IMG/VR virus record: IMGVR_UViG_3300023049_000054
Coordinates: 1-29,808 of that record
Length of the DNA: 29,808 nucleotides
Source of the DNA: a virus
Reading direction: 5' to 3' (one strand)
The position numbers and the translations under genes are program-made. Below are positions 1 to 29,808 of the stretch, one piece after another; the stretch's first letter is position 1; each line of letters begins with the position of its first letter. The notes beneath the pieces were generated by a model. That model saw only the letters and a list, made by a program, of their open reading frames with translations. It did not search any database and was not told where the DNA came from.

Positions 1-236
1 ATGACAGTGTTAGTTTTAGTGTGGCCAGTGAAGAAGGAAGTCCAATTGATCTTGCGTTCAACAACACTGGCACAAAGATGTACGTTGTCGGTATTTCTAG
101 CGACAGTGTTTATCAGTACACTACAGGAGTAGAAAGTGTTGTAGCCGACGCACTTGATGTAATACAATTAACGCAATACTCCACAGACCGAGTGCTGGCT
201 ACTGTAATAGAAAAAGGAATTCAACCTGCTTTGTGA
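1..236 (+). CDS. Tail-fibre-like structural protein, 3' end only (partial)
   Basis: The frame is open from the left edge (first full codon at base 3) to the TGA at 234-236, so only the last 77 residues are visible. The segment NNTGTKMYVVG followed by SSDSVYQYTT is the signature of a short repeat found in tandem, propeller-like arrays in marine phage fibres and some bacterial surface proteins. Here one unit is followed by a tail of about 30 residues without the motif. Role in receptor contact is inferred from the repeat type and from the neighbouring tail genes. Its last 16 bases overlap the end of the convergent NUDIX gene. The GTG at base 21 is internal and not a real start. Confidence 0.6.
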   Translation, partial: DSVSFSVASEEGSPIDLAFNNTGTKMYVVGISSDSVYQYTTGVESVVADALDVIQLTQYSTDRVLATVIEKGIQPAL

Positions 237-691
237 GGAAGTTGCCCTTGGTCTTGTTCTACGCCAAGTAAATCAATTACTTTTAGAACAGTTTGGAGTT
301 TGTTTTGAATGGTTTTATTTTGTAAGGTATTGCGTAGCCCTTGGTGTAACGGTTTCGGCCATTTACAAAAGCTTACCCATGCATACCCGTTGTGCTCGTG
401 GTTAAGACTAGGTATAAACTCATTGTTTACTAAAGTAAGATACGTGTGGAAATGAAAGTGGTCGTCGTTGGAAATAAAAGACTCTAACGGCATTGTCTTA
501 ACAATATCAACGGGTCCTATTTCTTCTTGTATTTCACGTTGCAGACCTTGCCAAGGGGTCTCTACACCTTCGTTAGTGCCCCCAACTAAACCCCATTGGT
601 TCTTGTGCCGACCCTGTGTACGGTGAAGAAAGAAGAAACGCTTGGTGTTAAGAGCATAAAATAATGCTCCACTACAAACTATTTGGTTCAT
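221..691 (-). CDS. NUDIX hydrolase
   Basis: A 156-residue protein with a complete NUDIX box: a Gly, five residues, Glu, seven residues, then REIQEEIG. This is the Mg-binding helix of enzymes that hydrolyse nucleoside diphosphates linked to another group (dNTPs, ADP-ribose, NAD-type substrates, capped RNA). The substrate cannot be told from the sequence. I chose the ATG at 691: it lies 8 bases past the stop of gp15 and the domain starts just after it. The in-frame GTG at 724 would add 11 residues that overlap gp15. No strong Shine-Dalgarno sequence precedes either start. It is the last gene of the minus-strand gp14-gp15 unit, and its 3' end overlaps the convergent fibre gene by 16 bases. T4 also encodes a NUDIX protein (NudE), but not at this place. 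Confidence 0.85.
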   Translation of the reverse strand: MNQIVCSGALFYALNTKRFFFLHRTQGRHKNQWGLVGGTNEGVETPWQGLQREIQEEIGPVDIVKTMPLESFISNDDHFHFHTYLTLVNNEFIPSLNHEHNGYAWVSFCKWPKPLHQGLRNTLQNKTIQNKLQTVLKVIDLLGVEQDQGQLPHKAG

Positions 692-699
692 ACTAGTAA

Positions 700-2163
700 T
701 TAGCTCAATAAGTCTAAACGCCACGAGCCATTAGAGTATTCGCCTTCATAACTTTTAATCCAGTAGTCTCCGGTCCACTTGTATTGAAATCCAGTGTTAA
801 GATTAGTAGCATAGGTTAGGTCTTGTACGTTAGTAGAGTCGAATACAATAAACCATTTGTATGTCCCATCACCGTCGGAGTCTAACTTCCACTCTACAAT
901 GTCGTTTTCGTTCGCAACAAAGTCAGTCCCGTTTGCGTTCTTCCAAGCGTCGGCACCGTCTTGGTTGCTAGCATTTCCTATGTTGCCTAACAACAGCAAT
1001 CGCATTCCGTGAACTTTAACGTCTTTAGGATCAAATTTTACAGGGTCAATGATATAGTTAACTCCTGTGCTACCTTCAATTACAGTATCTTCGGGAATAG
1101 TATCCGAATCCCAAGTAAGGTCCAACTTAGAATCGTCATGCTGATTGAGTTCTATTGTCCCAACGATATAGTTTGAAGTATCGGTTGACTGTAAAAATAT
1201 TCTACTGGTATTGGCTTGATAAGTTCCAGGGTAAACTTGGAATACATCAAGCCAGCTAACAGAGCCTACACTTTGACCGTCCACGAGTTGGGCTTGGTTT
1301 CCTGTGATAAACAAACCATAATTTTTGTGTGTGGTAGTTATAACTGTTCTGTTATTCTTAGTAGTATCGGTACTCGAAAGCGTTTCTGTACCGTCTTGGT
1401 TGTCTTGTAACGTGCCTGACTTTTCTACTGTAATGGGCTCATCGGTGTATTGTAGTATTTGCGGACCACTTAGTCCTAGTTCAATACTTCCGTTGTCTTC
1501 ATCAAATATGCTGGTAATAATCTTTTGCACAACTCCGAGCTTTTTAACTTTAACAGGTGATGAAATGTAGATAGGAGTACTAAACGTAAGTTGAGCAACG
1601 TCTATTTCTGTATCCACTCCAACTGGAATAGATTTTGAACTGAACACAATTCCTTCGAGGTTTACCACGGTTAAACTAGTCCAGTCAAAGTAATTGTCAG
1701 TTGTTTGAATTTCAAAACTGGGATTAAAAAGTGCAAGTATTTGTTCTAGGATCTGAAGTTTTTGTTCAGTGTTACTAGCCCAGATATCAGCAGTGAGTCT
1801 AAGTGTATACGGACTAGGCATCAGACGTTCGACGGTGTAGTTTTGCCCTTGGGTGTTTAGATATTCATTGTTGTCAGAGTCAAATGCCCTTTCTCGCACA
1901 TGTTTCTTGCTAACAAAAGTTGAGTCAGCGGTTCTAGTCCGATCCATTTCTAAACCAGTAACGTAAACGGCCATTCTAGGTGCACTAGGAATCTTATTTT
2001 CAGAATTGTCTCTGATAACATGGCTAACTTGTCTGGTTAAGTCACCGTACATAACCGGAACTGTTCTAGTGACACCGTGACTGTCTCGGTGCGAAAAATT
2101 ACTTAGTAATCTAACTACCTGAGTAATATATCTTCGTATCTGATTGTCGTAAAAGAAATTCAC
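700..2163 (-). CDS. 15: Tail sheath stabilizer and completion protein (T4 gp15-like)
   Basis: The N-terminus FFYDNQIRRYITQVVRLLSN matches the start of T4 gp15, which has a Phe-Tyr pair and an RRY motif at the same place. Gp15 forms the hexameric terminator at the head-proximal end of the tail tube and sheath, where gp14 of the neck docks. A second conserved stretch, around residues 113-145, combines a proline-rich PSPYTLRL segment with the ILEQILALFNPSF helix (T4 has IVEQILPYFQPHF). The protein is 487 residues against about 272 in T4. The extra length lies after about residue 230 and is rich in Thr, Asp and Gly, with a Trp/Tyr-rich C-terminus, probably added beta domains. The start is GTG, overlapping the gp14 stop as GTGA, so translation is likely coupled. 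Confidence 0.85.
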   Translation of the reverse strand: MNFFYDNQIRRYITQVVRLLSNFSHRDSHGVTRTVPVMYGDLTRQVSHVIRDNSENKIPSAPRMAVYVTGLEMDRTRTADSTFVSKKHVRERAFDSDNNEYLNTQGQNYTVERLMPSPYTLRLTADIWASNTEQKLQILEQILALFNPSFEIQTTDNYFDWTSLTVVNLEGIVFSSKSIPVGVDTEIDVAQLTFSTPIYISSPVKVKKLGVVQKIITSIFDEDNGSIELGLSGPQILQYTDEPITVEKSGTLQDNQDGTETLSSTDTTKNNRTVITTTHKNYGLFITGNQAQLVDGQSVGSVSWLDVFQVYPGTYQANTSRIFLQSTDTSNYIVGTIELNQHDDSKLDLTWDSDTIPEDTVIEGSTGVNYIIDPVKFDPKDVKVHGMRLLLLGNIGNASNQDGADAWKNANGTDFVANENDIVEWKLDSDGDGTYKWFIVFDSTNVQDLTYATNLNTGFQYKWTGDYWIKSYEGEYSNGSWRLDLLS

Positions 2164-3422
2164 TGGTTATCTGCCTTTGGTTTGAGAGCCTGCGACAAGC
2201 TTTGCTTCTCTGGGAAGGTCTCTCCTGCTACTGTGGTTGTCTTGTCATTATTGATAAATGAGCCCTGGTGAGTTTGACGTTCCGGCCCATTGGTCATTGT
2301 CATTCTAACGTTATCGTACATCTTCTGCCATCTTTCACCGGTAAATCTAAACATTCTGTTGGGCAAAAAGTCTGTTCTTAGGAAATAATCACCTTCGATA
2401 TTATCTGCCGGAAAAGAAATACCCATACCAAAAGCTTCGCCGTTCGGAGCAGTATCGTCAGTGAGTAAATATCCAGTGTAACCCAACCTGTCCGGCTTTC
2501 CGTACACTCCGTCTGCACTGGCGTTAACAACACTAGTGTCAAGATGATCTTCGTCAACTGTTTGAAGGTCAGCACTTCCGTCTTCGTTTAACGCAACAGT
2601 GTAGAAATGAGTTATATTATATCCGGATCGCGGAGCATCTCTTTCTGCTTCAGCTAGAACTGCGTTATTAATCTGCATTTCTTTTTCGTAGGTGCTTAAC
2701 AAGTCTTTTAGCGTGTTGTCTTGGTATTCCTGCCAAAAGTTTGTATCAGTAGGGTCGTTCCCGCTGGTTTCCTGAATAACCTCATACAGCACCCCTTTAA
2801 ATCTGACCACTTGCCCAACCTGGTAAGTCTTACTAGAATCATAATCACCTTCGAATTGGTCGTCGTTTTCAGGCCGCTCTAAGATGTCCTTAAATTCTTG
2901 GGTGTCTGAAAGTTGTTTGAGTTTAAGTCGGTAAAGGTGAGGGTACCAAGTTGGCGAGAATCCTTCGGCAGCCCGGTTTACATCTTCAACTACGTAAAAC
3001 CGTTTTAGCGCACTAGTAAAGTTATTAGATGCGTATTCGTCCTCTAGGTGGGGAAGCTCTATTACATCTCCGCTCATGATCTTTCTTCCAATAGTCTTTA
3101 CTGAACTATTGATGTGAACAGTTAGGAAGATAGTATCGTTACTAAGGAACAGTCCAAATTGTGACAGATCAAAGTCAAGGTCTTGTACATTGTAAATACC
3201 TCTAATGCGATATATATCAGCGTCGTATTTTCTATCTCTGTTTTCAAGGAAAAGAAGATCTTGAATCTGTGTGTGGTCTTTAACGACTTCGCCGTCATCT
3301 GTACCCAAGTATTTGTGAACGTGAACAGCCGTTCCGCCTACAGTGAACTGCTCTAGAATAGTTCTGTCTAGAAAATAATAATCGTTGCCGCGTGTCGGTT
3401 TGTAAATACTTAATCTTGGAAT
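2160..3422 (-). CDS. 14: Neck protein (T4 gp14-like), probable ATT start
   Basis: The protein matches, from memory, the gp14-position neck protein of marine T4-like phages, with the conserved block NIQDLLF(L/M)ENRDRKYD near residues 52-68 and SGDVIELPHL near 117. From position 3422 the frame reads PRLSIYKPTRGNDYYFLDRT, the usual N-terminus of this family, but the only start-like codon at that end is ATT. It lies six bases after an AAAAGGGG ribosome site and five codons after an in-frame TAA. The next ATG/GTG/TTG-type start is a TTG at 3308, which would remove 38 conserved residues. Length from ATT is 420 residues. Residues about 190-236 (YDSSKTYQVGQVVRFKG through NFWQE) look like an inserted chitin-binding or CBM5/12-type module. 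The neck proteins close the filled head and join it to the tail. Confidence 0.8.
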   Translation of the reverse strand: MPRLSIYKPTRGNDYYFLDRTILEQFTVGGTAVHVHKYLGTDDGEVVKDHTQIQDLLFLENRDRKYDADIYRIRGIYNVQDLDFDLSQFGLFLSNDTIFLTVHINSSVKTIGRKIMSGDVIELPHLEDEYASNNFTSALKRFYVVEDVNRAAEGFSPTWYPHLYRLKLKQLSDTQEFKDILERPENDDQFEGDYDSSKTYQVGQVVRFKGVLYEVIQETSGNDPTDTNFWQEYQDNTLKDLLSTYEKEMQINNAVLAEAERDAPRSGYNITHFYTVALNEDGSADLQTVDEDHLDTSVVNASADGVYGKPDRLGYTGYLLTDDTAPNGEAFGMGISFPADNIEGDYFLRTDFLPNRMFRFTGERWQKMYDNVRMTMTNGPERQTHQGSFINNDKTTTVAGETFPEKQSLSQALKPKADNQ

Positions 3423-3451
3423 TGTCTTCCCCTTTTAGAGTTTGTATGTTG

Positions 3452-3459
3452 TATTTATT
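3452..3459 (-). promoter_or_regulatory. Late promoter motif AATAAATA for gp14
   Basis: A T4-type late motif on the minus strand. With T4 spacing (motif at -13 to -6) the transcript would start near 3446, giving a 24-base leader that holds the AAAAGGGG ribosome site and then the ATT codon at 3422. This geometry supports the proposed gp14 start. Confidence 0.5.
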
Positions 3460-3517
3460 TGAATTTACAGTTATTGTCACGCCGTCTTTTAATATTATTA
3501 AAGGTGGTACAATAGTT

Positions 3518-3546
3518 GTATTTATCGCTTGCTATTCGATAAATAC
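3518..3546. promoter_or_regulatory. Back-to-back late promoters in a perfect inverted repeat
   Basis: Two 10-base arms (3518-3527 and 3537-3546) are exact reverse complements around a 9-base spacer. Each arm reads CGATAAATAC on one strand, that is, one late promoter motif (GATAAATA) facing left toward gp14/gp15/NUDIX and one facing right toward gp13. The rightward motif predicts a start near 3551, just before the gp13 ribosome site GGGAG. The arrangement gives divergent late transcription from a single compact site. Confidence 0.65.
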
Positions 3547-3563
3547 AGCACGGGAGAACTGAA

Positions 3564-4346
3564 ATGACAGATACATCAATGCAAGAACAATTAGCAACAC
3601 AAAAACAAGAAGTATTTGATTATGTGTTTGTGTTTTTAGGCGGACATATGGTTGACGTGGAGCTAGATCCAATCCATTATAATATTGCACTGGAAAAAGC
3701 GTTAACACGATTTCGACAGCGTTCTGATAATAGTGTAGAAGAATCTTATCTTTTTTTACCTCTAGTAATAGATCAGAATGAGTATATCTTGCCAAGAGAA
3801 GTTATCGAAGTACGCAAATTATATCGCAGAGGAGTGGGCTCCCGACACGGCGGTGGCGGAGCAGGCAGTGTTTTCGAACCGTTTAACTTAGCGTATACAA
3901 ACACGTATCTGTTAAGCGGCTCGTCACAAATGGGAGGGCTAGCAACTTACGACTTGTTTGCACAGCACCAAGAACTTGTTGGCAGAATGTTTGGGGCTTT
4001 TATTGACTTTAAGTGGAATACAACTACTAAGAAGTTAACCATTATGCAAAGGCCAAGAGCAGATACAGAGGAGGTCTTAATCGAAGCCTACAATTATCGC
4101 CCAGACTCACAGCTATTAGAGGATTACTTAGCCAAGCAATGGATTAAAGACTATACTTTAGCAGCCTGTAAGTATATGCTAGGCGAGGCACGGTCGAAGT
4201 TTGCAACCATAGCTGGTCCACAAGGCGGAACTTCCTTGAACGGTGATACTCTAAAAGCAGAAGCACAAGCTGAAATGGAAAAACTTGAGATAGAAGTTAG
4301 TCAGCAAGTGGCAGGTGGCCGAGGATATTCTTGGTTGATAGGTTAA
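3564..4346 (+). CDS. 13: Neck protein (T4 gp13-like)
   Basis: A 260-residue protein with the layout of gp13 of T4-like phages: an N-terminal segment in which an acidic helix pair (about residues 18-50, ending in the FRQRSDNSVEESY stretch) leads into a strand pair around VIDQNEYILP and EVIEVRKLYRRG. A Gly-rich loop near residues 92-100 follows, then a C-terminal helix (LAKQWIKDYTLAACKYMLGEARSKF, about 180-205). Gp13 and gp14 together form the neck that seals the filled head. The ATG lies 7 bases after GGGAG and downstream of a late promoter. Unlike in T4, gp13 is transcribed away from gp14 and gp15. Assignment rests on family recall and context rather than a strict motif. Confidence 0.75.
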   Translation: MTDTSMQEQLATQKQEVFDYVFVFLGGHMVDVELDPIHYNIALEKALTRFRQRSDNSVEESYLFLPLVIDQNEYILPREVIEVRKLYRRGVGSRHGGGGAGSVFEPFNLAYTNTYLLSGSSQMGGLATYDLFAQHQELVGRMFGAFIDFKWNTTTKKLTIMQRPRADTEEVLIEAYNYRPDSQLLEDYLAKQWIKDYTLAACKYMLGEARSKFATIAGPQGGTSLNGDTLKAEAQAEMEKLEIEVSQQVAGGRGYSWLIG

Positions 4347-4351
4347 ACCGG

Positions 4352-4380
4352 TTGACTTCTCCTAGTGATTATAATATACT
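4352..4380 (+). promoter_or_regulatory. Sigma-70-type promoter for the dNMP-kinase-like gene
   Basis: TTGACT at 4352-4357 and TATACT at 4375-4380 are separated by 17 bases, close to the bacterial consensus. This is the clearest host-type promoter in the window, and it predicts a start near 4386-4388, only about 15 bases before the TTG start codon. A TATAAT at 4370-4375 overlaps, but its spacing to the -35 box is only 12. Confidence 0.7.
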
Positions 4381-4397
4381 TTAAGAAACTAGGAGAA
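4357..4397 (+). promoter_or_regulatory. Inverted repeat masking the kinase ribosome-binding site
   Basis: Arms 4357-4366 (TTCTCCTAGT) and 4388-4397 (ACTAGGAGAA) are perfect complements with a 21-base loop. The right arm contains the AGGAG ribosome site of the downstream gene. The left arm lies between the -35 and -10 boxes of the nested promoter, so it is present only in RNA reading through from gp13. Confidence 0.65.
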
Positions 4398-4401
4398 CGA
4401 A

Positions 4402-4926
4402 TTGAGACCACCTAAACTAATGATTATAGGTCATGCCCGCCATGGAAAAGATACTGTTGCTGAGTTTATAGCTAGAAGTTATGCCCTTACCTACGAGTCT
4501 AGCAGTCACTTTGCTGCTCGAAAATTTATTTTTGAAAAACTCTGTCAACAACACAACTACCAAACGGTAGAAGAATGTCTAACCGACAGAGTTAATTTCA
4601 GAAAGATGTGGTATAATCTGATAGCTGATTATAATGCCAACGATCCTGCTCGCCTTGGCAAAGAGCTATTCGCAGAAAACGACATCTATTGCGGATTAAG
4701 GCACAAGCGCGAATTCCACAGCATGCGAAATCAACGTGTGTTTGATTATGTAATATGGGTCGATAGAAGAGATCATTTGCCTTCTGAAGACAAGACCAGC
4801 ATGTCGTTGGAACCGTGGATGGCCGATTATGTGATTGACAACAACGGACAGATAGAAGAAACCTATCAAAATACCAAAGACCTAATGGATAACCTGTTGC
4901 AAGAGCACCTAGACTACCGTCAATAA
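4402..4926 (+). CDS. Deoxynucleoside monophosphate kinase-like P-loop protein
   Basis: Residues 10-18, GHARHGKDT, form a Walker A loop of the type seen in phage dNMP kinases (T4 gene 1 family). These transfer phosphate from ATP to dNMPs to feed phage DNA synthesis. The protein is 174 residues, shorter than T4 gp1 (about 241), and the rest is not diagnostic; a related nucleotide kinase is possible. The start is TTG at 4402, six bases after a good AGGAG site; no ATG near the Walker loop fits the ribosome site. It has its own sigma-70-type promoter, fitting early expression, and an inverted repeat covers its ribosome site in read-through RNA. Its last 7 bases overlap the convergent HNH-like gene. 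Confidence 0.7.
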   Translation: MRPPKLMIIGHARHGKDTVAEFIARSYALTYESSSHFAARKFIFEKLCQQHNYQTVEECLTDRVNFRKMWYNLIADYNANDPARLGKELFAENDIYCGLRHKREFHSMRNQRVFDYVIWVDRRDHLPSEDKTSMSLEPWMADYVIDNNGQIEETYQNTKDLMDNLLQEHLDYRQ

Positions 4927-5261
4927 TCGGGCGTTAAATCGCCCTGTCGCCACTTTGAACCAGTCTTCTGTAGGATACGCTGGCAGTTGGCGCAAATAGT
5001 CTTTAGATTATTTGGACGGCAGTTATCAAGATTGCTGTCCAAGTGATAAACGTCAAACTGCTCAGGGTGCTTGCTGGCAAACCCGCACTTTTCACAAAAC
5101 TCTTTTTTTGTATATCCCCTATAAAACCATTTCGGCGCCCGCTCTGTGGTCACTTTTGCACGAGCACATCGTTCGCACCTTGAACGATAGAATGGTTTAT
5201 TATCCTTGTAGTAGTTGATAGCACACGGCTTCTGCCGGCATTGCTTGCACAAAGGTCTCAT
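4920..5261 (-). CDS. HNH-like zinc-finger protein
   Basis: A 113-residue protein with four CxxC pairs: C5/C8, C29/C32, C56/C59 and C90/C93. The second half has the spacing of an HNH nuclease core: CEKCG, then YHLD at 72-75, NNLK at 84-87 and CANC at 90-93. However, the His that normally follows the last CxxC is Gln94, so nuclease activity is uncertain. From memory, proteins with the same RPxCxxC start and a KWRQGDLTPDY-like end are widespread in marine T4-like phages, with Tyr-Val-Asp replacing His-Leu-Asp. That argues for a conserved phage function rather than a mobile endonuclease. It is convergent with the kinase gene. No ribosome site lies close to the ATG; a late motif sits just upstream. 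Confidence 0.7.
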   Translation of the reverse strand: MRPLCKQCRQKPCAINYYKDNKPFYRSRCERCARAKVTTERAPKWFYRGYTKKEFCEKCGFASKHPEQFDVYHLDSNLDNCRPNNLKTICANCQRILQKTGSKWRQGDLTPDY

Positions 5262-5266
5262 AGTTA

Positions 5267-5274
5267 TATTTATG
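5267..5274 (-). promoter_or_regulatory. Late promoter motif CATAAATA abutting the HNH-like gene
   Basis: The last base of the motif is 6 bases from the A of the ATG at 5261. With T4 geometry the RNA would begin at the start codon itself, i.e. be leaderless. It could instead be a chance match, with a promoter farther upstream. Confidence 0.35.
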
Positions 5275-5326
5275 CCCTTTTAGCCCCTTTTTCCTGTATA
5301 TAACACGGGTATTTTAACTGTTGTCC

Positions 5327-5334
5327 GCTAAATA
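5327..5334 (+). promoter_or_regulatory. Late promoter motif GCTAAATA for the tail sheath gene
   Basis: The motif lies 40 bases before the gp18 ATG and predicts a start near 5340. The 13 bases TAAATACTAGTAA (5329-5341) recur exactly at the gp19 promoter (10310-10322), suggesting an extended late element. A strong ribosome site AAAGGAGAG follows at about 5358. Confidence 0.6.
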
Positions 5335-5373
5335 CTAGTAACGGAACATACCGATTAAAGGAGAGATAAAAAC

Positions 5374-8300
5374 ATGGCACTTGTATCACCAGGAGTAGAA
5401 GTTAGCGTTATAGACGAATCGTTCTACACGCCGGCAGAACCAGGCACTGTACCTATGATATTTGTTGCTACTGCCCAGAACAAAATCAACGGCAGTGGAA
5501 CAGGAACAGCACTAGGAACGCTAGCAGCTAACGCAAATCAGCCTCGACTGTTAACGTCACAAAGAGAGTTAGCAGAGATTTTCGGCGACCCTATTTTTTA
5601 TACGGACGCAAACAACAACCCTATTCATGGCGGCGAGCTAAACGAATATGGTTTGCAAGCAGCATACTCTCTGCTTGGCGTTAGTAACAGAGTTTATGTT
5701 GCTAGAGCAGATATAGACCTAGGAGCACTCCAGCCTCAAGCAGATGCGCCAGGAGCTAACCCAGATGACGGAACAAACTGGTTAGACACTCAGAGCACCC
5801 AATGGGGTATTTTTGAGTGGAACGGAGACACTGGAACAGGCGGCCAAACATTTAGTGTTCAAACTCCGATTGTTATTACAGACAGCACTAGATTAGTAGG
5901 AGGCCAAGCAACCGGCATTCCGAAAGCAAGTGTAGGTTCAATTGGACAATATGCCGTACGAGCTACTACATCTAATATTACTATGTACTACAAGAACAAG
6001 TCAGGAAACTGGGTAGTAGTAGGAAGTCCAGACTGGAAAATAAGCTGGCCTACTGTTACTGCTGATTTTCCAGACAGTACACTAGGAGACAGCAACGACA
6101 GCTTCACAGTTATAGTTGACCCAGCAGGCGCCGCAACTAGTTACACAATTAATGAAGCTTCTGACTTAGATTCTCAAGTAACTGAGTTTAACAACGTGCT
6201 GGTGTCTACCGGTATTGCGGCACAGAACGTAAATGGAAGATTTGCTATTTTCAACGACGGTTCTGTATCTGATGACTTTGCTCTAGGAGGTAATACTGGA
6301 TTGCTGGGCAAAGTAGGACTAGCATCTGGAACATTTTCAACGCCTAATTGCCAGTTAAGTCCACACACAGTAGTACCAGAGTTTCATACAGATCTAGACA
6401 ATAGACCAACTGGATCGGTTTGGGTTAAAACAACTGAACCAAACCTTGGTGCTCGCTGGAGACTCTTGCGTTGGAACGGCAATGTTGAACTGTTTGACCC
6501 AGTAGACGCCCCTCTTTATAGCAGCAACGCAGCAGCATTGTTTTCACTAGACAGAGCAGGCGGTGGCAGAAACCTACCAGTAGGTGAGATTTTTGTTAGA
6601 TACAACTCAGAAAATTCTGACCCTGATCAAGCACAGTTTAGGATTTACAACAGAGCAGCGCCAGGCAGCACACAGATAGTTAGTGCTCAAATAGGACAAA
6701 CTGGCGTTTCATCAGGTTCATACAGTTTTGATATCTACGAAACAGTAGTAGGATCACAGACGTTGTCAACAGCAACTACAATTACAGTAACATCGGTAGG
6801 AAACACCGGTGACGCTGATTTAATTGCAGGTGCAATTAACAGTGAAAGCTTTAATCATGTTGTGGCATCTGTTGACGCTCGAAATAGAGTAGTAATTGAG
6901 CACACAGCAGGCGGCGACATTAGGCTTACTGACACAGACGGTCTATTAGGTAATATCGGATTTATTCCGTTCAATCCACTGAGCGTAAACACTACTACTA
7001 AGAACCTGTACGCTTCGGTAGGAAGCAATGTTGGAGATCTGGTAGCAAGCAACTGGAGAGAAGCAGACTTTGCAGCACAAGCAGACGCTCCGCAGAACCT
7101 AGCTCTACACGGCGAACTTTGGTACAGCTCTATTATAGACGAAGTAGACATTATGGTTCATGACGGGTCAACATGGAGAGGATACAAAAACTATCTCGCC
7201 AACACTAACCCAGCTGGACCAATAGTAAGTGCTACAGAACCAAATCCACTAAACGGACAATCAGACGGCACTGCACTAGAAGACGGCGATATCTGGATCG
7301 ATACCTCGGATATTGAAGAATATCCAGTAATACGTCGTTGGAGTAATACTGCGCAACGATTTGTATTGTTAGACAAAACAGATCAAACAACTAGTGACGG
7401 TGTGTTGTTTGCAGATGCTCGCTGGAACACCAGCGGTGAGAACTCCGATACACAAGGAACAATCGAAGCACTGCTAACAAGTGACTTTGTTGATCCCGAC
7501 GCACCTGATCCAGCATTGTACCCAAGAGGCATGATACTGTTTAACTTGCGTAGAAGTGGGTTTAACGTAAAGCGGTTTGAGCGTAACTATATCAATACTA
7601 CAGAAGATAACATTCGTTTTAATGATGAGAGCATGACCGATTATGCTGTAAATCGTTGGGTTACAGAATCTGGCAACCAGAACGACGGCGCCGGAAGTTT
7701 CGGAAGACACGCACAGCGTAAAGTTGTTGTACAGTCGCTACAGTCAATGGTTAATAGCAACGAACAGATTCGCGACGACGAGTCACGCTTGTTTAACGTT
7801 ATGGCAACACCAAACTACCCAGAACTAATTGGCGAGATGATTACGTTGAACTTTGACAGAGGACAAAGTGCGTTTATCATAGGTGATAGTCCTATGAGAC
7901 TTGCTCCTGATGCTACATCACTAAACGAGTGGGCAACTAACACTCGACTGGCTGTAGAAGATAACATCAACGGACTTGTTAGTTTCGACACTAACCTAGG
8001 AGTATACTACCCATCAGGCTTTACTAGTGACAACGCTGGTAACAATGTAGTTGTTCCAGCAAGCCATATGGCACTTCGCACTATAGCGTTAAGCGACCAG
8101 GTAAGTTATCCTTGGTTTGCACCAGCAGGTACTCGACGAGGCGGCGTAACAAACGCAACTGCATCTGGATACATTGATTCAGAAGGCGAATTTGTAAGTG
8201 TGTCGTTGAACCAAGGACAGCGTGACACGTTATATGCTAACAACATTAACCCAATTACGTTCTTGTCAGGCAGCGGTCTTGTAGTGTACGGACAAAAAAC

Positions 8301-8643
8301 CCGCGCAAGAAATGCATCGTCGCTTGATAGAATTAACGTTGCTAGGCTTGTAATATACTTACGCTCGCAGTTAAATAAACTAGCGAAGCCTTATGTGTTC
8401 GAACCAAACGACAGGATTACTCGAAATGAGCTCAAAGGAGCCGCTGAGAGTCTGATGCTGGAGCTAGTAGGACAAAGAGCGTTATTTGATTATATTGTAT
8501 TATGTGATGATACTAACAACACACCAGCAAGAATTGATCGTAACGAACTTTACCTAGACATTGCAATTGAACCAGTTAAAGCTGTTGAATTTATCTTCAT
8601 TCCGCTAAGACTTAAGAACACAGGAGAAATTGCAAGCCTTTAA
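5374..8643 (+). CDS. 18: Contractile tail sheath protein (T4 gp18-like)
   Basis: The N-terminus MALVSPGVEVSVIDES is the classic sheath start (T4: MTLLSPGIELKE), the strand that links sheath subunits. Around residues 60-115 come the LTSQRELAEIFGDP and AAYSLLGVSNRVYVARA blocks typical of the family. The C-terminal 300 residues (ITFLSGSGLVVYGQKTRA, RINVARLVIYLRSQLNKL, then EPVKAVEFIFI) are the conserved inner domain that contacts the tube and contracts. At 1089 residues it is much longer than T4 gp18 (659). The excess lies in the middle (roughly 120-650), expected to form domains on the outer surface. A late promoter and AAAGGAG precede it, and a strong terminator follows at 8655. Confidence 0.95.
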   Translation: MALVSPGVEVSVIDESFYTPAEPGTVPMIFVATAQNKINGSGTGTALGTLAANANQPRLLTSQRELAEIFGDPIFYTDANNNPIHGGELNEYGLQAAYSLLGVSNRVYVARADIDLGALQPQADAPGANPDDGTNWLDTQSTQWGIFEWNGDTGTGGQTFSVQTPIVITDSTRLVGGQATGIPKASVGSIGQYAVRATTSNITMYYKNKSGNWVVVGSPDWKISWPTVTADFPDSTLGDSNDSFTVIVDPAGAATSYTINEASDLDSQVTEFNNVLVSTGIAAQNVNGRFAIFNDGSVSDDFALGGNTGLLGKVGLASGTFSTPNCQLSPHTVVPEFHTDLDNRPTGSVWVKTTEPNLGARWRLLRWNGNVELFDPVDAPLYSSNAAALFSLDRAGGGRNLPVGEIFVRYNSENSDPDQAQFRIYNRAAPGSTQIVSAQIGQTGVSSGSYSFDIYETVVGSQTLSTATTITVTSVGNTGDADLIAGAINSESFNHVVASVDARNRVVIEHTAGGDIRLTDTDGLLGNIGFIPFNPLSVNTTTKNLYASVGSNVGDLVASNWREADFAAQADAPQNLALHGELWYSSIIDEVDIMVHDGSTWRGYKNYLANTNPAGPIVSATEPNPLNGQSDGTALEDGDIWIDTSDIEEYPVIRRWSNTAQRFVLLDKTDQTTSDGVLFADARWNTSGENSDTQGTIEALLTSDFVDPDAPDPALYPRGMILFNLRRSGFNVKRFERNYINTTEDNIRFNDESMTDYAVNRWVTESGNQNDGAGSFGRHAQRKVVVQSLQSMVNSNEQIRDDESRLFNVMATPNYPELIGEMITLNFDRGQSAFIIGDSPMRLAPDATSLNEWATNTRLAVEDNINGLVSFDTNLGVYYPSGFTSDNAGNNVVVPASHMALRTIALSDQVSYPWFAPAGTRRGGVTNATASGYIDSEGEFVSVSLNQGQRDTLYANNINPITFLSGSGLVVYGQKTRARNASSLDRINVARLVIYLRSQLNKLAKPYVFEPNDRITRNELKGAAESLMLELVGQRALFDYIVLCDDTNNTPARIDRNELYLDIAIEPVKAVEFIFIPLRLKNTGEIASL

Positions 8644-8654
8644 GATAGTAAGAT

Positions 8655-8694
8655 AAAATACAGGCTCGGCTTTAAGTCCAGCCTGTATTTTTTT
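8655..8694 (+). terminator. Rho-independent terminator after gp18
   Basis: A perfect 12-base stem (8655-8666 with 8680-8691) with a 13-base loop, ending in a run of seven Ts (8688-8694). It ends the sheath message before the homing endonuclease gene. Confidence 0.85.
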
Positions 8695-8730
8695 GGATAT
8701 ATAATAGTACTATAGTAAAGGATCAAGGTT

Positions 8731-10296
8731 ATGATAGTTTGTGCAGTTTGCAACGAATCTTTTAAGAACATGATAACCTGGCGTCACCTTAAACATCACA
8801 ATTTAACATCCTCTGAATATAAAGAAAAATACGGTCCTGTAGTAAGTGAAGAGTTTCGTAAACTAAAGAGCAGCCAGTCATCCGGAGCAAGCAACCCTAA
8901 TTTCGGAAAAACTCATTCGCTTAAAGCAAAGAAAAAGATATCTGATGCAAACAAAGGCAAAACACCTTCTAACTACAACTCTGCAATGACAGACCAACAA
9001 AAGGAAAAGCTGTCAACAAAGGCAAAGTTGAGAAATGAAGAATGGCATAAATCAGGAACACATCCTCTTGTGGGCAGTAAACATACTGCCCAAACCAAAG
9101 AAAAGATAGCCCAAGCTAGAAAATATCAGATTATTACCAACGAACAAGTACAGAAGGCGTTGGCTACAAAAAAAGCCAACGGCACGGATTTGGCTTTTTT
9201 CCGGGGAAAAGTTCATTCAGAAGAATCTAAACAACAAATAGCAAAAACTTCTAAGTTAACAGCAGCAAGAAAACAGAAAGAACACGTCTTGCGACTAGAA
9301 AATATTCTTGAAGATTACAATTATCAGTTGATTGAATACACGTCTACTTTTACAACTTTAAAATGTACATTGTGCGGAACAGTTTTTTCAAGGACGTCGC
9401 AGTATTTGTCTAAGTCAAAAATTCGTAACGACTTCTGCTCAGCATGTTATCCTAAAACTGTAAGTACCAGTAAACTAGAAAATCAGCTAGCTGATTTTGT
9501 ATCTGCATTTGTAGACATTGAACGTAATAATAGAACTATTATATCGCCCCTGGAGTTAGACGTAGTAATACCCGGCCATAACCTTGCTATAGAATTCAAC
9601 GGGCTGTACTGGCACTCAACAGAGTTCAAAGAAGCCAAGTATCATCTTAGGAAATCCGAATTATGTGCAGAACAAGGAATTAAGCTAATTCATGTTTTCG
9701 AAGACGAATGGGTTAACACCCCAGAAATTGTTAAGTCGAGATTATTGAATCAGCTAGGCAAGTGTAGTCGCAAGGTGTATGCCAGGAAAACAAAGATTAG
9801 AGAACTAACTGCAAGAGACGCAAATCAGTTCCTTAAGATAAACCACATTCAGTCTACGGGCAGGTCGAACGTGCGACTGGGGCTATACCACAACGACACC
9901 TTAGTTTCTGTAATGACTTTCTTAAAAGGTGATGTTAGCAAACGAGTCGTAGGGTGGGAGCTGAACAGATTCTGCACCACATTGGATACAACTGTAGTAG
10001 GCGGAGCTAACAAGCTATTTAACTACTTTGTTAATACATACTCTCCTGAGCAAGTAACTTCTTTTGCGGATCGCCGATGGAGCAACTCAAGCGCATTTTA
10101 TTCACTTTTAGGATTTACTCTAGATGGTGTTACTCCAGTAAACTATTGGTATTTTGCACCAGGAGAAACGCAACGTAAGCATCGTTATTCTTTCAAAACA
10201 AATAAATATAATACTGAGAAAGAACAAATAGACTTCTACAACTTGAAGACTATATACGACTGCGGTAGTTATCGTTTTTTATGGTGTGCAAAATAA
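8731..10296 (+). CDS. Free-standing homing endonuclease (Vsr-like/EDxHD type with NUMOD3 repeats)
   Basis: A 521-residue protein. It starts with a CAVC...H zinc finger (C4, C7, H19-H23). Three NUMOD3-type DNA-binding units follow at about 55-77 (NPNFGKTHS...), 111-131 and 156-175, then a second zinc ribbon at C212/C215 and C236/C239. The nuclease core at about 274-330 has LELDVVIPGHNLAIEFNGLY, then WHS, and LIHVFEDEW. This is the Vsr-like fold of the EDxHD family (I-Bth0305I type). The C-terminal 170 residues (from ARKTKIREL) are a domain often attached to these enzymes. It sits between sheath and tube genes, typical of intergenic homing. It is preceded by a terminator, a lone TATAAT at 8700, and the ribosome site AAAGGA. 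Confidence 0.85.
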   Translation: MIVCAVCNESFKNMITWRHLKHHNLTSSEYKEKYGPVVSEEFRKLKSSQSSGASNPNFGKTHSLKAKKKISDANKGKTPSNYNSAMTDQQKEKLSTKAKLRNEEWHKSGTHPLVGSKHTAQTKEKIAQARKYQIITNEQVQKALATKKANGTDLAFFRGKVHSEESKQQIAKTSKLTAARKQKEHVLRLENILEDYNYQLIEYTSTFTTLKCTLCGTVFSRTSQYLSKSKIRNDFCSACYPKTVSTSKLENQLADFVSAFVDIERNNRTIISPLELDVVIPGHNLAIEFNGLYWHSTEFKEAKYHLRKSELCAEQGIKLIHVFEDEWVNTPEIVKSRLLNQLGKCSRKVYARKTKIRELTARDANQFLKINHIQSTGRSNVRLGLYHNDTLVSVMTFLKGDVSKRVVGWELNRFCTTLDTTVVGGANKLFNYFVNTYSPEQVTSFADRRWSNSSAFYSLLGFTLDGVTPVNYWYFAPGETQRKHRYSFKTNKYNTEKEQIDFYNLKTIYDCGSYRFLWCAK

Positions 10297-10307
10297 TTTG
10301 CAGAAAT

Positions 10308-10315
10308 GATAAATA
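10308..10315 (+). promoter_or_regulatory. Late promoter motif GATAAATA for gp19
   Basis: Located 30 bases before the tail tube ATG, predicting a start near 10321 and a short leader with AGGAG. It shares a 13-base extension with the gp18 promoter. Confidence 0.65.
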
Positions 10316-10337
10316 CTAGTAATAGGAGAACAATTAA

Positions 10338-10973
10338 ATGGCAATTTCATCACTATCGAAAATCACAGTACCACTAGCTAGTAACCAATCAGCTACTAGT
10401 CAAGGACTGTTAATGCCTAAGTTGCAGTATCGTTTTAGAGTAACACTTGAGAATTTCGGTGTAAGCTCAGGGACAACTGAACTTACCAAGCAAGTAGTGG
10501 ACGTGACCCGTCCGAGTGTTACGTTTGAAGAAATCACTCTTGACGTTTACAACTCAAAAGCTTATCTTGCAGGCAAGCATTCATGGGAACCACTAACACT
10601 CAACTTGCGTGACGATGTTACTGGTGCTGTACAAAAGCAAGTCGGCGAGCAGTTACAAAAGCAATTTGACTTCTTTGAACAGTCAGGAGCAGCTAGCGGT
10701 ATTGACTACAAGTTCTTAACACGGATTGAAATTCTAGATGGCGCCAACGGCGCATTCGAACCGACTATATTAGAAACTTGGGAATGTTATGGTTGCTTTG
10801 TTCAAAATGCAAATTATAACTCACTTAATTATGCAACAAACGAACCAGTAACTGTTACATTGTCAATTAGGTTTGACAACGCAGTACAAACTCCGCAAGG
10901 CACAGGTGTTGGTACAAACGTAGGTCGTACTATAAACACTTTAAGTACTGGTGCAGGCGGCGCATCAAACTAA
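10338..10973 (+). CDS. 19: Tail tube protein (T4 gp19-like)
   Basis: A 211-residue protein with the tail-tube layout. A strand LQYRFRVTLENFG (about 29-41) is followed by VTRPSVTFEEITLDVYNSKAY (about 55-75), matching the tube-fold sequence in which residues near the inner ring are followed by a loop and the basic motif. HSWEPLTLNLRDDV (80-93) corresponds to the T4 FDDWTVTVMND segment, and EPVTVTLSIRFDNA (168-181) to the final strand ETFEVTLALDY. Hexamers stack to form the DNA channel inside the sheath. It is longer than T4 gp19 (163), with a Gly/Thr-rich tail. It is followed by a strong terminator. In T4 gp18 and gp19 are adjacent; here a homing endonuclease separates them. Confidence 0.9.
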   Translation: MAISSLSKITVPLASNQSATSQGLLMPKLQYRFRVTLENFGVSSGTTELTKQVVDVTRPSVTFEEITLDVYNSKAYLAGKHSWEPLTLNLRDDVTGAVQKQVGEQLQKQFDFFEQSGAASGIDYKFLTRIEILDGANGAFEPTILETWECYGCFVQNANYNSLNYATNEPVTVTLSIRFDNAVQTPQGTGVGTNVGRTINTLSTGAGGASN

Positions 10974-10989
10974 AATATAGTAATACTGT

Positions 10990-11015
10990 AAAAAGGAGCA
11001 TTATGCTCCTTTTTT
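10990..11015 (+). terminator. Rho-independent terminator after gp19
   Basis: An 11-base perfect stem (10990-11000 with 11004-11014) with a TTA loop, ending in a T run (11010-11015). The A run on the 5' side would also let it work on the opposite strand. Confidence 0.85.
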
Positions 11016-11039
11016 ATTCTGTGCGTGATTTAACTGGAA

Positions 11040-11047
11040 GATAAATA
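11040..11047 (+). promoter_or_regulatory. Late promoter motif GATAAATA abutting the 11053 gene
   Basis: The motif ends exactly 6 bases before the A of the ATG. By T4 geometry the transcript would start at the start codon. A GGAAG at 11036-11040 could serve as ribosome site only in a longer RNA, but a terminator lies just upstream. Confidence 0.5.
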
Positions 11048-11052
11048 ATAGT

Positions 11053-12234
11053 ATGGCAAATATATTAAACGGCTTTCTGGACAATTTTAAGAGCGGCGTA
11101 ACTAATCCGAAAGGCAACCTTGGGGATGCAAAACATGCTGCTAGACTGTATGTTGACAATGCGTTTAGTCTTGCACCTAAAAATAAATTTCTCTTCTTTG
11201 TTAACTTTACTTTGTCAAAAGAAGCTCAAGATTCTGTACCGATACTAAGACAGAAACATATGGCCGAGCTGAATATGTTGGCCAAGACAATAGATTTGCC
11301 CCAGTTCTCAGCAAATGTTGATACAAAGAATCAGTACAACAGAAAAAAAATAATACAGACTTCGATAGACTACACCCCAGTTAACATAGTAATGCATGAC
11401 GATAACCTGGGTCTTACAACTCTTCTCCTGGAAGCATACTACAAGTATTATTTCAGAGATTCAGGAATTATAAATCCTGAGGATGCATACGATGCTAGAA
11501 ACACATACCAAGGTACAAGTAAATCACACAGGTATGGTCTAGACAATAATAGAACGCGGCCGTTCTTTGATAACATAAAATTATACCAACTTTCTCGACA
11601 ACAATTTACAGAATTTACTCTAATTAATCCTATGGTAGAAAGATGGGGGCACGACAGTATGGACCAGTCTGACAGTACTGGTATAACTGAGAATACTCTT
11701 ATTCTAAACTACGAAGCTGTACTGTACAACAGAGGGATAATAGGAGAAGACCTTCCTGCGACGTTTGCAACAACACATTACGACAAAACGCCAAGCCCAC
11801 TTAGTATTGAAGGAGGCGGCGTATCAAACTTACTAGGTCCAGGCGGCGTCCTTGACGGATCAGGCCCTGTGTTAGGTGACCTTGCGTCGGGTAAAGCTAA
11901 CTTAGGAACACTTATTAGTGGTGCTAACACAATTAAGAATGCAAAAGGCCTATCCAAACAATCATTAATAGGTGAAGGAGTTAGTGTGTTTGACAGAGCA
12001 GTAACTAACGCCGGAAAACAAACAGTAGGTGGGATACCTGGAACACATTTTCCAAAAGACGCCAGATCAACTTCTACAGGAAACACTGGTCCAGAAAGCT
12101 CTTCGGCAAATTCTAGTAATAGTCAAGTAACTAACGCATATCCCCCAGACGCTACTTCACACAGCATCGAAAGACCAGTAAAAATTAGGATCGCACAAGC
12201 AGGCGCAGGCCTAGGACCGGAGCAAACAGCATGA
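11053..12234 (+). CDS. Second tail-tube-like structural protein (gp19/gp48/gp54 superfamily)
   Basis: A 393-residue protein. The segment from about 45 to 125 (NKFLFFVNFTLSKEAQ, then MLAKTIDLPQFSANVDTKNQ, then YTPVNIVMHDDN) has the order of a tube fold: first strand, a residue stretch ending in DLPQF, and the strand that carries a DD pair. In T4, gp48 and gp54 at the bottom of the tube share this fold with gp19, so a baseplate-tube junction protein is a reasonable guess. The last 150 residues are rich in Gly, Ser, Thr and Asn and probably flexible. The next gene overlaps its stop by 4 bases (ATGA). Which T4 protein it replaces cannot be fixed from the sequence. Confidence 0.6.
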   Translation: MANILNGFLDNFKSGVTNPKGNLGDAKHAARLYVDNAFSLAPKNKFLFFVNFTLSKEAQDSVPILRQKHMAELNMLAKTIDLPQFSANVDTKNQYNRKKIIQTSIDYTPVNIVMHDDNLGLTTLLLEAYYKYYFRDSGIINPEDAYDARNTYQGTSKSHRYGLDNNRTRPFFDNIKLYQLSRQQFTEFTLINPMVERWGHDSMDQSDSTGITENTLILNYEAVLYNRGIIGEDLPATFATTHYDKTPSPLSIEGGGVSNLLGPGGVLDGSGPVLGDLASGKANLGTLISGANTIKNAKGLSKQSLIGEGVSVFDRAVTNAGKQTVGGIPGTHFPKDARSTSTGNTGPESSSANSSNSQVTNAYPPDATSHSIERPVKIRIAQAGAGLGPEQTA

Positions 12235-12602
12235 GTAATTTACCAAACCCTTCGAGGCTCGAAGCAGACAGTGACAGACTTGTACGAAACTTTTTTGACG
12301 AGTATTACCAGTCAAAGATAGAATACCCTGCTAATGAAGTTGATGCAGTGTTTGGATTTTTTTCGAAGAGAGGATTTGATGATGCAGCAGCTTCGAGTCT
12401 AACCTCGACTTTAATGCGACAAGCAAAGGTGGATAACATTGGAACGTTTAAGCTGCTCGATTCATTAAAGGGGTTAAACGAAGTACAATTAAGTGCCTTA
12501 ATAGCAGAAGTTTTAAATTATAATAGAATAAAATCTAGCTCATTGGGTTTTCGAATCGAGTCCAGCGCAAACTTGCTGGAGGCAAGGAACATAGCACCGT
12601 AA
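12231..12602 (+). CDS. Conserved small phage protein
   Basis: A 123-residue protein, mostly helical by composition, with the stretch FFDEYYQSKIEYPANEVDAV at 21-40, then FFSKRGFDDAAA and a C-terminal EVLNYNRIKSSSLGFR. From memory, similar proteins with the NEVDAVxGFFxKRGF and LNYNRxxxSxLGFR motifs occur in marine T4-like phages beside tail and head genes; no function is known to me. It overlaps the previous gene as ATGA, and the gp4-like gene starts 1 base after its stop, so it belongs to the same late unit. A structural or assembly role is inferred from position only. Confidence 0.7.
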   Translation: MSNLPNPSRLEADSDRLVRNFFDEYYQSKIEYPANEVDAVFGFFSKRGFDDAAASSLTSTLMRQAKVDNIGTFKLLDSLKGLNEVQLSALIAEVLNYNRIKSSSLGFRIESSANLLEARNIAP

Positions 12603-12603
12603 T

Positions 12604-13053
12604 ATGGCTAGATTTGCACAAGGTAAGTTTACTCCTAAGAATCCTGAGAAATATTTAGGAAAAAAGAATCCAACGTTCCGGTCAAGCTGGGAATTTCATT
12701 TTTGTAAATTCTGCGACGAACACCCGTCAATAGTCCAATGGGCTAGCGAAGCAATACGAATCCCTTATAAAAATCCTCTAACTGGCAAACAAACTATCTA
12801 TGTACCAGATTTTTTCATAGCATATACAACTAAAAGTGGAAAGACGAAAGTAGAGCTAATCGAAGTAAAGCCATCAAACCAATCTATTAAAGAAAAAACT
12901 GGCCGCTCGAAGTCTAATCAAGCAGCTTGGGTAGTAAATCAAGCCAAGTGGGCTGCGGCCCAGTCGTGGTGCAAGCAGAAAGGTATCTTCTTTAGGATTG
13001 TAACAGAAGAGGACCTTTTTGTAGGTACCAAAGGTACAGGCAGAAGAAGATAA
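12604..13053 (+). CDS. 4: Head completion nuclease (T4 gp4/gp50-like)
   Basis: A 149-residue protein, the same length as T4 gp4 (150). The N-terminus is basic, and FRSSWEFHF (25-33) matches the T4 FRSNWEY motif. The catalytic PD-(D/E)xK set of the TnsA-like fold is visible: Glu30, VPDFFI (67-72, Asp69) and LIEVKPSNQ (85-93, Glu87 and Lys89). In T4, gp4 acts at head completion: without it, filled heads form but tails do not join. The stop codon TAA forms part of the next late promoter motif. Confidence 0.85.
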   Translation: MARFAQGKFTPKNPEKYLGKKNPTFRSSWEFHFCKFCDEHPSIVQWASEAIRIPYKNPLTGKQTIYVPDFFIAYTTKSGKTKVELIEVKPSNQSIKEKTGRSKSNQAAWVVNQAKWAAAQSWCKQKGIFFRIVTEEDLFVGTKGTGRRR

Positions 13054-13056
13054 ATA
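13049..13056 (+). promoter_or_regulatory. Late promoter motif GATAAATA for gp16
   Basis: Overlaps the stop codon of the gp4-like gene. The predicted start is near 13062, giving a leader of about 69 bases. An inverted repeat in the leader (TTTAGGC at 13076-13082, GCCTAAA at 13111-13117) ends directly before the ribosome site CGGAGG. Confidence 0.6.
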
Positions 13057-13130
13057 ATATTAGCACTTAATAAGATTTAGGCAACTAGAAAAGAAGTAGC
13101 TGGTAACATAGCCTAAACGGAGGACCAGGA

Positions 13131-13649
13131 ATGACACGCAAACTCGAAGAACTTTTAGATTTAGAAAGTTCAAAGGATATAATTAAGGATGCTGAAGAGC
13201 AAGAAAAAGAACAGCACAAGATTGCGGCTAGCAACCAAAAAGAAACTCTCCGAGATATTGCCGAGTTTGATAAAATTGCAGCAGCACTTCCACACGTTAA
13301 AGGTCTAGGTGATTTAGGTGATAGCGAGCTAGGAGAAGTTGCATCTAAATCAATGATTGCCTACGAAGACCTTATGGATCTTGGTATGAACGTCGAGGCT
13401 AGGTACGCCGCTAGAATCTTCGAAGTTGCTAGTTCTATGTTAAAGACAAATCTTGATGCAAAAACAGCCAAACTAGAAAAGAAGCTTAAGATGGTTGAAT
13501 TACAGCTTAAAAAAGAAAAGATAGAAAACGATAAAAACTCTAAAAAAGGTGGCGATGACGAATTTGTTAACAGCGAAGGGTATGTTGTATCGGATCGTAA
13601 TAGTTTGTTAGAACGACTAAAGAATATTGACAAGTCTAAAGATAAATAA
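13131..13649 (+). CDS. 16: Terminase small subunit (T4 gp16-like)
   Basis: A 172-residue acidic-then-basic protein, close to T4 gp16 (164). The central stretch SMIAYEDLMDLGMNVEARYA and the following RIFEVASSMLKTNLDAKTAK correspond to the oligomerisation coiled coil of marine T4-like gp16. After that comes a Lys-rich helix (about 100-135). In T4, gp16 forms rings, recognises concatemeric DNA and stimulates the gp17 ATPase. Its place just before the gp17 region supports the call. The ribosome site CGGAGG is strong, with a 69-base leader holding a small inverted repeat. Confidence 0.8.
   Translation: MTRKLEELLDLESSKDIIKDAEEQEKEQHKIAASNQKETLRDIAEFDKIAAALPHVKGLGDLGDSELGEVASKSMIAYEDLMDLGMNVEARYAARIFEVASSMLKTNLDAKTAKLEKKLKMVELQLKKEKIENDKNSKKGGDDEFVNSEGYVVSDRNSLLERLKNIDKSKDK
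13641..13648 (+). promoter_or_regulatory. Late promoter motif GATAAATA at the gp16 stop
   Basis: It forms the last three codons (Asp-Lys-stop) of gp16 and predicts a start near 13654 for the gene at 13671. Confidence 0.5.
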
Positions 13650-13670
13650 GATTATAACTAGGATATTGCG

Positions 13671-14240
13671 ATGAGATCTTTTACAGAAATTTTAAACGAA
13701 TCAAAAAAGAGTTACCCCTTTAAGATAGGCGTAGCAGGTGAGCTTCCTGAAGGCTTTGCTGACACTTTGGAAACTGCACTAAAGAAGTTTGGTGTTTCTT
13801 CACTTACTAGCGGAAAAACAACCCCAATTCAAGAACGGCCACTTGACTTTCCTCAGCACCAAAACACTCAAGTAACATATTTTGACACCGAAGTAACTTA
13901 CCCAACTACACCAGATGTATTAAGAAGTTACATAGGATCTATATGTTCAGTAACGGAGTCTTGTATTGTAGTGCGCAGAACTGACGAACCGCTAGAACGA
14001 TATCAAGATAATATGCCAAGTGACAACGAAACGGTAACCTACGAAACCTTACTTACTAAAGAAGATATGGGCGGTACTAGTGCACAACAGGACGTTGGCA
14101 GCAACAGAGTAATGGAGTTGCTTAAAGAACTCGAGAAAGATCGCAAAGAACGAGAACACGACCCTGCTGCGGCAGCACCCGTAGGAGAATCTGAAGACAT
14201 TTCAGACAAGCAAAATACAACGAGTCCAATAGGGAGTTAA
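13671..14240 (+). CDS. Conserved phage protein, packaging-head region
   Basis: A 189-residue protein of unknown function. It starts MRSFTEILNESKK, a peptide type (M-x-x-F-x-E-x-L-x-E) seen at the start of several head-associated proteins in T4-like phages. A compact domain follows (15-125, with PLDFPQHQNTQVTYFDTEV and YPTTPDVLRSYIGS). The C-terminus is charged and probably disordered, with a helix MELLKELEKDRKE around 147-159. I recall similar proteins next to terminase genes in marine T4-like phages. It is in the late unit between gp16 and gp17; the next gene starts 2 bases after its stop. Ribosome site CTAGGAT is weak. Confidence 0.65.
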   Translation: MRSFTEILNESKKSYPFKIGVAGELPEGFADTLETALKKFGVSSLTSGKTTPIQERPLDFPQHQNTQVTYFDTEVTYPTTPDVLRSYIGSICSVTESCIVVRRTDEPLERYQDNMPSDNETVTYETLLTKEDMGGTSAQQDVGSNRVMELLKELEKDRKEREHDPAAAAPVGESEDISDKQNTTSPIGS

Positions 14241-14242
14241 TA

Positions 14243-15448
14243 ATGGACAGCAGCACACAAAAACTAAAAGACATGATTCAGCGTATGACAGAGCTGGATA
14301 CTCCAGAAGAAAAAAAACAACAGTTAGACGAAATGGCTAGCATGAATATTTCTATGTCAGGCGAGACAGCAGACGACGTTGCAAGTCTTATGAAGATTAT
14401 GCAAAACGCTGGCATGAATGATGCAGCACCGATGCCTCAAGAAACAATGCCGGCACGTCAAGATATGGAACGGTTGTCTAGTATTGTCAGCGACCCTGCG
14501 CCAACGGCATTTGGTGGCGATACAGGGGCTCAAACGACTGTTAAAGGACTGCCACCGGGACAACACGAAGGTGCTAAGCAAGTTTCCGAAGAGTGGTCCA
14601 CAGAGAACGCCAAAGAGCTCGAATCATTGCATAACATGGTTCGGAAAACAATGAAAGGCGGAGCCGACGCTGTTAGAGCCAAGCGCGGGTTTGAAGATCA
14701 CGTTAATAAGACCTTTACAGGGGTTGACAGCTCACGCCTTCTTATGAAGCTGAAAAAAATGGACGACCGCGGCCAGGTAAAAATTCTGCACGACTTGGTA
14801 CGTGACAGCCAACGCCAGAATACTAACCCAGCCCCTTTGACTTACGAAAATCTAGAAGAGTGGTCCGCTCAAGATGCCGATATATTACGAAGGCTTCACG
14901 GACTAATACAAAGGTCAGCAGCTGGTAACAGCAGAGACGGCGCAGAATTCGAAGATTACATTGATAATAATTTTCCTAATGTTAACTCAGAAGAGTTAAG
15001 AGCAAAACTGGAAAAAATGGACGACAACCAGCAATTTGAAACTCTGCACGATATGTTAAGATTCGAGTATCAAAATGATGCAGAAGACGATTACACAGAT
15101 AGGTCAATGCGCAGTGGCGAGATGGGTCTAGAAGGGTACGATAACGAGCCTGATGAAGATTATCAAGACACTAATTACATGACTAAAGATCTGTCTGGCG
15201 GACTCAACAGACAAAAGAAGTCTTACAAAGATGCAGAAGACGGTGATAATCCGATGGCTGTTAAAGAAGGCGAGTCGCAAAAACGTTATGAGTCTATTAA
15301 AGATAGTTTGTATGCACAGCTAACAGAAAAGAAGAAAGCTGACAAAGACTACGACAAAGATGGCAAGATCGAAACGCCTAAGGCTGAGTACCAAGGTTCG
15401 AAGATTCGTGCTGCTAAGAAAAAAGGCAACATGAAGAAAGACGAGTAA
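14243..15448 (+). CDS. Acidic phage protein with a duplicated helical module
   Basis: A 401-residue, highly charged, Met-rich protein. An N-terminal block (MNISMSGETADDVASLMKIM, about 34-53) matches a motif common in marine myophage proteins. The middle holds two copies of one module: residues 116-190 and 205-276 share EEWS, LH(N/G), a FED(H/Y) helix, then KMDD and LHD(M/L). The tail (DKDYDKDGKIETPKAEY, about 363-379, then basic residues) resembles a calcium-loop-like segment repeated in many marine phage proteins. Function is unknown. Position in the head-packaging unit and composition suggest an internal head or scaffold-associated role, which is only inference. Confidence 0.65.
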   Translation: MDSSTQKLKDMIQRMTELDTPEEKKQQLDEMASMNISMSGETADDVASLMKIMQNAGMNDAAPMPQETMPARQDMERLSSIVSDPAPTAFGGDTGAQTTVKGLPPGQHEGAKQVSEEWSTENAKELESLHNMVRKTMKGGADAVRAKRGFEDHVNKTFTGVDSSRLLMKLKKMDDRGQVKILHDLVRDSQRQNTNPAPLTYENLEEWSAQDADILRRLHGLIQRSAAGNSRDGAEFEDYIDNNFPNVNSEELRAKLEKMDDNQQFETLHDMLRFEYQNDAEDDYTDRSMRSGEMGLEGYDNEPDEDYQDTNYMTKDLSGGLNRQKKSYKDAEDGDNPMAVKEGESQKRYESIKDSLYAQLTEKKKADKDYDKDGKIETPKAEYQGSKIRAAKKKGNMKKDE

Positions 15449-15455
15449 ATTACAT

Positions 15456-16274
15456 ATGATAAAGTCGTTAGACGGAGTAGTTACTAAGAATGCTGATCAA
15501 CAGGAAACCTACACTGAAACTCAAATAAAAAAGTTTCTTAAATGCGCAGATCCTGTTGATGGCTTTCTGTATTTCATCGAGCAATTTGTAAAGTATGTAA
15601 ACCCAGCTACTGGACCAGCTACTGGGGTACAGAACCTTAGACTTTACGATTTTCAAAAAGATCTACTAAAGAATATACACAACGAAAAAATTAGCGTAAA
15701 CATGCTACCCCGTCAGATGGGCAAGACGTTGTGCGCAGCGGCATACATTGCTTGGCGTTTGTTATTTTTAGAACACGAGAACATTGTCATTGCCAGTCAT
15801 CGGCTAATGGCTTCAGAACAAATACTCGAGACTGTTAGGCTCATTATAGAAAGATGCCCTAGCATGTTGAATCCTGGATTCAGTGTAAGCAACAAACGAT
15901 CACTTATACTTACTAACGGATCAAAGCTGCTAGCAAAAACTCTAGAGCCAGACAATCTTAGAGGTATGTCAATTAGTTTCTTGTTCGTTGACGAAGCAGG
16001 AGTTATGTCAGAGCACAAGATGCATGAATTCTTATCGTCAGCTTATCCTTCGATAGTTGGATCAAGAGGTAAGATTGCATTTACTTCTACAACAGGCGAA
16101 AAAGATTCCGGCTTTAACCTTCTATGGCAAAACGCACAAAATAAAAACTCTGGCTTTGCTAAGTTTAAAGCAGAATGGTTTGACCACCCTGAAAGAGACG
16201 AACAATGGAAAGATACTATTGTCAATCAAGTGGGCGAAGAAGTATTCAGAAAGGAGTACGAGTGCGAAATCTAA
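15456..16274 (+). CDS. Stand-alone terminase ATPase-domain paralogue (truncated gp17-like)
   Basis: A 272-residue protein that aligns with the extein sequence of the neighbouring gp17 from its first residues (SLDGV(V/L)TK, QQETYT) to the end of the ATPase domain. Walker A is PRQMGKT (85-91), Walker B is FLFVDE (175-180), and the coupling motif is TSTTG (210-214). All key ATPase residues are present, with no intein. It ends KEYECEI, two residues after the Cys that matches the third intein site in gp17 (REYG|CEF), so the whole nuclease domain is absent. Either it is a remnant of duplication or a kept accessory ATPase; intact motifs and frame favour the second. The ribosome site before ATG 15456 is weak. 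Confidence 0.85.
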   Translation: MIKSLDGVVTKNADQQETYTETQIKKFLKCADPVDGFLYFIEQFVKYVNPATGPATGVQNLRLYDFQKDLLKNIHNEKISVNMLPRQMGKTLCAAAYIAWRLLFLEHENIVIASHRLMASEQILETVRLIIERCPSMLNPGFSVSNKRSLILTNGSKLLAKTLEPDNLRGMSISFLFVDEAGVMSEHKMHEFLSSAYPSIVGSRGKIAFTSTTGEKDSGFNLLWQNAQNKNSGFAKFKAEWFDHPERDEQWKDTIVNQVGEEVFRKEYECEI

Positions 16275-16289
16275 GCATTCATTAATAAT

Positions 16290-17912
16290 ATGTCCAAGTC
16301 ATTAGACGGAGTACTTACAAAGAAAGCCAATCAACAAGAAACCTACACAGAGAAACAAATAGAACAACTTGTTAAATGTATGGACCCTGATAACGGCTAT
16401 TTGTACTTTGCTAAGAACTTTGCTTACATTCAGCACCCTGTAAGAGGCAAGCTGTTATTCGAACCATACGAATATCAAGAACGCCTAATGGCAAGTTATC
16501 ACAACTTCCGGTTTAACGTAAACATGCTGCCTAGGCAAACAGGCAAAGCCCTAGCGCTCGACACACCAATACCAACAAATTCCGGGTGGACTACAATGGG
16601 CGATATTAAAGTAGGTGATAAAATACTCGGACCTAACGGGAAGGAAGCCTCTGTTACATTTGCCACTCCGGTAATGTACAATCATACTTGTTATCAGGTC
16701 GAATTTGATAACGGAGAGAAGATTACAGCAGATGCAGAACATCTGTGGAACATTACATTAAGATCCTGGAATACTGGAGTAAAAACCTGGACCACGCAAC
16801 AGATTAAAGATTACATTGAATCAAAAAACACCTGTGTGTACGTAGAAGCAGCAAGCCCGATACAATTAGACGAAATAGAACTGCCTATAGATCCTTACGT
16901 GTTGGGTTTTTTGTTAGGTGACGGTGAGAGTGCCGCAGCACGTTATACCCAGTGTGTTGCTGATAATAAGGAAATTGTACCAGAGATATTAAGTAGAGGT
17001 GTTGACATCTCAAGATCTTATTCTAACGGGACTAGTGTTCAAAGTGAAAATAGGACTATTTACGGGTTACGCAGTAAACTAAACGAAAATGATTTGTTAA
17101 GAAATAAACATGTACCCGCGAAATATCTAAGAGCTAGTACTAATCAACGTTTAGAACTTTTGCAAGGTCTTATGGACTCAGCCGGCTCGATAGATAAAAG
17201 GTCCGGGCGATGTGAATTTTATCAAAAAAACTACAGACTAATAGAACAAGTACAAGACCTATTGTCATCATTAGGTATAAAAAATAGATGCGACCATAAG
17301 GTAATAAAAGGACAAACGTATTATACTATTGGATTTGCTACAACGAAATATAAAGTATTCAAGTTAACAAGGAAGTCTCAGTATCAAGATAACTGTAAAA
17401 GTCATCAAAAAAATACTCGACATTACATAAAGCGTATTTCGGCCACTGACTCAGTTCCAGTAAGGTGTATTCAAGTTGACACTACTGATCATTTGTTCCT
17501 CTGTGGAAAATCAATGATTCCAACTCATAACACCACCTGTGCTGCCGTATACCTTGCATGGTTTGCTATGTTCCATCCTGATCAAACTATTCTAATTGCA
17601 GCTCACAAGTACACAGGCGCCCAAGAAATTATGCAGCGAATTCGCTACATTTACGAATTGTGTCCTGACCATATACGTGCTGGTGTTGTCAATTACAACA
17701 AAGGTAGTATAGAATTCGAAAACGGTTCGCGTGTTGTAAGCTCAACTACTACAGGCAACACAGGCCGCGGCATGAGTATCTCGCTGCTATACTGCCTTGA
17801 CGGTGATACTACTAGAGTGCGAGTTCGTAATAAAAAAACACTAGAAGAGGAAGACGTGACATTAAAAGAACTTTATGTCAGGCTTCTCGATCCAAGAATT
17901 GTTCTCGCATGA
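16290..17912 (+). CDS. 17: Terminase large subunit gp17, part 1, with one full intein and an N-terminal split-intein half
   Basis: A 540-residue ORF. Residues 1-86 are extein ending at PRQTGK, the first half of Walker A. Residues 87-414 are a full intein. Residues 415-501 are extein again (TTCAAVYLAWFAMF... to RGMSISLLY). From Cys502 (CLDGDTT) to 540 is the N-half of a split intein, ending KELYVRLL plus seven residues. Splicing of the full intein rejoins GK with TT; the intein-free paralogue upstream reads GKTLCAAA at this place, which fixes the borders. Walker B is cut just before Asp-Glu, so this part alone cannot be an active ATPase. The stop overlaps the next ORF (ATGA). The ribosome site before ATG 16290 is weak. 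Confidence 0.92.
   Translation: MSKSLDGVLTKKANQQETYTEKQIEQLVKCMDPDNGYLYFAKNFAYIQHPVRGKLLFEPYEYQERLMASYHNFRFNVNMLPRQTGKALALDTPIPTNSGWTTMGDIKVGDKILGPNGKEASVTFATPVMYNHTCYQVEFDNGEKITADAEHLWNITLRSWNTGVKTWTTQQIKDYIESKNTCVYVEAASPIQLDEIELPIDPYVLGFLLGDGESAAARYTQCVADNKEIVPEILSRGVDISRSYSNGTSVQSENRTIYGLRSKLNENDLLRNKHVPAKYLRASTNQRLELLQGLMDSAGSIDKRSGRCEFYQKNYRLIEQVQDLLSSLGIKNRCDHKVIKGQTYYTIGFATTKYKVFKLTRKSQYQDNCKSHQKNTRHYIKRISATDSVPVRCIQVDTTDHLFLCGKSMIPTHNTTCAAVYLAWFAMFHPDQTILIAAHKYTGAQEIMQRIRYIYELCPDHIRAGVVNYNKGSIEFENGSRVVSSTTTGNTGRGMSISLLYCLDGDTTRVRVRNKKTLEEEDVTLKELYVRLLDPRIVLA
16548..17531 (+). mobile_element. Intein 1: class 3-type intein with LAGLIDADG endonuclease domain
   Basis: 328 residues inserted between Lys and Thr of Walker A. 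The first residue is Ala (ALALDTPIPT), so the usual Cys/Ser nucleophile is missing. The class 3 signature is present: Trp two residues after the block B His (AEHLW, W153 of the ORF), Cys at the block F position that is normally Asp (VRCIQVD, C393), and Thr before the final His-Asn (PTHN, T412). The next extein residue is Thr. The endonuclease domain has motifs VLGFLLGDG (204-212) and LLQGLMDSAG (290-299). In the second, the expected catalytic Asp is Ala298, so cleavage activity is doubtful while splicing residues look intact. Confidence 0.85.
17793..17912 (+). other. Split intein 2, N-terminal half (IntN2)
   Basis: Codes for 39 residues from CLDGDTT to the stop of part 1. It holds block A of a standard Cys1 intein and ends with an ELYVRLL helix like the LYKRLA end of the 25-residue N-half of the AceL-TerL intein (from memory). 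Block B and everything after it are on the next gene, 261 bases downstream. Confidence 0.85.
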
Positions 17913-18196
17913 CAAGTTTGCCTTTGATGCATGGATATAAAAATAGTGTTAGTCCGTTATTGATAGGAAGTGTAAGTAACCTACAGATGTTGCCGTGGCA
18001 AGACAACGTATCAAAGCACAGCAAGTCAGGAATATTGTTAGAAGAATTATTAATTCGTGCAAATTACACCAGCGATCAGTCGATCAAAGAATTTACTACT
18101 TTCTTAGAAATGATCAATAACGACATAAGAAGTGGCACTGTAGTCAGCGGCGCTGCACTAATAGAGAGGTTCAATGAATCAAAGTTTCGCACCTAA
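17909..18196 (+). CDS. Hypothetical small ORF inside the fractured terminase gene
   Basis: A 95-residue ORF in the gap between the two halves of split intein 2. I do not recognise it. It overlaps the stop of part 1 as ATGA and runs 23 bases into part 2. There are no zinc-finger, GIY-YIG, HNH, LAGLIDADG or Vsr-like residues, so it is not a visible endonuclease, although split-intein gaps often hold one. The last third (FTTFLEMINNDIRSG, then GAALIERFNESKF) looks like ordinary helical coding sequence. No ribosome site precedes its ATG, so translation would depend on coupling. It may be a real small gene, the remnant of a lost endonuclease, or simply a spacer that stayed open. Confidence 0.4.
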   Translation: MTSLPLMHGYKNSVSPLLIGSVSNLQMLPWQDNVSKHSKSGILLEELLIRANYTSDQSIKEFTTFLEMINNDIRSGTVVSGAALIERFNESKFRT

Positions 18197-18509
18197 CACA
18201 GAATACGAAATTCTTACACCTAACGGCTGGGAAGACTTCGAAGGAATTTTCTTAAACGAAAACGCCAATAAGGATTCTCGCAAGATTACATTTGACGATA
18301 ATAGCTTTGTTATAGCAACACTCGACCATCGATTCTATATTAATAATTCCGAAGTTAAAGTAAAAGACCTTGTGTTAGGTAATAAACTAGACTCTGAAGA
18401 CAATAGTAAGATAATAGTGTCACTAGAGGATGTAGAATTAGAGGACACTTACGAGATATTTAACGCAGAAAATCACGTAATACTTGCAAATAAGATTAAT
18501 TCGCATCAA
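18174..18509 (+). other. Split intein 2, C-terminal half (IntC2)
   Basis: 112 residues carrying blocks N2 to G: EILTPNGWEDFEGI (12-25), block B TLDH (49-52), block F DTYEIFNAENHVI, and the end KINSHQ before Cys+1. The last residue is Gln instead of Asn, a rare but known variant. No endonuclease domain. Confidence 0.85.
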
Positions 18510-18911
18510 TGCGACGAGTTCGCATTTGTACAACCTGGGATAGCAGACGAGTTTTGGACGTCGATATCACCTACGCTAGCAACAGGTGGTAGAGCAATTA
18601 TAACATCTACTCCAAACTCGGACGAAGACACGTTTGCGACAATCTGGAAAGACGCCGAGAAAAAGTTTGACGAACACGGCAATGAAACTGAATTAGGAAC
18701 GAATGGCTTCCATTCGTTTACAGTAGCCTGGGACGAGCACCCAGACAGAAACGACGAATGGAAGGTTGCTGAAATAGGTCGTATTGGTGAAGAACGCTTC
18801 CGTCGTGAGTATGGTTGTGTGACACGCAATACTATGATAACTTTGCAAGACGAAAACGGAAATGTATTTGACTTAGAAATAGGCAACTTGTACAATACCA
18901 TAGATGAATAA
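18174..18911 (+). CDS. 17: Terminase large subunit gp17, part 2, flanked by split-intein halves
   Basis: A 245-residue ORF with three sections. Residues 1-112 are the C-half of split intein 2, ending INSHQ. Residues 113-214 are extein: CDEFAFV completes Walker B (LLY|CDE), and AIITSTPNS (141-149) is the coupling motif, followed by WDEHPDRNDEWK and GEERFRREYG. Residues 215-245 (CVTRNTM... to NTIDE) are the N-half of split intein 3. The extein aligns with residues about 178-268 of the paralogue upstream. The ATG is five bases after GAGAGG. This IntC-extein-IntN order means the middle piece must be joined at both ends by trans-splicing. Confidence 0.9.
   Translation: MNQSFAPNTEYEILTPNGWEDFEGIFLNENANKDSRKITFDDNSFVIATLDHRFYINNSEVKVKDLVLGNKLDSEDNSKIIVSLEDVELEDTYEIFNAENHVILANKINSHQCDEFAFVQPGIADEFWTSISPTLATGGRAIITSTPNSDEDTFATIWKDAEKKFDEHGNETELGTNGFHSFTVAWDEHPDRNDEWKVAEIGRIGEERFRREYGCVTRNTMITLQDENGNVFDLEIGNLYNTIDE
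18816..18911 (+). other. Split intein 3, N-terminal half (IntN3)
   Basis: 31 residues from CVTRNTMITL to the stop of part 2, block A only. It resembles IntN2 in the ending (IGNLYNTI beside KELYVRLL) and is close in size to the 25-residue AceL-TerL N-half. Confidence 0.85.
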
Positions 18912-18987
18912 TAGCCCAAGAACAACTTAACGGAGAATACTGTGAGAGCTGCAATTTATATAGAGGTGGTAACAGAGTATTAAAAAA

Positions 18988-19329
18988 ATGACAAAGACAT
19001 TCAAAGAAAATTCGAAGAATTACAAAGTACTAACTCCTGATGGATTTCAGTCCTTTGCAGGTGTAGCATTGATGGGCGTAAAACCTACACTGCGCCTGGA
19101 CTTTGAGGGAGGAGCGTATGTAGAATGTACATACGATCATAAGTTCTACGTAACACTAACTGAACATAAAGAAGCAAGTCAATTAAATGTTGGCGACGCT
19201 GTGGTTACTTCAGAAGGCGACGTTAAGCTGTTGTCTAAGTCAGACACTGGAATGTCCGAACCGGTATATGATTTAATCGAAGTAGAAAACGGCCACCGGT
19301 ATTTTACTAACAAGGTACTAAGCTCTAAC
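18988..19329 (+). other. Split intein 3, C-terminal half (IntC3)
   Basis: 114 residues: YKVLTPDGFQSFAGV (12-26), block B TYDH (48-51), block F VYDLIEVENGHRYFTN (93-108), end VLSSN before Cys+1. The penultimate residue is Ser where most inteins have His. Confidence 0.85.
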
Positions 19330-20079
19330 TGCGAATTCTTAGTATTTGACGAAACGTTAATTAATTCCATCAAACTATCAACTATGGAGGGGATGACTCC
19401 GACCCTTAACATGGGGCAAACCCGGTGGTATAAGAAGCCTGAGGCAGGTTATACCTATGCTGTTGCACTTGACCCTAGTATGGGCACTGGTGGCGACAAT
19501 GCTGCTATACAGGTTATAGAATTACCTAGTTACAAACAAGTAGCAGAATGGCAGCACAATCAAACGTCAATTCCTGGACAAATTCGCGTACTTAAAGATA
19601 TCAACAATTATATACAAGAGACTATTAAGCAACCAAACTCTATTTACTGGAGTGTAGAAAATAACGGTATTGGCGAAGCTGCATTATTAGTAATACAAGA
19701 TTTTGGTGAAGAGAATATTCCCGGCCTGTTTATATCAGAACCGATTCGCAAAGGCCACGTTAGAAAATTCCGTAAAGGGTTTAACACTACCCACAGTGCT
19801 AAGATTACAGCATGCAGTAGACTTAAAACAATGGTAGAAAACGACAAAATGAAAATTTACTCCAAACCGTTAATATCAGAACTCAAAGGGTTCATTGCAA
19901 CTGGTTCTAGTTACCAAGCAAAATCCGGAGTCTCAGACGATCTAATATCTGCAATTTTGTTAACTATACGAATGATGGCGATACTCAAAGATTGGGACCC
20001 TAAGATTTACAATACATTTACGCAGGCTGATGATGATGACTATGATCCGCCGATGCCAATCTTTATGACACGGAACTGA
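18988..20079 (+). CDS. 17: Terminase large subunit gp17, part 3, nuclease domain behind a split-intein half
   Basis: A 363-residue ORF. Residues 1-114 are the C-half of split intein 3. From Cys115 (CEFLVFDETLIN) comes the C-terminal extein of 249 residues with the RNase H-like nuclease of gp17: ALDPSMGTGGD (Asp162), VENNGIGEA (Glu224) and GVSDDLISA (Asp317/318), matching the T4 triad Asp401/Glu458/Asp542. It cuts concatemers to make the ends of packaged DNA. Fully spliced gp17 would have 86+87+102+249 = 524 residues. A 76-base gap separates it from part 2, and no good ribosome site is near its ATG, which follows an A run. The stop codon TGA begins the next late promoter motif. Confidence 0.92.
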   Translation: MTKTFKENSKNYKVLTPDGFQSFAGVALMGVKPTLRLDFEGGAYVECTYDHKFYVTLTEHKEASQLNVGDAVVTSEGDVKLLSKSDTGMSEPVYDLIEVENGHRYFTNKVLSSNCEFLVFDETLINSIKLSTMEGMTPTLNMGQTRWYKKPEAGYTYAVALDPSMGTGGDNAAIQVIELPSYKQVAEWQHNQTSIPGQIRVLKDINNYIQETIKQPNSIYWSVENNGIGEAALLVIQDFGEENIPGLFISEPIRKGHVRKFRKGFNTTHSAKITACSRLKTMVENDKMKIYSKPLISELKGFIATGSSYQAKSGVSDDLISAILLTIRMMAILKDWDPKIYNTFTQADDDDYDPPMPIFMTRN

Positions 20080-20085
20080 TAAATA
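20078..20085 (+). promoter_or_regulatory. Late promoter motif GATAAATA at the gp17 stop
   Basis: Overlaps the TGA of gp17 part 3 and ends 5 bases before the ATG at 20090. The predicted start falls at the start codon, so the message would have no leader. Confidence 0.45.
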
Positions 20086-20089
20086 CGTT

Positions 20090-22105
20090 ATGGACCTAAA
20101 ACATATTGCAGAAGAATTATTTGCTAAAATACGAGGACGTTTCCCGGCAGTCACTTTAGGTGACGAATCTGGAAATGTCACAACCGAACCGCTTGACGCC
20201 CGCTATTTTGAATTTTTGTTCAGCGAGTCTGACGACAGCTCAGGCAAGATAAGCATATCGCTTGACGAAGAGTCTGGTGTTACGGTTATGTACAACAACA
20301 ACGTAGTAAATGACGAAATTTCTAAGAAGAAATGGTACGAGTTTTTACGAGAACTAAGAAGCTTTTCGAAGAAGCGTATGTTAAACTTTGACGTTAGGAA
20401 TATTACAAAATCAAACTTAGAAAAAAGAGACTACAAATACCTTGCAAGGAACTCCGGAGACAGTAACATGAATGAATCGAAGTTATACGGTACTTCAAAA
20501 TTAAGCTACCAAAACATAGACAGTGCCAGACTAGTGATCAAGCATACTGAAAACATAGACTCAGCAATCCCGTCAGGCCGCACGCGAAACATTGGGACTA
20601 TTTACATAGAAAGCGGAGCGGGCGAACGGTTTAAGTACCCTTTTAAACATCTAGCAGGCGCAAGAGCAATGGCAAGACACGTGGCAGAGGGCGGCACAAC
20701 CTATGACGACTTTGGCATACACATTGTTGACTTGTCCGAAGAGCTTTCGAAGCTACGCAAGTTTAAAAATTACATGGGCCGGTCGAAGGTAATGGCTGAG
20801 AGTTTATCTGGGTACATGGGCATTGTTCATGAGCGCATTAGTACGGTTAAGAAGAGAATCGAACACCTGCAAAAACCAAACTTCTACAAAGAAGCGTTTG
20901 ACGGATTTGAGAAACCAGTATTTGAAGAAATTCCAGAAGACGTAAAAGAAAACTGGATAGACCAGCTAACTATTAGACAATTTAACGAAGAACTTAAAGA
21001 CGTATTCCCATATATCTACAAGCTAATCGGTGAAGGCACCCGTGCTAAAGAACTAGGTCCAGAAGACTTCATGAATGAAATGGAAGCCAACGAAACTGCT
21101 GAGAAGATTGCTTGCCTAGGATGTGATGCTGTGTCAACAAAAGCAGCTTGGCAGAAGAATAACGATACTTGCCCTAGGTGCAAGAAGTCAAGCAAAGGTG
21201 TTGCTGAAGATTCAGACGACATAGAAGAAGGCAAAGGCGGATTCGAAAGAACGTTTAACAAGGTAATGGGATTTGGCGACACGAAGCCTAAAGATATACA
21301 GAGAAGAGTTCGTGCTATGACCGACGATCAGTTGAAGACGTTGGCCAAAGACGTTGACGAAAAGCCGGGCGATGGCAGTGAGCGCAGTCTTCAAATGAAG
21401 CTGATCAATCAAGAGCTAAAAAGACGCTACGGGATTAAGCCTAGTAAGAACTCTACGGAAGAAGCTCAGATTGAGACATACTTCAACCAGTTGATGGGTG
21501 AATGGAACGAAGACGATGCGCCTACAAAGGAAGGCTTTGGCGACAAGGTAGCCAAGAAGTTTAATAAAGCTATGACCTGGGGCGATAGTTCGCCAGAAGA
21601 AATGAAGAAAAGAATTAGAAACCTCAGCGACAAAGAGCTTAAGGTACTAGCAAAGAGAGCAGGCGAGCCAGAAGGTGGCCCTGGAAGTGCCCGCAGTCTT
21701 CAAATGAAGCTGATCAATCAAGAGCTAAAAAGACGCTACGGGATTAAGCCTAGTAAGAACTCTATGGAAGAAGCATGCTGTGATGGATGTGCATCCGGTG
21801 GCGAGTGCGAGAAAGAAGCAGGAATTGGCGCCGAAGGTCAAAAAGATAAGCAATCACCGCTTAGTGAATTCATCCTTAGTTTTTATGACAGAGCAAACGG
21901 CTCCTTTCCAAAAGGCGAAACCGCAGTGCTTACTATGGTTGAAAAAGATTACGGCGAGCAGTACATTAATCCAGCAAAGCAATTTATTGAGAGAGTTAAC
22001 AACACGTATGAGCAGCACCAAGCAAGCAGCGGATTGAACGTAATTGAAGAACCACAGCAAGACAACACAGAGTTTGATGCTGTGAGAAGATTAGCTGGTC
22101 TTTAA
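20090..22105 (+). CDS. Large conserved phage protein with zinc ribbon and tandem repeat
   Basis: A 671-residue protein. The first 330 residues (from MDLKHIAEELFAKIRGRFP; KWYEFLRELRSFSKKRMLNF near 85; FKYPFKHLAGARAMARHVAEG near 182) match, from memory, a conserved protein of unknown function in marine T4-like phages. Then comes a zinc ribbon (C342, C345 and a later CPRC), and two copies of a helical module (about 381-458 and 480-561) that share FNK(V/A)M and the identical end SLQMKLINQELKRRYGIKPS. A Cys-rich loop (CCDGCASGGEC) and a C-terminal helical domain follow. The second half looks like added modules on the ancestral protein. No ribosome site is visible before the ATG. Function unknown; it lies between packaging and recombination genes. 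Confidence 0.7.
   Translation: MDLKHIAEELFAKIRGRFPAVTLGDESGNVTTEPLDARYFEFLFSESDDSSGKISISLDEESGVTVMYNNNVVNDEISKKKWYEFLRELRSFSKKRMLNFDVRNITKSNLEKRDYKYLARNSGDSNMNESKLYGTSKLSYQNIDSARLVIKHTENIDSAIPSGRTRNIGTIYIESGAGERFKYPFKHLAGARAMARHVAEGGTTYDDFGIHIVDLSEELSKLRKFKNYMGRSKVMAESLSGYMGIVHERISTVKKRIEHLQKPNFYKEAFDGFEKPVFEEIPEDVKENWIDQLTIRQFNEELKDVFPYIYKLIGEGTRAKELGPEDFMNEMEANETAEKIACLGCDAVSTKAAWQKNNDTCPRCKKSSKGVAEDSDDIEEGKGGFERTFNKVMGFGDTKPKDIQRRVRAMTDDQLKTLAKDVDEKPGDGSERSLQMKLINQELKRRYGIKPSKNSTEEAQIETYFNQLMGEWNEDDAPTKEGFGDKVAKKFNKAMTWGDSSPEEMKKRIRNLSDKELKVLAKRAGEPEGGPGSARSLQMKLINQELKRRYGIKPSKNSMEEACCDGCASGGECEKEAGIGAEGQKDKQSPLSEFILSFYDRANGSFPKGETAVLTMVEKDYGEQYINPAKQFIERVNNTYEQHQASSGLNVIEEPQQDNTEFDAVRRLAGL
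21383..21764 (+). repeat. 73-base exact direct repeat, 309 bases apart
   Basis: Bases 21383-21455 and 21692-21764 are identical, followed after one mismatch by nine more identical bases. The period of 309 is 103 codons, so both lie in the same frame of the 671-residue protein. The 5' parts of the two modules have diverged, so the 3' part has probably been made uniform by recombination. Confidence 0.9.
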
Positions 22106-22115
22106 GATCAGCTAA
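22091..22115 (+). terminator. Hairpin at the end of the 671-residue protein gene
   Basis: A 10-base stem with one G-U pair (22091-22100 with 22106-22115) whose loop TTTAA contains the stop codon. The T-rich stretch begins only 8 bases later, so termination would be weak. Confidence 0.4.
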
Positions 22116-22142
22116 GTTATTCATTTTTATACAAAAAAATGG

Positions 22143-22188
22143 TTGACAGGATAAATAACATTGTGTAGTATATAACTTGTGCTACACA
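22143..22188 (+). promoter_or_regulatory. Overlapping sigma-70-type and late promoter elements, and leader hairpin, before gp32
   Basis: TTGACA at 22143-22148 is a perfect -35 box; 17 bases on is TAGTAT (22166-22171), a weak -10, with TATATA starting 3 bases later. A late motif GATAAATA sits in the spacer at 22150-22157. A 7-base hairpin (22162-22168 with 22182-22188) overlaps the start region. The following 50 bases to the AGGAGG-type ribosome site are A-rich and unstructured, as in the T4 gene 32 leader. Confidence 0.5.
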
Positions 22189-22240
22189 CTTAAGGCACTA
22201 AAAACATAGGCAAAATAACAAAATTAGGAGGCATTTTACT

Positions 22241-23254
22241 ATGGCTACACTTCAAGAAATTCGAGCAAAACTGAAAGAACAAGAGGCAAACAAAGGCGGC
22301 AGCACCCAACAACAAGGCGATTCGGCCATTTATCCATTCTGGAACATCAAAGAAGGCGAGAGTTGTACTCTACGTTTCCTTCCTGATGGCAATACTGAAA
22401 ACACTTTTTTCTGGGCTGAGAGGCTTATGATCAAGCTGCCATTTGCTGGCATTAAGGGTGATACGGATTCACGTCCTGTAACAGTAGCAGTTCCATGTAT
22501 GGAAATGTACGGAGAAACTTGTCCGGTACTTGCAGAAGTACGTGGTTGGTTCAAAGATCCAAGTCTTGAAGACATGGGTCGCAAGTACTGGAAGAAGCGT
22601 TCTTATATCTTCCAGGGTTTTGTTAAAGACAACCCGATGGGCGACGACACCACACCAGAGAATCCTATTCGTAGGTTTATTATCGGTCCACAGATCTTCC
22701 AGATCATTAAACAGGCTCTTATGGATCCTGACATGGAAGAACTCCCAACAGATTACACAACAGGCGTAGACTTCCGCCTTAACAAGACCAGTAAAGGACA
22801 GTATGCTGACTATTCAACTTCGAATTGGGCGCGTAGAGATCGTCCACTTAACGAAGAAGAAATGAAAGCTATTAACGATCATGGCTTGTTTAACATGAGC
22901 GACTTCCTTCCTAAGAAGCCTGACGAAACAGCGATTCAGGTTATAAAGGAAATGTTCGAAGCAAGTGTTGACGGCGAAGCATATGACGCAGATCGTTGGA
23001 GTCAATACTTCCGTCCAGCAGGCGTTAGTGCAAAGACAGGTGATCCCAACAAGACATCTGCTCCGGCAGCAAAAACTGAACCTAAGCCATCGGTAACACC
23101 AAAGGTAGATGAGAAGGTTGATGTTAGTGAAGAGGAGAAAGATCTTCCTTGGAACAAAGAAGACGCAGCTGAAGACAAGTCAGAAGAGAAGTCAGAAGGC
23201 AGCAGCGCCCAAGATATTCTGACAATGATTCGCTCGCGTCAGAACCAGCAATAA
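22241..23254 (+). CDS. 32: Single-stranded DNA-binding protein (T4 gp32-like)
   Basis: A 337-residue protein. The start of the core has TLRFLPDGNTENTFFWAE (43-60), matching the T4 AVIRFLPSKND region. A Cys pair (C86 and C94 in AVPCMEMYGETCPVL) sits where T4 has its zinc finger, but only two Cys are seen, so zinc binding is uncertain. YWKKRSYIFQGFVKDNPMG (117-135) is the conserved OB-fold strand. The last 70 residues are acidic and flexible, the usual arm for contacting replication and recombination partners, ending in QDILTMIRSRQNQQ. Gp32 coats single-stranded DNA in replication and recombination together with UvsX and UvsY, which follow. An AGGAGG-like ribosome site (TTAGGAGGC) precedes the ATG. 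Confidence 0.9.
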   Translation: MATLQEIRAKLKEQEANKGGSTQQQGDSAIYPFWNIKEGESCTLRFLPDGNTENTFFWAERLMIKLPFAGIKGDTDSRPVTVAVPCMEMYGETCPVLAEVRGWFKDPSLEDMGRKYWKKRSYIFQGFVKDNPMGDDTTPENPIRRFIIGPQIFQIIKQALMDPDMEELPTDYTTGVDFRLNKTSKGQYADYSTSNWARRDRPLNEEEMKAINDHGLFNMSDFLPKKPDETAIQVIKEMFEASVDGEAYDADRWSQYFRPAGVSAKTGDPNKTSAPAAKTEPKPSVTPKVDEKVDVSEEEKDLPWNKEDAAEDKSEEKSEGSSAQDILTMIRSRQNQQ

Positions 23255-23263
23255 ACCCATCTA

Positions 23264-23284
23264 TGGGGGAGGTCACCTCCCCCA
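23264..23284 (+). terminator. Strong GC hairpin between gp32 and uvsX
   Basis: A perfect 9-base stem (TGGGGGAGG with CCTCCCCCA) around a TCA loop, followed by GTATCTTTTA rather than a clean T run. It may act as partial terminator or protect the abundant gp32 message; uvsX has no obvious promoter of its own. Confidence 0.6.
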
Positions 23285-23312
23285 GTATCTTTTAATCAAT
23301 ATAGGAGTCACT

Positions 23313-24404
23313 ATGGCTAAATCTTTCGACCCATCAAAATTTCGGAAAGATCTAACAAAATCAATCACTGGCATGAGTGCTGGCTTTAACGACCCAACAG
23401 ACTGGGTTTCGACTGGCAACTATGCGCTGAACTATCTTATCAGCGGAGACTTTCAACGAGGTGTTCCACTAGGTAAGGTAACTGTATTCGCTGGCGAATC
23501 AGGTGCAGGCAAGAGCTATATCTGTTCAGGTAACATTATCAAAGATGCGCAGGATCAAGGCATTTACGTAGTGTTAATCGACTCAGAGAACGCACTTGAC
23601 GAAGCATGGTTGCAAGCACTGGGTGTTAAGACATCCGAAGAGCACATGCTTAAATTGAGTATGAGTATGATCGACGACGTGGCCAAGACCATGTACACAT
23701 TCATGCAAGACTACAAAGACATGTCTGAAGAAGATCGTCCCAAGGTACTATTTGTAATTGACAGTCTTGGTATGATGATGACACCAACTGACGTAGACCA
23801 GTTCCAGAAAGGTGATATGAAAGGTGACATGGGTCGTAAGCCCAAGGCACTGGCATCACTTGTACGTAACACTGTAAACATGATTGGTGCATATAACGTA
23901 GGCCTTGTGTGTACAAACCACACATACGCAAGCCAGGATATGTTCGACCCAGATGACAAGATCTCAGGTGGCCAGGGCTTTATCTACGCAAGCTCAATTG
24001 TAGTTGCAATGCGTAAACTTAAACTCAAAGAGGATGATGATGGCAATAAGATTGCTGATGTACGCGGTATTAGAGCAGCGTGTAAGGTAATGAAAACACG
24101 CTACGCAAAACCATTCGAAAGTGTGCAAGTAAAAATTCCCTACGACGGCGGAATGAGCTTGTACTCAGGACTTGTTGAGTTGTTTGAAAAGAAAGGGCTA
24201 CTTGAAAAGAACGGAAATCGCCTTCTATATATTACTCATTCAGGCGAGGAGATAAAAAAATATAGAAAAGAGTGGCAAAGAAACGACGACGGATGTCTAG
24301 ACAGAATTATCGAAGAGTTTCATCTTCTTCCTGATAATACGGAAGACTCGTTTGACGATGCTGAAGAAACAAGTACAAGTACTTTAGACTCAGAAAACGA
24401 GTAA
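23313..24404 (+). CDS. uvsX: RecA-like recombinase (T4 UvsX-like)
   Basis: A 363-residue protein, near T4 UvsX (about 390). Walker A GESGAGKSY is at 61-69 and Walker B VLFVID at 145-150. VVLIDSENALD (87-97) and LVCTNHTYAS match the RecA/UvsX core, the latter being the motif near the L2 loop. UvsX forms filaments on single-stranded DNA and drives strand invasion for recombination-dependent replication. The C-terminus is acidic. The ribosome site TAGGAG precedes the ATG by 6 bases. It is downstream of gp32 and followed, after a broken homing endonuclease, by UvsY. Confidence 0.93.
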   Translation: MAKSFDPSKFRKDLTKSITGMSAGFNDPTDWVSTGNYALNYLISGDFQRGVPLGKVTVFAGESGAGKSYICSGNIIKDAQDQGIYVVLIDSENALDEAWLQALGVKTSEEHMLKLSMSMIDDVAKTMYTFMQDYKDMSEEDRPKVLFVIDSLGMMMTPTDVDQFQKGDMKGDMGRKPKALASLVRNTVNMIGAYNVGLVCTNHTYASQDMFDPDDKISGGQGFIYASSIVVAMRKLKLKEDDDGNKIADVRGIRAACKVMKTRYAKPFESVQVKIPYDGGMSLYSGLVELFEKKGLLEKNGNRLLYITHSGEEIKKYRKEWQRNDDGCLDRIIEEFHLLPDNTEDSFDDAEETSTSTLDSENE

Positions 24405-24408
24405 GGAG

Positions 24409-24448
24409 ACATAGCAGTCTGCTAAATATGAATAGGAGGCTGCTATGT
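24409..24448 (+). promoter_or_regulatory. Late promoter nested in an inverted repeat covering the GIY-YIG start codon
   Basis: Arms 24409-24417 (ACATAGCAG) and 24440-24448 (CTGCTATGT) are exact complements with a 22-base loop. The right arm contains the ATG at 24445. The loop contains the late motif GCTAAATA (24421-24428) and the ribosome site AGGAGG. Message from uvsX carries both arms; message from the inner promoter (start near 24434) lacks the left arm. Confidence 0.65.
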
Positions 24449-25165
24449 ACTACATTTGTGCTTTAATCGACCCAAGATCGGACTTACCTTTTACATCGGC
24501 AAGGGACTAATCGTAAACTCTAGACACCTAGACCATTTTAAGGAAAACGAGTCTCGTACCTTAAATAAACACAAATTTTATAAAATAAGATTTTTACAGA
24601 ATCAAGGATACGTAGTTCCTGTAATAGTGCTGTTAGATAATATATTAGACGAACACGAAGCTTACAATAAAGAAACCGAGTTCGTAAAGTTTTACGGAAG
24701 AAAAACATCGACAAAAACGGAATACTATCTAATATATGCCTTGACAACAGACCCCCTAATCATAAAGGCAGAAAACAATCTTTAGAACACAAACAGAAGA
24801 GAATAGAAAGTTATAAGCGTACTGTTAAGACTCACGGCAAGAAGATGCCCGAGTATTATAAAAAAGAATTATCCGAAAGAATGAAAGGTCCAAAAAATCC
24901 GTTTTTTGGGAGAAAGCATACTAAAGAATTTAAGGCTGTTCATTCTAAAAGGATGAAAGGCAACAAAAACAACGGCAAGGTTTATAAATTCATTGATTCT
25001 GATAATAAAGAATACATCGTAGAAGGATCGTTTTATGAATTTTGTAAAGTGCACAATCTAGCAATTTCAACAATGGAAAAAAATCTATACAACGGAACAA
25101 TTAGTAAAGTAGGAGCCTGTAAAGGGTGGAAAGTTGTTAAGTTGTCTGAGAGTACTTTTCTATAA
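24445..25165 (+). pseudogene. GIY-YIG homing endonuclease, broken by two frameshifts
   Basis: The reading starts MYYICALIDPRSDLPF after a perfect AGGAGG, then must slip by -1 at a T4 run (24489-24492) to continue as FYIGKG, the second half of the GIY-YIG motif. It must slip again by -1 at an A5 run (24713-24717) to pass from KTSTK into GILSNICLDN. The third frame then runs to TAA at 25163-25165. Restored, the protein is 240 residues: a GIY-YIG nuclease, NUMOD3 units (NHKGRKQSLEHKQKR near 24749, NPFFGRKHTKEFK near 24896), and a NUMOD1-like end (KVYKFID... to GCKGWKV-type). Both breaks fit loss of one base from a homopolymer, so recent decay or sequencing error are both possible. More A/T-rich than its neighbours, as expected for an inserted element. 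Confidence 0.8.
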
Positions 25166-25168
25166 ATA
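25161..25168 (+). promoter_or_regulatory. Late promoter, perfect T4 consensus TATAAATA
   Basis: Overlaps the stop codon of the broken endonuclease and predicts a start near 25174, followed by the ribosome site GAGGAG at 25183. It would drive the small acidic protein, uvsY and the sugar genes. Confidence 0.65.
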
Positions 25169-25198
25169 ACAACGAACATATTGAGGAGTCAACTGGGA

Positions 25199-25411
25199 AT
25201 GAATGAAGAGCACGTTAGCGAAGTATGGATGTTGTTTAAGCAATACATGGATAAGAAGCAGCTAGAAATAGCTGCTGAGAAGTATATTGACATGCTCGCA
25301 GATCACGGTATCGATGATGCTGTGTTGCAAGATGCCATGGGCATGGATGCTATCTTAGACGACGCAATTGTATACTACTTAGACTTAGACACTATAGACG
25401 AAGAGGATTAG
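25199..25411 (+). CDS. Small acidic conserved phage protein
   Basis: A 70-residue, strongly acidic helical protein (MNEEHVSEVWMLFKQYMDKK, then EKYIDMLADHGIDD and a DDAIVYYLDLDTIDEED end). From memory, a protein of this kind stands next to uvsX in many marine T4-like phages; no function is known to me. I use the ATG at 25199, preceded by GAGGAG, rather than the in-frame TTG at 25181, which overlaps that ribosome site. Gp UvsY starts 1 base after its stop. The link to recombination is inferred from position only. Confidence 0.75.
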   Translation: MNEEHVSEVWMLFKQYMDKKQLEIAAEKYIDMLADHGIDDAVLQDAMGMDAILDDAIVYYLDLDTIDEED

Positions 25412-25412
25412 A

Positions 25413-25868
25413 ATGGGCTGGTACCACAAAGTATCAAACGACATTTCAAAGATTCCAGATGCGTTAAACTATTACGAATCAGAGCTAAATGATGCCCGAA
25501 TTGAAGTAAAGATTAAAGGCAGTCTCGAGAAAGCCGCAGCAGAAATGCCTGGCATTGTCGAGCAACGCTTTAATCAGCTTCAAGAAATAGAAGCAATCCT
25601 GAATTACCTGAATATTGAACTGCGTAAATTGCGCAGTTCTTTTTTTAAGAAGTATTTGGAAAACTATCAAAGAGCGTTAAGCAGCCGAGACGTAGAAAAG
25701 TACGTAGACGGCGAAAGTGCAGTAGTCGACTATGAACTACTCATAAACGAATTCGCGCTAATGCGCAACAAGTGGTTAGGCATCCTCAAGGCGTTAGACG
25801 TAAAAGGATTCTCTATTAATAATGTTATAAAGTTAAGGACAGCAGGAATGGATGATGTCTCGGTATGA
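25413..25868 (+). CDS. uvsY: Recombination mediator (T4 UvsY-like)
   Basis: A 151-residue protein; T4 UvsY has 137. A helical first half leads to KYLENYQRALSSRDVEKYVDG (about 80-100). The C-terminal part, KWLGILKALDVKGFSINNVI with KLRTAG, lines up with the T4 YWGILLDFCSGALDAIKSRG region and its FAIKHIQDMRAFEAG end. UvsY loads UvsX onto gp32-coated DNA. Position after uvsX supports the call. The stop overlaps the next gene as ATGA. Confidence 0.8.
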   Translation: MGWYHKVSNDISKIPDALNYYESELNDARIEVKIKGSLEKAAAEMPGIVEQRFNQLQEIEAILNYLNIELRKLRSSFFKKYLENYQRALSSRDVEKYVDGESAVVDYELLINEFALMRNKWLGILKALDVKGFSINNVIKLRTAGMDDVSV

Positions 25869-26554
25869 AGACGTTAGTAATTCGTCTTAAAGAAAACGAG
25901 CACTCTTGCAAAGTAGCAAAGGATTGCTTTGACCAAGCCAAGAAATTCGGTCTGGACGTTGAATACGTTGACGCAGTAAACGGAAACGATGCAGAACAGC
26001 ATTACAAAGCCACAGGCATTAAGAAAGCAAAGAAGTTCAAAAAGGGCCAGCTAGGGGTATTAGGTTGTTTCTTTAGTCATTACTATCTTTGGCAGAAATG
26101 CATAGAACTAGACCAGCCTATTATTATCTTAGAGCACGACGGCTACTTTTTAGATTATCTTCCAGCCGGCATATTAGATACATTTACTGATGTGTTAAAA
26201 TTAGACAACTTAGACCCTTTTTCTAACTCGTACAACCAAGACATAGATGAAAGTAAAAACGAGCCTTACAAAGTAGCTAAATACCATAACAAGAAAGCAA
26301 AAAACACCGCAACGCAAGGGTTTGTAGGAACCGGCAATTATCTTAGGGGAGCTTATTCTTATATTATAAAGCCGGACGCTGCAAGGACGTTAATAAGATT
26401 TATTAACGAATACGGACACTTGCCTGCTGATCAACAGATAGGAGATGCAATAGTAGATATTAGAGTTGTAACTCCTACCCTAGCAAGGTTGCATCCTTTA
26501 TACAGTGTTTCTAACAACATAAAAGAGTTGAGCTTAACTAAAGAGATAAAATGA
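25865..26554 (+). CDS. Family 25-type glycosyltransferase
   Basis: A 229-residue protein. The opening TLVIRLKENEHSCKVAKD, with VEYVDAVNG at 32-40, and the block LGCFFSHYYLWQKCIELDQP (66-85) followed by IIILEHDGYF (86-95) are the pattern of LPS-type GT25 enzymes (SHxxLW and the ED-D-type site, here Glu90-His91-Asp92). These add a sugar, often galactose, to lipopolysaccharide-like or protein-bound glycans. First gene of the sugar cluster; ATGA overlaps on both sides show coupled translation with uvsY and with the next gene. Donor and acceptor unknown. Confidence 0.8.
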   Translation: MKTLVIRLKENEHSCKVAKDCFDQAKKFGLDVEYVDAVNGNDAEQHYKATGIKKAKKFKKGQLGVLGCFFSHYYLWQKCIELDQPIIILEHDGYFLDYLPAGILDTFTDVLKLDNLDPFSNSYNQDIDESKNEPYKVAKYHNKKAKNTATQGFVGTGNYLRGAYSYIIKPDAARTLIRFINEYGHLPADQQIGDAIVDIRVVTPTLARLHPLYSVSNNIKELSLTKEIK

Positions 26555-27156
26555 TTAACAAAGAAAGCGCCACAAAAAACCTTACAGAGTTAGATAATAT
26601 ATTTCGAAGAAATGGTGTAAAGTACTGGCTGCAAGACGGTACACTATTAGGTTACTACAGAGAAAAAGACTTTATTAGTCACGACAATGACGTTGATATT
26701 GGTATCGAATGGAGAGATTTTAACTGTAACACAATGAACGAGATAATTAACGCAGGATTTGACCTTCACGCTAGCTCGGGACTCGTAAACGACTCTTTAG
26801 TAATTAATATCATTAAACGAAATGTTAGTGTGGACCTTTATTTTTATTACCGGATAAACGAAGAATATTTTTATCACACCGCAGTAGTAAAGAAACCTAT
26901 TACTGACGGAAGGTACAGGATAGACTTTACATATAAGGTATTCGATGTTAAAGAAATAGACTTTCTTGGAGGCAGGTTCTTTGTTCCCGAAGACGAGCTA
27001 TATTTTATACAAACCAAGTATGGACCCGCCTGGCAGACGCCGGACACCGAATGGGTTTCTAGCGTGTCACCAAAAAACAGGACGCTAACAGACATTTCTG
27101 TTAGCAAGAAGAGATCTAGAAACGAGTTTATGGAATGGTTTAAGAATGATCAATAA
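26551..27156 (+). CDS. LicD-like phosphotransferase (nucleotidyltransferase fold)
   Basis: A 201-residue protein. WLQDGTLLGYYREKDFISHD (26-45), then NDVDIGI, is the LicD/fukutin signature: DGTLLG, then H-D-N-D-V-D with metal-binding Asp47 and Asp49. Family members move phosphocholine, or an alditol phosphate, from a CDP carrier to a glycan. The presence two genes downstream of a glycerol-3-phosphate cytidylyltransferase-like gene suggests that the donor is CDP-glycerol or a similar molecule, which is inference. It overlaps the genes on both sides (4 and 11 bases). Confidence 0.8.
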   Translation: MINKESATKNLTELDNIFRRNGVKYWLQDGTLLGYYREKDFISHDNDVDIGIEWRDFNCNTMNEIINAGFDLHASSGLVNDSLVINIIKRNVSVDLYFYYRINEEYFYHTAVVKKPITDGRYRIDFTYKVFDVKEIDFLGGRFFVPEDELYFIQTKYGPAWQTPDTEWVSSVSPKNRTLTDISVSKKRSRNEFMEWFKNDQ

Positions 27157-27781
27157 AGATAATATTTCAATCGAGGCTTTTAAGGCTAGTCCAGTAGTTA
27201 AGGACAAAGGAAAGCAGCGTAATAGAAAAACACACTTAGAATACGCATTGGCAGAAACATGCATTACTGGAAGCGTTTTAGAGTTTGGAGTGTTTCAGGG
27301 CACTACTATTAATATTATTTCTCAATGTTTTCAAGATGAAACTGTGTGGGGATTTGACAGCTTTGAAGGTCTTCCTGAAGACTGGCTTACTACTAATAAC
27401 GGAGTCGACTGGCCAAAAGGACACTTTAACGTCGACAACTTGCCGATAGTAAACAGCAATGTTAAATTAGTAAAAGGATGGTTTGACCAGACACTCCCGT
27501 CATGGGTTGCGAACCATAAACAACCTATAAAATTCTTGCACATTGACTGCGACCTTTACTCGAGTGCTTATACAGTGCTGACGTTGTTAAATAAACAGAT
27601 AGTACCAGGAACAGTAATTGTGTTTGATGAACTGTACCGTTGGGACAAGCCAAAAAGATACGAATTGTGGGCCGAAGGCGAATACAAAGCATTAGCGGAA
27701 TGGACTAGTAAATTAGACAGAGGATTTGAAATATTGTCTATTAATGGGTACATGCAAAGTGCTATAAGGATGCTAGAGTGA
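27146..27781 (+). CDS. SAM-dependent methyltransferase (TylF/MycF-like)
   Basis: A 211-residue class I methyltransferase. The SAM loop is LEFGVFQGTT (45-54), then WGFDSFEGLPEDW (68-80), a hallmark of the TylF/MycF sugar O-methyltransferases, and FLHIDCDLYSS (130-140), with the Asp pair that binds metal in that family. Likely methylates a hydroxyl of a sugar made or transferred by the neighbouring enzymes. The start overlaps the LicD-like gene by 11 bases; the next gene starts on the GTGA at its stop. Confidence 0.85.
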   Translation: MINKDNISIEAFKASPVVKDKGKQRNRKTHLEYALAETCITGSVLEFGVFQGTTINIISQCFQDETVWGFDSFEGLPEDWLTTNNGVDWPKGHFNVDNLPIVNSNVKLVKGWFDQTLPSWVANHKQPIKFLHIDCDLYSSAYTVLTLLNKQIVPGTVIVFDELYRWDKPKRYELWAEGEYKALAEWTSKLDRGFEILSINGYMQSAIRMLE

Positions 27782-28161
27782 CAACAGTATTAACTTATGG
27801 AACATTTGATACTTTGCACTACGGGCATATCGAATTACTAAAGCGGGCCAAGGAGTTAGGTAGTTTCTTAATAGTAGGAGTTTCAACTGACGAATTTAAT
27901 TCTGTTAAAGGCAAAACTAGTAACTTTTGCTACGAGAAAAGAAGAGAGTGGGTAGAGTCTATTACATTTGTTGATTTAGTTATTCCCGAGTATTCGTGGG
28001 CTCAAAAAGAGGTTGATATACATAATTACAACGTAGATGTTTTCACGATAGGTGATGACTGGTCAGGGACATTTGATTACTTACCTTGTAATGTTTTTTA
28101 CTTGCCTCGTACTAACGCAATTTCGTCCACTGCAATTAGAAATATACTGCCGCATAAATAA
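27778..28161 (+). CDS. Glycerol-3-phosphate cytidylyltransferase-like enzyme (TagD type)
   Basis: A 127-residue protein, the length of TagD-type enzymes (about 130). GTFDTLHYGH (8-17) contains the HxGH nucleotide-binding motif and RTNAISST (111-118) the RTxGIST-type motif. Such enzymes join CTP and glycerol-3-phosphate (or a similar polyol phosphate) into CDP-glycerol. Gly is Ala in the second motif, a small change. The start is GTG, overlapping the stop of the methyltransferase (GTGA). Its last codons form a late promoter motif. Works plausibly with the LicD-like transferase. Confidence 0.85.
   Translation: MTTVLTYGTFDTLHYGHIELLKRAKELGSFLIVGVSTDEFNSVKGKTSNFCYEKRREWVESITFVDLVIPEYSWAQKEVDIHNYNVDVFTIGDDWSGTFDYLPCNVFYLPRTNAISSTAIRNILPHK
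28153..28160 (+). promoter_or_regulatory. Late promoter motif CATAAATA before the glycosyltransferase at 28180
   Basis: Made of the last three codons (His-Lys-stop) of the cytidylyltransferase gene. The predicted start near 28166 leaves a 14-base leader. Confidence 0.45.
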
Positions 28162-28179
28162 AGAAAACGGGACGAAACT

Positions 28180-28857
28180 ATGATACCAATATTTTTAGGA
28201 TACGACCCACGTGAAGCGACTGTATACCACGTGTGTTCAAACAGCATAATCAGAAAAGCTAGCGAGCCAGTTAGTTTAAACCCACTAGCACTGTCTACTC
28301 TTAACAACTACGAAGAAGGCCATACTGACGGTAGTAACCATTTTATCTACAGTCGCTTTCTTGTGCCAAGTCTTATGGAGTACAAAGGCTGGGCAATCTT
28401 TATGGACGGTGATATGATTCTACGTGATGATATTGCTAAGCTGTGGGAGATGCGCGACGAATCAAAAGCTGTAATGGTTGTCAAGCACGACTACAAAACT
28501 AAAATGAAGAAGAAATACCTTGGAGCACCAAACGAAGACTATCCTCGCAAGAATTGGTCAAGTGTTATTATGTGGAACTGTGAACACCCATCAAACAAAG
28601 GCGTAACACCAGAACTCGTACAAAGTTCAACAGGTGCATTTCTACACAGATTTTCTTGGTTGGAAGACAGTGAAATAGGCAGCCTGCCTATAGAATGGAA
28701 CTGGCTGCCGGACGAGTTTGGACCGAACGAAAACGCTAAACTATTACACTATACCTTAGGAGCCCCTAGCTTTCACGAGTTTGCAAAAACACCGATGGGA
28801 TCCGAATGGCATGAAGAAAGAATATTTACCGAGTACTGCCAGCAACGTGGAATTTAA
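28180..28857 (+). CDS. Glycosyltransferase, GT-A type (GT8-like)
   Basis: A 225-residue protein. It opens IPIFLGYDPREATVYHVCSN, as in many GT8-like phage proteins. SNHFIYSRFLVPSL (52-65) precedes WAIFMDGDMIL (71-81), whose Asp76-Gly-Asp78 is the metal-binding DxD. The C-terminal LLHYTLGAPSF resembles the HY(x)G motif of the family. It is a soluble sugar transferase; donor and acceptor are unknown. Its own late motif lies just upstream, and the next gene starts 1 base after its stop. Confidence 0.8.
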   Translation: MIPIFLGYDPREATVYHVCSNSIIRKASEPVSLNPLALSTLNNYEEGHTDGSNHFIYSRFLVPSLMEYKGWAIFMDGDMILRDDIAKLWEMRDESKAVMVVKHDYKTKMKKKYLGAPNEDYPRKNWSSVIMWNCEHPSNKGVTPELVQSSTGAFLHRFSWLEDSEIGSLPIEWNWLPDEFGPNENAKLLHYTLGAPSFHEFAKTPMGSEWHEERIFTEYCQQRGI

Positions 28858-28858
28858 A

Positions 28859-29668
28859 ATGTTAGCTATAGATCCAAATGATTCAATAGTTCCTGGCCTT
28901 GCATCTAGTGTAAATGCGACTTTTGTAACACAAAAAGAGTTCCTACGGCAAAAGAAAAAGCTCATGCTGTCAAGCCCAGTAATTTTTAGAGGTTTGTCGA
29001 GAAAAATAGTAGACAAATGCTACAACCAGAAACGCGACTACTATTATATAGATACAGGATATATCGGTAACTTAGTAAAACACAAGTACTGGCACAGGAT
29101 AGTAAAAAATGGCCTGCAGCATTCTCAACCGAATCTTAATTTACCAGATGACAGATTTAACCAGCTTCTAAAAAGAGCAAACTACGATTATCTTAAGTTT
29201 AATGGTTGGCAGCCCGAAGGAAAGAACATCTTATTAGTTTCTCCTAGCGAAAAGCCGTGTAAGTTCTATGGTATTAACCGAGACGAATGGATCAAGGAAA
29301 CCATTGCTAGACTGAAGAACTATACTGATAGAGATATTATCGTTCGCAATAAACCAAGGCGACAAGAACGAGTCGGCGGCAACTCTATATACACTCAATT
29401 TATCGAAGACGATATTTATGCAGTTGTTACATTTAATAGTATTGCAGCAACAGAAGCTATTGGATTTGGTATTCCTGCATTTTCTACAGCACCTAACGTA
29501 GCTGACTTATTATGCCACAAAGACCTTAGTAAGATAGAAGACCCGTTGTACCGGGATAGTGAAGTAATAGAAAAATGGCAGCATTGGTTAGCGTATTGTC
29601 AGTACACTTACGAAGAGATGAAATCAGGTGAGGCATTTGACATAATTAAGGAGTACAGAATAGAGTGA
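28859..29668 (+). CDS. Capsule/Kdo-transferase-like glycan protein
   Basis: A 269-residue protein from ATG 28859 (an in-frame ATG at 28781 lies inside the previous gene and is unlikely). The segment KNILLVSPSEKPCKFYGI (about 123-140) begins a nucleotide-sugar fold, and VVTFNSIAATEAIGFGIPAF (about 192-211) is the conserved element of capsule polysaccharide export/biosynthesis proteins and GT-B transferases (a TxSS..EA..GIP pattern). From memory, related proteins are common in marine T4-like phages. It probably acts on the same glycan as its neighbours. The next gene overlaps its stop (GTGA). Confidence 0.65.
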   Translation: MLAIDPNDSIVPGLASSVNATFVTQKEFLRQKKKLMLSSPVIFRGLSRKIVDKCYNQKRDYYYIDTGYIGNLVKHKYWHRIVKNGLQHSQPNLNLPDDRFNQLLKRANYDYLKFNGWQPEGKNILLVSPSEKPCKFYGINRDEWIKETIARLKNYTDRDIIVRNKPRRQERVGGNSIYTQFIEDDIYAVVTFNSIAATEAIGFGIPAFSTAPNVADLLCHKDLSKIEDPLYRDSEVIEKWQHWLAYCQYTYEEMKSGEAFDIIKEYRIE

Positions 29669-29808
29669 AGATTTCAGTAGCATCTTATCTTAAAGGTATA
29701 CCAGAAAAAAACAAGAATACCCAGAAGACTGCTATCATTACAGGATTCATTGAGGGTGTATTACGCACTGGCGACAACGGAACAGTAGTTACCGACTATA
29801 CACTTGCC
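29665..29808 (+). CDS. Start of a further gene in the sugar cluster (partial)
   Basis: A GTG at 29665, overlapping the previous stop as GTGA, opens a frame that runs off the right edge (48 codons). It reads VKISVASYLKGIPEKNKNTQ followed by KTAIITGFIEGVLRTGDNGT. I recall paired proteins of this kind next to the preceding gene in related phages, but the visible part gives no function. Confidence 0.6.
   Translation, partial: MKISVASYLKGIPEKNKNTQKTAIITGFIEGVLRTGDNGTVVTDYTLA

Follow-up and report, generated by a model that had tools for sequence, protein, structure and literature searches.

The packaging motors of tailed phages are treated as homomeric rings of the large terminase protein, TerL. 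In the established model of T4 gp17, the hinge and the nuclease domain are needed for translocation and for cutting of DNA. An ATPase-only paralogue of TerL, 226-252 amino acids in length, is found directly upstream of terL in RaK2-like phages. It is carried by CBB (CBB_274), 121Q (gene 3), GAP32 (GAP32_268), XbC2 (XbC2_270), Kaldavass, BF (BF_0272), RaK2 (RaK2_00110), XaC1 (XaC1_353), Hallingskeid, and KP13-7; Sharanji has a copy identical to 121Q gene 3, and Salmonella phage Munch has none. The gene is also present in 11 of 11 RaK2-like loci from IMG/VR, with some copies of just 178-190 amino acids. The Walker A lysine has been lost and the Walker B glutamate replaced in all ten of the cultured copies examined, and the homology of the most diverged ones (121Q, RaK2, and Hallingskeid) is based on position and weak matches.

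A related gene is known from Sinorhizobium phage phiM12, in which gp17.2 (AB690_gp090) lies between gp16 and gp17. In its passage on CBB_274, Buttimer 2017 (PMC5259590) identifies the protein as a truncated large terminase, describes this as unusual and as common to the RaK2-like phages, phiM12, and phiN3, and proposes no function. A literature search found no functional study of a truncated TerL encoded beside terL, only mention in a genome paper, and a search for 'gp17.2' found nothing. The gene analyzed here, called the companion below, belongs by its sequence to this known, uncharacterised kind of truncated TerL gene adjoining terL. What is new is a set of lineages in which the motifs are intact and the end point is fixed, along with a cassette of about 1.1 kb that was exchanged recently.

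The ATPase-only ORF and its predicted structure

The companion corresponds to the ATPase domain of TerL. The window, the whole stretch of DNA that was analyzed, is 29,808 nucleotides of a virus (IMG/VR record IMGVR_UViG_3300023049_000054). The companion is an ORF of 272 amino acids at 15456..16274 on the plus strand, as are all features of the companion, the cassette, and gp17 given below. It matches Terminase_6N in Pfam (E=1.8e-18) and T4 gp17 in the PDB (E=2.9e-25). Walker A is RQMGKT (residues 86-91, 15711..15728), corresponding to R162, Q163, K166, and T167 of T4, and Walker B is FLFVDE (residues 175-180, 15978..15995), corresponding to D255 and E256. The coupling motif is TSTT (residues 210-213, 16083..16094), a form peculiar to the window copy; three IMG/VR contigs with near-identical copies, L005-L007, have TSTP. 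Comparison with the DNA of these contigs also revealed a 12-bp tandem duplication private to the window copy (15603..15614, PATG repeated). Pfam, PDB, and alignment thus agree with the initial annotation, made from the letters of the window, which had described a gp17 paralogue with intact Walker A, Walker B, and coupling motifs. It had also placed the stop two residues after the Cys at the intein 3 site, and alignment with spliced gp17 bears this out. Cys270 aligns with the +1 Cys of gp17 intein 3 and is followed by two residues and the stop (16263..16274), an end point common to the related copies and located at the ATPase domain boundary. Identity to the spliced window gp17 is high over the first ~33 residues and roughly 35-40% thereafter. 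Comparison of the sequence and Pfam searches found no intein, no nuclease sequence, and no Terminase_6C match in the ORF, as had been claimed. At the sequence level, the homology E-values rule out a chance resemblance to TerL, as do five other contigs in which the arrangement is the same.

The predicted structure is that of the TerL ATPase domain. An AlphaFold2 model made from a 17-row alignment has a pLDDT of 85.5 and a pTM of 0.85, and its best structural match is T4 gp17 (Foldseek 6.7e-22). Against the T4 gp17 ATPase domain it has a Z score of 27.8 and a deviation of 2.8 A over 254 residues, and residues 9-272 superpose on T4 gp17 77-356. The model also matches the BFVD prediction for CBB_274 (TM 0.79 by CBB_274 length, 18% identity). 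Because the end of the model aligns with T4 residue 356, the stop is predicted to fall where the fold of the ATPase domain ends, ahead of the hinge and nuclease. Compared with a functional TerL, the companion has the P-loop ATPase domain with its catalytic residues and lacks the C-terminal RNase H-like nuclease domain. It has the fold and catalytic residues in common with T4 gp17, but T4 gp17 also has the hinge and the nuclease domain, and without both of these the companion is an incomplete TerL. No T4-type late promoter, TATAAATA, was found near the companion; the sole match in the window, at 25161, is no more than expected by chance.

The companion resembles the known truncated terminases in position, while its motifs are better conserved than those of the RaK2-like phages. 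Like the window companion, the RaK2-like genes (PHROG 5989 and PHROG 27915) are ATPase-only and lie immediately upstream of terL, and they mostly end within about 13 residues after the position of the window's Cys. However, they have lost the Walker residues and are mostly 226-252 amino acids long, whereas the window and its relatives have kept all of the motifs. PHROG 5989 is the best family for the companions of the window (5.8e-40) and of two further contigs, L010 (2.2e-32) and L018 (1.3e-33), as well as for CBB_274, BF_0272, XaC1_353, and phiM12 gp17.2; the L018 companion scores nearly equally with PHROG 2. Degenerate Walker motifs mark the RaK2-like subgroup and do not define the kind, since the motifs of the window (RQMGKT, VDE) and of phiM12 gp17.2 are intact. 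The phiM12 protein has only 196 amino acids and stops just past the coupling motif, so that, unlike the window companion, it is missing the last part of the ATPase domain. The arrangement is also found in L189 (IMGVR 3300048580_000233), an uncultured phage with a Phosso-type TerL and the only one of 80 Phosso-type loci with such a gene. Its ORF has 279 amino acids with intact RQSGKT and CDE motifs, ends in DYNCRI (Cys plus two residues), and like the window companion is directly upstream of an intein-bearing TerL. Its closest match is the TerL beside it (40.6%), ahead of the window companion (26.7%). In all of these phages the companion directly precedes terL and is encoded on the same strand.

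Companion lineages and the exchanged cassette

The companion is found in several divergent lineages of related phages. The same gene pair was sought in relatives of the window, as the initial annotation had proposed, and a companion directly upstream of gp17 was found in five more IMG/VR contigs: L005, L006, L007, L010, and L018. Amino acid identity to the window companion is 97-98% for L005-L007, 43% for L010, and 47% for L018. The DNA of L005-L007 is about 99-99.8% identical, making them in effect one species, and there are therefore three divergent companion lineages: the window with L005-L007, L010, and L018. All companions of this window clade end in EYEC plus two residues. The companion is missing in L011 and L014-L017, whose gp17 is about 90% identical, and none of the remaining loci among the 80 compared has it, those starting inside or just before gp17 being uninformative; L008 and L009 have weak matches of at most 30% identity. 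Inteins 1-3 are present in gp17 of the window, intein 2 alone in L005 and L006, and none in L007, L010, and L018. Since intein content varies while the companion stays, presence of the companion is independent of the inteins.

The companion evolves rapidly but appears to be constrained at its active site. Alleles from different lineages are 43-47% identical, beside gp17 proteins that are 92-94% identical. The comparison of replacement with silent change was partly informative: dN between lineages is 0.51-0.57 with all frames open, and synonymous sites are saturated. For the same pairs the gp17 ATPase domain has a dN of 0.05-0.06, so divergence of the companion protein is about tenfold that of the adjacent TerL ATPase domain (dN 0.51 vs 0.05). 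The ten catalytic and coupling positions are nevertheless all invariant in the three lineages, compared to 82 of 258 columns overall (hypergeometric p=7e-6), and it is this invariance amid a high dN that points to constraint. The estimate of selection is limited by the sample, in which close copies of the companion differ by 2-3 substitutions. Absence from close relatives together with decay of the Walker residues had been named as evidence against a kept gene. In the window clade some close relatives have the companion and some do not, and the motifs are intact; in the RaK2-like relatives the Walker motifs have decayed.

DNA comparison indicates that the companion moved recently between phages as part of a cassette, by recombination in the flanks. 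The cassette (15251..16375, ~1.1 kb) spans the companion, along with the 3' end of the gene before it and 86 bp from the start of gp17, and it is near-identical to the DNA of L005-L007. Identity is 99.6-99.8% in the companion ORF and falls to 66% in the left flank and 72-84% in the right flank. Across 15251-16375 the window and L006 differ by three substitutions and one 12-bp insertion. For this pair, identity is 66% directly to the left of the block and 74-84% directly to the right, and the gp17 exteins are 80% identical with a dS of about 1.8. Co-conversion from the homing of intein 1 was considered as the source of the exchange tract and was rejected because the stretch that separates the tract from intein 1 (16376-16547) is divergent.

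The start of the companion and the start of gp17 form a direct repeat of 121 bp with ~75% identity (15454..15574 and 16288..16408). The repeat is confined to the lineage of the window and L005-L007, and the gp17-like first 33 residues of the companion probably arose by gene conversion in this lineage alone. Such a repeat could make it possible for the companion to be deleted. Among relatives, the region that joins the upstream gene (14243-15448) to gp17 (16290) varies, with 7 to 1712 bp between the last match and the upstream gene and with other small ORFs there in L019 and L053. The region thus resembles a site at which accessory genes insert. Elsewhere in the window, upstream of the tail tube genes, an ORF of 521 amino acids (8731-10296) that contains NUMOD3 repeats and weakly matches REase_MTES_1575 is a putative homing endonuclease.

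The adjoining gp17 and its inteins

The gp17 of the window starts 15 nt downstream of the companion on the same strand. It comes in three separately encoded pieces, which together carry a full LAGLIDADG intein and two split ones. The closest cultured gp17 proteins are those of jumbo phages, namely PA5oct (54%), Phosso, Atu_ph07, and the RaK2-like phages. The N-terminal piece (16290..17912) includes the full intein 1 at Walker A (16548-17531) and the N-half of split intein 2 (17793-17909), inserted before the Walker B CDE. The middle piece (18174..18911) consists of the C-half of intein 2, extein residues 174-276, and the N-half of intein 3. The C-terminal piece (18988..20079) has the C-half of intein 3 (18988-19329), inserted ahead of the Cys at the end of the ATPase domain, followed by the nuclease domain (Terminase_6C).

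The inteins and their associated ORFs vary among relatives. Intein 1 begins with Ala rather than Cys or Ser, is followed by Thr at +1, and has an internal Cys in RCIQVD, as in class 3 inteins. A similar intein is found at the same Walker A site in L189 (1771-4338). The TerL of Agrobacterium phage Atu_ph07 (L105, 1983-4174) is encoded by two genes split at Walker A, the site of intein 1, and a split intein is likely there. In L006 the two halves of split intein 2 are separated by an ORF of 307 amino acids (7466-8389) that is likely a free-standing homing nuclease, and a 95-amino-acid ORF in the window (17909..18196, also plus strand) is the C-terminal remnant of it. L007 lacks intein 2 though it is 99.8% identical to L006, and it represents a natural empty site. 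In L053 (5714-8756) a split intein breaks gp17 at the position that intein 3 has in the window, a fractured-gene arrangement with a free-standing ORF of 346 amino acids (DUF7487, 6635-7675) between the halves. Split intein 3 of the window is the same without the ORF, and its halves are separated by a 76-bp gap (18912-18987).

Origin and possible roles of the companion

Phylogenetic analysis does not favour a recent local duplication of the neighbouring gp17 as the source of the companion, because the window companions cluster as a separate clade (99/99) that excludes the window TerL proteins. The RaK2-like companions fall on one side of a branch (94/97). A single origin for all companions is not rejected (AU p=0.33). 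Forcing the companions to group with their own TerL proteins was worse by 13 log units (AU p=0.067), and by 8.7 (p=0.24) with a second data set, which falls short of a firm rejection. Long branches dominate the trees and limit all of these tests. The end point common to the three window-clade lineages and L189 was either inherited from a common ancestor or imposed by the same constraint at the domain boundary.

Overall, the companion is best read as a TerL ATPase paralogue, without nuclease or hinge, that is retained by selection as a partner of TerL at the packaging vertex; we give this reading a probability of about 0.55. The initial annotation had suggested a kept accessory ATPase. Retention is supported by the syntenic relatives, by catalytic residues kept through ~55% protein divergence, and by recurrence of the gene pair in RaK2-like phages, phiM12, and L189, whereas action in the motor is something that we infer. 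Once translated, the companion would fold as the TerL N-domain, and in the window clade it would bind ATP. It may dock at the packaging vertex, as a member of the TerL ring or on the portal or TerL. Because it has no nuclease domain and no hinge, it would be able neither to cut DNA nor to drive the stroke, and for the same reason it may be a regulatory or 'blank' subunit that lowers the number of nuclease domains per motor. Alternatively, it may tune initiation, pausing, or cutting while a very large genome is packaged. T4 motors tolerate inactive subunits, with which they can assemble and package DNA, more slowly and with more pausing (PMC8589836), so a mixed ring is physically possible. Since the RaK2-like copies have lost the Walker lysine and the Walker B glutamate, the role shared by all companions is probably not hydrolysis but a structural or regulatory one; in the window clade, hydrolysis would be an extra that has been kept. 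It is a tentative extension of this reading that some large-genome phages have a two-component motor, with a companion that is active and cassette-swapped in the window clade and a pseudo-ATPase in the RaK2-like phages. Several observations count against a motor role. Close relatives whose gp17 is ~90% identical (L011, L014-L017) can dispense with the companion, and Salmonella phage Munch has none. Ten-fold faster divergence would not be expected of a part that docks tightly on TerL, and cassette exchange also fits a conflict gene.

Patchy presence at one locus, divergent alleles beside similar gp17 genes, and a swapped cassette are indeed typical of conflict genes. A conflict factor could be a decoy for host sensors of the TerL fold (Avs/AVAST) or a dominant-negative protein acting against co-infecting relatives, and we regard this as unlikely but worth weighing. 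Avs1-Avs4 sense TerL, portal, or another phage protein (PMC12931631), and the companion model matches the Avs3-bound TerL (8dgc, Z 20.5), as every TerL would. However, the companion invariably adjoins terL, it occurs in 11 of 11 RaK2-like loci although different hosts would not share one sensor, PADLOC gave matches only at noise level, and no TerL decoy was found in a literature search. It is less probable again that the companion is a functionless, decaying partial duplicate of gp17. Fast divergence and the many relatives without the gene would fit decay, as would the lost Walker motifs and the copies of just 178-190 residues in RaK2-like phages. The window clade, on the other hand, has no frame break and has kept the ten catalytic positions through a dN of about 0.5, the same end is found in three lineages and L189, and every RaK2-like locus sampled has the gene. 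A dispensable 0.8-kb gene would be expected to vanish quickly from a compact phage genome.

Two further proposals are related to the position and the end of the gene. The companion occupies the T4-like position of gp16 beside gp17, and no small terminase was recognised among the window proteins tested, so it might substitute for or partner a small terminase, choosing or gripping DNA at initiation and not forming part of the ring. This is quite improbable, as phiM12 carries both gp16 and gp17.2, and the predicted fold is that of a TerL ATPase, unlike the coiled coil of gp16. The least probable proposal, put forward in the initial annotation and abandoned here, is that the ORF is a scar of intein homing or recombination at the gp17 intein 3 site. 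It drew on the stop two residues past the Cys that follows the insertion point, and L053 has its split intein with the 346-amino-acid ORF at that exact site. Yet L053 itself has no companion, and the same end is found where gp17 is free of inteins (L007, L010, and L018) and in the RaK2-like phages. An ATPase domain boundary, where the stop is predicted to lie, suffices to explain an intein and a stop at one conserved spot, and recombination acted on the locus instead through exchange of the ~1.1-kb cassette between phages.

Retention of the companion as a TerL partner would have consequences for the view of packaging in large phages. If true, a recurrent, positionally fixed ATPase-only paralogue of TerL would mean that some large phages have a heteromeric motor or a TerL-derived regulator. 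The intact and degenerate companions provide a natural series that bears on whether hydrolysis matters, and this kind of gene occurs in phages of E. coli K-12 (Sharanji) and of S. meliloti (phiM12).

What the first reader, a model, noticed from the sequence alone, without database searches (positions are those of the whole stretch)
16290..20079. Large terminase fractured into three genes and joined by one cis- and two trans-splicing inteins
The extein pieces 1-86 and 415-501 of the first ORF, 113-214 of the second and 115-363 of the third line up in order as a complete gp17. Each junction carries recognisable intein ends. Insertions hit Walker A (GK|TT), Walker B (LLY|CDE) and the ATPase-nuclease joint (REYG|CEF). 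Single split TerL inteins are known (AceL-TerL; the fractured genes of Dassa et al.), but two split inteins plus one full intein in a single terminase is unusual. Packaging would depend on three splicing reactions and on the balance of three translation products.
Basis: partly seen in the sequence, partly recalled or inferred. Interest (0 to 1): 0.95.

Follow-up and report, generated by a model that had tools for sequence, protein, structure and literature searches.

The report
Phage packaging motor stitched from three genes
A phage's DNA-packaging enzyme is encoded in three separate genes that must be stitched into one protein by three self-splicing protein elements, and relatives show these elements moving in and out of the same three spots, two of them going as far as a four-gene version.

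Summary
A complete T4-type large terminase (524 aa, gp17-like) lies in three ORFs (16290-17912, 18174-18911, 18988-20079), interrupted at Walker A (GK|TT), Walker B (LLY|CDE) and the ATPase-nuclease joint (REYG|CEF). In over 60 distinct IMG/VR relatives the four extein pieces abut exactly at all three points, so the junctions are natural empty sites. Interruption 1 is a contiguous class 3 intein (Ala1, W-C-T signature). The other two are atypically split class 1 inteins (IntN 39 and 31 aa, IntC 112 and 114 aa) of the AceL/GOS/Cat-TerL kind. An independent contig matches with 1 mismatch in 8660 nt, so it is not an assembly error. All three homing endonucleases look dead: an active-site Asp is lost, one gene has a ~0.64 kb deletion, one a ~0.95 kb deletion. 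Relatives carry many combinations; triple occupancy occurs in three other phages (one cis+split+split, two with the gene in four pieces). Near-identical exteins differ by a whole element, and one element is 97.9% identical between phages whose flanks are 73-80% identical. Three relatives appear to have re-fused split inteins. Splicing itself is inferred. New variant of a known kind (fractured genes with split inteins).

The parts
15456..16274 (+). ATPase-only, intein-free TerL paralog (272 aa), Walker A PRQMGKT and Walker B FLFVDEA intact, ends EYECEI* three residues past the site-3 junction; neighbouring gene, not part of the spliced protein
   Evidence: Terminase_6N 1.8e-18; upstream copies also in L015, L083, L012, L019, L005, L107, L124
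16290..16547 (+). N-extein piece EX1 (aa 1-86), ends in Walker A ...RQTGK
16548..17531 (+). Contiguous class 3 intein (328 aa): Ala1, W67 (B:12), C307 (F:4), T326 (G:5), H327, N328, Thr+1; embedded LAGLIDADG endonuclease with second-motif catalytic Asp changed to Ala (LMDSAG)
   Evidence: PDB 6bs8 (class 3 DnaB intein) 1.2e-29; LAGLIDADG_3 6.7e-10; motif table over relatives; signature definition PMC5222942
17532..17792 (+). Extein piece EX2 (87 aa), TTCAA...SISLLY
17793..17909 (+). IntN of split intein at site 2 (39 aa, starts CLDGDTT)
   Evidence: homologous halves at the same site in about 30 relatives
17909..18196 (+). 95-aa remnant of the site-2 HNH homing endonuclease: first residues plus C-terminal ~88 aa, catalytic HxDH part deleted (~633-644 nt, junction near 17926/17927)
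   Evidence: phrog_5104 5.6e-8; 53% to the C-terminus of intact HENs in L001/L015; deletion mapped
18174..18509 (+). IntC of split intein at site 2 (112 aa; ATLDH block B, ends NSHQ before Cys+1)
   Evidence: alignment of 29 relatives; CatC 7.6e-9; HINT fold match of the model
18510..18815 (+). Extein piece EX3 (102 aa), CDEFAF...RREYG, Walker B acidic pair and coupling motif
18816..18908 (+). IntN of split intein at site 3 (31 aa, starts CVTRNTM)
18912..18987 (+). Remnant of the site-3 homing endonuclease gene (about 951 nt missing relative to L005); keeps its GGAG/GTG start and 13 codons (18942-18983), stop 4 nt before ORF3's ATG
   Evidence: residual ENTVRAAIYIE matches the start of the HEN in L005/L007
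18988..19329 (+). IntC of split intein at site 3 (114 aa; CTYDH block B, ends LSSN before Cys+1)
   Evidence: alignment of 10 relatives; CatC 1.8e-13
19330..20076 (+). C-extein piece EX4 (249 aa), nuclease domain with ALDPSMG / SVENNG / SDDL acidic motifs
   Evidence: Terminase_6C 1.2e-12; about 50% to PA5oct-type and 43% to GAP32 (RaK2-like) jumbo phage TerL

Best explanation
One essential gene, the T4-type large terminase, has been invaded at three conserved catalytic sites by three independent mobile inteins. Site 1 holds a contiguous class 3 intein. Sites 2 and 3 hold atypically split inteins that once carried a free homing endonuclease gene between their halves. The phage makes three polypeptides: EX1-[cis intein]-EX2-IntN1, IntC1-EX3-IntN2 and IntC2-EX4. 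Cis splicing at Walker A and two orthogonal trans-splicing reactions at Walker B and at the domain joint would ligate EX1-EX2-EX3-EX4 into a 524-aa terminase. All three homing endonucleases are now dead or deleted, so the inteins look fixed and are kept because the phage needs the spliced product. Shown: anatomy, natural empty sites, residue conservation, mobility in relatives, endonuclease loss. Inferred: splicing, orthogonality, need for packaging.
For: Extein pieces reassemble exactly as in uninterrupted relatives. Nucleophiles and block residues of all three inteins are present and conserved. PDB profile hits are CatC for both split inteins and the class 3 DnaB intein for the cis one. The predicted model of ORF2 has a HINT fold with the Cat intein as best Foldseek match. 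Exteins are under purifying selection; intein pairs whose dS is not saturated give dN/dS of about 0.07-0.17, except two of three IntN2 pairs with only 31 codons (0.47-0.52). Mobility: fewest changes on the extein tree are 9, 15 and 12 for the three sites; L015/L017 versus L083 have 99.2-100% identical exteins with and without the site-2 element; the L015 and L107 elements are 97.9% identical with 73-80% identical adjacent flanks. HEN deletions mapped; LAGLIDADG Asp to Ala. Independent contig.
Against: No protein data. The penultimate His of the site-3 intein is Ser (LSSN), and the site-2 intein ends in Gln; both are typical of their families here, but they can lower splicing efficiency. Synonymous sites are mostly saturated, so selection on the inteins is measured for few pairs. 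Cross-reaction between the two split inteins is not excluded; the middle piece carries an IntC and an IntN and could cyclise if they paired.
Confidence: 0.86

Rival explanations
1. The pieces are not ligated; they assemble without a covalent bond, like genes-in-pieces enzymes split by homing endonucleases, and the intein remnants are inert.
For: All homing endonucleases are dead, and non-covalent split phage enzymes are known (a split ribonucleotide reductase is cited in PMC10448857).
Against: Complete intein halves with conserved nucleophiles and block B/F/G residues persist at every site. Breaks fall inside Walker A and Walker B, and unspliced 30-330 aa inserts there should abolish ATPase activity.
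Confidence: 0.05
2. The three-part TerL is a decaying pseudogene and another terminase packages the DNA, possibly with the ATPase-only paralog upstream.
For: An intact ATPase-only paralog is adjacent, the held record is only this 29.8 kb window, probably a fragment, and the site-1 endonuclease has a lost active-site residue.
Against: Extein and intein frames are intact and under purifying selection. Nuclease and ATPase motifs are complete. The paralog has no nuclease domain, and uninterrupted TerL in close kin sits at the same place.
Confidence: 0.06
3. Assembly or sequencing error has broken one continuous frame.
For: Metagenomic contig.
Against: L110 agrees over 8660 nt with one mismatch. 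Relatives have the same breaks with endonuclease genes in between. The breaks coincide with intein split sites.
Confidence: 0.01
4. Excision is at the RNA level (introns).
For: Introns are known in phage terminases (ICP1, PMC10448857).
Against: No Rfam intron match in the window, and the inserts are intein-coding and in frame with the exteins they follow or precede.
Confidence: 0.01

Closest known systems
AceL-TerL / GOS-TerL and the engineered Cat intein (atypically split TerL inteins)
   Same: Host protein TerL, very short IntN (25-37 aa known; 31 and 39 here), IntC of about 104-114 aa, Cys+1; CatC is the top PDB profile hit for both split inteins. Properties from PMC11766414.
   Different: The known ones are described singly; here two different split inteins act on one protein, together with a cis intein.
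Fractured genes (Dassa et al. 2009, NAR 37:2560; paper not held, known from citations and own knowledge)
   Same: Conserved enzyme broken by a split intein with a free-standing endonuclease gene in between; seen intact in L001, L010, L015, L167 and others.
   Different: In the window the endonucleases are deleted, and one gene is fractured twice; in L010 and L130 three times.
Class 3 inteins (e.g. mycobacterial DnaB, PDB 6bs8)
   Same: Ala1, Trp B:12, Cys F:4, Thr G:5, +1 Thr (definition PMC5222942).
   Different: Inserted in TerL Walker A; in L010, L130 and L166 the same site is held by an unrelated split class 1 intein.
VidaL split intein (PDB 6vgv)
   Same: Short-IntN class 1 phage split intein; L010 also has a fractured uvsX, the kind of locus from which VidaL inteins are named (own knowledge).
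   Different: Lower similarity to the window inteins than CatC.
Cis intein in phage TaPaz TerL
   Same: Contiguous intein in a myovirus large terminase (PMC8228797).
   Different: Single insertion, no split.

Membership tests
T4-type large terminase (gp17) | ATPase domain with Walker A and Walker B | tested here: met
   RQTGK|TT and LLY|CDE in the extein; Terminase_6N and PHROG hits
T4-type large terminase (gp17) | RNase H-like nuclease domain with acidic residues | tested here: met
   Terminase_6C 1.2e-12; ALDPSMG, SVENNG and SDDL motifs in the sequence
Class 3 intein | No Cys/Ser/Thr at position 1; Trp B:12, Cys F:4, Thr G:5; Ser/Thr +1 | tested here: met
   Ala1, W67, C307, T326, Thr+1; the W, C and T are kept in the 15 distinct cis inteins found; PDB 6bs8 1.2e-29
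Class 3 intein | Splicing via a Cys F:4 branched intermediate | not testable with these tools
   needs biochemistry
Atypically split TerL inteins (AceL/GOS/Cat kind) | Split close to the N-terminus: IntN about 25-37 aa, IntC about 104 aa | tested here: met
   39/112 and 31/114 aa
Atypically split TerL inteins (AceL/GOS/Cat kind) | Sequence homology to that family | tested here: met
   CatC top PDB profile hit, 1.8e-13 (site 3) and 7.6e-9 (site 2); fold match
Atypically split TerL inteins (AceL/GOS/Cat kind) | Trans-splicing activity | not testable with these tools
   needs expression
Fractured gene (Dassa et al. 2009) | Endonuclease gene between the two intein halves | tested here: not met
   In the window only deletion remnants remain; intact in close relatives such as L001, L015, L005. 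So a derivative of a fractured gene.

The most novel reading that the evidence does not exclude
Multi-piece assembly is exploited rather than merely tolerated: three or four polypeptides joined by mutually orthogonal split inteins act as a built-in delay or dosage check, so the packaging motor appears only late and in the right amount, with the ATPase-only intein-free paralog as a partner or modulator.
Probability: 0.08. Interest if true: 0.9.

Novelty: new variant of a known kind. Interest (0 to 1): 0.7.

Why it matters
It appears to be a natural example of one essential enzyme assembled from three polypeptides (four in two relatives) by two (three) different split inteins acting in tandem, something protein engineers build on purpose (PMC12707363). 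I found no earlier natural case in the held library, though the key papers (Dassa 2009, Thiel 2014) are not held. The relatives give a snapshot of the whole homing cycle at one gene: empty site, intein with endonuclease, endonuclease loss leaving a permanently split gene (this window) or a re-fused contiguous intein (L097, L123, L111). It also supplies natural, apparently orthogonal, very short-IntN split inteins.

Tried and rejected
AlphaFold of the cis intein alone was too poor to use (mean pLDDT 37). Dassa 2009 and Bachmann & Mootz 2015 are not in the library. A single-sequence PDB search with the contiguous L097 site-2 intein gave no intein hit; the family profile did. dS is saturated for most pairs, so dN/dS is only indicative. 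An Rfam scan for introns was empty. Net charges of IntN/IntC gave no clear pairing code for orthogonality. The AlphaFold model of ORF2 cannot say whether IntN2 docks wrongly on IntC1. The survey is biased: queries carried intein peptides and only the best 80 hits per scan are returned, so frequencies are not estimated.
Full report
Observation. ORFs 16290-17912, 18174-18911 and 18988-20079 contain four extein pieces of 86, 87, 102 and 249 aa which together make a 524-aa T4-type large terminase. Pfam Terminase_6N/6C and several PHROG terminase families match the pieces, and the nuclease piece is about 50% identical to TerL of the jumbo phage PA5oct group. Relatives in IMG/VR were fetched with four protein scans. 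In most of them the four pieces are fused with no extra residue at any of the three points, for example L083, whose TerL is 86-94% identical piece by piece and uninterrupted. The three junctions are therefore true insertion sites. Contig L110 repeats window positions 16249-24908 with one mismatch and no gap, so the breaks are not an assembly artefact.

The three inteins. Site 1 (RQTGK|TT, Walker A) holds a 328-aa contiguous intein. It begins with Ala, has Trp at B:12, Cys at F:4 and Thr at G:5 and is followed by Thr, which is the published class 3 signature (PMC5222942; table). The best PDB match is the class 3 DnaB intein 6bs8 at 1.2e-29. Site 2 (SLLY|CDE, Walker B) and site 3 (RREYG|CEF, the ATPase-nuclease joint) hold split inteins with very short N-halves (39 and 31 aa) and C-halves of 112 and 114 aa. 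Profiles of the two C-halves both find the consensus atypical TerL intein CatC first (1.8e-13 for site 3 and 7.6e-9 for site 2). An AlphaFold model of ORF2 (mean pLDDT 61, intein part higher) has a HINT fold with Cat as best Foldseek hit and VidaL, RadA and gp41-1 inteins close behind. Block B Thr/His, the terminal Asn or Gln, the +1 Cys and Cys1 are conserved in the families. The site-2 family mostly ends His-Gln and the site-3 family Ser-Asn or Lys-Asn.

Dead endonucleases. Between the site-2 halves, ORF 17909-18196 is what is left of an HNH-type endonuclease (HNH by inspection of the HxDH...N...N pattern; Pfam gave no hit for intact copies): its first residues and its C-terminal ~88 aa, with about 633-644 nt including the His-x-Asp-His segment missing relative to L088 and L015. 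Between the site-3 halves only 76 nt remain, about 951 nt shorter than in L005. They keep the beginning of that endonuclease gene, with a GGAG-GTG start and 13 codons ending 4 nt before the ATG of ORF3. I infer, without proof, that these remnants are kept because they couple translation of the pieces: the ORF1 stop overlaps the ORF95 ATG, ORF95 overlaps the ORF2 start, and the mini-ORF leads into ORF3. In the cis intein the second LAGLIDADG motif reads LMDSAG, whereas 12 of the 14 other distinct cis inteins found keep the Asp. So none of the three elements should be able to home any more.

Mobility and combinations. Among 97 distinct complete TerLs, 31 are interrupted and every site varies (the set is query-biased). 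The fewest changes on the extein tree are 9, 15 and 12 for sites 1, 2 and 3. L015/L017 and L083 have exteins 99.2-100% identical in DNA, yet the former carry the 1361-nt site-2 element and the latter does not. The L015 and L107 elements are 97.9% identical while the adjacent extein DNA is 73-80% identical. Split inteins cluster by insertion site rather than by phage (site 2 one clade, site 1 one clade). All three sites are filled in the window phage, in L167 (cis+split+split, endonucleases present) and in L010 and L130, where all three are split and TerL spans four genes. At site 1, L010, L130 and L166 carry a split class 1 intein exactly where others carry the contiguous class 3 intein, so one site has been colonised by two unrelated inteins. 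L097, L123 and L111 hold contiguous versions of site-2 or site-3 inteins. L097 is 98-99% identical in DNA to split L106 minus 861 nt, and L123 is 98-100% identical to L114 minus 859 nt; in the tree they sit at tips inside split clades. Endonuclease deletion can thus leave a gene split (this window, L105, L112) or re-fuse it.

Mechanism. The best-supported account is three polypeptides ligated by one cis and two trans reactions. Within this phage the two split inteins share only 23% (IntN) and 29% (IntC) identity, and between-site identity averages about 0.20-0.27 over all pairs, as orthogonality would require; orthogonality itself is untested. L173 combines an IntN of one site-2 subfamily with an IntC of another, which hints at promiscuity within a site.

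Known or new. Atypically split TerL inteins, fractured genes and class 3 inteins are all known. Two different natural split inteins plus a cis intein in one protein, and the four-gene version, are not described in any paper I could read; the primary papers (Dassa 2009, Thiel 2014) were not available. I file it as a new variant of a known kind.

The neighbour. ORF 15456-16274 is an intein-free paralog of the ATPase domain only. It stops three residues beyond the site-3 point, 15 nt before TerL. Similar copies occur upstream of TerL in L015, L083, L012, L019, L005, L107 and twice in L124. They evolve far faster than TerL, and a single origin is not rejected (p-AU 0.40). Window 15261-16375 is about 99.6% identical to L017 and L083 (apart from a 12-nt indel) although the genomes around it are about 70-80% identical, so this gene moved between phages recently. 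It lacks a nuclease domain and cannot replace TerL by itself.

Noticed in passing
window 15456-16274 (tract 15261-16375): ATPase-only, intein-free TerL paralog directly upstream of TerL, ending exactly at the site-3 junction; recently transferred as a ~1.1 kb tract between phages with ~70-80% identical genomes, and part of a very fast-evolving upstream family (two tandem copies in L124).
   Followed up: partly
L010:4107-9098 and L130:373-5438: TerL in four genes with three split inteins; L010 sites 1 and 2 and L130 sites 2 and 3 still carry endonuclease genes of different families (MTES_1575/DUF559-like, HNH-like, GIY-YIG).
   Followed up: partly
L097:719-1213, L123:5857-6333, L111:2037-2432: Contiguous inteins that look like re-fused split inteins after endonuclease deletion (98-100% identical in DNA to split counterparts in the first two).
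   Followed up: partly
L173 site 2: IntN of one site-2 subfamily paired with an IntC of a different subfamily, suggesting recombination between halves.
   Followed up: no
L010:13222-15892: uvsX fractured by a split intein with an endonuclease-like gene between the halves, VidaL-UvsX-like.
   Followed up: no
L245 (Serratia phage 92A1) 2142-5104: A cultured phage whose TerL appears split at or near site 3 with a GIY-YIG-like ORF between the halves; annotated only as terminase plus hypothetical proteins.
   Followed up: partly
window 8731-10296: 521-aa free-standing homing endonuclease between tail sheath (5374-8643) and tail tube (10338-10973) genes.
   Followed up: no
window 21373-21465 and 21682-21774: 93-nt direct repeats (96% identical) inside the structural-protein ORF 20090-22105, giving repeated protein modules.
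   Followed up: no

What the first reader, a model, noticed from the sequence alone, without database searches (positions are those of the whole stretch)
18174..18911. Middle terminase piece has an IntC-extein-IntN order that could cyclise if the two split inteins cross-react
Part 2 carries the C-half of intein 2 at its front and the N-half of intein 3 at its back. This permuted order is the one that yields circular proteins when the halves match. Both inteins belong to the same atypical family and both use Cys+1, so IntN2 with IntC3 could also join part 1 directly to part 3 and skip the middle. The pair should therefore be orthogonal, or wrong products should be common.
Basis: inference. Interest (0 to 1): 0.72.

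Follow-up and report, generated by a model that had tools for sequence, protein, structure and literature searches.

The report
Three-piece terminase rejoined by split inteins
This virus encodes its DNA-packaging motor protein as three separate chains that two self-cutting protein splicers must stitch together in the right order, and the evidence favours each splicer ignoring the other's half, so the middle chain probably does not close on itself into a circle.

Summary
ORF 18174-18911 is IntC2 (112 aa), a 102-aa terminase extein and IntN3 (31 aa); both splice sites use Cys+1. Any middle piece between two split inteins must have this order, so it is not itself a sign of cyclisation.

About 240 related loci show how the arrangement behaves. 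Fifteen distinct genomes, this one included, carry the same IntC2-extein-IntN3 middle piece; two also split the gene at a third site. A cultured phage (Salicola SCTP-2) spreads its terminase over three distant genes, one of them IntC-extein-IntN.

The two inteins belong to different site-specific families. In the window IntN2 and IntN3 are 16% identical, the IntC halves about 28-33%; charges oppose the cyclising pair. AlphaFold gives cognate IntN2 in a natural cis intein pLDDT 95, but IntN3 next to IntC2 only 45-68. I conclude the pairs are mostly orthogonal; circular or skipped products are possible but unsupported. No splicing was tested.

Unexpectedly, one IntN2 lineage pairs with two IntC families sharing only their first ~25 residues. 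This points to IntN plus the IntC head as the pairing module.

The parts
16290..16547 (+). Terminase extein 1a (86 aa, up to Walker A RQTGK), start of part 1
   Evidence: homology to intein-free TerL
16548..17531 (+). Contiguous intein 1 (328 aa, Ala1, ends HN|Thr, LAGLIDADG domain), inside part 1
   Evidence: Pfam LAGLIDADG_3 E=6.7e-10
17532..17792 (+). Terminase extein 1b (87 aa, ends SLLY)
17793..17909 (+). IntN2 (39 aa), end of part 1; stop 17910-17912
   Evidence: same half in more than 40 loci
17909..18196 (+). ORF M: C-terminal remnant (95 aa) of the HNH-like endonuclease gene that sits between IntN2 and IntC2 in relatives; the HHIDH part is missing; overlaps the start of IntC2
   Evidence: full-length version L007 5097-6023 and L052 5109-6023
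18174..18509 (+). IntC2 (112 aa, ends in Gln: SHQ|C)
   Evidence: model matches Cat intein 6DSL, Z 11.4, 105 aligned, 1.8 A
18510..18815 (+). Terminase extein 2 (102 aa, Walker B CDEFAF to ...FRREYG)
18816..18908 (+). IntN3 (31 aa); stop 18909-18911
   Evidence: same half in relatives
18924..18965 (+). Remnant of the first codons of the site-3 endonuclease gene (NLTENTVRAAIYIE; L007 has NDLTENTVSVAIYVE)
   Evidence: sequence read against L007 6739-7719, (by eye)
18988..19329 (+). IntC3 (114 aa, ends SSN|C), start of part 3
   Evidence: PDB 6DSL CatC E=1.2e-10
19330..20076 (+). Terminase extein 3 (249 aa, linker and RNase H-like nuclease); stop 20077-20079
   Evidence: Pfam Terminase_6C E=1.2e-12

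Best explanation
The large terminase is made as three polypeptides and rebuilt by two protein trans-splicing reactions: IntN2 with IntC2 joins parts 1 and 2 at Walker B, and IntN3 with IntC3 joins parts 2 and 3 at the ATPase/nuclease boundary; a third, contiguous intein leaves part 1 in cis. The two split inteins come from different site-specific families and are largely orthogonal, so part 2 neither cyclises to a significant degree nor is skipped. Pairing is probably read from IntN together with the first ~25 residues of IntC (the head), while the rest of IntC is a generic catalytic body. Shown here: the anatomy, the homology, the separate families and the recurrence. Inferred: that splicing happens, that it is orthogonal, and that the head sets the pairing.
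For: Anatomy exact. Recurrence: 15 distinct genomes with split site 2 plus split site 3, in all four combinations of IntC families 2a/2b with 3a/3b. Separate families: IntC groups 2a, 2b, 3a, 3b each form one side of a branch. IntN identity across sites 20-24%, 16% in the window, against the 40-50% of published cross-reacting short IntNs (PMC3443213). AlphaFold on similar alignments: natural cis intein 2 has IntN2 at pLDDT 95-96 and IntC2 around 91 (full intein fold, Z 19.4); in part 2 IntN3 has 45-68 and IntC2 around 76, although IntN3 had more alignment rows than IntN2. Window charges: IntN2 residues 1-16 +3 against IntC2 head -5; IntN3 -5 against IntC2 -13. Head as pairing module: IntN2 of L110 and L052 is identical, but L052 has IntC2a and L110 IntC2b; 2a/2b identity is 62% in the head and 28% in the body; IntN2 does not follow the IntC family (10 label changes on the IntN2 tree, 1 on the body tree).
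Against: No splicing was measured. The AlphaFold comparison is not a binding assay and the two chains differ in topology (permuted versus cis); a cognate permuted control was not available. Charge does not explain site 3: IntN3 (-5) and IntC3 (-4) are both acidic, and family 3b lacks the pattern. Short-IntN inteins are the class in which cross-reaction is reported (PMC3443213; PMC7090010), and GOS-TerL and AceL-TerL IntNs are interchangeable (PMC11766414). That IntN2 serves two IntC families with 28% identical bodies shows that body divergence alone is no barrier. The IntN2 tree rests on only ~36 columns.
Confidence: 0.7

Rival explanations
1. The halves cross-react appreciably: part 2 cyclises to a 102-residue ring (favoured by being intramolecular) and some part 1 joins part 3 to give a 422-aa dead product; the phage tolerates the loss.
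For: Topology is right; both sites have Cys+1 and an acidic +2; short-IntN inteins can cross-react (PMC3443213; PMC7090010); IntN2 works with two IntC families.
Against: IntN2/IntN3 16% identical, cross-site heads 33-37%; like charges for IntN3 and IntC2; IntN3 not confidently placed beside IntC2; arrangement kept in at least 15 genomes.
Confidence: 0.15
2. The pieces are not spliced: this terL copy is decayed, or the parts work as a non-covalent complex, and another terminase elsewhere in the genome or the ATPase-only paralog at 15456-16274 does the work.
For: The record is a 29.8-kb fragment, so another terL could lie outside it; both endonuclease genes are reduced to remnants; a paralogous ATPase ORF lies directly upstream.
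Against: All three parts have open frames, intact Walker A/B and nuclease domain, intact splice-junction residues, and up to 94% identity to intein-free relatives; the paralog lacks a nuclease domain and also occurs beside an uninterrupted terL in L054.
Confidence: 0.1
3. Cross-reaction is regulatory: cyclised or skipped products limit active terminase until packaging is needed.
For: Only the permuted topology, which does not exclude it.
Against: No conserved feature points to it; intein-free and single-intein relatives with closely related terminases are common.
Confidence: 0.03

Closest known systems
Atypically split TerL inteins (AceL-TerL, GOS-TerL and the engineered Cat, PDB 6DSL)
   Same: Very short IntN and ~105-115 aa IntC, in large terminase genes, Cys+1; intein 3 is a sequence relative of CatC (E=1.2e-10); IntC2 gives 6DSL as best structural match
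   Different: Here two such inteins from two different families sit in one gene, giving a middle piece with an intein half at each end; intein 2 ends in Gln and sits at Walker B
Fractured genes (split intein with a free-standing endonuclease gene between the halves; Dassa et al. 2009, known to me only through citations)
   Same: Relatives have an endonuclease-like gene between the halves at both sites
   Different: In the window both endonuclease genes are reduced to remnants; the gene is fractured twice, and three times in L047 and L093
Split-intein cyclisation constructs (SICLOPPS type; from general knowledge)
   Same: IntC-extein-IntN order on one chain
   Different: There the halves match each other; here they belong to two different inteins
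Ssp DnaX S1 split intein (PMC3443213)
   Same: Short IntN, large IntC, documented IntN cross-reaction
   Different: Engineered split; its cross-reacting IntNs are 40-50% identical, against 16% here

Membership tests
Atypically split TerL inteins | IntN of about 25-40 aa and IntC of about 105-115 aa on separate chains | tested here: met
   39/112 aa and 31/114 aa
Atypically split TerL inteins | Insertion in a large terminase gene, Cys1 and Cys+1 | tested here: met
Atypically split TerL inteins | Sequence relation to AceL/GOS/Cat: intein 3 | tested here: met
   CatC E=1.2e-10
Atypically split TerL inteins | Sequence relation to AceL/GOS/Cat: intein 2 | tested here: inconclusive
   gp41-1 0.005 and CatC 0.027 only; structural best match is 6DSL
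Atypically split TerL inteins | Intein (HINT) fold | tested here: met
   cis relative of intein 2 matches whole inteins over 1-165, Z up to 19.4; part 2 matches over IntC2
Atypically split TerL inteins | Trans-splicing activity | not testable with these tools
   needs expression
Fractured genes | Endonuclease gene between the intein halves | tested here: inconclusive
   full-length in relatives; only remnants in the window
Self-cyclising IntC-extein-IntN proteins | IntC and IntN on the chain are matching halves of one intein | tested here: not met
   IntC2 and IntN3 belong to different families; cognate partners lie on parts 1 and 3

The most novel reading that the evidence does not exclude
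IntN3 and IntC2 do react within part 2, so that a natural circular 102-residue terminase fragment is made in infected cells, by accident or as control of packaging.
Probability: 0.1. Interest if true: 0.75.

Novelty: new variant of a known kind. Interest (0 to 1): 0.56.

Why it matters
Multi-piece protein ligation with orthogonal split inteins is an engineering goal; here nature appears to have done it repeatedly in one essential gene, with two and in some genomes three short-IntN split inteins. The families give ready orthogonality sets, and the natural re-pairing of one IntN2 lineage with two IntC families marks where specificity is probably written (IntN plus IntC head). Salicola phage SCTP-2, a culturable phage with terL spread over three distant genes, would make the question testable during infection.

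Tried and rejected
Net charge of whole halves as the sole explanation of orthogonality: fits intein 2 and the cyclising pair but not site 3. IntC2b as a chimera with an intein-3 body: its body is no closer to site-3 families (25-29%) than to 2a (28%), and 2a and 2b group together on the full tree at moderate support. IntN identities from end-gap-free alignment were misaligned for cross-site pairs and replaced by anchored ones. MAFFT alignments mixing N-only and C-only fragments (A2-A5) came out misaligned and were not folded. Pfam names no family for the 2a or 2b endonucleases of L007, L052 and L110, only a sub-threshold GmrSD_C (HNH) hit for the Salicola homologue; the HNH and Vsr-like labels are by eye. 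Dassa et al. 2009 is not in the library, so an earlier report of a doubly fractured terL cannot be excluded; paper searches for two split inteins in one gene gave nothing relevant.

Full report
Anatomy. The window holds a T4-type large terminase in three ORFs. Part 1 (16290-17912) has extein 1a, a contiguous intein 1, extein 1b and IntN2. Part 2 (18174-18911) has IntC2, a 102-aa extein and IntN3. Part 3 (18988-20079) has IntC3 and the linker/nuclease extein. Spliced in order they give 524 aa; joining part 1 straight to part 3 would give 422 aa and lose Walker B. Intein-free relatives are continuous across all three sites, so the junctions are real. Intein 1 (Ala1, HN|Thr+1, with VRC and TADAEHLW motifs) reads like a class 3 intein and so should not take part in the cross-talk question (sequence and general knowledge, not tested).

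What the permuted order means. Any piece lying between two split inteins has IntC at its front and IntN at its back, so the order is a consequence of double splitting and not a sign of cyclisation. Cyclisation needs IntN3 to work with IntC2; skipping needs IntN2 to work with IntC3. The extein residues do not prevent either (Cys+1, then Asp or Glu, at both sites).

How common it is. IMG/VR scans gave about 240 loci. At the Walker B site the intein is usually split, but contiguous in L014/L016 and L040/L042/L043. Two IntC families occur there: 2a (ends HQ|C, as in the window) and 2b (ends ITKN|C). Two more occur at the ATPase/nuclease site: 3a (SSN|C, as in the window) and 3b. Fifteen distinct genomes, the window included, combine a split site 2 with a split site 3, and all four family combinations exist. 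L047 and L093 also have a split intein at the Walker A site, so their terL is in four pieces with two permuted middle pieces. Some loci have site 3 alone; there the residue at the site-2 +1 position is often Ala or Leu instead of Cys.

A cultured case. In Salicola phage SCTP-2 (complete genome, 440 kb) extein 1a with IntN1 lies at 429.5 kb on the minus strand, gene 267 at 256.4-257.3 kb on the plus strand is IntC1-extein-IntN2, and gene 224 at 216-218 kb on the minus strand starts with IntC2. A free-standing IntC-extein-IntN gene therefore exists in a phage that can be grown.

Are the two pairs orthogonal? IntN2 and IntN3 are 16% identical in the window, the lowest of 14 genomes measured, and 20-24% between sites in general; the IntCs are about 28-33%. 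Each IntC family forms one side of a branch, though support is moderate on so short an alignment. Published cross-reacting short IntNs are 40-50% identical (PMC3443213). In the window IntN2 residues 1-16 carry +3 and face an IntC2 head of -5, whereas IntN3 (-5) would face IntC2 (-13). AlphaFold gave the natural cis intein 2 of L014 pLDDT 95-96 over IntN2 and around 91 over IntC2, a complete intein fold (Z 19.4); for part 2 it gave IntN3 45-68 and IntC2 around 76, and the structural match covered only IntC2. This agrees with IntC2 lacking its partner in part 2, but it is not a binding assay and the topologies differ.

Where specificity may lie. IntN2 sequences paired with IntC2a and with IntC2b are as similar to each other (66%) as within either set (67-68%); L110 and L052 have identical IntN2 but IntC2b and IntC2a respectively. 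On the IntN2 tree the IntC family label changes 10 times, on the body tree once. IntC2a and IntC2b share 62% of head residues 8-25 but only 28% of the body, a level seen between families of different sites (21-32%); heads of site-2 and site-3 families share 33-37%. DNA comparison of L052 with L110 shows extein 1, IntN2 and the first part of the endonuclease gene alike (79%), then a break, with similarity returning at the first base of extein 2: the second half of the endonuclease gene and the whole IntC were exchanged together while IntN was kept. The simplest reading is that IntN plus the IntC head is the pairing module. It also warns that IntC body divergence alone does not ensure orthogonality.

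State of the elements here. In relatives a ~305-aa HNH-like endonuclease gene lies between IntN2 and IntC2 and a ~326-aa endonuclease-like gene between IntN3 and IntC3. In the window only the C-terminal 95 codons of the first (ORF M, overlapping the IntC2 start) and some 14-20 codons of the second remain. The elements have lost mobility while terL remains in three pieces.

Verdict. Observation confirmed; interpretation partly supported. The most likely mechanism is ordered three-piece trans-splicing by two largely orthogonal split inteins. Circular or skipped products remain possible (about 0.1-0.15) and are easy to test. Novelty: a new variant of the known split-intein, fractured-gene kind; an earlier report of doubly fractured terL could not be ruled out with the papers at hand.

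Noticed in passing
window 15456-16274: ATPase-only paralog of the large terminase (272 aa, 39% identical) directly upstream, ending ...EYECEI* at the ATPase/nuclease boundary, i.e. where intein 3 sits in terL; 97-98% conserved in L011, L012, L054 and 47% in L055, including next to an uninterrupted terL.
   Followed up: partly
L047 382-5432; L093 2107-7086: terL in four pieces with three short-IntN split inteins (Walker A, Walker B, ATPase/nuclease boundary).
   Followed up: partly
MF360958.1 429488-429748, 256428-257321, 215993-218077 (L246, L247, L095): Salicola phage SCTP-2 encodes terL in three genes far apart and on both strands; gene 224 also holds a further contiguous intein in extein 2.
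   Followed up: partly
L052 versus L110: Endonuclease nuclease half and whole IntC2 exchanged as a unit (HNH-like with IntC2a, Vsr-like with IntC2b, labels by eye), with IntN2 kept.
   Followed up: partly
L019, L025, L049, L111, L117 ends of part 1: IntN2 reading frames run on into a copy of the extein 2 start (DEFAFV or DEFGFV) before the stop, a possible footprint of how the gene was fractured.
   Followed up: no
window 16548-17531: Contiguous intein 1 at Walker A looks like class 3 (Ala1, Thr+1, Cys in the block F position) with a LAGLIDADG domain.
   Followed up: no
window 8731-10296, 4920-5261, 24456-24785: Further endonuclease-like genes (NUMOD3/MTES_1575, HNH_3, GIY-YIG), so the region is rich in homing-type genes.
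   Followed up: no
L096 628-3778 (Vibrio phage 1.244.A): Site-3 split intein whose IntN is followed in frame by a long extension that reads like a GIY-YIG endonuclease.
   Followed up: no
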